Below are positions 1 through 64,000 of a stretch of 64,000 nucleotides of DNA, in pieces. The translations under genes and the position numbers were made by a program. Numbering within the stretch: position 1 is the stretch's first letter; each line of letters starts with the position of its first letter. Source of the DNA: Vicinamibacterales bacterium (GTDB lineage Bacteria; Acidobacteriota; Vicinamibacteria; Vicinamibacterales; SCN-69-37); assembly GCA_030827135.1 (NCBI GenBank), contig JAURFE010000001.1, forward strand, positions 1,393,946 through 1,457,945. Reading direction: 5' to 3'. Below the pieces are notes generated by a model. That model made no database searches and was not told the origin of the DNA. It was given only the letters and a program-made list of their open reading frames with translations.

Positions 1-34
1 GGCGATCAGGTAGCAGGATCCCCGAGGCCATGAG

Positions 35-66
35 AAAACGGCCCGGGAGCGTGAGCTCCCGGGCCG
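35..66 (-). terminator. Rho-independent terminator of the first TonB-dependent receptor gene
   Basis: There is a perfect 12-bp inverted repeat (39-50 and 55-66) with the 4-nt loop GTGA. On the minus strand it is followed by a short U tract (the AAAA at 35-38 of the plus strand). It lies about 65 bp past the stop codon of the receptor gene, as expected for an intrinsic terminator. Confidence 0.8.
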
Positions 67-129
67 TCCGTGTTGTGGGGCAGCCCTTCGGGGCCGCCGC
101 GAACAGCAGGGCTGACGCCCTGCCCTGCG

Positions 130-3100
130 TCAGAACGAGATCGTCGCGCCGACGCGGAAGATCCGCGGCGGCAGGATCGTGTTGATCCGGTCCGACGGCC
201 GGACCGGATTGGACGTCGTACCCGCCGTGCTGATGTTGTTGCTCGAGTAGCCCAGCACGGGTGCGGCGTTCAGGATATTGAACCCGTCCAACATCACCTT
301 GATGCGGTTCTGACCGCCCCGGAACGTGAACGTCTTGTGGACCCCCATGTCCCACAACACCGTCTTCTCAAAGCGCGTCGTGCCGCGCTCCTCGAAGTTC
401 AGGGTGCTGTAGCTGATCGTGGTCGGGTTGCCCGACGCGTTCACCCCGCCGTACACCTGGCCAGGCCCGTTGATCGACATCGTGCGAATAGCGCCATCGT
501 TGATGTTCAGGTTCGTCGACGCCATGATCCCCCACGGGAGATCATAACTTCCGTTGAACTTGATCAAATAGCGCGCGATGCCGTTCGTACCGTCCTGGAA
601 CTCGATGCCTGTTGGGTTGGTGAAGCTCCCTGCAGGCAGGAAGTCGCTGCGGGTCTGAAGCGTCACCGCCAGGTTGGCCTGCCATCGGTCGCTGTAACGC
701 TTCGACAGGGTCAGGTCCACGCCCTTGTAGTCTTCGTAGCTAAGACGGGTCATCGTAATGGTCCCGATACCCGACGGGCGCATCGCGCCCTGCTGCACGA
801 CGTAGTACGGCGCCGACTTGCCGGACAACGGGTCAGTGTAGGTCAGTGGCGCGGCGTAGATCGACGACAGCGGGAAGCCGGCAGCGCCCGGCTGGTAGCC
901 AATCGTGTAGCCGGCTGTGCCGTTGTCGTAGCGACGATAGATAAAGTCCGCGCCCACAGCCATGTTGGCGACAAGCTCGCGCTGGAGGCCAAGCGTCACT
1001 TCGCGCGTCCGGCCAATCTTCGCGCTCTTGTCGACGTTGCTGCCGGCGGGAACCCGGAGGCCCGTCGACAGGTTGAACAGCGAGGTGCTGACCGACGGCG
1101 TGCCAATCAGCTCGTTGCTCTGGATGAAGCCGTCCATATTCGCATCCGTCCAGCACGAGGCGCCCGGCGTGGTACTGCACCGGCCGCTCGTCGGGTTCGC
1201 CCCCCATGTCAGTGTCACGGCACCCAGACTGCTGAGGTTGTTCGCGAGTGTGATCTTGGTGGCGTAGTAGTACGACCCCGACGCCTTGAGCACCGTCTTG
1301 CCGTTTCCGCTCAGGTCGTAGGTCAGGGACAGACGCGGAGACAGGTTGCCGAACGGCTGAAGCTCTTCGACCTGACCCGTGACGGGGCTCACACCCGACG
1401 TGGCCTCGTCTTCACACTGCGACGGCAGCAGGTCGGGCAGAATCTGGTTGGCCGGCACACAGCCGCCCAGCCACTTCGACTGCTGCCAGTCGTACCGGAT
1501 GCCCGCATTCACGCGCAGCCGGCCGCGCGAGTACGAGTCCTGGATGTAGCCAGACCACATCCACCAGTCGTTGTTGACGAGCTGGTCGCGCGTCACCTGA
1601 GCCAGGTAGGGCACCAGGCCCGGTGCGGTCGATCCCTCAACCGGCACGTAGGTCTTGCCGTCGCCGCAGTTGGCGAGCGTGTTGCCGCGGCACTGCACCT
1701 GCGCGCGTCCGCCGCCGCTGATGTGCTGGTAGGTCGTGATCGGATTATTGCGGTAGCCCGCGCCGAACTTCAGCGAGTGGTCGCCGCCCAGCACGCTGGT
1801 CAGGAAGTACGTGCCGTCGGTCTTGATTTCCAGCGACGGACGCTTCGTCTGGTAGCTGTTGCCCAGCGACCGGCTCAGATTGCCCGTCGTCCGGATGGTC
1901 TGCGGCTGGATGTTGAACATGCACTGGGGGTTCGCCGTCTGCGGATAACCCGCCAGCGTGGTCGCGCCCGTGTACTTGGACAGACCGCAGATCTCCGGGG
2001 CGATCGAATCCTGGTAGTCGAGATAGAACCCGCCGGCCACGCTGGTCAACATCGTGTTGAAGACGAGACGATCACTGGCGATCCAGGTGTGCGTCAGCTG
2101 ATGCGTCGGCAGGGGGAAGTATTTCAGCCAGATGTCCGACGTCTGCTTCGTCACCGCCTCCAGCTCAGTGTTGGCCGAGGCACCTCGCGCGTTGCGGTAC
2201 TTGTTGTCGGAGATGAACAGGTACTGGAACTTGTTCGAGGCGTTCAGCTGGAAGTTCAGCTTGCCCTGCTTGTTCTTGATCACCGTCTTGTCGTTTTTCA
2301 GACAACCCTGGACCTGCTCAAGGTCACTGAAGGCGATGGTGCCGAGCAGGCTGCCGGAGCGCTGCGCGTCTGCATACGCGCTGCACGTCGTGCCCTTGTC
2401 GCGGTCAAAGAAGTTGACGACGCCGACGTTGATGTCCTGCTTGTCGAGCGCCACCCACCACCACAACTTGTTGCGCAGCAGCGGACCGCCGTATTCGCCC
2501 GACATGTTGTAAATCTTCGACACCGGCGCACCGGACAGGAACCCGGAGGCGCCGCGTTTGAACTGGTCCTCCGACACGTTGTTGCCCTGCATCGAGTCGT
2601 TCTGGAACGTGCCGACGAGCGAGCCCTTGAACACGTTCGAACCCGACTTGGTGATCAGGTTGATCGACAGACCCGATGACTGCACCGAGACGTCGCCGCC
2701 GCCGTTGGTCACCGAGATCTGCTCGAAGGAGTCGAAGTTGTAGTACATCGCCGACGAGTTCGACGACAGGTCCGTCATCGAGCCGCCTTCGAGGTTCCAC
2801 TGCACGGAGGCCCCGGTGCCGCGCGACTGCAGGCCGACCTGCTGACCCGACGACGAGCCGCCGACGTTCAGACCCGCCTGCACCCCCGGGGTCATGTTGA
2901 TGATCTGCCACGGGTCGCGGGCCGACGGAATCTTCTCCAGGATCTCCGCGGTGAACGTGGCGCCGGTGGTGGTCTTCTTTGTATCCACGACCGGAGCCGC
3001 CGCCGAGACGGTGACCTCTTCGGTCATCGCGCCGACTTCCATCGTCGCGTTGATTTCGGCGTTAAAGCCGGAGGTGACATCCACGTTCTGCCGAGCGACA

Positions 3101-3366
3101 CGCTTGAAGCCGCTCAACTCAAACGTCACCACGTACTTGCCAATCGGCACCACCGGGAACTGGTACGCGCCCGTGGACTGCGTCACCTGCGTCAGCGGTT
3201 GCTGCAACGTGGGCCCCGTGACGGTCACGGTCACGCCCGGCAGCACACCGCCGGACGAGTCGATCGCCTTGCCAAAGATCTGACCAATCGCCTGGGCGTT
3301 GGCCGACCCCGCCGACATCGCCAGCAATCCGGCGACGAGCAGCATTCCTCGTACGACTCTTGTCAT
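130..3366 (-). CDS. TonB-dependent receptor, Oar-like, with N-terminal carboxypeptidase-regulatory domain
   Basis: Outer-membrane receptor of about 1078 aa. The start at 3366 (MTRVVRGMLL...) is chosen because GAGGAGAAGG sits directly upstream and the following residues form a signal peptide ending near SAGSANAQA; an in-frame codon 19 residues further upstream lacks these. After the signal peptide comes a CarboxypepD_reg-like beta-sandwich (IFGKAIDSSGGVLPGVTVTV, roughly residues 28-110). Next is a plug domain with 'PSARDPWQIINMTPGV', and then a long beta-barrel ending in an aromatic residue (VGATISF), as BAM substrates do. Such receptors in Acidobacteriota are annotated as Oar/SusC-like; the ligand cannot be told from the sequence. 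It is monocistronic, with its own promoter and terminator. Confidence 0.93.
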   Translation of the reverse strand: MTRVVRGMLLVAGLLAMSAGSANAQAIGQIFGKAIDSSGGVLPGVTVTVTGPTLQQPLTQVTQSTGAYQFPVVPIGKYVVTFELSGFKRVARQNVDVTSGFNAEINATMEVGAMTEEVTVSAAAPVVDTKKTTTGATFTAEILEKIPSARDPWQIINMTPGVQAGLNVGGSSSGQQVGLQSRGTGASVQWNLEGGSMTDLSSNSSAMYYNFDSFEQISVTNGGGDVSVQSSGLSINLITKSGSNVFKGSLVGTFQNDSMQGNNVSEDQFKRGASGFLSGAPVSKIYNMSGEYGGPLLRNKLWWWVALDKQDINVGVVNFFDRDKGTTCSAYADAQRSGSLLGTIAFSDLEQVQGCLKNDKTVIKNKQGKLNFQLNASNKFQYLFISDNKYRNARGASANTELEAVTKQTSDIWLKYFPLPTHQLTHTWIASDRLVFNTMLTSVAGGFYLDYQDSIAPEICGLSKYTGATTLAGYPQTANPQCMFNIQPQTIRTTGNLSRSLGNSYQTKRPSLEIKTDGTYFLTSVLGGDHSLKFGAGYRNNPITTYQHISGGGRAQVQCRGNTLANCGDGKTYVPVEGSTAPGLVPYLAQVTRDQLVNNDWWMWSGYIQDSYSRGRLRVNAGIRYDWQQSKWLGGCVPANQILPDLLPSQCEDEATSGVSPVTGQVEELQPFGNLSPRLSLTYDLSGNGKTVLKASGSYYYATKITLANNLSSLGAVTLTWGANPTSGRCSTTPGASCWTDANMDGFIQSNELIGTPSVSTSLFNLSTGLRVPAGSNVDKSAKIGRTREVTLGLQRELVANMAVGADFIYRRYDNGTAGYTIGYQPGAAGFPLSSIYAAPLTYTDPLSGKSAPYYVVQQGAMRPSGIGTITMTRLSYEDYKGVDLTLSKRYSDRWQANLAVTLQTRSDFLPAGSFTNPTGIEFQDGTNGIARYLIKFNGSYDLPWGIMASTNLNINDGAIRTMSINGPGQVYGGVNASGNPTTISYSTLNFEERGTTRFEKTVLWDMGVHKTFTFRGGQNRIKVMLDGFNILNAAPVLGYSSNNISTAGTTSNPVRPSDRINTILPPRIFRVGATISF

Positions 3367-3465
3367 CCTTCTCCTCCTCAATCCCCTGTCCAGACCGGGA
3401 AAACGCACACGGCACGGGCACACCGATGCCAGCGACCAAGCTACTCCAGTACCAGAGGGTGATGG

Positions 3466-3495
3466 ATACTACCCCCATGTTTAGCATTATGTCAA
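3466..3495 (-). promoter_or_regulatory. Sigma-70-type promoter of the receptor gene
   Basis: On the minus strand a perfect -35 TTGACA (3495-3490) is followed after 18 bp by TAGTAT (3471-3466). It lies in an AT-rich patch of the otherwise GC-rich divergent intergenic region 3367-3631. The predicted start near 3459 gives a 5' UTR of about 90 nt before the receptor start codon. For the divergent gene at 3632 only a weak candidate (TTGAAG at 3540) is visible. Confidence 0.7.
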
Positions 3496-3631
3496 TTACC
3501 CTTTTAAATCATAGATTTACAGGAAGTTAAGATGGCAATTTGAAGCCATGAGAACCCGCTTTATTGGCCTGTCGAGCGGGCGCCCGGGCGCACAGATACA
3601 CAAACCCACTGCGGAGTGAGAAAGTAACGGC

Positions 3632-5740
3632 ATGATTCGATCGCGCGTGGGCCTCTGGACAACCGCGGCCCTCCTGGTGGCACTCGCTGCGGGCTGGTGG
3701 TTCTGGCCGGCACGGGCGTTTCACATGGCCCGCACGCCCGATCGCAATGTGCTCCTCATTTCCATCGACACCCTGCGGGCCGATGCCCTTGGGTCCTACG
3801 GCGGCCGGGCCGCCACGCCGGCGCTCGACGCCCTGGCAGCCGCAGGCGCACGGTTCACCTTTGCACACGCCCACGCGGTCGTGACCCTGCCCTCCCACGC
3901 CAGCCTGCTGACCGGCACCTACCCGTATGAACATGGGGTCCGCGACAACAACGGCTATCGCGTGCGCCCCGGTGAAGCCACACTGGCCACGCGACTGAAA
4001 GCGATGGGATTCGCGACGGGGGCGTTCGTCGGCGCATTCCCCCTCGATCAACGTTTTGGACTCAACCAGGGATTCGATGTGTACGACGACCGGCTTCCGG
4101 AAGCGGGGCCCACGATCGACTTTGCGCTGCCGGAACGCCGGGCCGACGACGTTGTCTCTGCCGCCCGCACCTGGATCGGAAGGCAGTCAGCGCCCTGGTT
4201 CAGTTTTGTGCACGTCTTCGATCCACACGCGCCCTATCGGCCGCCGGCGCCGTTCGACGCCCAGTACGCCACCGATGCCTATGCGGGTGAAGTGGCATGG
4301 ACGGATGCCGCCCTCGCACCACTGCTCGACCTGCTGCGCACGCAGCCCCGGCCCACGCTCGTGATCGTGACCTCCGACCACGGCGAAAGCCTCGGCGAAC
4401 ACGGCGAACTCACGCACGGCATCTTTGCCTACGAAGCGACGCTTCGCGTGCCGCTCATCATCGCGGAGATCACCCCTGACGGCACCGCCTCGTCGCGCGG
4501 CGTGGCCATCGACACGCCGGCCAGGCACGTGGACATTGTGCCGACCGTGCTCGATGCGGTCGGCGCGCCGATCGAGACCGGCGTGGCCGGCGCGTCCCTG
4601 CTCGACGTGATGGCCGCCGGCCGCGGTGACGCGCGGCCGAGTTATTTCGAGGCCATGACGCCGTTTCTTGCCAGAGGCTGGGCACCGCTGCGAGGCGTGC
4701 TGGTCTATCGCGACAAGTACATCGATCTCCCGATTGCCGAACGCTACGCGCTGGCCGACGACCCGCGCGAACAACAGAACCTGGCGACCGCCGACGCGAC
4801 GGCGACGCAGGTGCTGGTCAACACCTTGCGCACGTTCAACGTGGCGGCGCCCGGCCAGCCCGGTGAGGAATCCGGCGCCGTCCTCGAGCGGCTCCGTGCG
4901 CTGGGATACATCGGCGGAAGCCCGGCGCCTCGTCGCGAGCAATACACCGAGGCCGACGATCCCAAACGCCTGATCGATCTCGATCGGATGCTCCACACCG
5001 CGGGCGATCTCTATTCGCGTGGGCGCCGGGACGAGGCGATCGACGCGTACCGCGCCGTCATCGCGCGGCGGCCGGATACCGCCGACGCCTACCGCTACCT
5101 CGCCTTCGCGCTCTGGGAGTCCGGCCGCGCCGGTGACGCCATCGCCACTCTCGAAGCGGCACTCGCGCGCGGACTCACGCAGCGCGACATCCGCATGAAA
5201 CTCGGTATCTATCTGGCCGAAGCCGGAGCCGCCGCGCGCGCCATCCCGCTCCTGGAAGCCATGGCCGACGAGGACAGTGACGTCCTCAACGCCCTCGGCA
5301 TTGCCTACGGGCAAAACGGCCGCACGGCCGACGCGATGCGCACGTTCGAGCGCGCACTCCGCCTCGATGCCACCTCCGGCCTCTCGCACCAGAACATCGC
5401 CCTGCTCCACCTGCGCACCGGGAATCTGGTCGCGGCCGAAGCGGCCTTCCGGCAGGCGCTCGACATCGATCCCTCACTCGCCGGCGCCCACACCGGCCTC
5501 GGCGTGGTCCTCGCGCAACGCGATCGCCTTCCCGAAGCCCTGAACGCCTGGCGCAGGGCCGTGTCGCTCGACCCGGGCGAATTCAACGCGTTGTTCAACC
5601 TGACGATGGAACTGTTTGCTTCCGGGCAGACCGAGGAAGCCCGGCACTACGGGGAACGCTTTGTGGCCACCGCGCCACCGCAACTCTTCGGCCCCGACAT
5701 TGCCCAGGTCCGCCGGCGGCTCGCCGGTGGTAGATTCTGA
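3632..5740 (+). CDS. Sulfatase-like (alkaline phosphatase superfamily) hydrolase fused to TPR repeats, copy 1
   Basis: 702-aa protein with an N-terminal membrane anchor (about residues 7-26), a sulfatase-fold domain (38-330) and C-terminal TPR repeats (about 450-700). Metal-ligand motifs are visible: LLISIDTLRAD (Asp46) and TSDHGESLGEHGE. The active-site segment reads TLPSHASLLTG, so Thr85 occupies the position that is the formylglycine-precursor Cys/Ser (C/S-x-P-x-R) in true sulfatases, and His replaces the Arg. It therefore cannot be a formylglycine sulfatase; a phosphodiesterase or phosphotransferase with a Thr nucleophile is more likely (inference). It opens a tight plus-strand cluster with two paralogues and two VWFA proteins; the next gene starts 5 bp after its stop. 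Confidence 0.88.
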   Translation: MIRSRVGLWTTAALLVALAAGWWFWPARAFHMARTPDRNVLLISIDTLRADALGSYGGRAATPALDALAAAGARFTFAHAHAVVTLPSHASLLTGTYPYEHGVRDNNGYRVRPGEATLATRLKAMGFATGAFVGAFPLDQRFGLNQGFDVYDDRLPEAGPTIDFALPERRADDVVSAARTWIGRQSAPWFSFVHVFDPHAPYRPPAPFDAQYATDAYAGEVAWTDAALAPLLDLLRTQPRPTLVIVTSDHGESLGEHGELTHGIFAYEATLRVPLIIAEITPDGTASSRGVAIDTPARHVDIVPTVLDAVGAPIETGVAGASLLDVMAAGRGDARPSYFEAMTPFLARGWAPLRGVLVYRDKYIDLPIAERYALADDPREQQNLATADATATQVLVNTLRTFNVAAPGQPGEESGAVLERLRALGYIGGSPAPRREQYTEADDPKRLIDLDRMLHTAGDLYSRGRRDEAIDAYRAVIARRPDTADAYRYLAFALWESGRAGDAIATLEAALARGLTQRDIRMKLGIYLAEAGAAARAIPLLEAMADEDSDVLNALGIAYGQNGRTADAMRTFERALRLDATSGLSHQNIALLHLRTGNLVAAEAAFRQALDIDPSLAGAHTGLGVVLAQRDRLPEALNAWRRAVSLDPGEFNALFNLTMELFASGQTEEARHYGERFVATAPPQLFGPDIAQVRRRLAGGRF

Positions 5741-5745
5741 TCATC

Positions 5746-6510
5746 ATGTTCACCCTGCTGCTGTCCCTCCTCGTGCAGGCGCCGCAGACCCCCGTAGCGC
5801 CGGTCATCGTCTCTCCCGCGCCGCCGGTGGCGGACATCGACATGCGGCAGCTCAAGGGCGCTCTGGTGCGCCAGCTGGCGTGGTCGCCGGACCAGACCGA
5901 GCTTTACCTGCAGACGTATGACGCCAACCGGGACGCCAGCGTCAAGGTGACCTATCACTACGTGATTGCCGCGCTCGACGGCGCGCGACGGCAGGTCGAG
6001 GTCCCGCCGGGATGGGCCGTCGCGTATCACCAGTGGAAGTCCGCGCAGGCGTCGCCCGACGATGCCCTGTGGAAGATTGACGTATCGAGTGAGAGAAAGA
6101 TCCAGTCGGCGACATCCATCCCAATGGGGGGCGACCTCGCGCGGGGCGGATCGGTCGACGCGTCAGGCGGCATTTCGGCCCACACGGTCACCGCCGCCAT
6201 GGCGCAGTCCGACAACATCAACGTCTACACCATGCGCCTCGGCAACGAGGTCGTCGGAGAGTGGACCAACCATCCAATCGTGCCGGGCCTGACGTTCGGC
6301 TGGGCGCCCAGGGGTCACACGCTGATTGCCTTCGCCGACAAGGCCGGCCAGCTCGCGGTGATGGACCGCGCAGGACAGGCCGTGCGTGTGGCTGGCACGC
6401 AGAAGGTCACGCTGCCCGCGTGGTCACACGACGGTACGCACCTCGCCTTTCTGCAGCAGAAGGACCGTCACACGTACACGCTCATCGTCGCGAGCGTGTC
6501 GCGGCGATGA
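5746..6510 (+). CDS. Exported beta-propeller-like (PD40/TolB-type) protein
   Basis: 254-aa protein beginning with a short hydrophobic signal-like segment (MFTLLLSLLVQAP). PD40/WD-like motifs recur: LAWSPDQTELYLQTYD, FGWAPRGHTLIAFADK and PAWSHDGTHLAFLQQK, the last in the classic 'SpDGkxiaF' form of TolB-like propellers. There are too few blades visible for a complete propeller. It sits 5 bp after copy 1 of the sulfatase-like gene and overlaps the next one by ATGA, so it is very probably cotranscribed and translationally coupled. Function unknown; a periplasmic accessory role to the neighbouring hydrolases is inference only. Confidence 0.75.
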   Translation: MFTLLLSLLVQAPQTPVAPVIVSPAPPVADIDMRQLKGALVRQLAWSPDQTELYLQTYDANRDASVKVTYHYVIAALDGARRQVEVPPGWAVAYHQWKSAQASPDDALWKIDVSSERKIQSATSIPMGGDLARGGSVDASGGISAHTVTAAMAQSDNINVYTMRLGNEVVGEWTNHPIVPGLTFGWAPRGHTLIAFADKAGQLAVMDRAGQAVRVAGTQKVTLPAWSHDGTHLAFLQQKDRHTYTLIVASVSRR

Positions 6511-8684
6511 GTGTGTCGCGCGCGCGTCGCACCACAGCACGCTGGCTGGCCGTGATCGGCATCGCCGCGGCCGCGGCCGCGCTGGTCATCACAACGTGGG
6601 TGCAGCGAGACACCACGGCGGGGCCGGTCATTCTGATCTCCATCGACACGCTGCGCGCCGACCGCCTGCCCGTGTATGGTTATGCTGCGGGACAGACGCC
6701 GGCGATCGATCGGCTTGCGAATGATGGGCACGTCTTCGAACAGGCCTGGACGTCGTCGCCACAAACGCTGCCCGCGCACTCGACCATCTTCTCGGGGCTG
6801 CAGCCCTTTGCGCATGGCGTGCGTGACAACATCGGGTTCACCCTGGGGCCGGACACGCCGTGGGTGCCTGCCCTCCTGCAAGAGGCGGCGGTGCCCTCAG
6901 CCGCCTTCGTGTCTTCGTTTGTGTTGAGACGGCAGACGGGCTTCGCCCGGGGGTTCTCACACTTCGACGACCAGTTGCCGCCGTCGGGGCCCAATCGGAC
7001 GCTTGGGGAGGTGCAGCGGGCGGGACAGGATACGCTCGCCGCAGCCCAGAAATGGCTGGCGTCGGCGCCGCCCCGGTACTTCCTGTTCTTCCATATCTAT
7101 GAACCCCACAAGCCCTACACACCGCCCGTGGTGCCGGCGTCTGGTGATCGCTACGACGGCGAAGTCACGCATGCCGATGCGATCGTGGGGCAACTGATCG
7201 AGACCCTGCGGGCACGCGGAGACTATGACCGCGCCACCGTCATCCTGCTGTCCGACCACGGCGAAGGACTCGGCGACCACGGCGAGGAGGAGCACGGGTC
7301 CTTCCTGTATCGCTCGACCATCCAGGTGCCGTTGATCATCAAGCTTCCGGACAGTGAGGGCGCGGGTCGCCGGATCAGCACGCCGGTGCAGCACCTCGAC
7401 ATGGCGCCGACGATTCTCACCGCACTGGGGCTGCCTGTGCCCGGCACGCTGGGCGGACGCCCGCTGGGGCCGGTGCTGCGCGGAGAAACCGACCTGCCGG
7501 CCGCCACGATTTATGCGGAGGCCATGTCGCCCCGCTATCACTTCGGCTGGAGCGAGTTGTATGCGCTCACCGATGAGCGGTATCGCTACATTCGCGCGCC
7601 GCGCGATGAACTGTTCGACCTGCGTGAGGATCCGGGCGAATCGCGATCCGTCGTCGATGCCCGACCGCAGGTGCGTCAGGCGATGCGCTCGGCGCTGGAT
7701 CGGCTTCTGGCCGGCGTCAGCGTCGCCGCGCCGGCCACGGTGTCGGCTGCCGATCGCGAACGGCTCGCGGCCCTCGGATACGTCGGCACACAGAGCAGCA
7801 CGATCACACAGCCCGGCGACATGCTGCCGGATCCCAAGGACAAGATTGAAGTCCTTCGCTTGTATCAACGCGCGGCATCGCTGGCCGCCGAGGGAAAATG
7901 GCTGGAGGCCTCTGCGGCCTATCGCGCCCTGCTGGCCGACGATCCGTCGATGACCGACGTCTGGCTGCAGCTGGCGGGGACCCTCGACCGCGCGGGACAG
8001 GCCACTGCCGCGCTCGACGCCTACCGGCAGCTGATTGAGCGCAATCCGACCAACGCGCCCGCCCTGACGGGCGCCGCCGCAGTGCTCGTACAGCTCAGCC
8101 GGTTCGAGGAGGCGCGTGCCCACGCGGAACTCGCCATTCCGGTCGCGCCTGCCATCGCGCACGAACTGCTGGCCCGCCTCGCGGTGCAGCGCAAGGATGC
8201 TGCCGCAGCGCGCCACCACGCCGCGGAGGCGGCCACGGCGGATCCGACGCTGCCGATGCCGGCGTTCGTCGACGGCCTGCTCTTCTACAACCAGAACGCG
8301 TTCGCCGCAGCGATTCCACCGCTGCAGGCGGCGGTGCGCGCGCTGACCGACCGCACGGAGCAGGTCGCGGACGTCCGATACGTGCTCGCCGACTCGCTGG
8401 CGCGAGAGGGCCGCTTGAGCGAAGCCGCGCCACTGTTTGCGACTGAAATCGCGATCTATCCCAACCACCTGCTCGCGCGCGCCGGCCTCGCCATGACCGA
8501 ATGGGAACTGGGTCGTCGCACCGAGGCGCGCAATGCGGTGGAGGATCTCGAGGCCGCGGCCGCCCGGTTTGGTCAGCCACAGGGATACCTGCTCGCCGCC
8601 CAGTTGTGGACACAATTCGGAGACACCGTCCGAGCCGAGCGGGCCCGCGCGTTCCACCAGACACGACAGGGCCCAGCGCGGTAA
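6507..8684 (+). CDS. Sulfatase-like hydrolase fused to TPR repeats, copy 2
   Basis: 725-aa paralogue of the gene at 3632. The start at 6507 gives a 4-bp ATGA overlap with the preceding stop and places a membrane anchor (residues 12-32) at the N-terminus; an in-frame codon 82 residues upstream would add an improbable leader. The fold is marked by VILISIDTLRAD (Asp47), LSDHGEGLGDHGEE and FHIYEPHKPY. The nucleophile segment is QTLPAHSTIFSG, so Thr87 replaces Cys/Ser. TPR-like helices begin near residue 450 (YQRAASLAAEGKWLEASAAY) and fill the C-terminal third. Substrate unknown. The active site should face the periplasm. Confidence 0.87.
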   Translation: MSVSRARRTTARWLAVIGIAAAAAALVITTWVQRDTTAGPVILISIDTLRADRLPVYGYAAGQTPAIDRLANDGHVFEQAWTSSPQTLPAHSTIFSGLQPFAHGVRDNIGFTLGPDTPWVPALLQEAAVPSAAFVSSFVLRRQTGFARGFSHFDDQLPPSGPNRTLGEVQRAGQDTLAAAQKWLASAPPRYFLFFHIYEPHKPYTPPVVPASGDRYDGEVTHADAIVGQLIETLRARGDYDRATVILLSDHGEGLGDHGEEEHGSFLYRSTIQVPLIIKLPDSEGAGRRISTPVQHLDMAPTILTALGLPVPGTLGGRPLGPVLRGETDLPAATIYAEAMSPRYHFGWSELYALTDERYRYIRAPRDELFDLREDPGESRSVVDARPQVRQAMRSALDRLLAGVSVAAPATVSAADRERLAALGYVGTQSSTITQPGDMLPDPKDKIEVLRLYQRAASLAAEGKWLEASAAYRALLADDPSMTDVWLQLAGTLDRAGQATAALDAYRQLIERNPTNAPALTGAAAVLVQLSRFEEARAHAELAIPVAPAIAHELLARLAVQRKDAAAARHHAAEAATADPTLPMPAFVDGLLFYNQNAFAAAIPPLQAAVRALTDRTEQVADVRYVLADSLAREGRLSEAAPLFATEIAIYPNHLLARAGLAMTEWELGRRTEARNAVEDLEAAAARFGQPQGYLLAAQLWTQFGDTVRAERARAFHQTRQGPAR

Positions 8685-8693
8685 CATTCGATC

Positions 8694-11291
8694 GTGGCGG
8701 TCCCACATTCCCTTCGACTCCCGCTGCTGTTGGGTGTTGCTGTCTGTCTGTCCGGCGGCCGCGCGGCGGGCCAGGCTCAGTTTCGCACGGGCGTGGATCT
8801 GGTCCGGCTCGATATCAGGGTCACTGATGCCGCCGGACGGCCGATCACTGACCTTCGTGCGGACGAAGTGGTGGTGACCGAGCGCGGCGCCGACCGACCC
8901 GTGCTGCTGTTTCAGCGCGTCACCGAGCCGGCTGAGACATTCGTAGACGAGGCCGCTCGTGCGCTCACCGCAGAGGTGGCGTCAAACCAGGCGTTCCCGC
9001 GAGGCCACCTCTACGTCCTCGTGTTTGATCAGGCCCACATCACAGCCGGGAACGAACAACGCGCCCGGATGGCGGCCGAGCAGTTTATTCGCACCAGAAT
9101 CCGCCCGGCGGACCGTGTCGCCATCTATTCGGTCCCTGGGCCTGGAGCCCGACTGAGCTTCACGGCCGATCATCAACGTGCACTGGCCGCGCTCGAGCCG
9201 ATCCGCGGATCCTACCAGCGCACCATGTCCACGCCATTCGGCACATTCCCGATCCACGAGGCACACCGCATCGTGCAGGGGGACGACCGCCTGATCACCA
9301 CGACGATTGAACGGCTGGCCAGGGACGGTAGTGGTGACCTTCTGGGTCTGCCCACCGCCGGCGGAGGCCGAGGCGGCGGCTCACTGGCTGACGACCCCAG
9401 CATCGCGCGCCGCGTCATCGTCGAGAACGCGCGCATGGTCGTGAACCAGTCGGACGCTGAATCGCGGCAATTTCTGCAGCGGCTGGCCGAACTGATCCGC
9501 AACCTCGCAGATGTCGAGGGGCGGAAGTCCGTGGTGTTGTTCTCGGAAGGGTTCTTCCAGGACAATCTCTCGCGAGAGTTGGAGATTGTGGCTGCCGCCG
9601 CAGCGCAGACGTACAGCGTCTTCTACACTATTGATCTCAACCAGCGTGGCCCGGCGATCACCGAGGCGTACGCCTCGGAGACCGCGCAAGGTTCCGAGAT
9701 TCAGGCACGTCTCGCGCCTCTCGGCACACTCGCGGTGGAAACCGACGGTGAGTTATTTGTGGATGGCGCCGCGCGCAGCGGCACAGTGCTGACCAGACTC
9801 GCAGCCCAGGCCCAGGACTATTATCTCGTCGGCTTCGAACCATCGGAGACGGCACGCAACAACCGCGGCCAGTACCAGAGGGTCTCCGTCAGTGTGACCC
9901 GCCCCGGCGCGAAGGTCAGCACCAGAACCGGCTACGCATTGCGTCCGGCCCTGACGCCCGCCGACCGCCAGCGCGCCGTCGCCACCGTCCTCAACGCACC
10001 ATTTGTGCAGCAGGGCCTGAAGCTCGACTACACCACCTACCTCTTGAAGGCCGACGTGCCTGGCCAGCAGCGTGTGGTGCTGAGCCTGCGGGCTCAGCTC
10101 CCGGTGCGGTCGGATCCCGGCGACAAGGCCGACGTCGTTTTTGTCGCGCGCGACGTCCGCGACGGGCGGGTGGTCGCCAGCGGCGCGGACGTGATTCCGC
10201 TGCCGGAGGCCACCGCCCAGGGTTCCAGCATGGGCCTGGGCGCGTGGCGCGTTCAATTCACCGTGCCGGCCGGGCACTACCTGATGCGCGCGGTCGTGCG
10301 TGAGCCAGGCGGACTCGCCGGAAGTGCCGACCGTCGTGTGGAGGTGCGGCCATTCGATACGCCCGATGTGGCGGTGAGCGATCTGATTCTCGGGACAAGC
10401 CCGGCGTCGATTCCGGTCCGCGCGCTGGCCCACATTGATGACGGTCTGAGTGGACTGCTGGAAGCCTACGCCCGGGTGGCAGACCAGCTGCGGTCGCTCA
10501 GTTTGACGGTGACTGTTCGTACGACCGACGGCACTCAGGCGCTGGCGTCGTACACCGCGCCGCTGCCGGCGCCGGTATCGAACCTCGACGGCTTCATGAT
10601 TCGTGCACCGTTCACGGTGCCCCTCGCCGGCGTCGCACCGGGGAGCTACGTCGTTCACGCCACGCTCCTGAGCGGGAACGGAGTCCTGGCGGATCGGACG
10701 CGATTTGTGGACCTGGTGAGTGGAACCGCCGGTCCCCCTCCGCCACGACCACTGCCGCCTCCCGCGCCCCTGGTGGCGCCGAGGGCAATCGTCGAGGGCC
10801 AGCTCGGTCAGGCCCTTGTGGCGGAACTGCTGCAGCGGTCCGCGGGTACGACGTTCGCGGCGGCCGCGGAAGACGCCGCTCGGGGTGCGTGGGAGCGTGC
10901 GGAAGCCGCAGTGCAAGGGTCCACCGGGGATTCGAGCTTTGTCGCGCAGTCGATCCGGGGCCTGTCCCGATTTGTCCGCGAGGATTTTCCAGGCGCCGTA
11001 GCCGCATGGACGCGCGCGCAGGCGGCGGAACCCGACCATGCCCTGACGTCGTTTTTCCTCGGATGGGCCCAGGAACGGGCCGGAGACACCCGCGCGGCCC
11101 TCACGGCATGGCGCGGCGCAGCGCACCTGGACCCGCTGATGGTGTCGGCGCATCTGGCCCTCGCGGAGGGGTATCTGAAACTCCAGCAACCGGATCTGGC
11201 GCGACAGGCCCTGCGCGCCGGTCTCGAATCACTGCCGGACTCAGCCGAACTGCTCGCGAAGCTGCGACAGATCGAAGGGAGAGAACCGTAG
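8694..11291 (+). CDS. VWFA-related Acidobacterial domain protein with C-terminal TPR
   Basis: 865-aa exported protein starting at a GTG, with a signal peptide ending near GRAAGQ. It has the family's N-terminal strand segment (FRTGVDLVRLDIRVTDAAGR), then a von Willebrand A-like fold. At the first MIDAS position it has LVFDQAHITAG instead of DxSxS, so canonical metal binding is doubtful. After a Pro-rich linker (PPPPRPLPPP, near residue 680) TPR-like helices follow (FFLGWAQERAGDTRAALTAW). This matches the 'VWFA-related Acidobacterial domain' family, whose function is unknown. It begins 9 bp after copy 2 of the sulfatase-like gene. Confidence 0.85.
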   Translation: MAVPHSLRLPLLLGVAVCLSGGRAAGQAQFRTGVDLVRLDIRVTDAAGRPITDLRADEVVVTERGADRPVLLFQRVTEPAETFVDEAARALTAEVASNQAFPRGHLYVLVFDQAHITAGNEQRARMAAEQFIRTRIRPADRVAIYSVPGPGARLSFTADHQRALAALEPIRGSYQRTMSTPFGTFPIHEAHRIVQGDDRLITTTIERLARDGSGDLLGLPTAGGGRGGGSLADDPSIARRVIVENARMVVNQSDAESRQFLQRLAELIRNLADVEGRKSVVLFSEGFFQDNLSRELEIVAAAAAQTYSVFYTIDLNQRGPAITEAYASETAQGSEIQARLAPLGTLAVETDGELFVDGAARSGTVLTRLAAQAQDYYLVGFEPSETARNNRGQYQRVSVSVTRPGAKVSTRTGYALRPALTPADRQRAVATVLNAPFVQQGLKLDYTTYLLKADVPGQQRVVLSLRAQLPVRSDPGDKADVVFVARDVRDGRVVASGADVIPLPEATAQGSSMGLGAWRVQFTVPAGHYLMRAVVREPGGLAGSADRRVEVRPFDTPDVAVSDLILGTSPASIPVRALAHIDDGLSGLLEAYARVADQLRSLSLTVTVRTTDGTQALASYTAPLPAPVSNLDGFMIRAPFTVPLAGVAPGSYVVHATLLSGNGVLADRTRFVDLVSGTAGPPPPRPLPPPAPLVAPRAIVEGQLGQALVAELLQRSAGTTFAAAAEDAARGAWERAEAAVQGSTGDSSFVAQSIRGLSRFVREDFPGAVAAWTRAQAAEPDHALTSFFLGWAQERAGDTRAALTAWRGAAHLDPLMVSAHLALAEGYLKLQQPDLARQALRAGLESLPDSAELLAKLRQIEGREP

Positions 11292-12604
11292 TGCGTCGTG
11301 CAAAGTGCTCGGTGCTGGGCGCGCTGCTCGGGGCATCGTGCTGGGTGCTGAGTGCGGCCGCGCAACAGGCGACACCGCCACCGCAACAACCGCCGACGTT
11401 CCAGGCCAGCGCCCAACTGGTGCAGGTCGATGTTCGCGTGTTCGATAGCAACGGCCGCTTCGTCGATGACCTGACGATGGACGACTTCGAAATCTACGAA
11501 CGTGGCGCGTCGCAGCCACTCCGCGCGGTGTTTTATGTCGGTCCTCCCGCCGGTGCGCCTACGGGTGCACCACTGGTCAGCCTCCGGGGACCGGCGGGAC
11601 TCTCGCCTGGCCAGGCAACCGGCTCTGCGGCTGCGGCGGCAGCGAAACAGACATGGATCTTTGTGTTTGACCTGAACCATCTCACCCCGGGCAGCGGCTT
11701 CGAACGGTCGCGCGATGCGGTGCGCACCTTCATCAAGGAGCAGTTCCGCGACGGGGATCTTGGCGGTATCGTCGCCGGGTCCCGCATGGTCAACAACAGG
11801 CTCACGAGTGTCCGCTCCGAGCTTGAGGACGCGGTCGGCGCGGTGAAACCACTCGCCGACCAGCGCTCGCGCATGATCGAGATGACACGCGAGTGGCCGA
11901 GGCTGCGCGACGAATCGGAGGTACTCGCGATCGCCCGCGAAGATAAGGACGCCATTCAGCGCGCAGCCGTCCGCGCCTGCACGGACGACCCGTCCGCGTG
12001 CCAGGCAACACCGGCCGACATGATGGTGCGCGACAAGGCGCGCCGTCTGGCGGGCGACATGCTGCGCGCCGGCAGGGACACCCTCTCGTCGATGACCGGG
12101 CTGGCCAGCGGCCTGGCCCGAATCCCTGGTCCAAAGACGATCGTGTTCCTCAGCAGCGGTTTCGTCGTACAGGAGGTTGAATCCAACCTGCGCGCAACCG
12201 TCGGACAGGCGGCCAGAGCCGGCGCGCGCATTTACGCGATCGACGCGCGTGGAATCAATCGGGGCGTCAGCGCCGACATCGGCGACCGGCCCGCCGCCGA
12301 GAGCCCGACTTCGGCCCCGGCGCGGTTTGACATCGGCCTCGATGGACCCAACAGCCTCGCCGTTGATACGGGCGGCATCTTCATCCGGAACGAGAACAAC
12401 ATCGGCCGCGCGTTGACGCAGATCGCCGACGATGCCAACAGGTACTACGTGCTGGGTTATCAGCCTGACGATCTGAAATTGGACGGGCAGTACCGCCCTG
12501 TTGAGGTGCGCGTGAAGCGGGCAGACGTCACCATCCGGGCCCGGCGCGGCTACCTCGCGCTTCCGGCATCACAGCTGCTGGTTCCGCAGTCGATCACACG
12601 CTAG
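11291..12604 (+). CDS. VWFA-related Acidobacterial domain protein, second copy
   Basis: 437-aa protein. The GTG at 11291 is chosen because it overlaps the previous stop by one base and begins a signal peptide (MRRAKCSVLGALLGASCWVL); longer in-frame starts lie inside the upstream gene. The body matches the preceding protein: FQASAQLVQVDVRVFDSNGR, DDFEIYERG, and FVFDLNHLTPG at the MIDAS site, which again lacks DxSxS. The end (RYYVLGYQPDD, then VRVKRADVTIRARRGY) is typical of the family. It lacks the TPR extension of its neighbour. The signal-peptide DNA is built from repeated GTGCTGGG-like words. Confidence 0.85.
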   Translation: MRRAKCSVLGALLGASCWVLSAAAQQATPPPQQPPTFQASAQLVQVDVRVFDSNGRFVDDLTMDDFEIYERGASQPLRAVFYVGPPAGAPTGAPLVSLRGPAGLSPGQATGSAAAAAAKQTWIFVFDLNHLTPGSGFERSRDAVRTFIKEQFRDGDLGGIVAGSRMVNNRLTSVRSELEDAVGAVKPLADQRSRMIEMTREWPRLRDESEVLAIAREDKDAIQRAAVRACTDDPSACQATPADMMVRDKARRLAGDMLRAGRDTLSSMTGLASGLARIPGPKTIVFLSSGFVVQEVESNLRATVGQAARAGARIYAIDARGINRGVSADIGDRPAAESPTSAPARFDIGLDGPNSLAVDTGGIFIRNENNIGRALTQIADDANRYYVLGYQPDDLKLDGQYRPVEVRVKRADVTIRARRGYLALPASQLLVPQSITR

Positions 12605-12606
12605 CG

Positions 12607-14610
12607 ATGTCGAGACGCCTGCGCGCACTACTGGTCCTGGGCACGATGTCCGCGATCGCCGTCGTCATGTGGATGACCGTCGGTCGCCGCCCGGCTGAGC
12701 CGCCGGTGCGCCATGTCATCCTCTTCACGCTCGACACCACTCGCGCGGATCGCATCGGCGCCTACGGAGCCTCGGCCGCACGGACACCAACCCTCGACGC
12801 GTTGGCCGCCCGTGGCGTCCGGTTTGATGATGCGCAAACATCCGCCCCGATTACAGGCCCCGCGCACGCGGCCATCTTCACCGGCGTGTATCCGGCGCGA
12901 TACGGGGTCCGCGACAACGCGACCACGCCACTGCCGGAGCGGGCGACGACGATGGCCGAGCGGTTGTCGGAGGCCGGGTTTGCCACGGGCGGGTTCATCG
13001 GCGCGTTTGTTCTTGATCGCGCGTTTGGTTTCGCGCAGGGGTTTGCCGCGTTTTCAGGATTCGATACGGTGGATTCCGGCAGCGAGGCCAACGCCGAGCG
13101 GGTCGGCGCAGCCGTCGTGGCCGACGCGATCCGGTGGATTGACACCGTCCCGCGGGCGCAGCCACTGTTCCTCTGGGTCCACCTGTACGACCCGCACGCA
13201 CCTTACAGCGCACCAGCCCCGTTCGGCGCGGAGTTCGCGGCGAACCCGTATGACGGTGAGGTGGCGTACGTCGATCAGCAGATTGGGCGGGTGCTCGACG
13301 CGCTGCGTCTGCGGGGGAGCCTTGAGGACAGCCTGGTCATCGTGGTGGCGGATCACGGCGAGTCGCTCGGCGAACACGGCGAAGACGAACACGGCGTGTT
13401 TCTCTACGAATCGGTGATTCGGGTGCCGCTGATCGTCGCGGGGCCGCAGGCGCGACGAGGCCATGTGGTCACCGAGCAGGTGCGCACCGTTGACCTGATG
13501 CCCACCGTGCTCGATCTGCTTGGCCTGGCGGCGACGGCCGAGTTCGACGGCGAAAGCCTGCGATCGGTACTGAATGGCGGGCGCCGCACGGTGGTTCCGC
13601 CTGCGTACGCAGAGTCGTATTACCCGAAACTCCACTACGGCTGGAGCGAGTTGCGCGCGTTGCGGGCTGATGGCTGGAAGGTCATCGATGCACCCACGCC
13701 AGAATTGTTTGCGATCGGCAAGGACCCAGGGGAAACGACGAACCTGTTCCAGGCACAGCGGGCGCTGGGCGACCGCATGGTCGCGGAAGTGGTGCGGCTC
13801 GAGCAGTCCTTCACCGGCGGCAGGGCGCCTGAAGCGGCCGCGCCAAGCCGTGAGACGCTGGAGCGGCTCCGTAGTCTCGGCTATGTCGGCACCTCCGCCC
13901 CCACCGTCACTGGTGGGGATCGCGGACCGGATCCGAAGGACCGCATCGAGGAACGCCGCACGTTCAAGCAGCTAATGACCGAAGCGATTGACGATCTGCG
14001 CGGCAACCGGTTGGACGATGCCGTGCGGAAGCTGCGCGACCTCGTACGGATCAACGACCGGGCCTATGACCTGCATCAACTGCTCGGTGAGGCCTATCAG
14101 CGCCAGGGGCGGATGCGCGACGCGCTCGGCGAATTCGAAATGGCGGCGCTGCTGAACCCCGCAGTCGCTGCGCCGCACCTGTCGGCCACTGAACTGCTTC
14201 TGGCGTCAGGAGACATCGATGCCGCCAGGAGCCGCCTTGAGACAGCCGCGACACTTGATCCTGGGTCGTTTGATGTGGCGCTGGTGACTGGTCTATTGCT
14301 GGAGGCCGAGCGACGGCCCGCGGAGGCGGCGGACGCATACGCGCGGGCCATCGCCGTAAACCCGGCGAACCCGCGCCCGCGTATGCGCCTGATCGGCGTG
14401 GCCTCTGAACTCAAGCGGTTTGACGTGGCCGAGCGTGAAGCCCGCACGCTCCTTGACCGCGACTACAGACCGTCCCGCATGCACCTCACGCTCGGCGGCC
14501 TGGCACAGCTTCAGGGCCGGACCGCCGAAGCCGCCCAGCACTATCGCGAGGCCCTCCGTCTCGAACCAGGGCTGGCCATGGCCGAGCAGGCCCTGCGGCA
14601 GTTGCGGTGA
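12607..14610 (+). CDS. Sulfatase-like hydrolase fused to TPR repeats, copy 3
   Basis: 667-aa third paralogue, starting 2 bp after the preceding stop. It has an N-terminal membrane anchor (residues 6-26), HVILFTLDTTRAD (Asp43), VADHGESLGEHGEDEHG and WVHLYDPHAPYS. The nucleophile segment is ITGPAHAAIFTG: Thr83 sits where Cys/Ser would be. TPR repeats fill residues 450-667 (AYQRQGRMRDALGEFEMAAL). It ends the plus-strand cluster, and a REP-like hairpin follows the stop. As for the other copies, a phosphodiesterase- or transferase-like role at the outer face of the inner membrane is inferred, not shown. Confidence 0.87.
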   Translation: MSRRLRALLVLGTMSAIAVVMWMTVGRRPAEPPVRHVILFTLDTTRADRIGAYGASAARTPTLDALAARGVRFDDAQTSAPITGPAHAAIFTGVYPARYGVRDNATTPLPERATTMAERLSEAGFATGGFIGAFVLDRAFGFAQGFAAFSGFDTVDSGSEANAERVGAAVVADAIRWIDTVPRAQPLFLWVHLYDPHAPYSAPAPFGAEFAANPYDGEVAYVDQQIGRVLDALRLRGSLEDSLVIVVADHGESLGEHGEDEHGVFLYESVIRVPLIVAGPQARRGHVVTEQVRTVDLMPTVLDLLGLAATAEFDGESLRSVLNGGRRTVVPPAYAESYYPKLHYGWSELRALRADGWKVIDAPTPELFAIGKDPGETTNLFQAQRALGDRMVAEVVRLEQSFTGGRAPEAAAPSRETLERLRSLGYVGTSAPTVTGGDRGPDPKDRIEERRTFKQLMTEAIDDLRGNRLDDAVRKLRDLVRINDRAYDLHQLLGEAYQRQGRMRDALGEFEMAALLNPAVAAPHLSATELLLASGDIDAARSRLETAATLDPGSFDVALVTGLLLEAERRPAEAADAYARAIAVNPANPRPRMRLIGVASELKRFDVAEREARTLLDRDYRPSRMHLTLGGLAQLQGRTAEAAQHYREALRLEPGLAMAEQALRQLR

Positions 14611-14619
14611 CGCACGTCA

Positions 14620-14645
14620 GGAGCCGCCGGGCTTCAGCCCGGCGG
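14620..14645 (+). repeat. REP-like hairpin, GGAG foot
   Basis: GGAG (14620-14623) abuts the perfect 10-bp stem CCGCCGGGCT / AGCCCGGCGG with a 2-nt loop. It lies between convergent gene ends and may also end transcription. A second copy at 43076-43101 in the opposite orientation is the same apart from a compensated C-G to T-A pair next to the loop. Confidence 0.75.
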
Positions 14646-14650
14646 TCCGA

Positions 14651-15604
14651 TCACTTGATCGTGTCGAGAATCTTCCTGGCCGCATCGAGCTCAGGTGCGG
14701 TCGGTGGCGCAAGGCTGACGAACTTCAGCAGGTCGGCCTTGGCCTCTGCGCTGCGACCCAGGCCGAGGTGCGAAATCCCGCGATAGTAGTAGGCACTCGG
14801 ATCATTCGGGAATGCCGCGATGGCCTTGTCGAACCATTGAATGGCGTCTGCCTGCTTCTTGTTGTTGATCAGGTCGATGCCGATATTCAGCAGCACTGTG
14901 GGATCGGTCACCTTGCTGGCATCAATCGAAGCCATGACCTGCTGCCCCTCGGCCATCTGTCCGGTCTCGATCAGCAGTGTGCCGAGCAGAACCTGAATTT
15001 CAATCGCTGCCGGGTCATCGGCCACGGCCGCCTTCAGCGTCGCGATGGCGTCGGGCGTCCGGCCGGCGCCATACTGCGCCCTGGCAATCAGCGGCTTGAA
15101 CTGTTTGACCGTCGGGTACTGTGTCGCCAGCGCCTCGTAGATGGCCAGCGCGGGCACAAATTCCTTGCGCATCATCAGCCCGGCCGCCTCGGTGAGCCGC
15201 TCCTTGATGACGTCGTTCGGGTCGACCACGACAACCACCTTCTTCATCACAAGCGTCGTCGCCGGTAGTCGATTGAATTCACTGATCTGCACCGACTTGC
15301 TGACGGGCTCGTAGCCCTCGCGATCAAAATCAATTGCCCACATGCCGCCGGTGATGCCGCCGATCGACCAGTCACCCTTGGCGTTTGTTTTCACCGGCGC
15401 CGGTCCGCGATTCGAGGAGGACGGCAGCGTTGCCTTGACGATGACGCCCTCAATCGGCGCGCCGTTTTCGTCGGTCACCTTGCCCGCAATGCGCCCCTGC
15501 CCACGCCACTCCTGGGCGACGGCGGCGGCGGGAATGGTCAGGACGGCCAGCAGCGTGGCCACGCACAGCACTCGGCGGACGCGATCCGTTGTTAATGGTT
15601 CCAT
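14651..15604 (-). CDS. Exported carboxypeptidase-regulatory-like / TPR protein
   Basis: 317-aa protein. The start at 15604 (MEPLTTDRVRRV) is preferred because CAGGAGA lies upstream and a signal peptide follows (LCVATLLAVLTIPAAAVAQ). Residues 30-115 form a CarboxypepD_reg-like sandwich (GRIAGKVTDENGAPIEGVIV). The rest is TPR-like: YEALATQYPTVKQFKPLIAR, LLGTLLIETGQMAEGQQVM and YYYRGISHLGLGRSAEAKAD. It lies downstream of the second TonB receptor but is separated from it by a strong terminator, so it is probably expressed independently. A scaffold or surface-assembly role is inference. Confidence 0.82.
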   Translation of the reverse strand: MEPLTTDRVRRVLCVATLLAVLTIPAAAVAQEWRGQGRIAGKVTDENGAPIEGVIVKATLPSSSNRGPAPVKTNAKGDWSIGGITGGMWAIDFDREGYEPVSKSVQISEFNRLPATTLVMKKVVVVVDPNDVIKERLTEAAGLMMRKEFVPALAIYEALATQYPTVKQFKPLIARAQYGAGRTPDAIATLKAAVADDPAAIEIQVLLGTLLIETGQMAEGQQVMASIDASKVTDPTVLLNIGIDLINNKKQADAIQWFDKAIAAFPNDPSAYYYRGISHLGLGRSAEAKADLLKFVSLAPPTAPELDAARKILDTIK

Positions 15605-15654
15605 TCCCAGTCTCCTGCTCCCCATCTTCCATCCTCGACCCGCAATCCTCAATC

Positions 15655-15696
15655 AAAAAAAACGCCCCGGAGTCCGATCTCTCGGACTCCGGGGCG
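15655..15696 (-). terminator. Strong intrinsic terminator of the second TonB receptor gene
   Basis: A perfect 15-bp inverted repeat (15663-15677 / 15682-15696) with the 4-nt loop TCTC is followed on the minus strand by eight Us (A8 at 15655-15662). It lies 20 bp after the receptor stop. Just beyond it is a short AATCCTC word repeat (15644-15654). Confidence 0.93.
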
Positions 15697-15715
15697 GTGG
15701 GAAGTGCAGTCGACC

Positions 15716-18607
15716 TTAGAACGCGAACCGGAACCCGACGCGCAGAATGCGCGGGTTCATGATTTCGCGGACCTGATTGGCCGACGTCAGACGCAGGTCG
15801 TACTGGCGCCCGAGCACCGTCGCCGAGTTCAGTACGTTGAACACGTCGAGGTCGATGTTTGCCGTCGACGACTTGATCGCGAACTCCTTGCCGAGACGCA
15901 TGTCGAGCGACGTCACCATCGGGAGACGGAACTTCGTGACGTCGTCCACGAGCAGGAGGTTCTTGTTGTTGCCGAGCGGGTCGCCGGTCGCGACGTTGCT
16001 GCGCGAGTACGGCATGGCGTAGCCCTGGCGGGTCACCATGTTCATGCCAATATTCACTCCACCCGGCGCCTGATAGAGACCGTTGAGGATGAACTGGTAC
16101 TGCGGAAGCACGATGTAGATCTGGCTCTTGCCGGATCCGCCGGTCGCCGACATCACGTGGCCGCCGTCGATGTTCGGGTTCTGCAGCGTCGACGTGGGAT
16201 CGGTGCGCGAGTTGTTGCCGTCGAAGTACTCGCGGTGGTCGTTCCACGAGAAGCCGGCGCGCGCCATCCAGCGGTTGGACATGCGCTTGGTCGCGGAAAT
16301 CTCGAGGCCCTGGAAGCGCTGCGAGTACCCGTCGCGGTCCTTGTATTCGGTGCGGGTGCGGTTGGCGGGTACCGTGGTGACGCCGTAGTACGGCACCGAG
16401 AACGAGCCGACCGGCTGCAGGCTGCCCGTGTAGGTGCCGCGCTGCGCGTAGCTCGCAGCACTGACGCCCTGGATCGGACGCCAGTTGAAGTTGGTGAAGT
16501 ACCGGAACGTGTAGCTGGCCGACAGGGCCACGTTGGTCATCAGTTCGCGGTCCACACCCACCATGAACTCGTGCGTGATCGGGGTCTTGTAGTCGCCAAC
16601 CACGTGGTTCGGGGTGCCGACGTTCGACGGGTTGCTGATGTCGAAGCCGGTGCAGAAGTACTGCGCCGTGTTGGAGCAGTTGACGTTGCGGCCCGCGATT
16701 TCCGCGGCGTCCACCGTGCCGTTCCCGTTGGTGTCTGTGATGTTGTAGATGTACACCGCGCGGAACGAACCGACCGTCGAGAAGAAGCCGCCCAGGCCGG
16801 CGTTCATCTGCGAGGCAAACGACGCGTAGCTCGCGCGCGCGATCGTCTTGCGGCTGTCGTCAACGGCGTAGGTTGCGCCGATACGCGGCGTGAGCGAGTT
16901 CCACACGATCACGTCATCGGCCGCGCGGCCGGTCAGGTTCGGCAGCAACGTCGGCAGCAGGGAGTTGCCCGCCTGCGAGTAGCCGTTGACCGACGACGAC
17001 TGGCGATCCCAGCGGACGCCCGCGTTGATCGTCAGGCGGTCGAACGAGATCGTGTCTGAGATGAAGGCGTTGGTGTAGCGGCCGACCGTGCCGGTGACCT
17101 GGTTCCACGCCGTGACGCTCCCGAACATGTTCGGGTAGCCATCGTGGTAGGTGATGATCTTGTTGCCGGGCACCGTGTAGAACGAATCGACGTCGGCCTT
17201 GCGGTAACCGAAGCCGACCTTCAGTTCGTGGCGGCCCTGGAAGTAGTTCGCCTCGACGTTCGCCGTCTGCTGCGGACGCACGGTGCGGTACTCGTACCAG
17301 CTGTTGCGGCCGACGCCGGCGTCGTCGGCGTAGATCATGTTGACGTTGAGGCCGCCCTGGGGCGTGAGGAAGAAGCCACCGTCGACCTTGGCCGCGCGCG
17401 CCGTGACGAACGCGTTGTTGCCAACCGTCAGGTTGAGTTCGCCCTTGTACAGCTGCGTCGGACCGCCCTGATTCCAGGTCGTGGCCGGGGGACGGGTGGT
17501 GCCGGCGCTGCGGCCGTACTTGAGCTTTTCACCACGGTAGTAGGTGAAGCTGCCGCGCAGGTTCGACGTCGCCTGGGCGGTCCCCTTGAGCGAGTAGTTC
17601 TCGAGGATCGTCTGATCGGGCGTGTTCGACAGCGTCAGGACTGTGACGTCGGTGCTGCCGTACGCACCCCACGCCCACAGCTTGTCGCGCAGGATTGGGC
17701 CGCCGAGCTCGAAGCCGTTGTCGTTGTACCGGCGCATGCGGTTGCCCTTGCCGGACGCGCCACCCAGGGTGGCCTTGAGTTCGTCAGGCATGTTGTTCGC
17801 CTGAATCGGCTTGCCGAACAGGAACTTCCAGTCTTCGTCCGAGCCGTACCAGCGGGCCGAGCCACGCGTGGTGTTGGAACCGCTCTTGAGGACGAAGTTC
17901 AGCGCCACGCCGGGCGTCGCGTTCGCGACGTCAGCACCGCCGGTGGTCGCCTGCATTTCCTGGAACATGTCGAAGTCGTAGTAGGTGGGCGACGAGCCCA
18001 GCGCCGACATGTCCGTGATGGCGATACCGTCAATCGACCAGGTGTTTTCACCGCCGCCGGCACCCTTGCCGCGGAAAGCCGACTGCTGGCCGGATTCGGC
18101 GCCGCCGACGTTCACGCGGTCAACGACCACGCCGGGGATGGTCTGAAGGACAACCCAGGGGTCTCGCGAGGACGGCACCTGCTGCAGTTCCTCATACGTG
18201 ACGTTCGTCGACTGTGCGGCGCGCTTCGGGTCAATCGTGGGCGTGCCGCCCACAACGTCCACCGTCGTCGCCACGCCGCCCACGGCCATCGTCGCCCGGA
18301 GGGCGATGTTCTGGCCCGCGCTGACCATCACGTTCTCGTTCTTCCAGTCACCGAAGCCCGACAGCTTGGCGGTCACCATGTACTTGCCGGGTGCCAGATT
18401 CAGGAAGCGGGCTTCGCCCCGGGCATCTGACACGGTGTTGGCGGTCTGCTGGCCGGCGAGTTCAACGGTCGCCCCCGGCAGCACCGCGCCCGTGCTATCG
18501 ACCACGGTGACTTCAATACGGCCCTGGAAAACCTGAGCGGACGCATTGGCAGCCACCAGCGTCGAGCACAAGGCCAGAATGGCCATCTGCACTAATCGTC
18601 TTGTCAT
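15716..18607 (-). CDS. TonB-dependent receptor, Oar-like
   Basis: 963-aa outer-membrane receptor. The start at 18607 has GGAGG a few bases upstream and a signal peptide (MTRRLVQMAILALCSTLVAA...SAQ). A CarboxypepD_reg domain follows (IEVTVVDSTGAVLPGATVEL, about 28-110). Next comes a plug region with 'VPSSRDPWVVLQTIPGVVVD' and 'GGGENTWSIDGI', then a barrel ending with VGFRFAF. It shares domain order and plug motifs with the receptors at 130 and 36370 but is divergent in sequence. Substrate not deducible. It is probably monocistronic given the strong terminator. Confidence 0.93.
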   Translation of the reverse strand: MTRRLVQMAILALCSTLVAANASAQVFQGRIEVTVVDSTGAVLPGATVELAGQQTANTVSDARGEARFLNLAPGKYMVTAKLSGFGDWKNENVMVSAGQNIALRATMAVGGVATTVDVVGGTPTIDPKRAAQSTNVTYEELQQVPSSRDPWVVLQTIPGVVVDRVNVGGAESGQQSAFRGKGAGGGENTWSIDGIAITDMSALGSSPTYYDFDMFQEMQATTGGADVANATPGVALNFVLKSGSNTTRGSARWYGSDEDWKFLFGKPIQANNMPDELKATLGGASGKGNRMRRYNDNGFELGGPILRDKLWAWGAYGSTDVTVLTLSNTPDQTILENYSLKGTAQATSNLRGSFTYYRGEKLKYGRSAGTTRPPATTWNQGGPTQLYKGELNLTVGNNAFVTARAAKVDGGFFLTPQGGLNVNMIYADDAGVGRNSWYEYRTVRPQQTANVEANYFQGRHELKVGFGYRKADVDSFYTVPGNKIITYHDGYPNMFGSVTAWNQVTGTVGRYTNAFISDTISFDRLTINAGVRWDRQSSSVNGYSQAGNSLLPTLLPNLTGRAADDVIVWNSLTPRIGATYAVDDSRKTIARASYASFASQMNAGLGGFFSTVGSFRAVYIYNITDTNGNGTVDAAEIAGRNVNCSNTAQYFCTGFDISNPSNVGTPNHVVGDYKTPITHEFMVGVDRELMTNVALSASYTFRYFTNFNWRPIQGVSAASYAQRGTYTGSLQPVGSFSVPYYGVTTVPANRTRTEYKDRDGYSQRFQGLEISATKRMSNRWMARAGFSWNDHREYFDGNNSRTDPTSTLQNPNIDGGHVMSATGGSGKSQIYIVLPQYQFILNGLYQAPGGVNIGMNMVTRQGYAMPYSRSNVATGDPLGNNKNLLLVDDVTKFRLPMVTSLDMRLGKEFAIKSSTANIDLDVFNVLNSATVLGRQYDLRLTSANQVREIMNPRILRVGFRFAF

Positions 18608-18806
18608 GTATCCTCCATCCCTTCAGTACAGGCTCCGTGCCTGCCATCGGGTGTGATTGGTATACATGGAGCAATTCTCCGTCCACTTCCTGAACAGGCC
18701 AAGACCCCGAAAACCTTAGGAAAAAGCGCAATTCTTGACGAAACGGAGGTGGAGTAATGCGGGCGGCCGGATCCGGGGGTCCAAACCGTTGAATTCAGGG
18801 CAGTGT

Positions 18807-19082
18807 TCAGGACGAGAAGCGGTCGAAGATATCGACCAGTTCTTTCAGGCGCGCGCTTCCTTCGTCCTGGCTGATATTGACGCCCTCGGGCACACAGTGC
18901 TCGACGTGGTACTTCAAAATGGCCAGACTGACCCGGTTCAGCGCCGCCTCGGCCGCGGCCAACTGCTGAAGAATTTCGACGCAGAGCCGGGGCTCCTGCA
19001 CCATGCGTCTGATTCCGCGCACCTGACCCTCAATACGGTTCAGGCGGGTAACAACGAGCTGCTGCTGTGCGACGTCTAACAT
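18807..19082 (-). CDS. CsoR/FrmR-family metal-sensing transcriptional repressor
   Basis: 91-aa all-alpha protein of typical family length. It has the opening signature VVTRLNRIEGQVRGIRRMV, and the metal-site residues Cys34, His59 and Cys63 have the same 25/4 spacing as the Cu(I) triad of CsoR. This points to a CsoR-type sensor rather than FrmR or RcnR. No copper ATPase, chaperone or other obvious target lies beside it; its divergent neighbour is the fatty-acid regulator gene. The 199-bp stretch downstream (18608-18806), up to the TonB receptor, shows nothing recognisable. Confidence 0.85.
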   Translation of the reverse strand: MLDVAQQQLVVTRLNRIEGQVRGIRRMVQEPRLCVEILQQLAAAEAALNRVSLAILKYHVEHCVPEGVNISQDEGSARLKELVDIFDRFSS

Positions 19083-19143
19083 GGCCTAGAAGCAACTACG
19101 ACCGCCTTTGGCTCCCGTTTCAGGCTTGACCTGGGAGTATCAC

Positions 19144-19163
19144 ATGAATGAACATTCATTCAT
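19144..19163. promoter_or_regulatory. FadR-type operator upstream of the beta-oxidation operon
   Basis: The site TGAATGAACATTCATTCA (19145-19162), flanked by A and T, is a perfect 8-bp inverted repeat with a 4-bp spacer. It matches the Bacillus FadR (YsiA) consensus TGAATGANTANTCATTCA at all but one defined position. It ends 3 bp before the regulator's start codon. A candidate -35 TTGACC lies at 19126-19131, so the operator would cover the -10/start region, consistent with autorepression. Confidence 0.8.
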
Positions 19164-19166
19164 ACC

Positions 19167-19787
19167 ATGCCCCAACCCCTGCGCGCCGCGCGACCCGGAC
19201 CAGACATCGACAAGCGCCAACTGATCCTCGACGCCGCCACCCGGGTCTTCGCTGAACGCGGTTTTTTTGCCGCCCAGGTCGCCGACGTGGCCCGGCGAGC
19301 GGGCATCGCCGCCGGCACGGTCTACCTGTACTTCAAGAGCAAGGACGACCTGCTCATCTCCCTCTTCGATCGCACCATGCAGGACGCCATCCGCGAAGGC
19401 CGCGCAACCCTCGACGCGGTCAGCGACCCGGCCGACCGCCTCCGGCAGATCGCGCGGCTGCACCTCGAACGCCTCGGCCGCGATCGCGATCTCGCCGTGG
19501 TCTTTCAGGTCGAACTGCGGCAGTCGACAAAATTCATGGCGCGCCTGTCAGCGACGCGGCTCCGCACCTATCTCGGCGTCATCCGCGACACGATCGCCGA
19601 AGGACAGACCGCCGGCATCTTCCGCGCGAACGTGCCCCCCACGTTCGCCGCCAAGATGTTCTTCGGCGCACTGGACGAAATGGCCACCAACTGGATCCTC
19701 AGCGACCGCCGGTACGAATTGGGTGACGATGCGGAGGGTGTGGTGGATGTGTTTTTGTACGGCGTGACGCAGCGGGAGGACGCATGA
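19167..19787 (+). CDS. TetR-family regulator of fatty-acid degradation (FadR-like)
   Basis: 206-aa protein with an N-terminal TetR helix-turn-helix (about residues 15-62: ILDAATRVFAERGFFAAQVA, AAGTVYLYFKSKDDLL) and an all-helical ligand domain. It is the first gene of a beta-oxidation operon and overlaps the next gene by ATGA. By analogy with Bacillus/Thermus TetR-type FadR, it would release DNA on binding long-chain acyl-CoA. The near-consensus FadR operator immediately upstream supports this role. There is almost no room for a Shine-Dalgarno, so translation may be leaderless or nearly so. Confidence 0.88.
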   Translation: MPQPLRAARPGPDIDKRQLILDAATRVFAERGFFAAQVADVARRAGIAAGTVYLYFKSKDDLLISLFDRTMQDAIREGRATLDAVSDPADRLRQIARLHLERLGRDRDLAVVFQVELRQSTKFMARLSATRLRTYLGVIRDTIAEGQTAGIFRANVPPTFAAKMFFGALDEMATNWILSDRRYELGDDAEGVVDVFLYGVTQREDA

Positions 19788-22030
19788 GCGTGGCAATTCG
19801 TCGGGCGGCGGTGTTGGGTGCGGGCGTGATGGGCGCGCAGATTGCGGCGCACCTGGCCAACGCCGGTGTGCCGGTCTGGTTGCTGGACGTCACCGCCGAC
19901 GCGGCTGCGGCAGGACTGAAACGCGCGACGACGCTCAAACCCGACCCGTTCTTCACGCCGGACGCGCGCACATTGATCCGTACCGGCAGCCTCGACGATC
20001 TCTCCGTCCTGGCCGACGCAGACTGGATCGTGGAAGCGATTATCGAGGACCTCGCGATCAAGCGCGCGCTGCTCGAGCGCGTGGACGCCATCCGGGCACC
20101 ACATGCGATCGTGTCGTCGAACACTTCAGGCATTCCACTGGCGCTGATCGCCGAAGGCCGATCGGACAGTCTTCGCCGGCATTGGGTGGGCACACACTTC
20201 TTCAATCCGCCGAGATATCTGCGCCTTGTGGAAGTGATCCCCACGCCAGACACAGACCCGGCGATCCTTGCCGGACTCTCGGCCTGGATCGATCATCGCC
20301 TTGGCAAGGGAGTGGTCCTCGCCAAGGACACTCCGGCATTCATCGCAAATCACCTCGGGATGTTCGGCGTGATGCGTCTGCTCGACGTCGCCGGCACCGG
20401 CCGCTACACCATCGAAGAAATCGACGCGATCACCGGCCCTGCGACCGGACGCCCGAAGAGCGCGACCTTCCGCACGGTTGATCTCGCCGGACTCGACATC
20501 CTCTCGAAAGTCACTGCCGATCTCACGAAACGCCTGCCCAACGAAGACGACCGGCGCCACTTTGTCACGCCGGCCTACGTGCAGCAGATGCTCGAACGCG
20601 GCCTGATCGGCGACAAGGCCGGCCAGGGCTTCTACAAAAAGGTCCGCACGGCGTCCGGCTCCGACATCCAGACGCTCGATCTCTCGACATTCGAGTACCG
20701 CCCGAAGCACCCGGCACGCCTGCCGGAGCTGGAAGCCGCACGCGCCATCACCGACACAGGCGCTCGCGTTGCATCCCTGTTTCTCGGCCAGCACCGCACG
20801 GGCGAACTGCTGCGCGACACACTCGCGCCGACCCTGCTCTACGCCGCACACATCGCCAGTGACGTCGCACACTCAATCGACGATGTCGATCGCGCGATGC
20901 GGTGGGGCTTCGGGTGGGACGTCGGGCCATTCGAACTGTGGGATGCCATCGGTCCCGCACACGTGCTCGCCGCCTGCGGGGTCACGGCCGACCCGGCGGT
21001 CACCGCGCTCCTCGGCGGCCGCGACCGCTTCCGCGCGGGCTCACTGCCACCCGCCGCACCCGACCTCCTCATCCTGCAGGCGGCGCGCGATCGCGGACGC
21101 ATTGTGCAGTCGAACGAGGGCGCCAGCCTCGTGGACCTCGGTGACGACGTGCTCTGTGTCGAATTCCACTCGAAAATGAACGCGATCGGCGGCGATACCA
21201 TCGCGATGCTCCACGCCGGTGTCCGCGAAGCGGAGAAGAACTTCAGGGCGCTCGTCGTCGGCAACGACGGCATCCACTTTTCGGCCGGCGCCAACCTGAT
21301 GCTGCTCCTGCTTGAAGCGCAGGAGGAGAACTGGGACGACGTGGATCTGATGGTGCGCGGCTTCCAGGGCGCCACGACGGCCCTCAAACAATCCGCCGTT
21401 CCCGTCGTCGTCGCCCCCGCGGGCCTCACGCTGGGTGGAGGGTGCGAGGTCAGCCTGCACGGCGCGCAGGTGCAGGCCGCGGCGGAAACCTACATGGGCC
21501 TTGTGGAAGTCGGCGTCGGCCTGATTCCCGCCGGCGGCGGCACGAAGGAGATGTTGCTGCGTGCGCCTGACGCCCAGACGGCATTTGAGACGATCGGATT
21601 CGGCAAGGTGTCGACGAGCGGCCCTGACGCGCGACGACTCGGATATCTGCGGGCACAGGACGGCATCACGATGAACCGCGAGCGGCTGATCGCCGACGCG
21701 AAGGCCGCAGCGCTGGCGCTCGCACGAGGCGGCTACCAGCCGCCGCAGCTGCGCGCGGCCATTCCGGTTGGTGGGCCGACCGCGTACGCGACGCTCTCAC
21801 TCGGTGTGCATCTGGGATGGCGGGCCGGACGCCTGAGCGATCACGACGTCACAATCGGCCGCAAGCTCGCCTGGATCCTCACCGGCGGCAACGTGCCTCA
21901 TGCGACGACACTCTCGGAGACGCAGCTGCTGGATCTCGAACGCGAAGCGTTCCTGAGTTTGTGTGGTGAGCCGAAGACGCAGGAACGTATTGCCTACACG
22001 CTCAAGCACGGAAAGACGCTCAGGAATTGA
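19784..22030 (+). CDS. fadN: 3-hydroxyacyl-CoA dehydrogenase / enoyl-CoA hydratase (FadN-type)
   Basis: 748-aa bifunctional beta-oxidation enzyme with the Bacillus FadN domain order: the dehydrogenase comes first and the hydratase last, unlike FadB. The NAD-binding loop is VLGAGVMGAQIAAHLANAG near the N-terminus, with NTSGIPL and GTHFFNPPRYLRLVEVIP further on. The C-terminal crotonase region carries LTLGGGCEVSLHG (oxyanion hole and the first Glu) and GLVEVGVGLIPAGGGTK (second Glu). It would hydrate trans-2-enoyl-CoA and oxidise the 3-hydroxyacyl-CoA to the ketoacyl-CoA in the cytoplasm. It is translationally coupled to the regulator upstream. Confidence 0.93.
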   Translation: MSVAIRRAAVLGAGVMGAQIAAHLANAGVPVWLLDVTADAAAAGLKRATTLKPDPFFTPDARTLIRTGSLDDLSVLADADWIVEAIIEDLAIKRALLERVDAIRAPHAIVSSNTSGIPLALIAEGRSDSLRRHWVGTHFFNPPRYLRLVEVIPTPDTDPAILAGLSAWIDHRLGKGVVLAKDTPAFIANHLGMFGVMRLLDVAGTGRYTIEEIDAITGPATGRPKSATFRTVDLAGLDILSKVTADLTKRLPNEDDRRHFVTPAYVQQMLERGLIGDKAGQGFYKKVRTASGSDIQTLDLSTFEYRPKHPARLPELEAARAITDTGARVASLFLGQHRTGELLRDTLAPTLLYAAHIASDVAHSIDDVDRAMRWGFGWDVGPFELWDAIGPAHVLAACGVTADPAVTALLGGRDRFRAGSLPPAAPDLLILQAARDRGRIVQSNEGASLVDLGDDVLCVEFHSKMNAIGGDTIAMLHAGVREAEKNFRALVVGNDGIHFSAGANLMLLLLEAQEENWDDVDLMVRGFQGATTALKQSAVPVVVAPAGLTLGGGCEVSLHGAQVQAAAETYMGLVEVGVGLIPAGGGTKEMLLRAPDAQTAFETIGFGKVSTSGPDARRLGYLRAQDGITMNRERLIADAKAAALALARGGYQPPQLRAAIPVGGPTAYATLSLGVHLGWRAGRLSDHDVTIGRKLAWILTGGNVPHATTLSETQLLDLEREAFLSLCGEPKTQERIAYTLKHGKTLRN

Positions 22031-22032
22031 CG

Positions 22033-22821
22033 ATGACGACTGCCGGCCCATTGCCCGTCGTGCTTCTCCCCGGCATCCAGGGTCATTGGGAGTGGATGAA
22101 GCCTGCCCTTGCGGCGTTGCGGGAGACGCGCGACGTACGGACGTTTTCCCTGACTGTGGAAGACGGCCAGAGCGATCCGTTTGCGCAGTGGGTCGGCGAA
22201 ATCGACAGAGCGATCGATCAACTCGGCACCGACCGCGTCGTCGTTGTCGGCGTCTCGTTTGGCGGGCTGGTCGCGATGCATTACGCCGCGACGCGCCCTG
22301 AGCGCACGGCGGCGTTGGTGCTGGTGTCGGCGCCATCACCACGTATGACGCTCGGGCAATCCGAGGCCTTGCTTGTGACGCGGCCCCTCACGCTGCTGCC
22401 GTTGTTCCCGCTGTTCGCGTGGCGGGCGCTCGCCCGCCTGTTGCCCGAAGTGTGGACCGCCATTGAGACATGGCCCGGGCGGTTGCGCTTCCTGGCATCA
22501 CACGGGTGGCAGGTGGTGCGGCACCCCATGTATCCGTGGAAGTCCGCGCGCTGGGTGCGCGAATGGCAGGCCCGTGACCTGGCTGCGGACTGCGCGCGCA
22601 TTCAGGCGCCCACGCACATCATCACTGGCGATGATCACCTGGATCAGGTGGTGCCCACATCGAGCACACGCGATTACCTCTCGTTGATTCCCGGCAGCAC
22701 GGCCGCCGTGTTGACGCGCACAGGCCACATCGGCCTGGTCTCCAAACCCGCGGCGTTTGCCGCGCTCGTGAATGAGTTCATCCATGGTCTTGACGATTCC
22801 TGGTCCCGCCGGTCCGCTTGA
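22033..22821 (+). CDS. Alpha/beta-hydrolase fold protein in the fad operon
   Basis: 262-aa protein. The ATG at 22033 is preferred over an in-frame TTG 6 bp upstream. The oxyanion strand VVLLPGIQGHWEWMKPAL is followed by the nucleophile elbow GVSFGG, then a plausible acid near ITGDDHLDQVVP and the catalytic His in TRTGHIGLVSKP. The fold is clear but the substrate is not. Its place between fadN and fadA, 2 bp after fadN, suggests ester or thioester hydrolysis linked to lipid catabolism, such as a lipase or acyl-CoA thioesterase (inference). Confidence 0.85.
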   Translation: MTTAGPLPVVLLPGIQGHWEWMKPALAALRETRDVRTFSLTVEDGQSDPFAQWVGEIDRAIDQLGTDRVVVVGVSFGGLVAMHYAATRPERTAALVLVSAPSPRMTLGQSEALLVTRPLTLLPLFPLFAWRALARLLPEVWTAIETWPGRLRFLASHGWQVVRHPMYPWKSARWVREWQARDLAADCARIQAPTHIITGDDHLDQVVPTSSTRDYLSLIPGSTAAVLTRTGHIGLVSKPAAFAALVNEFIHGLDDSWSRRSA

Positions 22822-23407
22822 GGCGAGGCTCGACCTGCCGAAGGACGCCCCGCGCGCAGCGGTGGTCCTTGCGCATCCGATGCCCACACTTGGAGGCACG
22901 ATGCACACGCGTAGCGTGTTCCAATCCGCGAAAGCCCTGACACGTATCGGTTGCGTGGTCCTGCGCTTCAACTTCCGCGGCGTCGGCACGAGCGCCGGCG
23001 GATTCGACAACGGCCGCGGCGAGGTTGACGATTTCAGGGCTGCACTCAACGAGCTGCATGACAGGTATCCGGACCTTCCACTCTGGGCGGCAGGTGTTTC
23101 CTTCGGCGCCTGGGTGGCGATGGAGACCGGCGCCACCGACCCCCGGGTGTCGGCATTGATCGGCATCGCGCCACCAGTGGCCGGGCATGGCCTGCAGTTC
23201 ATCGACACCGTGGACTCGACGAAGGCGAAGTTCGTTGTCCAGGGCGATCTCGACACGTTATGCCTGCTGAAGGATTTGCGCGCGTTTTACGCACGGCTGC
23301 AGGAACCGAAGGACCTCATTGTGATTGAGGGCGCCGACCACCTCTTTGAGGGCCGGTCCGAGGAACTCGGCGTCGCACTCGAAGATCTGTTGGGAGATTT
23401 TTCATGA
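22784..23407 (+). CDS. Alpha/beta-hydrolase, COG2945-like
   Basis: About 207 aa. The start is either 22784 (chosen; MVLTIPGPAGP) or an in-frame ATG at 22772; both overlap the end of the previous hydrolase by about 40-50 bp. Motifs are VVLAHPMPTLGGTMHT (oxyanion hole), LRFNFRGVGTSAG, the nucleophile elbow AGVSFGAW, an Asp in QGDLDTL and the terminal His in IEGADHLFEG. This pattern is typical of small COG2945 hydrolases of unknown substrate. It overlaps the thiolase by ATGA and so belongs to the fad operon. Confidence 0.83.
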   Translation: MVLTIPGPAGPLEARLDLPKDAPRAAVVLAHPMPTLGGTMHTRSVFQSAKALTRIGCVVLRFNFRGVGTSAGGFDNGRGEVDDFRAALNELHDRYPDLPLWAAGVSFGAWVAMETGATDPRVSALIGIAPPVAGHGLQFIDTVDSTKAKFVVQGDLDTLCLLKDLRAFYARLQEPKDLIVIEGADHLFEGRSEELGVALEDLLGDFS

Positions 23408-24558
23408 CTGACATTGTGATCGCCGCCGCCGCCCGGACCCCGATCGGCAAGGCCCCCAAAGGGATCCTGCGAACCACGCGCCCCGACGACATGGCCGCAC
23501 ACGTCATCGCCGCGCTCCTGGCACGGACACCGGGGCTCGATCCGGCCCTGATCGACGATGTGATCATGGGATGTGCGATGCCGGAAGCCGAACAGGGCAT
23601 GAACGTCGCGCGCATCGCCAGTCTGCGGGCCGGCGTTCCCGTCACGGCCTCGGCGGTCACGGTGAACCGGTTCTGCGCGTCCGGGCTCGAATCCATCGCG
23701 CAGGCTGCGGGCCGCATCGCAACCGGCAGTGCAGAGGTCGTCATCGCCGGCGGCACCGAGTCGATGAGCCTGATTCCGATGGGTGGCCATACCATTGCGC
23801 CGAACCCCGGCCTCGTGCGCGATTATCCCGACGTCTATCTCTCGACCGGCCTCGTGGCCGAGAACCACGCACGCGAGAGCGGCATCTCGCGTGAAGCGCA
23901 GGATGCGTTCGCGCTGCAGAGCCATCAACGGGCGCTCGCCGCGATCGATGCCGGCCGCTTCGTGGATGAGATCGTCCCGATTGATGTCGCCACGCTGCAG
24001 GGGACCGTCCGCGTGGATACCGACGAAGGCCCGCGACGCGAGACGTCAGCCGAGGCGCTTGCCGGCCTGAAACCCGCATTCCACGTGAAGGGCACCGTCA
24101 CCGCCGGCAACTCGTCACAGATGTCCGATGCCGCGTCGGCGGTGATCGTGATGTCCGCCGCGCGCGCCAAGGCGCTGGGCCTGACGCCGCTGGCGCGCTT
24201 GGTCGGATACGCCACCGCCGGCGTGAAACCTGAGCTCTTCGGCACCGGACCGGTCCCGGCCATCCGCAAGTTGCTCGAACGGCTGGGACTCTCGATCGAG
24301 GCCATCGATCTGGTCGAGCTCAACGAGGCCTTCGCCGCTCAAGTGCTCGCATGCACAAAGGAATTGCCGATCGACCCCGACAGACTCAACGTCAACGGCG
24401 GCGGCATTGCCCTCGGCCATCCGCTCGGCTGTACCGGCGCACGATTGACCACCTCTCTCATCCATGAACTGCGCAGGCGCCAGGCCCGGTACGGCATGGT
24501 GACCATGTGCGTCGGCGGCGGCATGGGCGCCGCCGCGATTTTCGAACGCCTTTCCTGA
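23404..24558 (+). CDS. fadA: Acetyl-CoA acyltransferase (thiolase)
   Basis: 384-aa thiolase, the usual family length. The nucleophile is Cys91 in TVNRFCASGLESIAQ. The other catalytic elements are NEAFAAQ, the His motif GGGIALGHPLGCTGAR and the C-terminal CVGGGMGAA containing the proton-shuttling Cys. It cleaves 3-ketoacyl-CoA with CoA to acetyl-CoA and a shortened acyl-CoA, completing the cycle started by the fadN and acyl-CoA dehydrogenase products. It overlaps the preceding hydrolase by ATGA; the acyl-CoA dehydrogenase gene starts 10 bp later. Confidence 0.93.
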   Translation: MTDIVIAAAARTPIGKAPKGILRTTRPDDMAAHVIAALLARTPGLDPALIDDVIMGCAMPEAEQGMNVARIASLRAGVPVTASAVTVNRFCASGLESIAQAAGRIATGSAEVVIAGGTESMSLIPMGGHTIAPNPGLVRDYPDVYLSTGLVAENHARESGISREAQDAFALQSHQRALAAIDAGRFVDEIVPIDVATLQGTVRVDTDEGPRRETSAEALAGLKPAFHVKGTVTAGNSSQMSDAASAVIVMSAARAKALGLTPLARLVGYATAGVKPELFGTGPVPAIRKLLERLGLSIEAIDLVELNEAFAAQVLACTKELPIDPDRLNVNGGGIALGHPLGCTGARLTTSLIHELRRRQARYGMVTMCVGGGMGAAAIFERLS

Positions 24559-24568
24559 GGACTTTCCT

Positions 24569-26353
24569 ATGACATCCGCCCAGTTGCCCACCAGCCCATC
24601 CGCCCAGTTGCCCACCAGCCCATCCAGAAGGGGCGCCGACTGGTTGTTTGACTCCACCGCCGCGGAATCGCTCCTCACGCCCGAAGGCCTGAGCGACGAG
24701 CACCGGCTGATGGCCCAGACGGCGCAGGAATTCCTGACAAAGGAAATCCTGCCCGTCCTCGATCAGCTGGAGACGAAGGACTGGGCGCTGGCGCGCGCGC
24801 TCGTGAAGCGGTGTGGTGACCTCGGCCTGCTCGGCACCGACGTCCCGGAAAGCTACGGTGGCATCGACCTCGACAAAGCCGCGGCCATCGTCGTCGGCGA
24901 AGCCATGGGCGGAAGCGCATCGTTTGCCACGACGTTCGGCGCGCAGACGGGTCTCGCGATCATTCCGATCCTCTGCTTCGGGACAGAGGCGCAGAAACAG
25001 AAGTACCTTCCGGGAATCGTGTCCGGCGAACTCGTCGGCGCCTATTGCCTGAGCGAATCGGGGTCGGGCTCGGACGCTCTTGGCGCCCGCGCGCGTGCGA
25101 CCAGACAGCCCGACGGCTCGTGGGTGCTCAACGGCGAAAAGATGTGGATCACGAACGGCGGGTTTGCCGACATCTACATTGTGTTTGCCAAGGTTGACGG
25201 TGAGCAGTTCTCGGCGTTCATCGTGGAAAAGGGCTTCCCCGGTGTCTCCCACGGCAAGGAAGAACACAAGATGGGCCTGCATGGTTCATCAACGACGCCC
25301 GTCCTTCTTCAGGACGCCAGGGTGCCGGCCGGGAACCTGCTGGGCGAAGTCGGCAAGGGCCACAAGATTGCGTTCAACGTGCTGAACTACGGCCGGTTCA
25401 AGCTCGCCGGCATGTGCAGCGGCGGTGCGAAGATGGCCGTTGGCGAGGCCGCCAGATATGCGACGACGCGACGGCAGTTTGGACAGCCGATTGCCGGCTT
25501 CGGCGCCATCCGGCACAAGTTGGGCGACATGCTCGCGCGCGCATATGGGGTCGAGAGCGCGTTGTACCGGACAACGGGGCTGATTGATGCCGCGATTGCC
25601 GCCGGTGGCGGCACGGCGGACGCGGCACTGGCCGCGCTCGAGGAGTTTGCGATCGAGGCGTCCATTCTCAAGGTCGCGAGCAGCGAGATGCTCGACTTCG
25701 TGCTTGACGAAAATATCCAGATTCACGGCGGCAACGGGTTCGTGCGCGACTACCCTGCAGAGCGCCACTACCGTGACGCCCGCGTGAATCGCATCTTCGA
25801 GGGCACCAACGAAATCAATCGCCTGCTGGTGCCCGGCATGCTGATGAAGCGCGCGCTGAAGGGGCACCTGCCCCTGATCAGCGCGGCGAAGAAACTGCAG
25901 GACGAACTGCTCACCGCAGGTGGCGTCGGTGGTGCCGGTGGTGCCGGTGGCGTCGAGCCGCTCAAGAAGACCGGCGTCATGGTGCTGGGACTCGCCATGC
26001 AGACCTACGGCGTGGCCATCGAACAGGAGCAGGAGGTGTTGATGCTGGCGTCCGACATTCTCATGGATGCCTTCGTCGCAGAGAGCGCGCTGCTTCGCGC
26101 CGAACGGAGTGCGGCGCTGGCACTTCCAACGGCGGCACTCCAGCATGACGCGGCCACAATCCTCGTACACGATGCCGGCCTCCGCATCGACGCCGCAGCC
26201 CGTACCGCGATTCAGGCCATGTCCACCGGCGACACCCAGCGCACGATGCTGGCGGCGCTGCGGCGGATTCTGAAAGTCGCGCCCGTCAACACCATCGCAG
26301 CCCGGCGCCGGCTCTCCGACGCCGTGATCGCGAAGAAGGCGTATCTGTTCTGA
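24569..26353 (+). CDS. fadE: Acyl-CoA dehydrogenase (FadE-type)
   Basis: 594-aa flavoenzyme of the longer Bacillus FadE type, with an extra C-terminal helical region beyond the usual ~380 aa. Signatures are YCLSESGSGSDA, KMWITNGGFADIY (FAD/substrate contacts) and ARVNRIFEGTNEINRLL, where Glu in FEGT is the expected catalytic base. A Gly-rich linker (GGVGGAGGAGG) separates the core from the C-terminal part. The N-terminus carries two copies of AQLPTSPS, produced by a 24-bp tandem duplication that is not part of the enzyme fold. It is the last gene of the fad operon and catalyses the first beta-oxidation step. Confidence 0.92.
   Translation: MTSAQLPTSPSAQLPTSPSRRGADWLFDSTAAESLLTPEGLSDEHRLMAQTAQEFLTKEILPVLDQLETKDWALARALVKRCGDLGLLGTDVPESYGGIDLDKAAAIVVGEAMGGSASFATTFGAQTGLAIIPILCFGTEAQKQKYLPGIVSGELVGAYCLSESGSGSDALGARARATRQPDGSWVLNGEKMWITNGGFADIYIVFAKVDGEQFSAFIVEKGFPGVSHGKEEHKMGLHGSSTTPVLLQDARVPAGNLLGEVGKGHKIAFNVLNYGRFKLAGMCSGGAKMAVGEAARYATTRRQFGQPIAGFGAIRHKLGDMLARAYGVESALYRTTGLIDAAIAAGGGTADAALAALEEFAIEASILKVASSEMLDFVLDENIQIHGGNGFVRDYPAERHYRDARVNRIFEGTNEINRLLVPGMLMKRALKGHLPLISAAKKLQDELLTAGGVGGAGGAGGVEPLKKTGVMVLGLAMQTYGVAIEQEQEVLMLASDILMDAFVAESALLRAERSAALALPTAALQHDAATILVHDAGLRIDAAARTAIQAMSTGDTQRTMLAALRRILKVAPVNTIAARRRLSDAVIAKKAYLF
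24574..24621 (+). repeat. 24-bp tandem duplication within the start of fadE
   Basis: Two identical 24-nt units (24574-24597 and 24598-24621) are followed by four bases of a third. They encode repeated Ala-Gln-Leu-Pro-Thr-Ser-Pro-Ser. The words (GTTGCCCA, CCAGCCCA) resemble the CCATTGCC-like repeat DNA at 34823-34898. Confidence 0.85.
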
Positions 26354-26363
26354 GACACACGTC

Positions 26364-26420
26364 GGGCTCGCTGCACGAGAGCGCGCCAAGGATCGGCCCG
26401 CTGCAGTGCAGCGGGCCCTG
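26364..26420. repeat. Two REP-like hairpins
   Basis: Copy one (26364-26386, preceded by GTCG) has arms GGCTCGCT / AGCGCGCC with one mismatch and a 7-nt loop. Copy two (26394-26416) has perfect arms GGCCCGCT / AGCGGGCC and a 7-nt loop, followed by CTGC, which is GCAG on the minus strand. They fill most of the gap between fadE and the DUF1684 gene and may end fad transcription. Confidence 0.7.
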
Positions 26421-26470
26421 CATGCGTCAGCGCACCCTGCGTGTCACCTGGTGCAGGTAGAATCATCACC

Positions 26471-27103
26471 ATGCGTGTGTGTCTTGCGTTGGTGATGATC
26501 ACCGTGCTTTCGGCCTGTACGTCGGGCCCCCAGCCGATGGAGGATACGTCCTACGACCGCGACCTGTTGGCGTCACGGGCGGCCAAGGACGCGATGTTCA
26601 AATCGAGTCCGGACTCGCCGCTGTTGCGCGAGGACCGTGGCGCGTTCACCGGCCTCCTCTACTTCCCGGTGAATGCCCTCTACCGGATGCCATCGCGGCT
26701 CGATGAAGAGCGCTCAAACACGAACATCATCGAGCTCTCGACGTCGGCCACCGAAAAGCGGCGGATGCAACGTGTGGGGTCGCTGCGGTTCACCTTCAAC
26801 GGCCAACCGCTCTCGCTGACAGCCTTTGCGGATGAGGGTACACGCACGATTACGCGCCTGTTTGTGCCCTTCGGCGATCTGACGAGTGGCGAAACCACCT
26901 ATGGCGGTGGTCGCTACCTCGACCTGGATCGGACGTCGACGGGGCTGTACGACCTGGACTTCAACCGTGCGTACCACCCGTACTGCGTCTACAACATCAA
27001 CTACGTGTGCCCGGTCCCTCCCAGGGAGAATCGTCTCGAAATGGCCGTGCTCGCCGGCGAAAAATTGCCCGCCGGCTACGACGCGCGCTCCAAACAGCCA
27101 TGA
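26471..27103 (+). CDS. DUF1684-family lipoprotein
   Basis: 210-aa protein. The start at 26471 gives a lipoprotein signal (MRVCLALVMITVLSAC) with Cys16 in the lipobox LSAC. The body matches DUF1684: a substrate-like loop FPVNALYRM, GSLRFTFNGQPLSLTAF, LTSGETTYGGGRYLDLD and the hallmark DFNRAYHPYC followed by CPVPPRENRL. DUF1684 proteins are of unknown function. It is probably anchored in the periplasm or outer membrane. It overlaps the HAD phosphatase gene by ATGA. Confidence 0.88.
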   Translation: MRVCLALVMITVLSACTSGPQPMEDTSYDRDLLASRAAKDAMFKSSPDSPLLREDRGAFTGLLYFPVNALYRMPSRLDEERSNTNIIELSTSATEKRRMQRVGSLRFTFNGQPLSLTAFADEGTRTITRLFVPFGDLTSGETTYGGGRYLDLDRTSTGLYDLDFNRAYHPYCVYNINYVCPVPPRENRLEMAVLAGEKLPAGYDARSKQP

Positions 27104-27759
27104 CCGGCATCCACGCCGTCATTTTCGATTTTGACGGGGTTCTCGCCGACACCGAACGCCTGCATCTCGTCGCGCTGCGTGACACGCTGGCGACGCGCGG
27201 CTGGACGCTTTCGGACGAGGACTACTTCACGCACTATCTGGGCTACGACGACCGCGGATGCGTCACCGAATTTGCACGCCGTCAGGGCCTCAGCCTCGAC
27301 GATGGCCTCGTGCACGCGTTGTTGCGCGACAAGGCCCGGCGGTACGCCGACTTGTTCAATCGCGGTGAGGTGCTCTACCCGACCGCGCGTCCCTGCATCG
27401 AACGCCTGGTGGCCGAGTTCCCGCTGGCGATTGCGTCGGGGTCGCTCCGCGGCGAGATCGAACGCATCCTCGACGCCAACGGCCTCCGCCACTGCTTCCC
27501 GCACATCGTCGGCGCGGACGACGTCGTGGATGGCAAACCGGCGCCCGAGAGTTATCTAAAGGCGGCGAGCGCGCTCGGCATCAACCCGGCGCAGGCGGTC
27601 GCGATTGAAGACTCGCCGTGGGGACTGCAGTCGGCGCGCGACGCCGGCTTGCGCACGATCGGCATCACCACCAGCTACCAGGCGCCGATGTTGATCGGCG
27701 CCCACCACGTTGTCACGTCGCTCGACGAGATCACGCCGCAGTTTCTTCGGCAGGCCTGA
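27100..27759 (+). CDS. HAD-family phosphatase (beta-phosphoglucomutase-like)
   Basis: 219-aa protein. The start at 27100 forms an ATGA overlap with the lipoprotein gene; an upstream in-frame start would lie inside it. HAD motif I is VIFDFDGVLADTE, motif II is IASGS, the Lys is in DGKPAPESY and motif III is AIEDSPWGLQSA. A helical cap follows motif I, as in subfamily IA. It probably hydrolyses or transfers phosphate on a small sugar phosphate in the cytoplasm; the substrate is unknown. Its last codons and TGA lie inside a REP-like hairpin. Confidence 0.9.
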   Translation: MTGIHAVIFDFDGVLADTERLHLVALRDTLATRGWTLSDEDYFTHYLGYDDRGCVTEFARRQGLSLDDGLVHALLRDKARRYADLFNRGEVLYPTARPCIERLVAEFPLAIASGSLRGEIERILDANGLRHCFPHIVGADDVVDGKPAPESYLKAASALGINPAQAVAIEDSPWGLQSARDAGLRTIGITTSYQAPMLIGAHHVVTSLDEITPQFLRQA

Positions 27760-27772
27760 AGGCCTGCCCTAC
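27749..27772 (-). repeat. REP-like hairpin shared by two gene ends
   Basis: Perfect 9-bp arms GGCAGGCCT / AGGCCTGCC (27749-27757 / 27760-27768), a 2-nt loop and CTAC (27769-27772), which is GTAG at the foot on the minus strand. The arm and loop supply the last codons and TGA of the plus-strand HAD gene. The foot supplies the TAG of the minus-strand ORF. Confidence 0.8.
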
Positions 27773-27954
27773 GAGAATCCCAGACGCCTGAGCCAGCGCG
27801 AGCCCTGGCCTGCGTCAGGGGCGACGGACATGCTCTCGTGAATGAGATCGATCGCGGCCGATTCGGAGTCACGCTGCACACGATCTTCGACGCGGCGATA
27901 CGCGCTGGAGAGGTCCGCAAGTGTGCCGTCGAGGTCACAGGCCACGCGCAGCAT
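27769..27954 (-). pseudogene. Truncated HAD-like ORF (N-terminal fragment)
   Basis: 61-codon ORF starting 3 bp after the stop of the upstream lipoprotein gene. It opens with an intact HAD motif I (MLRVACDLDGTLADL) but is far too short for a HAD fold and has no motifs II-III. Its TAG stop is the GTAG foot of the REP-like hairpin at 27749-27772. I infer that it is the 5' remnant of a longer HAD gene whose 3' part was lost or replaced. A genuine small protein cannot be excluded. Confidence 0.5.
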
Positions 27955-27957
27955 GTG

Positions 27958-28695
27958 TCAGCGGCCCCCGGGCACGACGCGGCGGGTGTAGGTGCCGGTG
28001 GCATCCGGCTCGCTCTCGATCAGGGTCAACACACCGTTGGTGTAGGTGAATCGCCGGTCCGGCTTGCCGTCATTGCCGTCGTCGAACTCCACCGTGCGCA
28101 TCACCCCGTTCTCCCAGGTTTCCCACTGGTCGAGCACGTCATCGCCGTCCTTGTCCTCTTCGACCCGAACCAATTTTTCAGACTCGTAAAATTCGCGGCG
28201 GGTGATGATCGACGCCCCGGCGTTGTCCACGTCGAGAAAATCGATGCGGTGGGTCCGGCCGTCCGCCAACGGATAGAGCCAGGTGTCGGGGATGGCACTC
28301 GTAGGGCCGCCTGGGGTTGAGGCGGCCGGATTCGTAGGGCCGCCTGGGGTTGAGGCGGCCGGGACAGGTCTGGCGCGAACCCAGCCGGCGCGCGCGAGCA
28401 ACCCCTTCTCGTCGTATTCCTCCCAACGGTCGATGACTCCGTCTTCGTTGGTATCAAGCTCCGACGACACGGGGCGAGCACCCGCCATCTTGGTCCAGGT
28501 GTCGATCCGGCCGTTCTGGTCACGGTCGTAGGTGATCTGGATGAGTCGGCCGGTTTCCTTGTCGTAGGTAGCCAGCGATGTGCCCGACCCTTGTGGCTGT
28601 CCACAGGCTGCCGCGCCAAGGGCAAACCACGGGGCCAACAGGGCAACGGCGACCGCTCTGGAGTCGTAAGTCCAGTAGCGCCGAGCAGGGAACAT
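27958..28695 (-). CDS. Exported Asp-rich repeat protein (EF-hand-like), putative lipoprotein
   Basis: 245-aa protein with a hydrophobic N-terminal segment ending ALGAAAC, a weak lipobox. Several short repeats of the D-x-D-x-N-G/D-x-x-D-x-W kind are visible: YDRDQNGRIDTW, LDTNEDGVIDRW, DKDGDDVLDQW and DDGNDGKPDRRF. These resemble calcium-binding EF-hand or dockerin-like loops, so Ca2+ binding is plausible. Residues around 110-130 are the duplicated STPGGPT motif encoded by two in-frame REP-like elements. Function unknown. It is divergent from the PQQ-like propeller gene at 28779. Confidence 0.75.
   Translation of the reverse strand: MFPARRYWTYDSRAVAVALLAPWFALGAAACGQPQGSGTSLATYDKETGRLIQITYDRDQNGRIDTWTKMAGARPVSSELDTNEDGVIDRWEEYDEKGLLARAGWVRARPVPAASTPGGPTNPAASTPGGPTSAIPDTWLYPLADGRTHRIDFLDVDNAGASIITRREFYESEKLVRVEEDKDGDDVLDQWETWENGVMRTVEFDDGNDGKPDRRFTYTNGVLTLIESEPDATGTYTRRVVPGGR
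28301..28360 (+). repeat. Two tandem REP-like hairpins inside a coding sequence
   Basis: Two copies (28301-28327 and 28334-28360, 33 bp apart). Each has GTAG, arms GGCCGCCT / AGGCGGCC and the 7-nt loop GGGGTTG. The 33-bp period keeps the reading frame of the minus-strand gene and adds Ala-Ser-Thr-Pro-Gly-Gly-Pro-Thr twice. Confidence 0.85.
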
Positions 28696-28733
28696 GGGGG
28701 CATTCTATCCGCATGGCTCTCGCCCCAGGGGAA

Positions 28734-28760
28734 TTGACCCACAGGGCATGGCGTTATAAC
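28734..28760 (+). promoter_or_regulatory. Possible promoter of the PQQ-like propeller operon
   Basis: TTGACC (28734-28739) and TATAAC (28755-28760) are separated by 15 bp, a little short. A start near 28767 would give a leader of about 12 nt before the ATG at 28779, where no Shine-Dalgarno is evident. Confidence 0.4.
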
Positions 28761-28778
28761 GTCGCGGGTATCCCTCTC

Positions 28779-30962
28779 ATGCACAGACATTTACTAGCGA
28801 TCCTCGGTGTTGTGGTGGTGGTCCCGGTGTTGGCCGCCCAGCAGTGGCCTGAGTCACGCGGCCCCTTGCGCGACGGCACATCCAGCGAGCGGAATCTTCC
28901 CGCGAGCTGGTCCCCTTCGGGCGAGAACCTGGCCTGGACTCTGCCCTTCGGCGGCCGGTCCGCCCCCGTGGTGCACGGCAACCGCCTGTACCTGCAGACC
29001 ACGACGTCCGGCGATGTCTCAACGACGCAGGAACGTCTGGTGGCGGTGGATGTCACCACGGGCCGTGTGGTGTGGGAACGCAAGGTCAGCCAGTACTTGA
29101 GCGACGTGCCGCAGCATCGCGCGGCCTGGGCATCGCCGGCGGTTGATCCCCAGACCGGCAACATCTTCATGTTCACCATCTCGGCGGAACTCCTCGCGTA
29201 CAGCCCCGACGGAAAACTGCTCTGGAGCCGATCGCTGCCCGAAGAGTACGGCGCGATTACAACACACGGCGGCCGCACGACCTCACCCATCATCGAGGGT
29301 GACAAGGTCATCCTCAACACGCTGCTCCAGGGCTGGGGCGATCTCGGACGTCCAGGCAACCGCTACTTCGCGTTTGACAAGACGACGGGCCAGACGATCT
29401 GGGTGAGCAGCCCGCAGGTGCGTCACTACGACACGAACTACTCGAGCCCGATTCTCACGACGATCGACGGCATGCGCCAGATGATTGTGGGTGGCACCGA
29501 CGGCGCGTTCTACGGCCTCAAGGTCAACACGGGCGAACGCGTCTGGCGGCTGGAAGTCAGCAAACGCGCGATTCTCAACAGTGCACTGGTGCGTGGCACG
29601 ACGATGTTCATCACACACGGTGAAGAGAACATGGACACCACCGACATGGGCATGGTGGCAGCCATCGACCTCGCCGGCAGGACGGGCGAGATTCCGCTGA
29701 CGGCATTGAGTTGGAAGGTGCACAAATTCATGCCCACGTTCGCCTCTCCCGTGCTCAACGGTAATCAGCTCATCTCGCTCGACAACGGCGCCATCGTCGC
29801 CGCCTTCGACACGACGAACGGATCGAAGGTGTGGGAACGGTCGCTGGGCACCCTGCAGAAGGGATCGCCGGTCCTCGCCGACGGCAAACTCTACGTCGGC
29901 ACGGAGAACGGCAAGGTCTACATCCTGCGTCCGACCGCCACGGGTGTGGATGTGCTCGACGAGGACGTGCTGGGCAACCCGAATGATCCGGAAGTGATCT
30001 TTGCGTCGCCCGTGGTCGCCGGCGGCCGGGTCTATGTCGCCTCGATGGATCGCCTCTACGCCATCGGGCCGAAGGCCGCTGCGGCAGCGGCCCGGCCCGC
30101 AGCACCCGCCGCCGCGGCGCCGGCCTCCACTGAGGCGCCGGCAGTTGTGCAGGTGTTCCCGTACGAAGCCCTGCTCGATGGTGGTCAGTCGCAGGCGTTC
30201 TCGCTCAGGCTGTTTGATGCGAAGGGCAACTTCATCCGCACGGCGAAGGCCTCAGAAGCGCAGTGGGCGGTTGAACAGTTGGATGGCACGGTCAGCGCCG
30301 ACGGCCGGTATGCGGCACCGGCCACCGGCACGGCGGGGCTGGTGAAGGCCACCATCGGCGGCATCACCGGTCAGGCGCGTGTGCGCGTCGTGCCGGCCTT
30401 GCCCTGGTCGGTCGACTTTGAGGGGATGAAGGCGACACCGTCGTGGTGGATGTCGAACCTGAAGGGCTCGCCGCGCGAACTCGACGGCACCACCGCGCTT
30501 GTGCGGCCGCGTGACGACACCGTGGGCCGCCGCACGAAGTTCCTGATGGGCAAGCCGGAGTGGTCGGACTACACCGTCGAAGTGGATGTGCGCGGCGCGG
30601 AATCGCGACGCCAGCGCGGCGACGTGGGTATCGTCAATCAGCGCTACGTGCTGATGCTGTTCGGCAACAATCAGAAAATTGAATTGCAGCCGTGGCAGGC
30701 CGCCAATGAGATGACGGCCAGCGTGGACAAGTTCGACTGGCCGGTGAACACCTGGTACCGCATGAAGCTGCGTGTGCAGAACCGCCCCGACGGCACCACG
30801 CTGGTGCAGGGCAAGGTGTGGCCGACCGGTCAGCCGGAACCGGCCGCGTGGACCATCGAAAAGGTGGACCGCATTCCGCACCGCGCCGGCGCACCGGGCC
30901 TGTACGGCGACGGCATCTCGGACGTGTTCTTCGATAATTTCAAGGTCTATCGGAATCAGTAG
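28779..30962 (+). CDS. Exported PQQ-like beta-propeller protein with C-terminal jelly-roll-like domain
   Basis: 727-aa protein. The start at 28779 is chosen because the signal peptide (MHRHLLAILGVVVVVPVLAA) begins there; in-frame ATGs up to 67 residues upstream give no leader. Residues 25-430 contain repeated blades of the PQQ type (LVAVDVTTGRVVWERKV, FAFDKTTGQTIWVSSP, VAAFDTTNGSKVWERSL). An Ala/Pro linker follows, then an Ig-like part (residues 470-545) and a C-terminal LamG/DUF1080-like sandwich (WSDYTVEVDVRG ... DVFFDNFKVYRN). It has no heme motif. Substrate and true PQQ use are unknown. It is first of three propeller genes. Confidence 0.82.
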   Translation: MHRHLLAILGVVVVVPVLAAQQWPESRGPLRDGTSSERNLPASWSPSGENLAWTLPFGGRSAPVVHGNRLYLQTTTSGDVSTTQERLVAVDVTTGRVVWERKVSQYLSDVPQHRAAWASPAVDPQTGNIFMFTISAELLAYSPDGKLLWSRSLPEEYGAITTHGGRTTSPIIEGDKVILNTLLQGWGDLGRPGNRYFAFDKTTGQTIWVSSPQVRHYDTNYSSPILTTIDGMRQMIVGGTDGAFYGLKVNTGERVWRLEVSKRAILNSALVRGTTMFITHGEENMDTTDMGMVAAIDLAGRTGEIPLTALSWKVHKFMPTFASPVLNGNQLISLDNGAIVAAFDTTNGSKVWERSLGTLQKGSPVLADGKLYVGTENGKVYILRPTATGVDVLDEDVLGNPNDPEVIFASPVVAGGRVYVASMDRLYAIGPKAAAAAARPAAPAAAAPASTEAPAVVQVFPYEALLDGGQSQAFSLRLFDAKGNFIRTAKASEAQWAVEQLDGTVSADGRYAAPATGTAGLVKATIGGITGQARVRVVPALPWSVDFEGMKATPSWWMSNLKGSPRELDGTTALVRPRDDTVGRRTKFLMGKPEWSDYTVEVDVRGAESRRQRGDVGIVNQRYVLMLFGNNQKIELQPWQAANEMTASVDKFDWPVNTWYRMKLRVQNRPDGTTLVQGKVWPTGQPEPAAWTIEKVDRIPHRAGAPGLYGDGISDVFFDNFKVYRNQ

Positions 30963-30971
30963 GACTCCCTC

Positions 30972-32426
30972 ATGAAGACATTTGCGCGCTTCGTTTCCCC
31001 CGCTGCGGTCGCGACCGCGTGTGTCCTCGCCTTCACCGCCTCATCGTCGGGCGCCGGCAAGGGCGTGACCGACTGGCCGATGTGGGGCGGGTCCCCCGAT
31101 CGCAACATGGTGTCGGATGCCACGGGCATGCCCACCACGTGGGACGTCAAGACCGGCGAAAACATCAAGTGGGTCGCCGCGCTGGGTTCGCAGAGTTACG
31201 GCAATCCTGTGGTGTCGGGCGGCGTGGTGCTGGTCGGCACCAACAACGAGGCCGTGCGCGACCCGAAACAGCCGGGTGACCGCGGCGTCCTGAAGGCCTT
31301 CCGTGAATCCACCGGCGAATTCATGTGGCAGGCCACCTACGAAAAGCTCACGTCCGGCCGCGCGAACGACTGGCCCTTCCAGGGCATCGCGTCGTCGCCG
31401 CTGGTGCTTGGTGAGACGGCGTTCTTCGTGTCGAACCGGGGCATCGTGCACGCCGTGGACGTCCAGGGATTCCACGACGGCGAAAACGATGGCGCGAAGA
31501 AGGACGAAACACGCAACGGCATCAACGACCCGGACATCCTCTGGGAATTCGACATGATGGAAGAGGTCGGCGCGTTCCCGCACAACCTCGCGAATTCGTC
31601 GCCGGTGTTTTTCGACAACCTGATCTACGTGTCCACCGGCAACGGCCAGGATGAGAGCCACGTCAACATTCCATCGCCGAAGGCCCCCGCCATCATCGCG
31701 CTCGACCGCGTGACGGGCGAACTCGTGTGGGAGGACGCGTCCCCAGGTGACAAGGTCCTGCACGGCCAGTGGTCCACACCAACAGTCGCCACGATCGGCG
31801 GCGTGGTGCAGGTGATTCATGGACAGGGTGACGGCTGGGTGCGCGGGTACGAAGCGAAAACCGGCAAAAAACTCTGGGAGTTCGACACCAACCCCAAGGA
31901 CGCCGTCTGGCCGAAGACGCGCAACGAGATCATCGCCACGCCGGTGGCCGTGGGCGACGTCGTCTACATCGCGAATGGTCAGGATCCGGAACACGGCGAA
32001 GGCGTCGGCCACCTCTATGCGATTGACGCCACCAAACGCGGCGACATCACGACAACCGGCCGCCTCTGGCACTACAACAAGATCCGCCGGACGATTTCGA
32101 CGGCCGCCGTCAAGGACGGCATCATTTATTACCCCGACTTCTCGGGGTTCTTCCACGCCCTCGACGCCAAGACAGGCGAAGTGCTCTGGGTGCACGACAT
32201 GTTCGCCGCGATGTGGAGCTCGGCGTTTGTCGTGGACGGCAAGGTCTATCTGGGCGACGAAGACGGCGACATCACCATCTTCCAGCACGGCCGCGAGAAG
32301 AAAGTGCTCAACGAAGTGAACATGGGCAGCTCGGTCTACTCGACCGCCATCACCGCCAATGGCGCGATCTACTTCATGACGCGCAACAACCTCTACGCCA
32401 TTCAGCAAGGCGCGAAACTGAAGTAG
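30972..32426 (+). CDS. Exported PQQ-like beta-propeller protein
   Basis: 484-aa protein with a signal peptide (MKTFARFVSPAAVATACVLA). It opens with the quinoprotein-like segment DWPMWGGSPDRNMVSD, then propeller blades: IALDRVTGELVWEDAS, RGYEAKTGKKLWEFDTN, FFHALDAKTGEVLWVHDM and YLGDEDGDITIFQHG. The AxDxxTGxxxW signature of PQQ-dependent dehydrogenase/BamB propellers recurs. No cytochrome motif or disulfide Cys pair marks it as an alcohol dehydrogenase. It starts 9 bp after the preceding propeller gene, so it is probably cotranscribed. Confidence 0.83.
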   Translation: MKTFARFVSPAAVATACVLAFTASSSGAGKGVTDWPMWGGSPDRNMVSDATGMPTTWDVKTGENIKWVAALGSQSYGNPVVSGGVVLVGTNNEAVRDPKQPGDRGVLKAFRESTGEFMWQATYEKLTSGRANDWPFQGIASSPLVLGETAFFVSNRGIVHAVDVQGFHDGENDGAKKDETRNGINDPDILWEFDMMEEVGAFPHNLANSSPVFFDNLIYVSTGNGQDESHVNIPSPKAPAIIALDRVTGELVWEDASPGDKVLHGQWSTPTVATIGGVVQVIHGQGDGWVRGYEAKTGKKLWEFDTNPKDAVWPKTRNEIIATPVAVGDVVYIANGQDPEHGEGVGHLYAIDATKRGDITTTGRLWHYNKIRRTISTAAVKDGIIYYPDFSGFFHALDAKTGEVLWVHDMFAAMWSSAFVVDGKVYLGDEDGDITIFQHGREKKVLNEVNMGSSVYSTAITANGAIYFMTRNNLYAIQQGAKLK

Positions 32427-32437
32427 AGCCGCGTTGT

Positions 32438-32547
32438 TGAGGATTGAGGAATGAGGATTGGGATTTCGGCAATTGCCGGGCTGGTGGCGATGGCTGCCAG
32501 CCTGCCTCTGCTTGCCGCAATCCCTCAATCCTCAATCCTCAATTCTG
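32438..32547. repeat. Inverted pair of TTGAGGA / TCCTCAA word repeats over a gene start
   Basis: Left block 32438-32465 consists of TTGAGGA-like heptads; right block 32519-32547 is their near reverse complement. The left block contains the GAGGA and ATG of the gene at 32451; the right block lies in its signal-peptide region. The mRNA could fold over the ribosome-binding site. Confidence 0.6.
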
Positions 32548-33626
32548 CAACGTCGCCCAACACGCAGCCGGAGGCGGCGCAGAATTGGCCTCAGTTTCGA
32601 AACACCCCGACACTCTCGGGCGTGACAGCGGCCGCGGTGCCGGCGGCGCTGCGGTTGCAGTGGACGTTTGACGCCGGAGCGGCGGTGGACTCGTCGGCGG
32701 CCATCGTTGATGGCGTTGTGTACGTGGGGGTCGGCGACGGCAGACTGCTGGCCATCGACGCCGCCACCGGCAAGCAGAAGTGGGCGTACCGGGCCGTGTC
32801 CGACGACTACGGCATCGGCGAGTCGTCGCCGGCCGTTGCCAACGGCATCGTCTACATCGGCGACCTGAATGGCGTGTTTCACGCTGTGGATGCGGCGACC
32901 GGCAAGGCGCGCTGGACGTTCAAGACCGGCGCCGAGATCAAGTCGTCTCCGGTGGTCGCGTCAGGCAAAGTGCTGATCGGGTCCTACGACGGACACCTCT
33001 ATGGCCTGGACGCCTCCACAGGGAAGCAGGCGTGGAAGGTGCAGACCGACAACTACGTGCACGCCACGCCGGCCATCTGGAACGGCGTGGCCTACTTCGG
33101 CGGGTGCGACGAGTTTTTCCATGGCGTGCGCATCAGCGACGGCGCGCACGTGGTCTCGATGAACACCGAGGCCTACACCGCCGCCTCCCCCGCGATCGCC
33201 AGCGGTATCGCCTACTACGGGACGTTTGCCAATGAAGTGGTGGCGGTGGACATCGCCGCGAAAAAGGTGCGCTGGCGCTTCATGGACCCCGACCGGCAGT
33301 TCCCGTTCTACTCATCCGCCGCGCTCGCCAACGGGATGATGGTGCTCGGGGGGCGCGACAAGAACGTCCGCGCCATTGACCTCGGCACAGGTAGAGAGCG
33401 CTGGGTCTTCCCGACACGCGCCCGCGTCGAATCCTCCCCCGCCATCGTCGGCACGCGCGTCTTCGTGGGATCAAGCGACGGCAAGTTCTACGTGCTGGAC
33501 CTCAACTCGGGCAAGCGACTCTGGGACTTCGAAGCCGGCGCGCCCATCACCGCGTCGCCCGCCATCGCCGGCGGCCGTGTCGTCATCGGAGACGGCGACG
33601 GCCGCATCTACGCCTTCGGGCAATAG
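32451..33626 (+). CDS. Exported PQQ-like beta-propeller protein, third copy
   Basis: 391-aa protein with a signal peptide (MRIGISAIAGLVAMAASLPL). A low-complexity stretch (IPQSSILNSATSP) encoded by word repeats follows. The domain starts at NWPQFRNTPTLSG and has about seven regular blades: LAIDAATGKQKWAYR, HAVDAATGKARWTFKTG, YGLDASTGKQAWKVQTD, VAVDIAAKKVRWRF, RAIDLGTGRERWVFP and YVLDLNSGKRLWDFEAG. A single-domain BamB/PQQ-like propeller, probably periplasmic. It lies 24 bp after the previous propeller gene. Confidence 0.83.
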   Translation: MRIGISAIAGLVAMAASLPLLAAIPQSSILNSATSPNTQPEAAQNWPQFRNTPTLSGVTAAAVPAALRLQWTFDAGAAVDSSAAIVDGVVYVGVGDGRLLAIDAATGKQKWAYRAVSDDYGIGESSPAVANGIVYIGDLNGVFHAVDAATGKARWTFKTGAEIKSSPVVASGKVLIGSYDGHLYGLDASTGKQAWKVQTDNYVHATPAIWNGVAYFGGCDEFFHGVRISDGAHVVSMNTEAYTAASPAIASGIAYYGTFANEVVAVDIAAKKVRWRFMDPDRQFPFYSSAALANGMMVLGGRDKNVRAIDLGTGRERWVFPTRARVESSPAIVGTRVFVGSSDGKFYVLDLNSGKRLWDFEAGAPITASPAIAGGRVVIGDGDGRIYAFGQ

Positions 33627-33668
33627 CGTTCTCGCGTTTCACAACGAGACTCGGAGGGCTGGGAGTTC

Positions 33669-34829
33669 TCAGGGGTACGTAGGGCGCGCTGGGGTTGAGC
33701 GCGCCAGCGCAGCGACGTCGTAGGCAAATCGCAACAGGCCGCGGACGCCGGCGGATGTGTTGACCTGGACGGCGACGGTGGTGCCGGTGCTGCGCACGTG
33801 TACCAGCTCAGTCAGGTAGCCTGGGAAAAAGCCGCTGTGGCCCACGACGGGACCGACCGGAGTGGTGGGCCGTACGATGACACCGAGTCCATACTGCACC
33901 TCTGGGCCGAGACGTGCCGGCACTGCGGAGTCGAGCATCAACGCTTTGCCCGGCGCAGACAAGGCGTCGCCGAGATACAGCGCATGTCCCCACCGTGCGA
34001 GGTCGCGAGGGCTGGTCGCAAATCCGCCGCCTCCCCACTCGAATTGCGGGTTGATGACGATCAGGCCGTCCTTGATCATTTCATCCGGAAAACCGAGTGG
34101 GTCCTTGGGACCAGCGTAGCCCTGCGCGAGCCCCGGGATTCTCCGGCTCGTCTGAGGCACCACACGCGTCAACTTCAGCGGACCCAGAAAGCGGGCTGCG
34201 ATTTCGTCATAGGCCCTGGTGCCCATGACCTGTTCGAGCACCATGGCGAGCACGATGTAGTTGGTGTCCGAGTACTCCCAGCCCTCGCCCGCAGCAAACG
34301 CCGCTCTGGTGTCGAAGAGATACGCGAGCTGGTCTTCCGGTTTCCACACCCGATCGGGCTGGGCGCGGAGGTCGGCCGTGAATGCCGGATTCATTTCGTA
34401 GCGCACAAGGCCGCTCGTGTGCGTCATGAGATGGCGGATTGTGATGTCCCGCGCATTCGGCAGCCGGTCGAACCACGGACGGTCGCCAAGGTAGTTCGAG
34501 ACTTTGGCATCAAGATCGAGACGCCTGTTGTCGATAAGTTGCACCGCGAGCGCGGCAAAAAACGTCTTGCCTGTGCTTCCGGCGAGGAGAAGGTCGTCAG
34601 TCGTGAGCGGAGTGCCCGTTGTCCGATCCGCGACCCCCGCCGTCGTCGCGTACACCGCGCCGTCCTTCGTCACGAGCCCGACCGACACGCCCGGGGCTCC
34701 AGAGGCCGGTTGCCACTTCGCGACAAGTTGCTGAAGCTGCTCCTGCAGCGAAGCCGCGGATTGTTGAGGTGCCTGCGCGGCCGAGAGGGTCGCAACGCCG
34801 ACCACCACCGCACCGACCCATTGCGTCAT
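33669..34829 (-). CDS. Serine hydrolase of the beta-lactamase/penicillin-binding-protein fold
   Basis: 386 aa from the ATG at 34829 (MTQWVGAVVVGVATLSAA, a signal peptide); earlier in-frame ATGs lie in repeat DNA. The class C/PBP motifs are present: nucleophile motif LAGSTGKTFF (SxxK), EYSDTNY at the YxN position (Asp instead of Asn) and GHSGFFPGY (HxG). It is probably a periplasmic esterase, DD-peptidase or peptidase of the large COG1680 family; substrate unknown. The last residues (STPARPTYP) come from a REP-like element, so the C-terminus was probably rewritten by it. Confidence 0.87.
   Translation of the reverse strand: MTQWVGAVVVGVATLSAAQAPQQSAASLQEQLQQLVAKWQPASGAPGVSVGLVTKDGAVYATTAGVADRTTGTPLTTDDLLLAGSTGKTFFAALAVQLIDNRRLDLDAKVSNYLGDRPWFDRLPNARDITIRHLMTHTSGLVRYEMNPAFTADLRAQPDRVWKPEDQLAYLFDTRAAFAAGEGWEYSDTNYIVLAMVLEQVMGTRAYDEIAARFLGPLKLTRVVPQTSRRIPGLAQGYAGPKDPLGFPDEMIKDGLIVINPQFEWGGGGFATSPRDLARWGHALYLGDALSAPGKALMLDSAVPARLGPEVQYGLGVIVRPTTPVGPVVGHSGFFPGYLTELVHVRSTGTTVAVQVNTSAGVRGLLRFAYDVAALARSTPARPTYP
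33679..33705 (+). repeat. REP-like hairpin inside the 3' end of a hydrolase gene
   Basis: GTAG (33679-33682), arms GGCGCGCT / AGCGCGCC and the 7-nt loop GGGGTTG. Flank and loop are identical to the pair at 28301-28360, while the arms differ in a compensated way. It lies inside the coding sequence of the hydrolase at 33669-34829 and encodes its final residues. Confidence 0.85.
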
Positions 34830-34898
34830 TCCATTAACCCATTGCCCCATTGACCGATTCCATTGCCTCATTGTCCCGTTGCCCCATTGCCCCATTTT
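34823..34898. repeat. ATTGCCCC-type word-repeat tract
   Basis: Degenerate units of mostly 8 bp (ATTGCCCC, ATTAACCC, ATTGACCG, ATTGCCTC). The tract lies across the start of the hydrolase gene and the end of the membrane-protein gene at 34868, which ends WGNGATGQ because of it. Similar words precede the array at 43839. Confidence 0.65.
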
Positions 34899-35401
34899 GA
34901 GAACGTCAGCGCCCAGAGCCCTGGCGCCCACGCAAGGGTCCACGCCACCAGATGCCACACGTAGTTGCGGCCACCTGCGGGAGCGTGCTCGGTCCAGATG
35001 CCGGAGACGAAGTAGAAGGCAGCGCCACTCGCCACCGCGGCGACGACGCCACGTGCGATCCACTCACCGACCCGACCCACACCCTGCCGCAGCCACGCGT
35101 TGATAGCCGCGAGCACGATCCACATGAACGCCCAGGCGGCGATGAGTCCGCCGAGGTATCCCAGCGTGCCGGCGACGGCATAAAACGCGAGTGCACCAGC
35201 AACGCCGGCCACGATGCCGCCGAGGGAGCCACGCGCCAGCGCACCAGCGGCGTGGCCAAGCACAACGCCGACGGCGAGCAACAACGCTGCACCATGCACA
35301 ATGCCGGCCGTCGTCGTATGACGCACGCCGTATTCGAACCAGATGTAGTCGCCGATGGTCGCCACCAGTGCCACGACGAGCGGCCGGACGATGTGGGACA
35401 T
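34868..35401 (-). CDS. Integral membrane protein, unknown function
   Basis: 177-aa hydrophobic protein with five or six predicted membrane segments: VVALVATIGDYIWFEYGV, GAALLLAVGVVLGHAAGA, GIVAGVAGALAFYAVAG, AAWAFMWIVLAAINAWL, GVVAAVASGAAFYFV and LVAWTLAWAPGLWAL. I do not recognise the family. It lies 23 bp after the ABA4-like gene and before the serine hydrolase. Its last residues are encoded by word-repeat DNA, so the natural C-terminus may be near LWALTFSKW. Confidence 0.75.
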   Translation of the reverse strand: MSHIVRPLVVALVATIGDYIWFEYGVRHTTTAGIVHGAALLLAVGVVLGHAAGALARGSLGGIVAGVAGALAFYAVAGTLGYLGGLIAAWAFMWIVLAAINAWLRQGVGRVGEWIARGVVAAVASGAAFYFVSGIWTEHAPAGGRNYVWHLVAWTLAWAPGLWALTFSKWGNGATGQ

Positions 35402-35424
35402 CGCCGCAGATTATGTCACCGGGC

Positions 35425-35925
35425 TCAGGATTGGCGAGCGGGCGGTGGGACGGGCGGACGTGGCCTCGGGGTGCGATGGGACGTCGGCGGTTCAGCGCCC
35501 GGCCAACTGCGTACAACAGCCGCCCGCACACCGAAGTACGCCAGCAATCCGATCGGGCCGGCCAGGAACGTCAGGCCCAGACACGGCACCACGTACCAGT
35601 GCGGCACCTCAAGGCGCTGCGCGTCCCGCACTTCCCACGCGCCGACAAACAAATCGAACGCCAGGTAGTGCACCCACCCCGCCAGCAGGAGCCATTCATT
35701 CCGAAACATCTCACCCACGTCGTGAATGGACGAGAAGCCACCCTTGAAACTTCCGACGTCACTGATCATGACGACGAAATAGAGGAGCGAGAGGAGCCCC
35801 GGAATCAGATACGCCGCGAAGATGCGCGTCCATTTCCAGAGCGGCAGCACCACCAGCAGTACCCAGCCGGGCAACACCAGCGCATTGCTGATAGTGAAGA
35901 TGTCCGCGACAGTCAACTGGGACAC
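35425..35925 (-). CDS. ABA4-like (DUF4281) membrane protein
   Basis: 166-aa protein with about four membrane spans. It shows the DUF4281/ABA4 pattern: FTISNALVLPGWVLLVVLPL at the N-terminus, LAGWVHYLAFDLFVGAWEVRD in the middle and PHWYVVPCLGLTFLAGPIGL near the C-terminus, followed by a Pro/Arg-rich cytoplasmic tail. Plant ABA4 is required for neoxanthin formation; bacterial members have no assigned function and no carotenoid gene lies nearby. It lies between the thioesterase and another membrane protein on the same strand, probably one operon. Confidence 0.8.
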   Translation of the reverse strand: MSQLTVADIFTISNALVLPGWVLLVVLPLWKWTRIFAAYLIPGLLSLLYFVVMISDVGSFKGGFSSIHDVGEMFRNEWLLLAGWVHYLAFDLFVGAWEVRDAQRLEVPHWYVVPCLGLTFLAGPIGLLAYFGVRAAVVRSWPGAEPPTSHRTPRPRPPVPPPARQS

Positions 35926-35945
35926 AGCTCCATTTTACTCCCGGC

Positions 35946-36347
35946 TTACCGCAGGCGTGTCACCACGTCCGGCGGCAGTTCCACCGAGCGGACGCCCCGA
36001 TCCGGCACGGTCTCTACGCACACGGAGGTCATCGCTCCGGTCGCGAGGATGTCGGTGCCGCGCCTCAGGGTGAATCCGTATCTGAGCGAGCGACGCCCTA
36101 CGGCCTCGACTCGTACGTCCACCTCAAATTCGTCCTCGAAATGCAGCGGGCCCTTGAAGTCACACGAGGCAGACACCCGCGGGTATCCGAGGCGCCCCCC
36201 CGGAGGCGCGATCTGCAGGCCCAGTGAGCGCCACAATGCGTGCTCGGCTTCTTCCATGTAGCGGAAATACCAACTGAAGTGGACGATACCGGCCATATCG
36301 GTCTCGGCAAACTGCACGCGGCGTCGGTAACAGAACTCAGCAGGCAT
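35946..36347 (-). CDS. Hotdog-fold acyl-CoA thioesterase (4-hydroxybenzoyl-CoA thioesterase/YbgC type)
   Basis: 133-aa protein of normal length for the family. The N-terminal motif FAETDMAGIVHFSWYFRYMEE contains the active-site Asp (usual form D-x-x-G-x-V/H-x-x-x-Y). DFKGPLHFEDEFEVDVRVEA and VCVETVP complete the hotdog. It hydrolyses acyl-CoA thioesters in the cytoplasm; the exact acyl chain is unknown. It is first of a minus-strand group with the ABA4-like and membrane proteins and divergent from the TonB receptor at 36370, with only 22 bp between the start codons. Confidence 0.9.
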   Translation of the reverse strand: MPAEFCYRRRVQFAETDMAGIVHFSWYFRYMEEAEHALWRSLGLQIAPPGGRLGYPRVSASCDFKGPLHFEDEFEVDVRVEAVGRRSLRYGFTLRRGTDILATGAMTSVCVETVPDRGVRSVELPPDVVTRLR

Positions 36348-36355
36348 GGCCTTTC

Positions 36356-36363
36356 ACTATACT
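36356..36363. promoter_or_regulatory. Overlapping divergent -10 elements
   Basis: The sequence ACTATACT reads TATACT on plus (36358-36363) and TATAGT on minus (36361-36356). Each lies 6-8 nt from a start codon (36370 on plus, 36347 on minus). This would place both transcription starts at or next to the start codons. No good -35 or Shine-Dalgarno is visible on either side. Confidence 0.45.
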
Positions 36364-36369
36364 GACGGC

Positions 36370-39300
36370 ATGCGTTTTTTGATTCGATCTCTCGCCCTGG
36401 CGGCGATCCTCCTCCTGACCGTCACGCGAACGGTCTCGGCGCAGACGGGCGCCACGCTCTCTGGTGTCGTGCAGGACGGCTCGGGCGGAGTGCTGCCTGG
36501 CGCAGTCGTCGTGGCGCGCCAGGTCGCGACCGGTGCCACTCGTGAAACGGTGTCCGGGGCCGACGGCCGCTTCGCGATGGGCAGTCTCCAGGCCGGAGCC
36601 TACGAGGTGCGGGCAGAGTTGAACGGTTTTCGCCCCCTCCTCAGATCCGGCATCAATCTGACGGTCGGTGAAAATGCCTCGCTCACGCTGACGATGACGG
36701 TGGGCGCGGCAGAGGTCGTCACCGTGACCGGTGCGGCGTCGCAGGTCAACACGCGAACCTCCGAGCTCAGCTACCTGGTCGATCAGCGCACGATGGCGCA
36801 GATTCCGGTGAACGGCCGCAACTACACCGACCTCATGTCGTTGCTGCCGGCGGTGACCCCGTTCCCGCATCGCGACAACGGCTCGGTGGTCGCGCATGGC
36901 CTCGCGATGAGTGTGAACGGGCAGGACCCACGCGCGAACGTCTACCTGCTCGACGGCACGTTGCTCAACGACTTCACCAACAGCCCGGCAGGATCGGCAG
37001 CAGGCACCGCCCTCGGCATGGACACCGTGCAGGAGTTCCGGCTTGAGTCGAACACCTATCGCGCGGAGTTTGGCCGCAATATCGGCGGACAGATCAACGC
37101 GATCACCAAGTCAGGCACCAATCGCCTCGCCGGCAGCGCGTTTGAGTTCCATCGCAACGAGGCGCTCGATGCGAAGGGGTACTTCGACACCGGTGACAAG
37201 CCCGACTTCATGCGCAACCAGTTCGGCGGCACGCTGGGCGGTCCGGTCCGTCGCGATCGGCTGTTTTTCTTCGGCGGCTACGAAGCCCTGATCGAAAACC
37301 TCGGCCGCACGGTGGTGACGACCGTGCCCGACGCCAACGCACGGCTCGGTGTGGTGAATGGCGTGACCATCCCGATCAATGCGGCGGTGGTCCCGTTCCT
37401 CAACGAATTTCCGCGCGCCAACGGCGAGTCGATCGGCAGTGGTCTCGCACGGTACACCTTCCCCTTCGATCAGACACTCCGGCAGCACTTCCTGCAGGGG
37501 CGCGTTGATGCGGTGCTCGCCAACGGTGCGCAGCTCTTCACGCGCTACACGTTTGACGACGCCGAGCAGCGGCTGCCGACCGACTTTCCGCAGTTTCCCC
37601 GGTCGTTCATCTCGACCAACCAGTACCTGACCGCCGAGTACCGCCAGTCGTTGTCGAGTTCGTCGTTTCACACACTGCGGGCCGGCTACAGCCGCACGCG
37701 TGTTGGACAGGACATTGAAGCCAACACGGCAACACCGCTGCCCGTCTTTGCGCCTGGCCGCGAGTTCACGGGTGCCATTGATATCGGCGGCATGCCGCGC
37801 TTCGGCCCCCAGCTCTCGGCCCGCCTGCGCCTGCGGCAGGACGTGTTCAGCCTGAACTACGACATCACGCACACGCGCGGCAAACATCTCTTCAAGGCGG
37901 GTGTGGTCGGCGAGCACTACGTGTCGAGCGAGTTCAACCCGACGTTCAGCCTCGGTGTGTTCCGGTTTGCCAGCATCAGTACGTTCCTGCGTGCCACGCC
38001 AGCGTCGTTCATCGGGCTCACGCCGCAGGGCGACACCAACCGCAAGTGGCCGTTCACGGTATATGGCGCCTATCTGCAGGACGACTGGCAGGTGCGGCCC
38101 AACCTCACGCTGAACCTTGGCGTGCGCGTTGAGGGTTCCACCATGCCGGTGGACGAAGGCAACCGCGACATCAACATGCGTGACCTGCTCGGAGTGCCCG
38201 AGATTGGCCGGCTGTACAAGAACCCGGCGCCGACGATCTCTCCGCGTGTCGGTGCCGCGTGGAATGTGCGCGCGGACGGCCGCACGTCCATCCGCGGTGG
38301 CTACGGGCTGTACTACAACACCAATAACCATCAGAACCTGATCGTCACGGTCACCAACCCGCCTGCGACTCCGCGCGTGGTCATTGCCGCGCCGTCGTTT
38401 CCCGTCCCGCAGTTCGAGCGCCTCTCCGGCATCTCGATTCGCCCGATGCAGTACGACATCCAGTTGCCACGCGTCCACATGTGGAACCTCAACGTGCAGC
38501 AGGAGCTCTTCGCCGACTGGGTCGTGATGGTGGGTTACGCCGGGTCGCGCGGCAAGCACCTGTGGCGCAACTCCGATGTCAACGTGCCGACGCCGACGAC
38601 GCTGTCGGACGGGACGCTGTTTTACGCAGCTGGCCTTACTCGTCCCAACACGCGTTACTCCGCGATCGAGCTCAAGTCGAGTGACGGCAACTCCTGGTAC
38701 AAGGCGTTCATCGTCGAAATGAAAAAGCGATGGAGCAATGGGCTGCAGGTGCAGTCGTCCTACACATGGTCGGAGTCGGAGGACACCACGCAGAACTCGA
38801 CGTTCTTCTCGGACTCAACGACCGCCACGACGTCGGCGATGCCGGAGTTCATCAAGGACTACAACAAGGGGTATTCGGACTTTCATGCGAAGCACAACTG
38901 GGTGACCAACTTTGTGTGGGAGCCGTTCAGCGGATGGCGCCTGTCGGGCATCTACCGCATGCGGAGCGGCAGCCCGCTCACGCCGTTTGTGCAGACCAAC
39001 CGATCGCGTTCGCTCTGGTCGCCATCGCTCGGGCCGGGCACCGGTCCCGATCGTCCCAGCTACGCGCCGGGATACGGCCCGAACAACGCTGTCACGGGCG
39101 ACCCGACGCGCTGGTTCAACCCGGCGGCATTCCGGCTTCAGCCCATCGGCACGTTCGGCACTGTGGGCCGCAACGAACTGATCGGACCCGACCTGCAGAC
39201 GATGGACCTGGCGCTGAGCAGGACGATCGGCCTGCGCCGCCTGTCGATGGGCCGTGGGACGATCGAACTGCGCGCGGAAGTGTTCAACCTCTTCAACCGC

Positions 39301-39438
39301 GCCAACTTCGGCCCCCCGTCGCTGGTCGCCTTCTCCGGCACCGCCAACGACGAACCCGTCTTGTCGTCGTTCGGCCAGATCCGCTCGACGATCACATCGG
39401 GACGCCAGGCACAGCTGGGTGTCAGAATCTCGTTCTGA
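36370..39438 (+). CDS. TonB-dependent receptor, Oar-like, third copy
   Basis: 1022-aa outer-membrane receptor starting at 36370 (MRFLIRSLALAAILLLTVTR...SAQ signal peptide). The CarboxypepD_reg domain (ATLSGVVQDGSGGVLPGAVV) is followed by a plug with 'VNGRNYTDLMSLLPAVTPF', 'GQDPRANVYLLDGTLLNDF' and 'QINAITKSGTNRLAGSAF'. The barrel ends LGVRISF. This is the subtype most common in Acidobacteriota. No substrate-specific partner lies beside it. A -10-like TATACT 6 nt upstream of the ATG suggests a leaderless transcript. Confidence 0.93.
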   Translation: MRFLIRSLALAAILLLTVTRTVSAQTGATLSGVVQDGSGGVLPGAVVVARQVATGATRETVSGADGRFAMGSLQAGAYEVRAELNGFRPLLRSGINLTVGENASLTLTMTVGAAEVVTVTGAASQVNTRTSELSYLVDQRTMAQIPVNGRNYTDLMSLLPAVTPFPHRDNGSVVAHGLAMSVNGQDPRANVYLLDGTLLNDFTNSPAGSAAGTALGMDTVQEFRLESNTYRAEFGRNIGGQINAITKSGTNRLAGSAFEFHRNEALDAKGYFDTGDKPDFMRNQFGGTLGGPVRRDRLFFFGGYEALIENLGRTVVTTVPDANARLGVVNGVTIPINAAVVPFLNEFPRANGESIGSGLARYTFPFDQTLRQHFLQGRVDAVLANGAQLFTRYTFDDAEQRLPTDFPQFPRSFISTNQYLTAEYRQSLSSSSFHTLRAGYSRTRVGQDIEANTATPLPVFAPGREFTGAIDIGGMPRFGPQLSARLRLRQDVFSLNYDITHTRGKHLFKAGVVGEHYVSSEFNPTFSLGVFRFASISTFLRATPASFIGLTPQGDTNRKWPFTVYGAYLQDDWQVRPNLTLNLGVRVEGSTMPVDEGNRDINMRDLLGVPEIGRLYKNPAPTISPRVGAAWNVRADGRTSIRGGYGLYYNTNNHQNLIVTVTNPPATPRVVIAAPSFPVPQFERLSGISIRPMQYDIQLPRVHMWNLNVQQELFADWVVMVGYAGSRGKHLWRNSDVNVPTPTTLSDGTLFYAAGLTRPNTRYSAIELKSSDGNSWYKAFIVEMKKRWSNGLQVQSSYTWSESEDTTQNSTFFSDSTTATTSAMPEFIKDYNKGYSDFHAKHNWVTNFVWEPFSGWRLSGIYRMRSGSPLTPFVQTNRSRSLWSPSLGPGTGPDRPSYAPGYGPNNAVTGDPTRWFNPAAFRLQPIGTFGTVGRNELIGPDLQTMDLALSRTIGLRRLSMGRGTIELRAEVFNLFNRANFGPPSLVAFSGTANDEPVLSSFGQIRSTITSGRQAQLGVRISF

Positions 39439-39503
39439 CGCTCTCGGTCCAGGGTCCAGTAGTCCAAGGGCGCGATACCTGGTGCCGTACGTAGGTACCG
39501 TAC

Positions 39504-39659
39504 GCAGGGCCGCCTGAACTTGAGGCGGCCATCGTGGCGCGCTCAAGTTCAGCGCGCCCTACGACGAGGCGCGATCACCCCCAGCGCGCCCTACGACGAG
39601 GCGCGATCACCCCCAGCGCGCCCTACAAGGAGACGCGCTCACCCCCAGCGCACCCTGCG
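39504..39659. repeat. Cluster of five REP-like hairpins, three in tandem
   Basis: The 271-bp gap 39439-39709 holds no gene. Copy one (39504-39530, GCAG foot, plus) and copy two (39536-39562, CTAC, minus) have reverse-complementary loops GAACTTG and CAAGTTC. Copies three to five (starts 39568, 39600, 39632) repeat every 32 bp with arms near GGCGCG.T / AGCGCGCC, loop CACCCCC and trailing CTAC, CTAC, CTGC. GGTCC/GGACC-rich word repeats flank the cluster (39446-39470 and 39663-39695). Confidence 0.85.
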
Positions 39660-39709
39660 ACGGCCCCTGGACCTTGGACCCTGGCCCCTGGACCGCTAGT
39701 ATGTAGTCC

Positions 39710-40162
39710 ATGCATTGGGTGGTCTTCGCGTTAGGAGCGGCGTTGTCGTGGGGGCTGTATGGCCCTGCGCTTCACCAGGGACAGGTCAAACTCGGCAGCC
39801 CGTTCAAGGCGCTGCTCTGTGTCGGGGTCGCCTACTTCATTGTCGGCGTCATGGTGCCGATGGTGGTACTGGCGTCTCAGGGACAGCTCACCAAGGGCTG
39901 GACAATGGATGGCGCGATGGGTGCGACAGCCGCAGGGATGCTCGGTGCCATCGGCGCCGTGTTCATCATCTATGCGTTCCGCGCAGGAGGGCTGCCGACC
40001 TACGTGATGCCGTTGGTCTTCGGCGGCGCACCTGTCGTCAATGTGTTGTTCACCATGTACCTCCACCCGCCCAAGGAATCACCGAACCCGCTGCTGTATC
40101 TCGGGTTCATCCTCGTCGCGGCGGGGGCGTCGCTGGTGTTGTACTTCAAGCCGCAGGCGTAA
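39710..40162 (+). CDS. Small EamA/DMT-like membrane protein
   Basis: 150-aa protein with five membrane spans: VVFALGAALSWGLYGPAL, KALLCVGVAYFIVGVMVPMV, GATAAGMLGAIGAVFIIYAF, TYVMPLVFGGAPVVNVLFT and LLYLGFILVAAGASLVLYF. The Gly/Ala-rich pattern and PLVFGGAPVVN resemble one EamA half of drug/metabolite transporters; a single half would need to dimerise. Its gene follows the REP cluster and is followed by a long hairpin right after the stop. Confidence 0.75.
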   Translation: MHWVVFALGAALSWGLYGPALHQGQVKLGSPFKALLCVGVAYFIVGVMVPMVVLASQGQLTKGWTMDGAMGATAAGMLGAIGAVFIIYAFRAGGLPTYVMPLVFGGAPVVNVLFTMYLHPPKESPNPLLYLGFILVAAGASLVLYFKPQA

Positions 40163-40163
40163 C

Positions 40164-40217
40164 GACGCCGGGTGTCTTTTTTCGCTCTCAGCGTCAGCAA
40201 AAAAGACACCCGACGTC
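40164..40217. repeat. Long hairpin with T6/A6 at the loop end, right after a stop codon
   Basis: A 19-bp stem with one mismatch: GACGCCGGGTGTCTTTTTT pairs with AAAAAAGACACCCGACGTC, enclosing a 16-nt loop. It begins 1 bp after the TAA of the gene at 39710. The T and A runs are inside the stem next to the loop, unlike an intrinsic terminator. CCCGACGTCTT is shared with the hairpin at 54139. Confidence 0.8.
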
Positions 40218-40226
40218 TTGACCATC

Positions 40227-40254
40227 GGCGCGCTTCAAGTTCAGCGCGCCCTAC
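40227..40254 (-). repeat. REP-like hairpin supplying a stop codon
   Basis: Arms GGCGCGCT / AGCGCGCC, 8-nt loop TCAAGTTC, then CTAC (GTAG on the minus strand). The CTA at 40251-40253 is the TAG stop of the metalloprotease gene. Confidence 0.85.
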
Positions 40255-42812
40255 TTCACTCGGCAGGTATCGAGCCCGAGCAGATAATCCAGTCCGAAGT
40301 CCCCGATCGGCGCACCGGGTGGCGGCGCCGGAATCGCGGCCGGACGAAGTTCCGTGTACGGGCGGTCGAGGAAGCGCTTGATGTCGTCGGCCAGGAGCTG
40401 ACGATGGGCGCGCTCGGCAGCGTTGGCCGCCGCCGACGGCAGCAGCGACGCCCGCGTCGGCAACGCCTTCAACGTCTGCGTCGCAATGGCGCGCACCTGC
40501 GTCATCGGCGCCGACTCCGCCATCGTCATCAACCGCGACACGAGCGCGCGTTCCATCGCGCGATTGATCTCCGCCTCGTAGCCGTTGGCGGGACGCGCGT
40601 CAAACACCGTCGTATTCAAACGCGCGAGGACATCCTCAAGACCGGGCAACGACGCATCCACGGCCTTCTGCGAGACGAGTCGCGCGGCGCGGGTGTTCGA
40701 GAAGATCCCGCCCAACACGACCTCGGTCGCCGTCACAGCCGGAGAGACCGGATCAAACGCGCCGCCGGTCATGCGCGGGAACATTTCGCGGTTCGCGCCG
40801 AATCCGGGCGGACGAGGCGGGATGTTCTGCACGACGGCTGACGGCAACACCAGATCCGACAACCGCAAGGCGCTCATCAATGCATCCAGCGCCTTCGTCT
40901 GGCGCGCAGCGGACGCCCAACGCACGGGCGTCCGGCCGTCGCCACGCATCGCATAGATGTATTCCTGCCCTCCGAGCGCGGTCACCGCAGAATCCACGGC
41001 GTACCGGTGGTGGAGATACACAGGTACGAGCGCTTCCTCAATGAGGGCCATCGGTTGGCCAACCTTGATGGCGCGCTCGCCGAACCCTTCCATCGCCGCG
41101 CGACGCAGCTGGAGGATCCGCGTCAACTCGGCCGCTTCGTCCGTGCCGTTGTTCCACTGGTCCACCTGTGGATTCAGGTCCATGTCCTGGTTGGACATGT
41201 AGCGGATATCCTGCTCCCACGCGTCATCGAGAATCTTCTTCAGCGCTGCGGCTTCATCCGTGCCCGCCGGAAACTGCGAATACCCGTACTGGATCGCGAC
41301 CTTGTCCCACTCGCCGATGCCCACATCGTAGGCATCCGAGAGATCCATGGTGCCGTCTGGACGCAGCGTGATCAGCGGATGCGGGTAGTCGAGCGTCGAG
41401 ATGCGGCCCTTGGTGCTGTTGTAATAGTTGTGGCCAAGGCCGATCGTGTGGCCAATCTCGTGCGCGGAGAGCTGGCGGATGCGCGCAAGCGCCGTCTGCT
41501 CAAGAATCGCAGGCGTCTCGGCACCCGTCGCATACGGCGACAACAGCCCCTCGAAAATCAGATAGTCCTGACGCCACCGGAGGGACCCCAGGCTCACGTG
41601 GCCCTTCAGGATCTCGCCGGTGCGAGGATCCGTGATGGACGACCCGTAGCTCCAGCCACGCGTGGACCGATGCACCCAGGTGATCGTGTTGTAGCGCACG
41701 TCCATCGGGTCGGCACCCTCGGGCATGACCTCGACACGGAAGGCGTTGCGAAAGCCCGCCGCTTCGTACGCTTCATTCCACCAGCGGCCGCCTTCAATCA
41801 GCGCCGTGCGGATGGGCTCGGGTGCGCCGCGATCGACGTAGTAGATGATCGGTTCAACTGGATCACTCATCGCCGCGTTGGGATCCGCCTTCTCCAGGCG
41901 ATGGCGGTTGATGTACCGCACCTGCAGGTCGGCGCCCAGGGGCTGCGCATAGTCGGCGTAGTTCACGCCACCGTAGCCCGATCGAGGATCCATCAGGCGC
42001 GGCTTGTAGTTGCTGTCGGGCAATTCGATGATCGAGTGGTGCTGCCGGACGGTGACGGCCGCAGGATTCGGAGCCACATCACCCAGCCGGCCACCAATCT
42101 GGCCGACGCCGCCGCCACCGCCGCCACCGCCGCGGCCACCGGCTGCGGCGCCCTCACTGACAAACGTCGAGATGACATCGATTTCGCTGTTCTTCGGGAA
42201 CCCCTTGGTGCCCTCAATGTTGACGGCACTGCGTGTGCGATCAAACCGGTGTCCACCCAGCCGCGGTCCCACGTTGTGCGTGTCCCGCATGATGAAGTCG
42301 CTGAAGTCGACGAGCACACGACCACCGGACTCGGCGGCGACCTGGAAGCCCCACAGAATGGACTTCGCGAACGCGTCCTCCATCGCCTTGCGCTCAGCGG
42401 GATTCTGGCTGTTGGCACGCCATTCGTAGTTCGGCTGCACCATCAGCACGCGCGGGCCGACCCGCTGGAAGCTGACGACGGCTGTCCCGCCCAACTGGGC
42501 GCGGTCGAGGCCAATGTCATTCGACCCGACGCCTGCCGACAGGCCGCTCACGTAGAGCACTTCCTGTCCGAGTCTCGGAATCTCGAGAAACAGCGCGCCC
42601 GTAGCTTCATCCCAGTAGAGCGGGAAGAATCCGTCAATCTTCTGCATGGACGCCGTGCGATCGGCGATCTCCGGAATCCGGGCGGCCTGTCCACCGGCCC
42701 GGCCCTGAGGCGCACCGCCTGCGCCCTGGCCCGAAAGGCCCGCCGGCGCCGCCAGCGCGAGCGTCAACACACAAGTTGCCGCGGTCAAAACACGTGTCGC
42801 TGTCGGTCTCAC
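40251..42812 (-). CDS. Exported zinc metalloprotease (DUF5118/DUF5117/DUF4953 type)
   Basis: 853-aa protein. The GTG at 42812 is chosen because a perfect GGAGGTGGAT precedes it and a signal peptide follows (MRPTATRVLTAATCVLTLAL); a longer reading frame would run into repeat DNA with a TTG start. The zinc site is HEIGHTIGLGHN (His451, Glu452, His455, His461), a metzincin-type HExxHxxGxxH. IDGFFPLYWDEATGALFLEI near the start and FVSEGAAAGGRGGGGGGGG upstream of the catalytic part fit the family. Homologues are secreted proteases of unknown target. Its TAG stop is the foot of a REP-like hairpin. Confidence 0.9.
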   Translation of the reverse strand: MRPTATRVLTAATCVLTLALAAPAGLSGQGAGGAPQGRAGGQAARIPEIADRTASMQKIDGFFPLYWDEATGALFLEIPRLGQEVLYVSGLSAGVGSNDIGLDRAQLGGTAVVSFQRVGPRVLMVQPNYEWRANSQNPAERKAMEDAFAKSILWGFQVAAESGGRVLVDFSDFIMRDTHNVGPRLGGHRFDRTRSAVNIEGTKGFPKNSEIDVISTFVSEGAAAGGRGGGGGGGGVGQIGGRLGDVAPNPAAVTVRQHHSIIELPDSNYKPRLMDPRSGYGGVNYADYAQPLGADLQVRYINRHRLEKADPNAAMSDPVEPIIYYVDRGAPEPIRTALIEGGRWWNEAYEAAGFRNAFRVEVMPEGADPMDVRYNTITWVHRSTRGWSYGSSITDPRTGEILKGHVSLGSLRWRQDYLIFEGLLSPYATGAETPAILEQTALARIRQLSAHEIGHTIGLGHNYYNSTKGRISTLDYPHPLITLRPDGTMDLSDAYDVGIGEWDKVAIQYGYSQFPAGTDEAAALKKILDDAWEQDIRYMSNQDMDLNPQVDQWNNGTDEAAELTRILQLRRAAMEGFGERAIKVGQPMALIEEALVPVYLHHRYAVDSAVTALGGQEYIYAMRGDGRTPVRWASAARQTKALDALMSALRLSDLVLPSAVVQNIPPRPPGFGANREMFPRMTGGAFDPVSPAVTATEVVLGGIFSNTRAARLVSQKAVDASLPGLEDVLARLNTTVFDARPANGYEAEINRAMERALVSRLMTMAESAPMTQVRAIATQTLKALPTRASLLPSAAANAAERAHRQLLADDIKRFLDRPYTELRPAAIPAPPPGAPIGDFGLDYLLGLDTCRVK

Positions 42813-42827
42813 ATCCACCTCCGGTTC

Positions 42828-42920
42828 GGCACCCTGCAAACCAGGGTGCCCTCCATGTGCGGCACCCTACAACCCAGGGTGCCCTACATGTCTTGCACCC
42901 TACACCCCAGGGTGCCCTCC
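42828..42920 (-). repeat. Tandem array of three REP-like hairpins upstream of the metalloprotease gene
   Basis: Three 33-bp units (starts 42828, 42861, 42894) with arms GGCACCCT / AGGGTGCC (the outermost pair is lost in unit three). The 7-nt loops are GCAAACC, ACAACCC and ACACCCC, and each unit is followed by CTCC, CTAC and CTCC. The array starts 16 bp before the metalloprotease start codon, so its promoter must lie within or beyond it. The 316-bp gap 42813-43128 holds this array, a permease remnant and one more hairpin. Confidence 0.87.
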
Positions 42921-42930
42921 ATGTGGGCAG

Positions 42931-43068
42931 ATTGTAGCCCCAGACGTCGAACTTCGCCCCCACGTCGCTGCCGCATTCCTGGCACTGGTGGGGGCCGCCG
43001 CTGTGACCAACCTCGTGCCGGCACGACGGGCGCTTCGCGTGTCGCCTACGGTGGCGCTCAAAGGCTGA
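42931..43068 (+). pseudogene. 3' remnant of an ADOP/MacB-type FtsX permease
   Basis: An open frame without a start codon ends at TGA 43066-43068. It encodes a final membrane helix and tail: AAFLALVGAAAVTNLVPARR then ALRVSPTVALKG. This is the diagnostic C-terminus of MacB/ADOP permeases (PARRAxRVxPxxALR). About 45 codons remain of a gene normally over 400 codons for this domain alone. It begins 10 bp after a tandem REP-like array, which suggests the rest was deleted or displaced there. Confidence 0.75.
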
Positions 43069-43075
43069 CGTGGGA

Positions 43076-43101
43076 CCGCCGGGTTGAAACCCGGCGGCTC
43101 C
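43076..43101 (-). repeat. REP-like hairpin, GGAG foot
   Basis: Arms CCGCCGGGTT / AACCCGGCGG, 2-nt loop, followed by CTCC (GGAG on the minus strand). It is the reverse-oriented sibling of 14620-14645, with one compensated base pair. Confidence 0.8.
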
Positions 43102-43128
43102 GAAGTCCCCTGATCGGATAATGGGGTC

Positions 43129-43800
43129 GTGACAATCGAAGACGAGATTTGGCAGCGGCTGCAATCGCCGCTGCCCGGCGCTGATACCCATCTGAAATTT
43201 GCGCCGACCCCCAGGATCAAGAGCTGGGACCCTGGTGCGTATCCGGCTCACGCCCGGCGGGCAGCCACACTGCTGTTGATTTACCCGGGGCCCGATGGCC
43301 CCTCGATCGCGTTGACGCGGCGGCGCGCTGACCTGCCGGACCATGCGGGCCAGATCAGCCTGCCCGGCGGAGGCATCGACGCGGGTGAATCTCCCGAACA
43401 GGCGGCGGTTCGCGAGGCCCACGAAGAAATCGGCGTTCCGTCGTCCGCCATCAGGCTGGTCGGCTCCCTCTCCACCCTCTGGGTCATCGTCAGCGGCTTT
43501 GTCGTGCATCCGATTGTCGCGGTCGCCGACGCACGGCCACTGTTTGTTCCCTCACCGCGAGAAGTGGACACGATTATTGAGGCGCCGGTGGCGGCCCTGC
43601 GGGACCCGTCGGGCGTGAAGTGGGGCCGCCGCGTCCGGGACGGCATCGTCATCGCCTGCCCCTACTTCGCGGTCGGTGACCACCACGTCTGGGGTGCCAC
43701 CGCGATGATGCTCGGCGAATTCTGCACGGCGCTGGATCCCACATTCCTCCCACCACCAGTGCCGACACCGCAGGAACTGCAGTCACTGCCTGCGATCTAG
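43129..43800 (+). CDS. Nudix hydrolase, CoA pyrophosphatase (NudL) type
   Basis: 223-aa protein beginning at GTG 43129; the nearby ATG at 43121 runs into a stop at once. The Nudix box is GGGIDAGESPEQAAVREAHEEIG, interrupted here only by normal variation (GX5EX7REUXEEXGU). It is preceded by the CoA-diphosphatase signature LTRRRADLPDHAGQISLPGG. It should split CoA or acyl-CoA into 4'-phosphopantetheine and 3',5'-ADP in the cytoplasm. It appears to stand alone; a word-repeat array follows its stop. Confidence 0.9.
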   Translation: MTIEDEIWQRLQSPLPGADTHLKFAPTPRIKSWDPGAYPAHARRAATLLLIYPGPDGPSIALTRRRADLPDHAGQISLPGGGIDAGESPEQAAVREAHEEIGVPSSAIRLVGSLSTLWVIVSGFVVHPIVAVADARPLFVPSPREVDTIIEAPVAALRDPSGVKWGRRVRDGIVIACPYFAVGDHHVWGATAMMLGEFCTALDPTFLPPPVPTPQELQSLPAI

Positions 43801-43806
43801 GTCCAC

Positions 43807-43884
43807 CAATCCGCCAATCGCCCAATCCGCCAATCGCAAATCCTCAATCCTCAATCCTCAATCCTCAATCCTCAATCCTCAATT
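43807..43884 (+). repeat. Octamer then heptamer tandem repeats
   Basis: 8-bp units CCAATCCG / CCAATCGC (43807-43838) run into six perfect AATCCTC heptamers (43839-43880) followed by AATT. The array ends 17 bp before the start codon of the BNR propeller gene, so it lies in that gene's leader or promoter region. Slippage could alter spacing. Confidence 0.93.
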
Positions 43885-43901
43885 GCGTTAGCATTGCCCC
43901 C

Positions 43902-46900
43902 ATGACCCGATCGATCCGTCCCATGCTGTTGGTTGCCGCTCTGGTCTTGTTGCCGGCGGTGATGTTCACTCCGATTGCCGCGCGGCAGGCCGCGCAGGCG
44001 GCCGCTGCGACCGGAAACCCGGAATGGGCCGGACTGCGCTGGCGGAACATCGGGCCGTTTGTCGGAGGGCGCGTCACGGCGGTGGCCGGCCACCGCTCGC
44101 AGCTCAACACCTACTACATGGGCGGAACTGGCGGCGGCGTGTTCAAGACCACAGACGCCGGTGTGACCTGGCGCCCGATCTCTGATGGTTTCTTCGAAAC
44201 CGGCTCGATCGGAGCGATCGAAGTCGCAGAGTCCGACCCAAACATCATTTATGTCGGCACCGGCAGCGTGGCTATTCGAAGCAACGTGATCGAAGGCCGG
44301 GGGGTGTACAAGTCCACCGACGCCGGCCAGACCTGGACGCACATCGGTCTGCGCGACGCCGGACAGATCGGTTCCATACGTGTGCATCCGACAAATCCGA
44401 ATCTCGTCTACGCCGCCGTCCTTGGCAGCGCGTTTGGGCCTAGCGAGACGCGCGGCGTCTACCGTTCGCGTGACGGCGGCCAGACGTGGCAGCGGGTCAA
44501 GTTCGTGAGCAACCGGACCGGCTTCGTCAATCTGGCGATGAATCCGTCGAATCCGAACGAGATCTATGCGGCGTCGTGGCGGGGCGAGCGCAAGCCCTGG
44601 ACCATCATCAGCGGCGGTCCGGCCGAAGACGGCGGCCTCTACAAGACGACCGATGGCGGCGAGACCTGGACGCGTCTCGGCGGCGGTCTGCCTCCGGGAA
44701 TCATCGGCAAGATCGACGTCGACATCGCGCGGTCGAAGACCACGACGGTGTATGCGCTGGTGGAGGCGCCCGGCGCCGAGGGCGGTTTGTATCGCTCGGA
44801 CGACAGCGGCGCCACGTGGCGGCAGACGTCGAACGCGCCGAACCTGCTCGCGCGACCGTTCTACTACACGTATGTGGATGTCGATCCGAAGGACCCCGAA
44901 ACCGTGTGGGTGAACAACCTCTCGCTGTTGAAGTCGACCGACGGCGGTCGGACGTGGCGCTCGGTGCCGACACCGCACGGGGACAACCACGGCATGTGGA
45001 TTAACCCCGACAATCCGAACTACATCGTGCAAAGCAACGACGGTGGCGCCAATGTGTCCATCGATGGTGGTGCGACATGGTCGACGCAGCTCAATCAGTC
45101 CACGGCTGAGCTTTATGGCGTCGAAGTGGACGACCAGTATCCCTACCGCGTGTACGGCGCGCAGCAGGACAACAACACGTGGATCGTCATGAGCCGTCTG
45201 GCGGGTTCCGGCAGCGGATCACAGACCAACACGTACATGGCAGGACCGGGATGCGAGACGGGTCCGATCAAGCCAACACCCGGCAACCCCAACATTGTGT
45301 ACGGGGTGTGCAAGGGCGAGTTCTATCGCGAGAACCTGACCACGGGTCAGACGCAGAGCAACTGGAACTACCCGCAGAACCGGTACGGCCACGCGTCGCG
45401 GGACATCGCCTACCGCTTCCAGCGCACGTCGCCGTTCATGATCTCCAAACACGATCCGCGCATGATTCTGCACGGCTCGCACGTCGTGCATAAGACGATG
45501 GATGGCGGGAAAACGTGGGAGATCATCAGCGGTGACCTCACGTTGAATGAACCGGGCCCGCAGCAGGACATTGCCGGCGAGCCCATCACGCGCGACATCA
45601 CGGGTGAAGAAGTCTACTCGACGATCTTTGCCATCGAGGAGTCGCCGGTCGAGGCGGGCGTCATCTGGACCGGGGCCAACGACGGCCCGGTGCATGTGAC
45701 CCGCGACAACGGAAAGACGTGGATCAAAGTGACGCCGCCGATGATGCCGCCCGGAGGCCGGGTCACCAACATCGATCCGTCGCCGCACCGTCGGGGCTCG
45801 GCATACGTCGTGATGCACCGACGGCTTCTGAATGATCCGAAGCCGTATGTCTACCTCACGAACGACTACGGAAAGTCGTGGACGTTCCTGACGCCGGGCA
45901 CCAACGGCATACCTGCCGATCACGTCATGCGTGTCGTGCGCGAGGATCCGGACCGGGAGGGCCTGCTCTACGCCGGCACACAGTTCGGGTTCTTCGTGTC
46001 CTTCAATAACGGCACCACGTGGCAGCGCTTCCAGCAGAACCTGCCGGTCACGCCCGTGACCGACATCCGCGTGCACCAGCAGGACCTCGTGGTGTCGACG
46101 CTGGGCCGCGGATTCTGGATTCTGGACGGCATCACGTCGCTGCATCAGACGCCGCCAGCGGGGTCCGCCGGATTCCTCTATGCGCCGAAGGTGGCGATCC
46201 GATCGCGCCATGCCGCGATGCCCGCGTCGTTGACGACACCGGAGTTGCCGGGTCCTGGTGCCATCATCGACTACACGTTGCGTGAGGCCTCGGCCACGCC
46301 AATCACGCTCGACATTCTGAGTGCCTCGGGTGAAGTCATGCGGACGATCCGCTCGGTCGCCGGGGGCGCGAACACCGGCGGTGGATTGCCTGTCGCCGCG
46401 GCGTCGGGCATGAGCGAGCCGCCACTGCCCGGGCAGGGCCGGGGCGGGCGCGGTGGACGCGGCGGTGGTGCGAGCGCTGCGCCCCTGACGGCGCGCGCAG
46501 GCATGCAGCGCTACGTGTGGGACATGGCCGCCGATAACGGGTTGACCGTCCCGCCTGGCCGCTACACCGTGCGTCTGACAGCCGGGGCCTTCACGCAGAC
46601 GCAGCCTCTGGAAGTACGCCTTGACCCACGGCTCACCGCCGATGGCGTCACCACCGAAGACCTCGAATTGCAGTATCGCTTCAACGTCCGCCTGCGCGCG
46701 GCGATTGCCGACGCTCAGCAGTTCACGTCGTCCGTCCAGAAGGCGCTGGCCTCGGCCACGCCTGAGTCGAAGGCCGCACTGACGCGCATTCAGAAGGCGC
46801 TGGTGAACGAGACAGACATCGCGTATCCGCAGCCGATGTTGAACGCGCAGCTTCAGGCGATCACACGCGTATCGAACGTCGCGGACGTCCGCCCGAACAA

Positions 46901-46982
46901 CGATGCGATCCGCCGCCTCGATGATCTGGAGAAGGAACTCGCCGCGTTGAAGGCGGAAGCGGCGAAGGTGGGGCTCAAGTAG
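43902..46982 (+). CDS. Exported BNR/VPS10-type beta-propeller protein
   Basis: 1026-aa protein with a signal peptide (MTRSIRPMLLVAALVLLPAV). It starts with WRNIGPFVGGRVTAVAGH and carries many BNR/Asp-box blades (GGVFKTTDAGVTWRPI, KSTDAGQTWTHIG, RSRDGGQTWQRVK, KTTDGGETWTRLG, KSTDGGRTWRSV, VTRDNGKTWIKV). An Ig-like C-terminal part follows (RYTVRLTAGAFTQTQPLEV) and a final helical segment. The family is annotated as sortilin/VPS10 or 'glycosyl hydrolase' in Acidobacteriota, but sialidase or hydrolase activity is not shown. Its TAG stop is provided by a GTAG REP foot. Confidence 0.87.
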   Translation: MTRSIRPMLLVAALVLLPAVMFTPIAARQAAQAAAATGNPEWAGLRWRNIGPFVGGRVTAVAGHRSQLNTYYMGGTGGGVFKTTDAGVTWRPISDGFFETGSIGAIEVAESDPNIIYVGTGSVAIRSNVIEGRGVYKSTDAGQTWTHIGLRDAGQIGSIRVHPTNPNLVYAAVLGSAFGPSETRGVYRSRDGGQTWQRVKFVSNRTGFVNLAMNPSNPNEIYAASWRGERKPWTIISGGPAEDGGLYKTTDGGETWTRLGGGLPPGIIGKIDVDIARSKTTTVYALVEAPGAEGGLYRSDDSGATWRQTSNAPNLLARPFYYTYVDVDPKDPETVWVNNLSLLKSTDGGRTWRSVPTPHGDNHGMWINPDNPNYIVQSNDGGANVSIDGGATWSTQLNQSTAELYGVEVDDQYPYRVYGAQQDNNTWIVMSRLAGSGSGSQTNTYMAGPGCETGPIKPTPGNPNIVYGVCKGEFYRENLTTGQTQSNWNYPQNRYGHASRDIAYRFQRTSPFMISKHDPRMILHGSHVVHKTMDGGKTWEIISGDLTLNEPGPQQDIAGEPITRDITGEEVYSTIFAIEESPVEAGVIWTGANDGPVHVTRDNGKTWIKVTPPMMPPGGRVTNIDPSPHRRGSAYVVMHRRLLNDPKPYVYLTNDYGKSWTFLTPGTNGIPADHVMRVVREDPDREGLLYAGTQFGFFVSFNNGTTWQRFQQNLPVTPVTDIRVHQQDLVVSTLGRGFWILDGITSLHQTPPAGSAGFLYAPKVAIRSRHAAMPASLTTPELPGPGAIIDYTLREASATPITLDILSASGEVMRTIRSVAGGANTGGGLPVAAASGMSEPPLPGQGRGGRGGRGGGASAAPLTARAGMQRYVWDMAADNGLTVPPGRYTVRLTAGAFTQTQPLEVRLDPRLTADGVTTEDLELQYRFNVRLRAAIADAQQFTSSVQKALASATPESKAALTRIQKALVNETDIAYPQPMLNAQLQAITRVSNVADVRPNNDAIRRLDDLEKELAALKAEAAKVGLK

Positions 46983-47069
46983 GGCCCGCTGAACTTTCAG
47001 CGGGCCAGTGGCACGCTGCAACCCAGCGTGCCCTACGTACTGACGCGCTGGCAACCCAGCGCGTCCTAC
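46979..47069. repeat. Three REP-like hairpins between convergent genes
   Basis: 46979-47006: GTAG and arms GGCCCGCT / AGCGGGCC (plus). 47010-47036: arms GGCACGCT / AGCGTGCC then CTAC (minus). 47042-47069: arms GACGCGCT / AGCGCGTC then CTAC (minus). Three different stems, all perfectly paired. A half element (GGGCGCGCTA) overlaps the stop of the next gene at 47097. Confidence 0.85.
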
Positions 47070-47096
47070 GTACGGCGTTCGACGTACGAGGGCGCG

Positions 47097-47789
47097 CTAC
47101 AGCAGTTCCCGCCCGTGAGTCTTGAGCCACGCTTCCGCCTCGCGCCACTCGGGGCAGACGATGGCCACTTCGCGCCAGAAGGCGCGTGAGTGGTTGGGGT
47201 GCCGCAGGTGCATCAACTCGTGCAGGATGATGTAGTCCGACACAAACGCCGGCATCAGCACCAGACGCCAGTTCAGCGCGATGGTGCCACGCGAGGAACA
47301 CGACCCCCAACGTGATCGCTGGTTCCTGATGGAGACGCGAGTGACCGTGTGTCCAGTCTGCGCCGCCAGTGCCAGACATCGCGGCGGCAGTTCGGCTGCC
47401 GCGGCCGCGCGCACCTCGGCCACCGGCAGGGGCGTACCACGAAAATTGATCACGGCTCCCGACACACGGGTGTGTGTCTGGGCCTGACGCCGCAGATGTT
47501 CGCGGGCGATCCAGGCGCCCTGCGTGCGCACAAACCGCAAACCGGCGTCCACCGAGGCGCGTCGTGGCACCGTCAGACGCAACCCGAGGGCATCCGTCAT
47601 GCGCAGAACATATCGACGGGCCTTGTGGTGACGCACCACGGTCAGCGGCCAGGCACGCCCCCCCACTTCAATCGTGGCCGGGGCTGTTGACCGACGCACG
47701 GCGGTCGCATCGTCCCACGGGAGCCGAAACTGGAAGCCAAATGCCACGCGGGACAGCGTACACCTGCGCGCGCGATCTGAAAAGAACAT
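47097..47789 (-). CDS. YgjP-like metallopeptidase domain protein (DUF45)
   Basis: 230-aa protein. The start at 47789 (MFFSDRARRC) is the first plausible codon; longer in-frame starts lie in an AT-rich intergenic region. The N-terminal half is a beta-rich substrate-like domain. The signature is RNQRSRWGSCSSRGTIALNW, then the zinc site HELMHLRHPNHSRAFW (HExxH-like with Leu-Met, plus a third His). This matches YgjP/DUF45, a predicted zincin in the cytoplasm often near restriction or UTP-related genes; here it is divergent from an efflux operon. Confidence 0.88.
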   Translation of the reverse strand: MFFSDRARRCTLSRVAFGFQFRLPWDDATAVRRSTAPATIEVGGRAWPLTVVRHHKARRYVLRMTDALGLRLTVPRRASVDAGLRFVRTQGAWIAREHLRRQAQTHTRVSGAVINFRGTPLPVAEVRAAAAAELPPRCLALAAQTGHTVTRVSIRNQRSRWGSCSSRGTIALNWRLVLMPAFVSDYIILHELMHLRHPNHSRAFWREVAIVCPEWREAEAWLKTHGRELL

Positions 47790-47842
47790 CAACTTTGTGA
47801 AAATCGAGAACAATCTAGGTGATTTGCACGTAAATAAAGGCT

Positions 47843-47892
47843 TTTGGTGGTTAGTTTGAACAACCAAACAGCAAGCAAGTAACCACTTGCTT
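47843..47892. promoter_or_regulatory. Two inverted repeats in the divergent control region (TetR operator candidates)
   Basis: Site one (47843-47868): TTTGGTGGTT / AACAACCAAA, ten-bp arms with one mismatch and a 6-bp spacer. Site two (47873-47892): AAGCAAGT AACC ACTTGCTT, perfect 8-bp arms with a 4-bp spacer. The 134-bp region between the YgjP-like and TetR genes is strikingly AT-rich for this DNA. Site two overlaps a possible -35 (TTGCTT at 47887) for the efflux operon. Confidence 0.6.
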
Positions 47893-47923
47893 ACAACACA
47901 ACATCCACGATAGGGTACGGTCC

Positions 47924-48511
47924 ATGGTCGCCACAGACGTTCGTGAGTCCCTTCTGAAAGCCGCCTTGAAGCTCTTCGCTGAGCACGGCAGCCGCGGCGC
48001 CACCACCAGACGCATCGCACAGGAGGCCGGGGTCAACGAAGTGACCCTGTTTCGACACTTTCCCAACAAGCAGGCGCTGCTCCACGCTGCGCTCCGCGCG
48101 TTCGCCGAGCAGACGCCATATCTGCGCCTGCCGGACACACCCAGGGATTTGGCCGCAGAGCTCGAAGTATGGGCCCGCGACCATCACAAACACCTGTACA
48201 AACTGCGCGCGCTGATTCGGACGTCCATGGGCGAGTTCGAAGAGAACCCCGAACAATGCAAGCAGGCGATGTGTGTGTCGATCAGCATCGCCAACAAACT
48301 CACGGATTACCTGACGACTGCGCAACGCGCCGGACTGGTGAGCCCGGACTTCACTCCTTCGGCGGCGACGGCCATGCTGATGGGCACATTGTTTGGCGAC
48401 GCCATGGGCCGGGATCTGATGCCGGAGCGTTATCCCTACGCGATGCGCGACGCCATCACCCACTACGTGCAATTGTTTCTGCGCGCCATCGGCGCGCGCG
48501 AGGTGAAGTAA
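47924..48511 (+). CDS. TetR-family regulator of the adjacent efflux operon
   Basis: 195-aa protein with an N-terminal helix-turn-helix (LLKAALKLFAEHGSRGATTR, NEVTLFRHFPNKQALL) and a helical ligand domain typical of AcrR-like repressors. It is first in an operon with tolC-, MFP- and RND-type genes, whose next start overlaps its stop by one base. It therefore probably represses its own pump operon until a toxic or lipophilic compound binds. Inverted repeats upstream are the likely operator. Confidence 0.9.
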   Translation: MVATDVRESLLKAALKLFAEHGSRGATTRRIAQEAGVNEVTLFRHFPNKQALLHAALRAFAEQTPYLRLPDTPRDLAAELEVWARDHHKHLYKLRALIRTSMGEFEENPEQCKQAMCVSISIANKLTDYLTTAQRAGLVSPDFTPSAATAMLMGTLFGDAMGRDLMPERYPYAMRDAITHYVQLFLRAIGAREVK

Positions 48512-49878
48512 TGCGACCGCGTCTCTCCGGTGCCCTTGTCGCCCTCGGCCTTCTGCTTTCGCCTGCGCTGGCCTCTGCGCAGACAGTCACCGTGCTGACA
48601 CTCGAAGAAGCCCTGCGCCGCGCCGAGGCACAGAGTGAATCCCTCGTCATCGCCGGGGCAGGCTCGGCACGCGCGCAGGCCGACCTGAAGCGCACAAACA
48701 GCCAGCGGTATCCGCAGATCAGCTTCAGTGGCAGCTACGACCGCACACTCGCGTCGGAATTCAGCGGCGTCTTTGGCGGCGGCGACCAGGGGGGCAGCGA
48801 CATCGACTTCAGCGATCTGCCCTTCGGGCAGGCCAACGCCTACCGGTTCACGCTGTCGGGCTCCCAGTTGCTGTACACCGCTGGCCGCGTGAACAAACAG
48901 CGCCAGCAAGCCGACGTCGGCATCAGGAACGCGGAATTGACCGTCGCTGCGACCCGCGCCGTCGTCCAGTTTGAGGTCACCGAAGCCTTCTACAACGTGG
49001 CGCTCAGCGAACGCCTTCTGGGCATCGCGCAATCGGGGTACGACCAGGCCGATGCGGCCTATCGGCAGACCCGCCAGTCCTACGACGCCGGTCGTCTGCC
49101 GGAGTTTGAAGTGTTGCGCGCGCAGGTGCAGCGCGACAACCAGCGGCCGGTGGTCATCCGCGCGCGCGCCAACCGGGACCGCGCGATGTTGCGCCTCCGT
49201 CAGCTGCTCGAATTGCCAGCGGACCAGCCCATTGAACTGGCGGTCGATCTCGACGCGGCCGACCTCGCAGCGCCTGCTCCTTTCGCCGAAGCGCTTGCTG
49301 CGGTGCAGCAGAACCTTGACCTGGCGTCCCGCACATCACTGGCGCAGGCGGAACTGGGTGTGCGGCTCCGCCAGCTCGGCATCGAGGTCGTCCGTTCCGC
49401 GAAGCGGCCCACGGTCAGTTTTGTTTCGCAGTACAGCGCGACGAACTATCCGTCATCGGTCCTCCCGGACTTCGGCCGGATTCGAAACAACTGGACGTTG
49501 GGCGCGCTTGTCACCATGCCCGTGTTCGCCGGATTCAGAATTCCCGCAGAGGAAGCGGCCGCCAAAGCTGACCTGACCGAGGCGGAGGCGCGGCTCAAAC
49601 AGGCTCGCGAGTTTGCGGCCCTGCAGCGCTCAACGGCGCTTCAGGACATGGAAGCCGCACGCGCAGCGTGGGAGGCCACCGCGGGCACCATCACGCAGGC
49701 CAGCCGCGCGTACGAGATCGCCGAACTCCGGTTCCGCGAGGGATTGTCGACACAACTTGAACTGTCAGATTCACGGCTTGCGCTGCAATCGGCGCAGGCC
49801 AACCGTGCGCAGGCCGCGCGCGACCTGCAACTCGCCCGCGTGCGCGTGGCGCTCTTGCCGGACTTGCCGATTCAGTAG
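48511..49878 (+). CDS. TolC-family outer-membrane efflux protein
   Basis: 455-aa protein. The start at 48511 (TAATG overlap with the TetR stop) begins a signal peptide (MRPRLSGALVALGLLLSPAL); an upstream in-frame start lies inside the TetR gene. The two internal repeats of the TolC family are visible as long amphipathic helices (LTLEEALRRAEAQSESLVIA; YDQADAAYRQTRQSYDAGRL; later YEIAELRFREGLSTQLEL). It should form the trimeric exit duct for the RND pump encoded next. Confidence 0.9.
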   Translation: MRPRLSGALVALGLLLSPALASAQTVTVLTLEEALRRAEAQSESLVIAGAGSARAQADLKRTNSQRYPQISFSGSYDRTLASEFSGVFGGGDQGGSDIDFSDLPFGQANAYRFTLSGSQLLYTAGRVNKQRQQADVGIRNAELTVAATRAVVQFEVTEAFYNVALSERLLGIAQSGYDQADAAYRQTRQSYDAGRLPEFEVLRAQVQRDNQRPVVIRARANRDRAMLRLRQLLELPADQPIELAVDLDAADLAAPAPFAEALAAVQQNLDLASRTSLAQAELGVRLRQLGIEVVRSAKRPTVSFVSQYSATNYPSSVLPDFGRIRNNWTLGALVTMPVFAGFRIPAEEAAAKADLTEAEARLKQAREFAALQRSTALQDMEAARAAWEATAGTITQASRAYEIAELRFREGLSTQLELSDSRLALQSAQANRAQAARDLQLARVRVALLPDLPIQ

Positions 49879-49906
49879 CGCCGGGTGCGCAGTGTTTGAG
49901 GAGAAG

Positions 49907-51049
49907 ATGATGCGTAGAAGGACGAACATTACAGTCGCGGCCCTCCTGGGTGTGACGATCGGCACCGTGGCGTGCGGCGGCAACAGCGCGCCTCCGCCGG
50001 TTGCGGCGGATACCGCACCCGCGGTGGTGCAACTGGCGCCGGAGAATGTTGCGACAGCGGCGCTCGCCGACCTGACGTCCGGACCGTTTGTGTCGGGACA
50101 GCTCACGCCGGCCCGCGAGGCCACCGTCCGCGCGCAGACGGGCGGCGCGCTGGTCAGCCTGACGGTCGATCGCGGCCGGACCGTGCGGGCCGGCCAGGTC
50201 ATCGGCCGCATCGCCGCGCGTGACCTTGACGATGCGTTGGCGTCGGCACAGGCGGGCGTCAAATCCTCGGAAAACGCGCTGGCGGTGGCTCGCAGTGAGG
50301 CCGCGCGAACCGAGGCGCTGGTCAAGGGTGGTGCCCTGGCGACGCGCGACCTCGAACAGGCGCGAAACATGGTGGCCGGAGCCGAAGCCCAGGTCGCCGC
50401 CGCCAACGCCCGCGAGAAGTCAGTGCTGCAGCAACTCGACGACACGAACGTGCGTGCCCCCATCACCGGCGTCGTCTCCGACCGGCCGGCGAGCGCGGGC
50501 GACATCGTCTCGCCCGGCACGCCGCTCGTCACGATCATCGACCCGACGAGCATGCGTCTTGAAGCGGCCGTGGCGTCCGATCAGATTTCGCTGGTTCGTC
50601 CCGGCGCCAGGGTGAAGTTCCGTGTCCGCGGACTGTCGACGGACGTCTTCACAGGCACGATCGACCGCCTGAGCCCTTCCGCCGATCCCGTCACACGCCA
50701 GGTCACGATTTTTGTCACGCTGCCCAACCTCGGCGGCGAGTTGATCGCGGGCCTTTTCGCGGAAGGGCGCGTGGACGCCGAAACCCGCCGAGGCGTCATT
50801 GTTCCGCTTGGTGCCGTTGACGAATCCGGACCCACACCGCTCATCACGCGTATTCGCGACGGAAAGGCCGAGCGCGTGCCGGTCGTGCTCGGGCTGCGCC
50901 AGTCCGAAGCCGAACTGGTCGAGGTGACCAGCGGCATCGCTGAGGGCGACGTGGTCATTCTGGGCGCCGCACGCACCCTGTCGTCCGGCACACCCGTGCA
51001 TGTGGTGGGCACGATCACGCAGACGGTCGCGATGCCGTCGGGGCTGTAA
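49907..51049 (+). CDS. RND efflux periplasmic adaptor (membrane fusion protein)
   Basis: 380-aa protein. The start is 49907 or the adjacent ATG at 49910; GAGGAG lies at 49898-49903. A signal segment ends at a Cys (TIGTVACGG), perhaps lipidated although the lipobox is weak. A lipoyl half-motif (ATVRAQTGGALVSLTVDRGR) is followed by a helical hairpin and the second half (TNVRAPITGVVSDRPASAGD), then beta-barrel and membrane-proximal domains. It links the inner-membrane RND protein to TolC and is cotranscribed with both. Confidence 0.91.
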   Translation: MMRRRTNITVAALLGVTIGTVACGGNSAPPPVAADTAPAVVQLAPENVATAALADLTSGPFVSGQLTPAREATVRAQTGGALVSLTVDRGRTVRAGQVIGRIAARDLDDALASAQAGVKSSENALAVARSEAARTEALVKGGALATRDLEQARNMVAGAEAQVAAANAREKSVLQQLDDTNVRAPITGVVSDRPASAGDIVSPGTPLVTIIDPTSMRLEAAVASDQISLVRPGARVKFRVRGLSTDVFTGTIDRLSPSADPVTRQVTIFVTLPNLGGELIAGLFAEGRVDAETRRGVIVPLGAVDESGPTPLITRIRDGKAERVPVVLGLRQSEAELVEVTSGIAEGDVVILGAARTLSSGTPVHVVGTITQTVAMPSGL

Positions 51050-51052
51050 CCC

Positions 51053-54000
51053 ATGCTGATATCAGATTTCGCCATCAAGCGGCCGGTCATCACGGTCGTG
51101 TCGATGGTCGCGCTCGTGGTCTTTGGTCTTGTGGCACTGACCCAACTCGACACCGACGAGTTCCCGGAGGTCACACCCCCGATCGTCGTGCTGGCGGTGC
51201 CGTATCCGGGCGCGTCGCCAGACAACGTCGAACGCGAAATTGTCGAGCCTATCGAAGAGTCGCTGGCCGGCATCAGCGGTGTCCGCAAGATCGAATCGTC
51301 CTCGCTCGACAGCTTCGCCACGATCACGATTCAGTTCACATACGAGAAGGATCTCCAGGAAGCCGTTCAGGAAATCCGCGACGAAATCAACGCCATCCGC
51401 AACGACCTGCCGGCCGAGATGGAAGAGCCCGTGCTCACCAAGATCAGCCTTGACGACTTCCCGGTTGTCTCGCTCGCGCTCGCGTCGAATACGCTGTCGA
51501 TTCCCGAACTGACCCTGCTGGCCGACCCGGGCATCACGCGACAGATTCGCGCGCTCGGCGGCGTCGGGTCCGTCGACATCTCCGGCGCGAACACGCGCGA
51601 GATGTCGGTCGAACTGCGTCCGAACGCGCTGCAGACCTCCGGGGTCAGTGTCGCCGAAGTGGTGGGAGCCCTGCAGCGGCAAAATCTCGCAGCGCCTGTC
51701 GGACGCCTGCAGGGCGTCAACGACGAACGCACCATCCGCCTTCGCGGCCGCGTGGAGACCGCCGACGACTTCAGTCGCGTGGTGGTCGCCGATCGCGGCG
51801 GACGCGTCGTTCGCCTCGGGGACGTGGCGAATGTGCGCGTGGGCATCGAGGAACCGCGCACCACGGCGGTCTTCTCCGGCCAGGACGCCGTCGGCATCGA
51901 CATCAAGAAGTCGCGCGGCTTCAGCACCACGGCAGTGGCCGACGCGATCCGCGCGGAGGTGGAGGCCATCCGCCCCACGCTCCCCGAAGGCGTGGTCCTC
52001 CATATTGTCCGCGACGCGGGCACGCGCGTGGAGAACTCGGTCGCCAACGTGCAGTCGGCACTGATTGAAGGCGCGGTGCTGACCGTACTCGTCGTGTTCG
52101 TCTTTCTCAACTCCTGGCGGTCCACGGTCATCACCGGTCTGGCGCTGCCCGTCTCGGTGATCGCATCGTTCATCGCCGTGATGGCGTTCGGCTTCACGCT
52201 GAATACGATGTCGCTGCTCGGACTCTCGCTCGCCATCGGCATCCTGATTGACGATGCGATCGTGGTGCGCGAGAACATCGTGCGCCACGTCGAAATGGGC
52301 AAGAGCCACTTCGACGCGGCCCGGGAAGGCACGTCGGAAATTGGTCTGGCCGTCACCGCCACGACCCTCTCCATCGTCGTCGTCTTTGTGCCAATCGCGT
52401 TCATGGGTGGCGAAGCCGAACAGTGGTTCGCCCCGTTTGCGCTGACGATTGCGTTCTCGGTGCTGGTCTCCCTGTTCGTGTCGTTCTCGCTGGACCCGAT
52501 GCTGTCGGCCTACTGGCCAGACCCGCACACGCCGATCGCGGAGCGGTGGTTCATCTCGCGTGTGCTCGACCGGTTCAACCGCTGGTTTGATCGGCAGGCC
52601 GACCGGTACAAGCGCGTGATCGGCTGGGCGCTGCAGCATCGCCTGGCCATGGTGGCGCTGGCAGTGGGGTCGTTTGTCTTTGCGCTGGCGATGCCGGCGC
52701 TGGGGCACCTCGGCGGCGGGTTCTTCCCGGCACAGGACGTCTCGGAGTTCATCGTGCAGATCGAGACGCCCCCGGGGTCGAGCCTCGAATACACCAAACG
52801 CAAGGCTGAGGAAGCGGCCGAGTTGGCACGGGCCAAGACGGGCGAAGTGGCATACACGTACACGACGATTGGTTCTGTGACCGGCGCGGTCGATGACGGC
52901 GCGGTGTACGTCCGGTTGACACCAAAAGCCGAACGCGCGCGACATCAGGACACGATTGCAGCGGAACTGCGCGAGGACTTCAAGGCGCTGGGCGGCGTGA
53001 CTGCAGCCATTTCGAGTGGCCGGCTCGACAACCAAAAGCAGATTCAGGTGCAGGTGCGCGGGATGGACACGCGCGAACTGACACGGATCGCCGACGAGGT
53101 CATTACGCAGGTCCGCCAGGTGCCCGGTGCCGTCGACGTCGGCTTCTCTACGCGTGGACAAAAGCCGGAACTTGATGTCCGGGTGGATCGCGCGCTTGCC
53201 GGATCACTGGGCATCACGGTCGCGGACGTCGCGCAGACCCTGCGACCCGCGTTTGCCGGCATCGACGCCGGGGACTGGGTCGATCCAACGGGCAAGACCC
53301 GCGACGTCACGGTCCGCCTGTCGGCGGACGCCCGTCAGCGCGCCAGCGACCTTTCAAGCCTGCCGATCGCCATCCAGGATCCGCAGGGTCGTCCGGCCTC
53401 ACTGCCCCTCGGCCAGGTCGCGACCATTACGCAATCGCTCGGACCGGCGCGCATCGATCACCTCGATCGCGATCGCGTCATCTCGGTACAGGCCAACACG
53501 CAGGGCCGCCCGTTGACGGAGGTCATCGCCGATATTCAGCGCCGGATTGATGCGATTCCACTGCCGGCCGGCTACGCCATCACCCAGGGCGGCGAAACCG
53601 AGGACCAGCAGGAAGTGTTCTCGCGCATCTTTATCGCGCTCGGCGTCGCGGTCCTCCTGATGTATCTCGTGCTGGTCGTGCAGTTCGGCTCGTTCCTGGA
53701 TCCGCTCGCGATCATGTTGTCGCTGCCGCTGTCACTCATCGGCGTGGTGCTGATCCTGATGGCAACAGGCGACACGCTCAACATCATGAGCTTGATCGGC
53801 GTGATCCTGTTGATGGGGATCGTGGCCAAGAACGCCATCCTGCTGATCGACTTCGCGAAAATGGCTGAGGCGCAGGGCATGCCGCGCCAGCAGGCAATCA
53901 TCGAGGCCGGCCGGCAGCGCCTGCGGCCGATTCTGATGACGACGTTTGCGCTGACGGCAGGCATGGTGCCCGTAGCCCTGGGCATCGGCGAAGGCGCCGA

Positions 54001-54139
54001 CTTCCGGGCCCCGCTCGGCCGCGCCGTGATCGGCGGCGTCCTGGCGTCCACGCTCCTGACGCTCCTGGTCATCCCGACGTTCTACGACATCCTGTCCGGC
54101 GGGCGTGCCCGCCTCGGCCGCATGTTCCGCCGCGCCTGA
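51053..54139 (+). CDS. RND-family multidrug efflux permease (AcrB/MdtBC type)
   Basis: 1028-aa inner-membrane proton antiporter with twelve spans and two large periplasmic loops, the normal family length. The proton-relay Asp pair is present in GILIDDAIVVRENI (TM4) and the Lys in MGIVAKNAILLIDFAKMAE (TM10). The N-terminus MLISDFAIKRPVITVVSMVA is typical. It lies 3 bp after the adaptor gene and completes a TetR-TolC-MFP-RND operon, probably expelling hydrophobic compounds; the exact substrate is not deducible. Confidence 0.94.
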   Translation: MLISDFAIKRPVITVVSMVALVVFGLVALTQLDTDEFPEVTPPIVVLAVPYPGASPDNVEREIVEPIEESLAGISGVRKIESSSLDSFATITIQFTYEKDLQEAVQEIRDEINAIRNDLPAEMEEPVLTKISLDDFPVVSLALASNTLSIPELTLLADPGITRQIRALGGVGSVDISGANTREMSVELRPNALQTSGVSVAEVVGALQRQNLAAPVGRLQGVNDERTIRLRGRVETADDFSRVVVADRGGRVVRLGDVANVRVGIEEPRTTAVFSGQDAVGIDIKKSRGFSTTAVADAIRAEVEAIRPTLPEGVVLHIVRDAGTRVENSVANVQSALIEGAVLTVLVVFVFLNSWRSTVITGLALPVSVIASFIAVMAFGFTLNTMSLLGLSLAIGILIDDAIVVRENIVRHVEMGKSHFDAAREGTSEIGLAVTATTLSIVVVFVPIAFMGGEAEQWFAPFALTIAFSVLVSLFVSFSLDPMLSAYWPDPHTPIAERWFISRVLDRFNRWFDRQADRYKRVIGWALQHRLAMVALAVGSFVFALAMPALGHLGGGFFPAQDVSEFIVQIETPPGSSLEYTKRKAEEAAELARAKTGEVAYTYTTIGSVTGAVDDGAVYVRLTPKAERARHQDTIAAELREDFKALGGVTAAISSGRLDNQKQIQVQVRGMDTRELTRIADEVITQVRQVPGAVDVGFSTRGQKPELDVRVDRALAGSLGITVADVAQTLRPAFAGIDAGDWVDPTGKTRDVTVRLSADARQRASDLSSLPIAIQDPQGRPASLPLGQVATITQSLGPARIDHLDRDRVISVQANTQGRPLTEVIADIQRRIDAIPLPAGYAITQGGETEDQQEVFSRIFIALGVAVLLMYLVLVVQFGSFLDPLAIMLSLPLSLIGVVLILMATGDTLNIMSLIGVILLMGIVAKNAILLIDFAKMAEAQGMPRQQAIIEAGRQRLRPILMTTFALTAGMVPVALGIGEGADFRAPLGRAVIGGVLASTLLTLLVIPTFYDILSGGRARLGRMFRRA

Positions 54140-54161
54140 AAAAGACGTCGGGAGACTTTTT
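54139..54161. repeat. Short A5/T5 hairpin after the efflux operon
   Basis: AAAAAG and CTTTTT flank 11 nt right after the RND stop codon, and AAGACGTCGGG is the reverse complement of CCCGACGTCTT in the hairpin at 40164-40217. It could act as a weak terminator; its position and words suggest the same repeat family. Confidence 0.55.
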
Positions 54162-54176
54162 CGATAGAGTGCTCGC

Positions 54177-55265
54177 ATGCGCGGATGGGTGACACTCGGG
54201 GGACTTCTGACGACGGTGCTGGTCCTGGCACCAATGCCGGCGGACGCTCAGACAGCGCCCCGGCGCTGGCAGGTGGACGTGTTCGGCGGCATTTCGCTCT
54301 TCGAATTGCCGACCTCCGGCGAGGCCGCCCTTCCCCCGGCCGGGCCGACGCTGCCGACCTCCGGCCCGACCAATCCGAGCCGGCGAGTCCCCACGTGGTT
54401 TCTTGGAGACGGCGCGTCTCTGCTCAACGGCACCAATGCCGAGTTCGGCGTCGCGAGCCGCCTGGTGCCGCTGGATGCGGCGCTGGGTGCCATCGGGCTC
54501 TCCGGCTCTGATGCGCCGGTGTTTGGGGCCCGAGCACGGCGGGTGCTCACCCGGCGATGGTCCTTCGAAGTCGGCGCGGAAATTCATACCGGTGCGGTCG
54601 AGTTGGACTCACACCTTCTCGACACAATCGAACAGGCACGCGCCAGTTTTGGTCCAGCGTTTACCGGCCTCTTCACGAGTGGACCGTTCACCGGAATCGC
54701 CGTCAATGCGACGGCCGAGATCACGGGCGCGTCAAGCCGCGAACTCGCGCTCACAGCCGCGATTCGATTCGCGTTGGCCCAGGGACACTTTGCGCCGTAT
54801 GTGACGCTCGGTGGTGGGCTCATTCACCGGCTCGGAGAGTTGCCGCAAGCGACGCTGGCCGGCACCTACCAGTTCCGCGTCTCAACAGCCCAGGGTCAGG
54901 CCCTGTTCTCCGAATCCGACACGTTGACTGTCCGTTACAACCAGAGCGCAAATCTTGTCGGCATTGCCGGCGCCGGATTCCAGCAGCGCCTTACCGACCG
55001 ACTGTCCCTCGCGATTGACGGCCGCGCGTACGTGGGCCGACAAACACTGACGCTGCGACTTGACTCGGCCCCCGTGGTCACCACGCAGACACCAGGGGCA
55101 TTCATCGAGTCCTTCACCACGCCCGCCGTCCAGTTCAGCAACAACACGGCCACAGGCCGCGCATCCACATTGAGCGGCCTGCCGCTGAACGGCTTCAAGG
55201 CCTTCTCCACCAACGGCCTGCAGATCCGGTATCAGGTGACCGCAGGCGTCTCCCTGCGCTTCTAA
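54177..55265 (+). CDS. Outer-membrane beta-barrel protein, unknown function
   Basis: 362-aa protein with a signal peptide (MRGWVTLGGLLTTVLVLAPM...ADAQ). Its alternating hydrophobic pattern with terminal Phe (VTAGVSLRF) is typical of BAM-assembled barrels. Segments such as WSFEVGAEIHTGAVEL, FAPYVTLGGGLIHRLGEL and DRLSLAIDGRAYVGRQTL look like OMP_b-brl strands. A low-complexity PTSGEAALPPAGPTLPTSGP lies after the first strand. It begins 37 bp after the RND gene and may belong to the efflux operon or stand alone. Confidence 0.78.
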   Translation: MRGWVTLGGLLTTVLVLAPMPADAQTAPRRWQVDVFGGISLFELPTSGEAALPPAGPTLPTSGPTNPSRRVPTWFLGDGASLLNGTNAEFGVASRLVPLDAALGAIGLSGSDAPVFGARARRVLTRRWSFEVGAEIHTGAVELDSHLLDTIEQARASFGPAFTGLFTSGPFTGIAVNATAEITGASSRELALTAAIRFALAQGHFAPYVTLGGGLIHRLGELPQATLAGTYQFRVSTAQGQALFSESDTLTVRYNQSANLVGIAGAGFQQRLTDRLSLAIDGRAYVGRQTLTLRLDSAPVVTTQTPGAFIESFTTPAVQFSNNTATGRASTLSGLPLNGFKAFSTNGLQIRYQVTAGVSLRF

Positions 55266-55360
55266 TTGATCTTCAGGGAGAAGATTCCCAGACCGTGTGT
55301 CGCCGCCACGAGCACGCCTCGCTCGGGCACAATCTTCAAGTCGACCATCACGACTTCAGG
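55262..55360 (-). pseudogene. 3' remnant of a BNR/VPS10-type propeller gene
   Basis: On the minus strand an open frame without a start ends at TAG (55264-55262) and reads [20 protein letters not shown] then LGIFSLKIN. The pattern 'D-x-x-x-x-P-x-x-G-x-L-V-A-A-T-H-G-x-G-x-F' is the last blade of VPS10/BNR proteins. Only 33 codons remain. The fragment stops exactly where a permease fragment of opposite strand begins. Confidence 0.65.
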
Positions 55361-55386
55361 ACATCCCGCACCTGCAATCGCCAGGT

Positions 55387-55631
55387 GTGATCGCATTCAG
55401 CGTCTCGAGACGCACAAGGGAAATCGGCATTCGCATGGCCCTGGGCTCCTCGAGGGGTGCGGTCGCACACGGTGTGCTGCGCGAAGCCCTGATGCTCGTC
55501 GCGATCGGCACGATCGTCGGCGTGGGAATCGCGGGCCTGACACCCAGGCGTTGTCCAGTGTGCTGCTAGGGGTGACGGCCCTTGATCCGATCGGTTATCT
55601 CGCCGCCGGGCAGCGTCTGTCGATCCGTTGA
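55387..55631 (+). pseudogene. Frameshifted 3' remnant of an ADOP/MacB-type permease
   Basis: The frame reads [20 protein letters not shown] then [20 protein letters not shown], the hallmark '[17 protein letters not shown]' segment of FtsX/MacB permeases. Near 55545 the frame changes by one base; the continuation [20 protein letters not shown] ends at TGA 55629-55631, short of the last membrane helix. It is thus truncated at both ends and frameshifted. Confidence 0.75.
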
Positions 55632-55654
55632 TCGCACTGCGGACGCTGCAGGTA

Positions 55655-57955
55655 TCAGCCGATCCGCACGGCCATCATCGTGGCGTCGTCGCCGGGTTCG
55701 CGGGTACCTCGGAAGGACGTGACTGCTTCTTCGACCTGCTGCAGGACGCGATCGGGCGTCGAGGGGCCGCACGATCCGATCGACACGAGCAGCGCCTCGA
55801 GGCGATCGGTCCCGAACATCTCGTCCGCTTCATTCTCAGACTCGACACAGCCGTCGGTGTAGAAGAAGAGCAGGTCGCCACTTGACAGGGCGACGTCGCG
55901 GTGGGAATAACCGCGCCCGGCGAGGAGACCAATCGGAATACCGGTCGCGTGCATCTTCTCGAGCGCCTGGCCTGGACGCAGCACAAATTGAGGGTTGTGC
56001 CCCGCGTTAACGTACTGCAGGCGCCGCGTCGTCGGATCGAAGATGCCCAGGAACAACGTCACGTAGAGCCGCGTCCCAGCAGCGGACGCCATGTCGCGAT
56101 CGAGCGCCTCGGCGATCGCAGAGAGGTTCTGCCCCATCGCCAGCCGCGTGCGCAGCGACGCCTGAATGTTTGCCATCAGGAGCGCGGCACCGACACCCTT
56201 GCCGGACACGTCGCCGACCAGCAGGGCGACATGGCCACTGTCCAGCGCGAAGTAGTTGAAAAAATCGCCGCCGACCTCACGCGCAGGGATCGAGACACCC
56301 TGCACTTCCGTCAGGCCGAACGACATCGGCGCTCTCGGCAACATGTCGCTCTGTATCTGGCGGCCCAGTTCGAGCTCGCGACGCAATCGTTCCTGTTCGC
56401 CGACCGCATGCTGATGGCGCTCAACGTCCTCGGCCATCTTGTTGAACGCTGACGCCAGCTCGCCGACTTCGTCGCGGCTGCGCACCGGCACGCGCGCGCG
56501 ATAGTCGCCGTGCGCAATTCGATCGACACCTTCCGTCAGGTCGGTCAAATCTTTTGTGAGCTGGCCCGACAATGGCACGACGCCGACGATCAGAATCCCG
56601 ATCAGCAGCAGGCCGAGACCCGCGTTCCGGCCCGCGGTGCGGCGCAAGTCACCGAGGGAATCGCCAACCGGACGCGCGATCCCGAAACGGAGCCCGGATC
56701 CCGAGGGGTCGGCCGTCATGAAGACCACCCAGTCAGGCAACACGGTCTTGCCGAGTGGTCCGTCCGGGCGCGCAATCGGCCCCAGGTCCTCAACCGTCTT
56801 GTGGTCCGCGTCGTTCGCGGTATACACCTTGCCGTCAGGACCAACCGCAAAGGGCACTTCGCCCTGCTCCCGGCGCGTCGGCGAGAACACAGTGGCCAGC
56901 ACGTTCTCCAGGTCGATCGTCGCATTGACCTCGCCAACGACCTTGCCGTCCTGCATCAGTTTGACGTCAAGTTTGTTCCCCACCAGCGTGGAGGCGCGGG
57001 TCACCGGCCGTGTGGGTGCCGCTGGCGGCGCCGGCGACGTGCGTGGTTCGGACGCTGGTGCCGGCGCATCGGCCGCGGGCGTCGATGTCGATGCCGTGGT
57101 GGTCACCGCAGCCACCGGCGGCACGACGGGATTCCCCGGAGGTGGCGCGACCGCCGACGGCTCATGCCGCACCGCATCCGACTTCTTCTGCAACTGTTCC
57201 GCACCGATGCGGATGCCTTCGGCAATGCCCATCATCCGCAGGTTCACTTCGCGCGCCATCTGCTGTCGCTGCTCGGGCGTCATCTTGTCAGCGCCACCAT
57301 CGGGCACGTACTTGCTGAACATCTCTCTGGCGATCGCGCCCATGTCGATGACGACACGGTCGGGTGCTGCCGGCGCGGCCGGCGGCGGCACGGCGGGCGG
57401 CGCGGGGACACCCTCGGCGGGCTTCACCGGATCAGGAGGAACAGTGGGCGGCGTCTGTGGCGGGCGGGTTCCCCGGCCGCGGCCCGGCGGGCGGAGACCA
57501 CCTCCGCGCATGCCCTGGAATTCGACCGTCTGCAGCAACATCGCCGCGGCCCCGAGCGCCTCGGCCACCCGCGCCCGTTCCGTCGACGTCGCAGGCTGGG
57601 ACGCGACGGCGGTCGCCGCCACCTGTGCCGCCTCGGCCACCACACCCAGCTCCGTCGTCGGGGCGGCCGGGCGGGTTGGTTCAGAATCTGCGGCGGCGGA
57701 CTGTGGCTCCGGCCGTTGGGCGACGCGCACCACGGGGGGCTCGTTCATATCCGCCAGTTGCTCAACACGCGCACTCAACTCCGCCGTCACCAACTGCATC
57801 CGCTGCGTCATGTCCGACGACAGCGCATCCGCCTCGCGCGTGGCCAGATCCTGCAACGCCCGCACCTGACTCGTGTACGAAAAATACGTGACGGCGGTCA
57901 GCGGCACGACCGAAAGGACCAGGAAGGCGACGATGAGGCGGGTCCGGAGTTTCAT
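55655..57955 (-). CDS. Membrane-bound SpoIIE/PP2C-type serine phosphatase with HAMP domain (RsbU-like)
   Basis: 766-aa protein starting at 57955 (MKLRTRLIVAFLVLSVVPLT, first membrane span). A long extracytoplasmic region with Pro/Ala-rich stretches follows, then a second span (LGLLLIGILIVGVVPLSG), a HAMP linker (RIAHGDYRARVPVRSRDEVG) and a SpoIIE phosphatase domain. Metal-binding motifs are present: REVGGDFFNYF, VGDVSGKGVGAALLM and GDDATMMAVRIG. It probably dephosphorylates an anti-sigma-factor antagonist in response to an external cue. No anti-sigma gene lies beside it. It is last in the minus-strand convoy, 13 bp after the exonuclease gene. Confidence 0.9.
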   Translation of the reverse strand: MKLRTRLIVAFLVLSVVPLTAVTYFSYTSQVRALQDLATREADALSSDMTQRMQLVTAELSARVEQLADMNEPPVVRVAQRPEPQSAAADSEPTRPAAPTTELGVVAEAAQVAATAVASQPATSTERARVAEALGAAAMLLQTVEFQGMRGGGLRPPGRGRGTRPPQTPPTVPPDPVKPAEGVPAPPAVPPPAAPAAPDRVVIDMGAIAREMFSKYVPDGGADKMTPEQRQQMAREVNLRMMGIAEGIRIGAEQLQKKSDAVRHEPSAVAPPPGNPVVPPVAAVTTTASTSTPAADAPAPASEPRTSPAPPAAPTRPVTRASTLVGNKLDVKLMQDGKVVGEVNATIDLENVLATVFSPTRREQGEVPFAVGPDGKVYTANDADHKTVEDLGPIARPDGPLGKTVLPDWVVFMTADPSGSGLRFGIARPVGDSLGDLRRTAGRNAGLGLLLIGILIVGVVPLSGQLTKDLTDLTEGVDRIAHGDYRARVPVRSRDEVGELASAFNKMAEDVERHQHAVGEQERLRRELELGRQIQSDMLPRAPMSFGLTEVQGVSIPAREVGGDFFNYFALDSGHVALLVGDVSGKGVGAALLMANIQASLRTRLAMGQNLSAIAEALDRDMASAAGTRLYVTLFLGIFDPTTRRLQYVNAGHNPQFVLRPGQALEKMHATGIPIGLLAGRGYSHRDVALSSGDLLFFYTDGCVESENEADEMFGTDRLEALLVSIGSCGPSTPDRVLQQVEEAVTSFRGTREPGDDATMMAVRIG

Positions 57956-57968
57956 GATGTGTCTGAGA

Positions 57969-58742
57969 TCAGGGCGCGAACGTGGCCACAACGGGCGCGT
58001 GGTCGCTCGTGCCGAACTCCCGGCGCGACACGCATGTTACGGCAGTTGCACCCACCGCAGTCGTCGCCAGCACGTAGTCGATGCGCCAGCCGATATTGCG
58101 CTGGCGGAGGCTGCGCCACGGGGCCCACCACGTGAACAACTCGCTGTTGTCGGGATCCAGCGCGCGTCCGACGTCGGTCATGCCCGTGTTCAGCACCTGG
58201 GCAAAGAGGTCACGTTCCTCAGGGCGTGTGCCGATCTGGTTGACCTTGCGTTCCTTTGGATGCACGTCCCGCTCCTCACGCGCCACGTTGATATCCCCAC
58301 AGAGCACCAGCGCCGGGCCGGTCCGGGTCGTTTCAGCGAGCCACTGCTGGAGGTCCCCGAAAAAGCGCATCTTCGCCTCGTAGTCCTTGCCTCCGTTGGG
58401 CACATAGACCGAGACGAAACGAAGCGGTCCCTGGTTTACTCCGCCGGCCACAGGCACATCGGCCACGACGATGCGGTTCTCGAAGTCGAAGTCGGGGTGC
58501 CAGAACCGTGGCGCGTCGGCGGCAAACGTCCGTCGAATCAACAACGCGACGCCCGAATACCCTCCCGCTCCGTGCCAGACCGACCAGTACTCTCCCGGAT
58601 TCACCAGTAATTCCGGCACCTGGGCCGGAGTTGCCTTGATCTCCTGGAGACACAACACATCGGGCTGCTCCGTCTCGAGCAGCTCCTGCACCTGGGCCTG
58701 GCGCGCCCGGATGCCGTTCACGTTCCACGTAATGACCTTCAC
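57969..58742 (-). CDS. xth: Exodeoxyribonuclease III (AP endonuclease)
   Basis: 257-aa protein starting at GTG 58742, overlapping the upstream stop (GTGA). Signatures of the ExoIII family are present: ITWNVNGIRAR, LCLQEIKA (metal Glu), GGYSGVALLIR, CGDINVAREERDVHP, WRIDYVLAT and TSDHAPVVATF (catalytic Asp-His). It repairs abasic sites and has 3'-5' exonuclease activity. It is embedded in a convoy of overlapping minus-strand genes without an evident functional link. Confidence 0.94.
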   Translation of the reverse strand: MKVITWNVNGIRARQAQVQELLETEQPDVLCLQEIKATPAQVPELLVNPGEYWSVWHGAGGYSGVALLIRRTFAADAPRFWHPDFDFENRIVVADVPVAGGVNQGPLRFVSVYVPNGGKDYEAKMRFFGDLQQWLAETTRTGPALVLCGDINVAREERDVHPKERKVNQIGTRPEERDLFAQVLNTGMTDVGRALDPDNSELFTWWAPWRSLRQRNIGWRIDYVLATTAVGATAVTCVSRREFGTSDHAPVVATFAP

Positions 58743-59908
58743 GCCAGTGCCTTTAGTCCCGCCACCAGGCGGCCCACACCCTCAGCGGCGGTGTCCTTGT
58801 CCAACGCCCCATAGGACACGCGCAGCGAACAGCCGTCCGTCGCGCCAAACGCCGACCCGGGGATGACCGCCACGCGATGATCCCGGATGAGTCGTTCGGT
58901 GAACGACAGCGCGTCCCGGGTGGTGTGCACCGTGATGAAGTAATAAAACGCGCCAAGGGCCGAAGGCACATCACACGGAACCGACGGATCCTCCAACGCA
59001 CCCGCCATCATCATTCGCATCTCATTGAGTCGCGTGAGGTGGCCGTCGCAGTACGCGCGGCCGACCCGCATGGCCGCCAGCGCCACGCGCTGCGACACGA
59101 CCGGCGGACAGACGAGCAGCGTGTCCTGAATCTTGTTGACCGCTTCCCACAACGCCTCAGGAATCACCATGTATCCCATGCGCCAGCTGGCCAGTCCGTA
59201 CGCCTTCGACAGCGAATACATCGAAATGGTATGGCCTGATGCGCCTGCAATACTGCCGGGCGAAAAGTGCGACGCGCCCGCATACAGAAAGTATTCGTAC
59301 ACCTCGTCGTGCACGTGAAAGATGCCTCGATCGCGGCACAACGCGTTGACGGCCCGGAGTGCGGACTCCGGATACACAACACCCGACGGATTGTTGGGCG
59401 AGACGGTGACGATGGCGCGGGTGCGGGGGGTGATGGCACCCGCAATTGCATCGAGGTCAAGTTGCCGCTGGGCGTCGGTGGGCACGGGCACGACGCGCGC
59501 ACCGGCCATCTCGATGGCCATTTCGTGATTGAAGTAATACGGCACGGGCAGAATGACCTCGTCGCCGGGGTCGGTCACCGCGAGCATCGCGTTCATGAAC
59601 GCCAGATTGCCGCCGGCCGTCACCACCACACGGCTGCCGTTCGTCACCTCGATCTGATTCTCAATACGCAGTTTGTCCGCGATCGCCGCCACCAGTGAAA
59701 CTTCGCCTTCGACGGCGCCGTACCGGTGGTCAAGCGGTGACTCCGGGAACGTCGCCAGCGCCGCGACGGCCTCAGGCGGCGGGCCGTACGATACGACCCC
59801 CTGGCCGAGCGACACCGTGCCGGGTGTCTCAGCGATCCACCGGCTGACGATCGGAATGATCGGTGTTTGCACCGCCGCCAGGCGGCGGGACTGCGCGTGA
59901 TGACTCAT
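58739..59908 (-). CDS. PLP-dependent class I/II aminotransferase
   Basis: 389-aa protein. The start at 59908 gives an ATGA overlap with the propeller gene; a longer frame would begin within that gene. Fold type I signatures are VVVTAGGNLAFMNAMLAV, SPNNPSGVVYP (cofactor-contacting Asn/Pro), HVHDEVYEYF (Asp pairing with the pyridine N) and SLSKAYGLASWRMGY with the Schiff-base Lys, plus a C-terminal LRVSYG with the carboxylate-binding Arg. It resembles aspartate/aromatic aminotransferases; the substrate pair is not certain. Confidence 0.92.
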   Translation of the reverse strand: MSHHAQSRRLAAVQTPIIPIVSRWIAETPGTVSLGQGVVSYGPPPEAVAALATFPESPLDHRYGAVEGEVSLVAAIADKLRIENQIEVTNGSRVVVTAGGNLAFMNAMLAVTDPGDEVILPVPYYFNHEMAIEMAGARVVPVPTDAQRQLDLDAIAGAITPRTRAIVTVSPNNPSGVVYPESALRAVNALCRDRGIFHVHDEVYEYFLYAGASHFSPGSIAGASGHTISMYSLSKAYGLASWRMGYMVIPEALWEAVNKIQDTLLVCPPVVSQRVALAAMRVGRAYCDGHLTRLNEMRMMMAGALEDPSVPCDVPSALGAFYYFITVHTTRDALSFTERLIRDHRVAVIPGSAFGATDGCSLRVSYGALDKDTAAEGVGRLVAGLKALA

Positions 59909-60816
59909 CGAGCGTCGGCCTGCGACACGATGGCGATCCAGCGGCCATCCGGGCTCACCGTCAGGCGCGTGATGTTCTCCACACCCTGCTTCGTGAGGTC
60001 GGCAATCTCTGTCCACGCCGCCTGGTCTGGGCTTGTCGAAGGCCGCCACATGAACAACTTGCCTTTCTGTCCCATGACGATGGCGCCGTCGGGAGTCCAG
60101 GCAAGGTCCTCGCTTCGTTCGAGCGTGGGCGTCAGCGTCGTGATCTGCCGTGTCCTGGGATCCAGCTCACGAATCACCCAGGGGCCGTCGGCCGGCTTGT
60201 GCACGAAGCTCACCGTGCCGCGCCCGGGGCGCAGCAACAACGACCGGCCGATGCTCTTTTCGATGACGTCACTGCCGCCGGTGCGCAGGTTGAGCAGCTG
60301 CAGCGTGTTGGGTTCGCGCTGGGCGCCAAGCACGAACGTGGCCATCTCCGATTCGGAGATCCACACGTGGTACCCGATCAGCCCCATATGGGTCCAGGCG
60401 AGGCCCGCGTCGGTGCCGTCCATCATGAACCGCCACAACTTCTGCTCGGCGCCACGCACGGTCGAAAACGTCCGCCCGTCCGGCGTGAGCGTCGGCGAGT
60501 ACTCGTTCTCCGCGGTGCGCGTGACCTGCACAGTCCGCTTCTCGGTGATGTCGTAACGGTAGATGTCGGTCTGGACGCCATCCCGCTGGGACGAAAACAA
60601 CACGCCGCTGGAGTCCGCGAGAAACTGCGGCTGGTTGTCATACCCGCGGTTGTTCGTGATGTTGAGCGGACGCCCCACGGTCACTTTCGCACCGGCGGTC
60701 GTCAGCGGCGAGAGAAAAATCTCGGTGGCCGGCGGCGTCTGCGCCCCCAGCACCACGCCCCCGGCACCCAGGACCACACAAAGCACCCAGCACCTGGCAC
60801 CCAGCACCAATTTCAT
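59905..60816 (-). CDS. Exported PD40/TolB-like beta-propeller protein
   Basis: 303-aa protein whose signal peptide (MKLVLGARCWVLCVVLGAGG...GAQ) is encoded by repeated GGTGCTGGG-like words. Propeller blades of the PD40 form are visible: YDNQPQFLADSSGVLFSSQ, NEYSPTLTPDGRTFSTVRG, SEDLAWTPDGAIVMGQKG and ITRLTVSPDGRWIAIVSQ. It is probably periplasmic. It overlaps the genes on either side by 4 bp (ATGA), so it is cotranscribed with the RNA methyltransferase and the aminotransferase. Function unknown. Confidence 0.85.
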   Translation of the reverse strand: MKLVLGARCWVLCVVLGAGGVVLGAQTPPATEIFLSPLTTAGAKVTVGRPLNITNNRGYDNQPQFLADSSGVLFSSQRDGVQTDIYRYDITEKRTVQVTRTAENEYSPTLTPDGRTFSTVRGAEQKLWRFMMDGTDAGLAWTHMGLIGYHVWISESEMATFVLGAQREPNTLQLLNLRTGGSDVIEKSIGRSLLLRPGRGTVSFVHKPADGPWVIRELDPRTRQITTLTPTLERSEDLAWTPDGAIVMGQKGKLFMWRPSTSPDQAAWTEIADLTKQGVENITRLTVSPDGRWIAIVSQADAR

Positions 60817-61607
60817 AACATCCTCCGTGAGAGAGCATAAACCGCGACGGCAGTCGCCACGGCGACATTGAGCGAGTCGACGTCGCTTGCCATGGGAATT
60901 CGTGCTTCGACATCAGCCAGGCGCCGTGCCTCGGCCGACAGACCTTCGCCTTCGGAGCCGACGAGAAGCACCCATCCGCGGTCCGGCGAATGGAGCCCAG
61001 AGGCTTCAATATCCGGCGCTGTCGGGTCCGGCGTCGTGGCCACGAGCCGGTGTCCCGAGGCCTTGAGCTGCTGCAACACGTCCGGCCACGGTGTCGCCGA
61101 GACAACCGCGGAGGTCAACACCGCCCCCATCGAGGTGCGGATGGCCTTGCGATAAAACGGGTCGGCACATTCGGGCCCCATCAGCAGCGCCCGCGCGCCC
61201 ATCGCTGATGCACTGCGCGCGATACTGCCGACGTTGTCAGGATCGCGCACGCGCTCCAGCAACACCGACAAGCCGCCGGTGGTGTGTTCAGGTGTCCATG
61301 CAGGCAGAGGTTCCCGCTCGGCAAAAGCGACGCAGCCTTGATGCAGCCGGAACTTCGTGAGCGCGTCCAGATCAGCCTGGGACTGCACCACCACGCGCGG
61401 CCGGCGCAAGGGCGGCAGCGCGTGAATCACGTCTGCGAGTGCGGCTTCAGCCGTCGGCGTGACCAATAACCCGACCACCGTAAATCGCGGCGTCGCAAGC
61501 AACCTGCGCGTGACGTGCCGGCCTTCGGCGACAAATACGCCCCGCGCCACCAGCCACGCCGGATCAGCGGTGTGCGTTGCAATCTCGAATAGATCGTCCG
61601 TCGTCAC
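60813..61607 (-). CDS. TrmH/SpoU-family RNA 2'-O-methyltransferase
   Basis: 264-aa protein. An N-terminal substrate-binding domain (SpoU_sub_bind-like) precedes the SPOUT knot with motif 1 LLERVRDPDNVGSIARSA, motif 2 VLLVGSEGEGLS and motif 3 IPMASDVDSLNVAVATAVAV. Motif 1 has the catalytic Arg and Asn. It probably methylates a ribose in rRNA or tRNA; the exact nucleotide is not deducible. It overlaps both neighbours by ATGA. Confidence 0.92.
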   Translation of the reverse strand: MTTDDLFEIATHTADPAWLVARGVFVAEGRHVTRRLLATPRFTVVGLLVTPTAEAALADVIHALPPLRRPRVVVQSQADLDALTKFRLHQGCVAFAEREPLPAWTPEHTTGGLSVLLERVRDPDNVGSIARSASAMGARALLMGPECADPFYRKAIRTSMGAVLTSAVVSATPWPDVLQQLKASGHRLVATTPDPTAPDIEASGLHSPDRGWVLLVGSEGEGLSAEARRLADVEARIPMASDVDSLNVAVATAVAVYALSRRML

Positions 61608-62188
61608 GCACGCGTCACCTGACGACGACTGCGATGGGCGTCCAGCACACTCAGGCCGAGAGGTTTGCTCAAATAGACTTTCGCGTCCATCACGTCCGGA
61701 GACACTTCAAGTTTGATCACGTTGAACTGCAGCGTGTCGAGCGCGCCGCGCATGTCGTAATAGCGGTTCTTGGTCTTGACGACCACCTCGTCAAATTCGC
61801 GGGAGACCGCCCACACTTCCTGCTCTTCGGTGAGCGCGCGGAAGTGGCCCTGTCCGCGCCAGTCCCGGCGCGTCGCGCCCAGCCAGTTGTAAAGAATGCG
61901 CCGACCGCTGAACACAACAGATCCCGTCAACCGCCGCACCAGGTCGGCCAGCGCAGGATCGGTCTCGTCGGCGCGAAGCTCGTGCGACACCTTGTAGGAC
62001 ACCGGCACCACCGTGCCGTCTTCCAGCGGAGCCTCAGCCATCAGGATCTGGCATTCGCGATCCTGCAGGCGTGTGATGATGTCGTTGGCCGTCTTCCGCT
62101 GTGGGAATTCATTGAAGAACTCCTCGATGTAGGCAATCTCCAGGGCGCCCTGTTGGAGGGGATATTCGCGAAGGTGATAATCCGGCAC
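61604..62188 (-). CDS. GNAT-like N-acetyltransferase
   Basis: 194-aa protein. The central part RILYNWLGATRRDWRGQGH followed by FRALTEEQEVWAVS is the GNAT acetyl-CoA-binding strand-loop-helix (R-G-Q-G-H-F in motif A). KNRYYDMRGALDTLQFNVIK is a typical C-terminal GNAT segment. Substrate unknown. First of the chain of ATGA-overlapping genes that runs down to the exonuclease gene. A 41-bp gap separates it from the permease gene upstream. Confidence 0.75.
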   Translation of the reverse strand: MPDYHLREYPLQQGALEIAYIEEFFNEFPQRKTANDIITRLQDRECQILMAEAPLEDGTVVPVSYKVSHELRADETDPALADLVRRLTGSVVFSGRRILYNWLGATRRDWRGQGHFRALTEEQEVWAVSREFDEVVVKTKNRYYDMRGALDTLQFNVIKLEVSPDVMDAKVYLSKPLGLSVLDAHRSRRQVTRA

Positions 62189-62229
62189 AGCCCGGCAATT
62201 CTATCGCGGGTCTCTGTCGGCGCTGCCTG

Positions 62230-64000
62230 TCAGTCGCTTCGGAGCGATGCGAGGAGCGGCAGACGCCGCACCGCCCTGGTGGCAATCAGCGCCGCCACCA
62301 CACCGGCGAGCGCCACGGCAAGCAGCCACACCATCGACAGAGCCGGAGGACGACCACCGCGGGCGATCAGAACCGGGGCGATCGACACGAGCGCGGCCAC
62401 CACGCCGACGCCAAGGCCAATCGCAACCAGACCGAGGTTCTCGGCAACCACCATCACGGAGAGGTCGCGCAACCGGTAGCCGGACGCCGACAACAGTGCG
62501 AGCTCACGCCGGCGTTCAAGCACATTACGCGCAGTCACGGCCGCCAGCCCGATCGTGCCGAGCACGAGGCCAAGGCCACCAAGTGTCTGGAACGTCGACA
62601 AATACGTGTTTTCGACGCGATGATACGCCTCGAGTCTCGCCAGGGCCGACTGGACGTCGGCCCCGTACGGTTCAAGCCGCTCCTCAATTGCCGTCGAGAC
62701 GTCGTCCGCACGCCCGGCGGCGGCCACCTGGATCAACATGACGCGATAACCGGTCGACTCGGGAAACACCTGCGCGAATGCCGACTCGGCAATCATGATC
62801 TCGCCCTGAAGCACACTGTCGGACAACGAACCGACAATGCGCAGGCGCACGGGTCGCGCGGTCTCAGCATCGATCGTCACGATGTCGCCGACCGCTGCGT
62901 GCAGCACGTACTGCAGTGATGTCGCGTCGACAATCGCGGGCACCACGCCGTCAGTCAATTCGCCGCGCAGCAGGCGCCAGGGGTTTTCTCGCTCGGCGTC
63001 GGTCGCGGCCACGGATTTCGCAAACGTGAACCGCCCTGCCTCGATCAGCGCCTCGGACACCCCCAGCACCCGCGGCTGTTTCGGCTGATAGAGATTCAGG
63101 CAGCTCGCATCGTCTCCCGGACGCAACCGTGCGCCGAACACGGAGACGCCGACAAACACGGGATCGTTGGCCTGAAACTGCATCCCGAGTTCTTCGCGCC
63201 CGGCGCTCGTTGATGGGTCATGCACAAACGGGAGCACGGATTCCGCGATGAGCGCGAACCCGCCGGTGCCGCCGCGCGGATCAGCCGCGGCATGTGTGTC
63301 CTTGCGGAAGGAATCCACCGACACGAGCAGAAACGCCGCAACCGCGACCAGTCCTGCAGATGTCATGCTGCGACCCGGCCGCCACGACGCATTGCGCCAC
63401 CCGAAACCCGCCAACGCGGCCAACCCCGAACCCCCGAGCACACCGGACTTCGGCGTCCGCAGGTGCGCTCCAAGCGCCATCAGCCCGCCAATCAGGATCA
63501 ACGCTCCGGCGCCGAAGAAACCGGCCGCCGCCGGCACGGCCCCAGTCGTGGTCACCGCTGCCAGTGCGACGGCGCCGGCGAGGATCACGATCGGCGCCAG
63601 ACGACGAATCGCCGATGGCGTTCGCGTGACGGTCGCCGCCGCGCTCGTGCTGCCGCTCAGCAGTTCCCGCGGAGAGTACTTTCGGACGGCGCGCACCGTC
63701 AGCCAGATACACACAAGCGCCGCAACCACGCCGCTCATTGCGCCGCCGGCCAAAGTCAGCTGATCGACGTGCAGTTCGAGCGCGGTTGTGCCCACGGCCC
63801 CCACCCACCAGGTGCGGAGGCCGTACATCATCAGCGCCGCCCACCCGATGGCCAGCACGACACCCACCACCGCGCCGGCCACCGCGACGACCACCCCCTC
63901 GATCAGGAACAGTCGCTGAATCCCCGCAACACTGAAGCCGGCAGCCCGCAGGACCCCGATTTCGCGCAGCCGTTGCTCGATCCCAAGCCGGAAGAACAGC
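62230..64000 (-). CDS. ABC-transporter permease of the FtsX family (5' end outside the window)
   Basis: At least 589 codons; the frame is still open at the window edge. The part nearest the edge reads FFRLGIEQRLREIGVLRAAG, the conserved FtsX/MacB 'R..EIGxLRAxG' segment, followed by membrane helices. A large periplasmic domain follows, and near the C-terminus a second FtsX unit (ERRRELALLSASGYRLRDLS) and final helices. It thus has two FtsX segments in one chain, like LolC/YbbP-type permeases. An ATPase partner would be expected upstream, outside the window. Confidence 0.87.
   Translation of the reverse strand, partial: LFFRLGIEQRLREIGVLRAAGFSVAGIQRLFLIEGVVVAVAGAVVGVVLAIGWAALMMYGLRTWWVGAVGTTALELHVDQLTLAGGAMSGVVAALVCIWLTVRAVRKYSPRELLSGSTSAAATVTRTPSAIRRLAPIVILAGAVALAAVTTTGAVPAAAGFFGAGALILIGGLMALGAHLRTPKSGVLGGSGLAALAGFGWRNASWRPGRSMTSAGLVAVAAFLLVSVDSFRKDTHAAADPRGGTGGFALIAESVLPFVHDPSTSAGREELGMQFQANDPVFVGVSVFGARLRPGDDASCLNLYQPKQPRVLGVSEALIEAGRFTFAKSVAATDAERENPWRLLRGELTDGVVPAIVDATSLQYVLHAAVGDIVTIDAETARPVRLRIVGSLSDSVLQGEIMIAESAFAQVFPESTGYRVMLIQVAAAGRADDVSTAIEERLEPYGADVQSALARLEAYHRVENTYLSTFQTLGGLGLVLGTIGLAAVTARNVLERRRELALLSASGYRLRDLSVMVVAENLGLVAIGLGVGVVAALVSIAPVLIARGGRPPALSMVWLLAVALAGVVAALIATRAVRRLPLLASLRSD

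Follow-up and report, generated by a model that had tools for sequence, protein, structure and literature searches.

A run of six plus-strand genes in the window (the whole 64,000-nucleotide stretch of DNA that was analysed) forms, with the genes on either side of it, an order-wide conserved locus of Acidobacteriota-like bacteria that has apparently gone undescribed so far. We consider it somewhat better than an even bet (a probability of roughly 0.55) that its products make up a periplasmic, TPR-scaffolded phosphodiesterase or phosphotransferase module that acts with an Oar-type TonB-dependent transporter. Gene order, conservation, motifs, predicted fold and genomic linkage are direct observations, from which we infer the number of metals, the phosphodiester chemistry, the complex and the coupling to TonB. 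In the open-access literature, searched for the system as well as for its domain combinations and lineage, no account of it was found, in keeping with the earlier note on this DNA, which had taken the system to be undescribed.

The gene run and its conservation

Genes g1 to g6 occupy positions 3632-14610 of the plus strand, where neighbours overlap or are separated by at most 9 bp (+5 bp at g1/g2, -4 at g2/g3, +9 at g3/g4, -1 at g4/g5 and +2 at g5/g6), and the coordinates and junctions reported earlier hold. Three of the genes encode what we call TPR-sulfatases, with a hydrophobic N-terminal helix, a PF00884 domain and the C-terminal TPR tail that the earlier note had also recognised: g1 (3632-5740, plus strand, 702 aa, motif VTLPSH, PF00884 E 3.8e-41), g3 (6507-8684, plus strand, ATG at 6507, 725 aa, motif QTLPAH, E 4.2e-36) and g6 (12607-14610, plus strand, 667 aa, motif ITGPAH, E 1.7e-47). 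The hydrophobic N-termini, together with helix 3-24 of the g1 model, suggest that these proteins are anchored in the inner membrane. Two further genes, g4 (8694-11291, plus strand, GTG start, 865 aa, with a C-terminal TPR region) and g5 (11291-12604, plus strand, GTG start, 437 aa), encode VWFA proteins scoring 153.5 and 178.1 bits against TIGR03436 (acidobact_VWFA), both above its curated cut-off of 81.25 bits. As had been noticed before, the canonical MIDAS motif DxSxS is absent from both; FDQAHI (g4) and FDLNHL (g5) stand at that position, and most relatives in the order keep FDxxH[IL] there. The remaining gene, g2 (5746-6510, plus strand, 254 aa), encodes a small exported protein resembling TolB/WD40 beta-propellers (model pLDDT 85; best Foldseek match TolB, 4.4e-05; VIA Z 11.8 to WD40), and with HMM matches in 15 of 20 loci of the order it is a conserved propeller-like component of the locus.

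The six genes were correctly grouped in the earlier note, which missed the propeller identity of g2 and the genes that flank the run. Divergent from g1 lies tonbA (130-3423, minus strand; PF25183 1.3e-28, PF13620 4.1e-13), and convergent with the far end lies tprR (14651-15652, minus strand), which encodes an exported CarboxypepD_reg and TPR protein (PF13620 9.6e-11), followed by tonbB (15716-18607, minus strand). Both transporters are of the Oar type, with PF13620 and the PF25183 barrel; the PF07715 Plug is recognised by Pfam in tonbB only.

A g4 homologue is present in 27 of 129 genomes of the order. Among 20 loci of the order picked by g4 alone, a TPR-sulfatase is found in 18, an Oar-type TonB in 15 and a CarboxypepD_reg-TPR protein in 14, so the neighbourhood conservation that the earlier note had wished to see surveyed is present. 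The arrangement is not due to chance, since further families of the order carry the set as well; tonbA, tonbB and the CarboxypepD_reg-TPR gene belong to the conserved locus. In a tree, g1, g3 and g6 fall into three supported ortholog clades (30 tips, support 0.99; 24 tips, support 0.987; and 10 tips, support 1.0, respectively).

Active site and fold of the TPR-sulfatases

The chemistry of S1 sulfatases requires a Cys or Ser converted to formylglycine, an Arg at n+4 and a Lys. The T-x-P-[SA]-H motif reported earlier in g1, g3 and g6 broadens to T-x-[PVAT]-[SA]-H in 31/31 sequences of a first set, in place of the formylglycine motif C/S-x-P-x-R, and in an alignment of 117 relatives the conserved positions (g6 numbering) are the Thr (113 sequences), His at n+4 (112), H197 (112), D249 (115), H250 (116) and H262 (114). 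The last of these lies at +13 after the DHG aspartate, where formylglycine enzymes have Lys (in phosphonate monoester hydrolase and choline sulfatase, as read from alignments); this His takes the place of the S1-type active-site Lys. The genome also encodes a pair of PF00884 proteins that are not of the TPR type and keep the formylglycine motif (CAPAR, CSPTR), whereas all six of its TPR-type proteins have Thr, which makes the Thr specific to the TPR-sulfatase class. Judged by the nucleophile residue, formylglycine chemistry is ruled out for these proteins, as the earlier note had held. The ligand set would consist of the Asp of a DT motif, the Thr, the Asp-His of DHG, the His of DPHxPY and the His at +13, and is probably that of a phospho-type, presumably two-metal, site.

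By fold these proteins are not of the nucleotide pyrophosphatase/phosphodiesterase (NPP) type with which the earlier note had compared their nucleophile. The PF01663 Phosphodiest profile scores above its cut-off, but its best stretch spans only profile positions 1-69 of 342, the first fifth; for this reason and on account of the nearest folds, NPP membership was rejected. The g1 model (pLDDT 84) has S1 sulfatases as its best PDB matches (residues 35-448, Foldseek 1.6e-18; VIA Z 37.6, rmsd 2.8 over 340 residues), and among solved structures these and the phosphonate monoester hydrolases come closest. The fold thus lies nearer to S1 sulfatases than to phosphoethanolamine transferases or NPPs, a point against the proposed module, and we read the predicted active site as one of phospho type set in a sulfatase frame rather than as an NPP site.

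Where the motif departs from sulfatases it resembles phosphoethanolamine transferases. The top local match of g6 200-308 is the phosphonate monoester hydrolase 4upk (4.6e-16), and the DHGESLGEHGxxxHG stretch matches the transferases 4kav (4.8e-07), 5fgn (1.1e-06) and 5grr (4e-04), g6 212-264 pairing with residues 212-264 of the MCR-1 chain 5grr at equal lengths. In MCR-1 the nucleophile is Thr285, D465 and H466 bind Zn1, and the discussion of Zn2 concerns the histidines H395 and H478 (PMC5175174). The His at +13 in the TPR-sulfatases is the counterpart of a Zn2-site histidine of MCR-1 with the same spacing, and the EptA/MCR pattern of Thr and Zn1/Zn2 ligands is present in the g6 sequence, but with Asp as the first ligand. 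It is therefore possible, given this matching stretch, that the enzymes are EptA/LtaS-like phosphotransferases that decorate an envelope glycan, a lipid or partner proteins with a phosphoester, rather than scavenging hydrolases; in a sister genome, moreover, the gene immediately upstream of g1 (L042:625-2646) encodes a GT-C/PMT_2-TPR glycosyltransferase-like protein. EptA/LtaS-type enzymes possess a multi-helix membrane domain, however, which is absent here, the g1 model having one helix (3-24) ahead of its catalytic domain, and g1, g3 and g6 fall far below the NCBIfam transferase cut-offs (22-28 bits against 500; NF028537, 22.7 to 28.1).

Linkage to Oar-type transporters and other neighbours

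In the genome studied here, as counted from genome-search tables, an Oar-type TonB gene lies within 5 kb of 4/4 TPR-sulfatase loci, and a close relative of tonbA (79%) adjoins a second cluster. Four of the 16 Oar-type TonB genes lie at most 3 kb from a TPR-sulfatase, against 0.25 expected (a value reached in 2 of 5000 random placements), and six of the 16 lie at most 2 kb from a VWFA gene, against 0.68 expected (0/5000). Wider linkage was counted with HMMs built from the lineage, which gave 79 loci among the matches listed: Oar-type TonB genes make up 17% of genes adjacent to a TPR-sulfatase, 5.4% of those two to three genes away and 0.3% of those at least four genes away. The link between TPR-sulfatase and TonB reaches past the order and is wider than that to VWFA; since only 3 of the 79 loci (among the matches listed) have a VWFA gene within two genes, the VWFA link is one of the order, and VWFA proteins were rejected as universal partners. 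Many relatives, in Planctomycetota and elsewhere, have neither a TonB nor a VWFA neighbour, and the TPR-sulfatase can therefore work alone, which counts against the proposed module. When 84 unassigned proteins encoded next to these genes were scanned with Pfam, no common family emerged as a further partner, except for TPR and, in a few cases, GWxTD. Neighbouring genes for transketolase (L058, L059) and for a histidine kinase (L071) were taken to be unrelated flanking genes.

One recurrent neighbour points in another direction. A divergently transcribed NamZ/beta-lactamase fusion gene (57-75% identity between families) forms the left border of 7 of the 20 loci of the order and of L043, and in the genome studied here it also lies to the left of the second cluster. 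Its product might trim MurNAc while the Thr enzymes cut phosphodiesters of wall polymers and TonB imports the pieces. Such scavenging of peptidoglycan and wall polymers seems doubtful: in the genome studied here NamZ is about 16 kb from g1, it could be merely a stable neighbour, and none of the genes in the locus was recognised as coding for a teichoic-acid enzyme.

Proposed mechanism and relation to known systems

Returning to the periplasmic module, we propose that three ancient paralogous enzymes of the alkaline-phosphatase superfamily, each with a single N-terminal helix as its inner-membrane anchor, would turn toward the periplasm a catalytic domain that is sulfatase-like but has Thr as its nucleophile. 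The Thr would attack a phosphodiester, and the resulting phospho-Thr intermediate could be resolved by water (hydrolase) or by an acceptor (transferase). A scaffold of the TPR tails, the exported FDxxH VWFA proteins, the TolB-like propeller and the CarboxypepD_reg-TPR proteins would couple the enzymes to the flanking Oar-type transporter, such that a phosphate-bearing substrate may be processed while crossing the outer membrane, or installed on the envelope.

Both TPR and VWFA regions serve as interaction modules. In YejM/PbgA the Thr is kept and enzyme status has been disputed, some authors arguing for a receptor role (PMC7576196). By this precedent the domains could be weak or inactive receptors in a structural or sensing complex, but we regard this as unlikely, since more than 95% of the covered relatives, which come from several phyla, retain the ligand residues, and this would not be expected of a dead site. 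A new class of sulfatase that uses Thr directly is very improbable, in spite of an overall fold and profile that are those of S1 sulfatases, as Thr, His and His replace the formylglycine Cys/Ser, the Arg and the Lys that S1 chemistry needs.

Where genomes of Acidobacteriota and Planctomycetota carry 'sulfatase' annotations, one may take these as a sign that sulfated polymers are degraded; for the TPR-sulfatases that reading would be wrong, because the residues for sulfatase chemistry are lacking. The conserved Oar-type TonB coupling also offers a testable handle on the roles of these abundant transporters and of the expanded acidobacterial VWFA family.

Among known families, S1 sulfatases (PF00884) share with the TPR-sulfatases the alpha/beta fold and the Asp and Asp-His metal ligands, from which the latter depart by Thr for Cys/Ser, His for Arg at n+4, His for Lys at +13 and the TPR tail. 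Phosphonate monoester hydrolase/PehA (4upk, 2vqr, 2w8s; Z 31-32) acts on phosphodiesters and phosphonates, but with a formylglycine nucleophile and Lys at +13, and without TPR or anchor. EptA/MCR-1 (4kav, 5fgn, 5grr) and LtaS share the Thr nucleophile, the Asp-His of DHG and the His at +13, and differ in their multi-helix membrane domain and in having Glu, not Asp, as first ligand. By score g4 and g5 are members of the TIGR03436 VWFA-related acidobacterial domain family; in them, as in most relatives of the order, a conserved FDxxH[IL] replaces the MIDAS DxSxS. The Oar subclass of TonB-dependent transporters, exemplified by Oar of Myxococcus xanthus, is defined by a PF13620 N-terminal extension with plug and barrel (PMC6434023); tonbA and tonbB have this extension and a large barrel, tonbB also the Plug, but unlike M. 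xanthus Oar they are coupled, by genomic linkage, to TPR-sulfatases and VWFA proteins, and no PopC-like protease was recognised in the locus. We tentatively suggest a new envelope system, directly coupled to an Oar-type TonB transporter, in which TPR and VWFA scaffolds hold specialised Thr phosphodiesterases or phosphotransferases that process a polymer or lipid bearing phosphate. If true, such a system would be a functional counterpart of the SusC/D polysaccharide-utilisation locus, but with phosphate chemistry and a set of partner proteins unrelated to those of SusC/D.

The operon and its conservation in the order

At 3632-14610, six genes on the plus strand have the coordinates and tight spacing that an earlier note gave them. 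The note had named three sulfatase-TPR proteins and two VWFA proteins; three of the genes (g1, 3632-5740; g3, 6507-8684; g6, 12607-14610) encode PF00884 domains with TPR repeats behind the domain, here called TPR-sulfatases, and two (g4, 8694-11291; g5, 11291-12604) encode VWFA proteins that score far above the TIGR03436 cut-off. The note left g2 (5746-6510) undescribed; the 254-residue product carries WD40/TolB-like repeats, and since its predicted model (pLDDT 85) matches both TolB (Foldseek 4.4e-05) and WD40 propellers (Z about 11.8), "small propeller-like" is the safe name. Read by eye from the sequence, g2, g4, g5, the convergent CarboxypepD_reg-TPR protein tprR (14651-15652, minus strand) and the TonB genes seem to begin with signal peptides, whereas g1, g3 and g6 seem to begin with uncleaved anchors. 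A canonical MIDAS is indeed absent from both VWFA proteins; its position is a conserved FDxxH[IL] in the window (8694-12604) and in most relatives from the order, so another metal site, or none, may be used.

The neighborhood survey proposed in the earlier note reveals a conserved locus, so the lack of conservation that the note named as refuting its reading is not seen. The full six-gene set recurs, together with its right flank, in a sister genome (G011) at about 63-88% identity, and a g4 homolog is present in 27 of 129 genomes of the order. In 20 loci picked by g4 alone and read in six frames, several of which end at contig ends, a TPR-sulfatase occurs in 18, a g2-type gene and an Oar-type TonB in 15 each, and a CarboxypepD_reg-TPR gene in 14. 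These loci usually run [CarboxypepD_reg-TPR] sulfatase, sulfatase, VWFA, g2, VWFA, [sulfatase], toward a convergent pair of CarboxypepD_reg-TPR and TonB genes; in the window and G011, g2 separates the two leading sulfatases, and G010 lacks it. In a tree of 146 sulfatase domains, g1, g3 and g6 fall in three separate clades (30, 24 and 10 tips; support 0.99, 0.987 and 1.0) whose members are almost exclusively genes of these loci, so three paralogs have persisted since before the order's families split.

Linkage to Oar-type transporters and a second unit

Flanking the operon, beyond the span described in the earlier note, lie tonbA (130-3423) and tonbB (15716-18607), both on the minus strand, whose PF13620 domains and PF25183 barrels are arranged as in the Oar subclass (PMC6434023). 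Using profile HMMs built from the window's own lineage, we collected at least 79 loci, among the matches listed, from Acidobacteriota, Planctomycetota and others. In these 79 listed loci, Oar-type TonB genes account for 17% of the genes directly adjoining a TPR-sulfatase, 5.4% of those two or three genes away and 0.3% of those farther off, and at least 31 loci carry one no more than two genes away. All four TPR-sulfatase loci of the window's own genome have one within 5 kb. Linkage of VWFA genes to TPR-sulfatases is strong within the order and rare beyond it. In the own genome, 6 of 16 Oar-type genes lie within 2 kb of a VWFA gene (0.68 expected from random placement), and pairs outside the locus (C22:382061-385809; C11:124041-128400, 166773-171066, 985026-989061 and 1285607-1289748) suggest a general TonB-VWFA partnership. 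A further Oar-type TonB gene in the window (36346-39438; PF25183, 498 bits) has no TPR-sulfatase or VWFA neighbor and is followed on the opposite strand by a Met-zincin (DUF4953/DUF5117; 40251-42839). A GWxTD domain occurs in 4 of 84 proteins adjoining TPR-sulfatases in database-listed loci.

About 11 kb left of the window there is a second unit of like kind, on a stretch some 15 to 2 kb before the window's start (L047:4343-16821), with three TIGR03436-related genes around one TPR-sulfatase, plus a TonB gene. Its order is NamZ-beta-lactamase fusion (minus), VWA protein, TPR-sulfatase, VWFA (minus), VWFA, Oar-type TonB (minus), and most of it is found again in G008 (L052), G010 (L046) and G011 (L041). 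Next, extending to the window's left edge, comes the gene of a TPR-tailed GT-C (PMT_2/Alg9-like) membrane protein (L047:16938-18959); a relative immediately upstream of g1 in G011 (L042:625-2646) suggests a glycosyltransferase partner. The fusion of a NamZ exo-muramidase with a beta-lactamase-type domain, 57-75% identical between families, occupies the left border, in divergent orientation, in 7 of the 20 order loci (L165:1774-4188, L169:16098-18584, L170:17199-19667, L174:2134-4581, L175:648-3047, L182:889-3354, L183:16799-19255) and in L043 (11203-13650), and in the own genome it lies left of the second unit. Its presence hints at a link to wall-polymer turnover.

Active site, fold and proposed function

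Four motifs are near-uniform across 31 TPR-sulfatases of the window's family and 117 aligned sequences, nearly all from database-listed loci: the Asp of [S/T]-[I/L]-D-T, the Thr in T-x-[P/V/A/T]-[S/A]-H, [D/E]-P-H-x-x-Y, and D-H-G-E-x-L-G-[E/D]-H-G-x-x-x-H-G. Two Ser and two Cys replace the nucleophilic Thr among the 117; the Cys-bearing exceptions have low profile scores, and one (L112) carries the ordinary sulfatase motif CSPTR. Some g1-type enzymes of another genus (L043:6880-8976, L044:4957-7065, L044:11621-13792, L050:4062-6149) have lost Pro from this nucleophile motif while retaining Thr and His (TLVSH, TLASH). Thirteen residues past the DHG aspartate (+13), TPR-sulfatases have His, whereas choline sulfatase and phosphonate monoester hydrolase show Lys there in the alignments. 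Three coordinated differences (Thr for Cys, His for Arg, His for Lys) thus set the class apart from formylglycine enzymes, and by sequence at the nucleophile the earlier exclusion of formylglycine chemistry stands. Normal sulfatases probably exist beside this class, since the window's own genome encodes two PF00884 proteins with canonical motifs (CAPAR, L001; CSPTR, L002) and one FGE-like protein.

In the phosphoethanolamine (pEtN) transferase MCR-1, Thr285 is the nucleophile, Zn1 is bound by D465/H466, and the histidines considered for Zn2 are H395 and H478 at +13 (PMC5175174). Positions 212-264 of g6 align with 212-264 of MCR-1 (5grr) with no length difference, and the three substitutions thus give TPR-sulfatases the ligand pattern of Thr-nucleophile phospho-enzymes.

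Most likely, TPR-sulfatases are periplasmic metal-dependent phosphodiesterases or phosphotransferases working near an Oar-type TonB transporter. The residues point to phospho-chemistry, which would proceed through a phospho-Thr intermediate; genome linkage points to coupling with the transporter, to which the TPR, VWFA and propeller proteins would keep the enzymes close. Transfer rather than hydrolysis is slightly the less favored activity, because these proteins have a single membrane helix. Membership in the nucleotide pyrophosphatase/phosphodiesterases, with which the earlier note had compared the Thr, finds no support, the closest folds being S1 sulfatases, and by family score the class falls outside the pEtN transferases.

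The predicted g1 model (pLDDT 84) best matches S1 sulfatases (Foldseek 1.6e-18; VIA Z 37.6, rmsd 2.8 over 340 residues), with phosphonate monoester hydrolases at Z 31-32, which makes the class a sulfatase-lineage fold carrying a phospho-type site. TPR-sulfatases thus resemble S1 sulfatases in fold, but differ from them in having Thr, His and His for Cys, Arg and Lys; they resemble MCR-1 in the local pattern of the site (Thr, Asp-His, His at +13), but differ from it in family membership.
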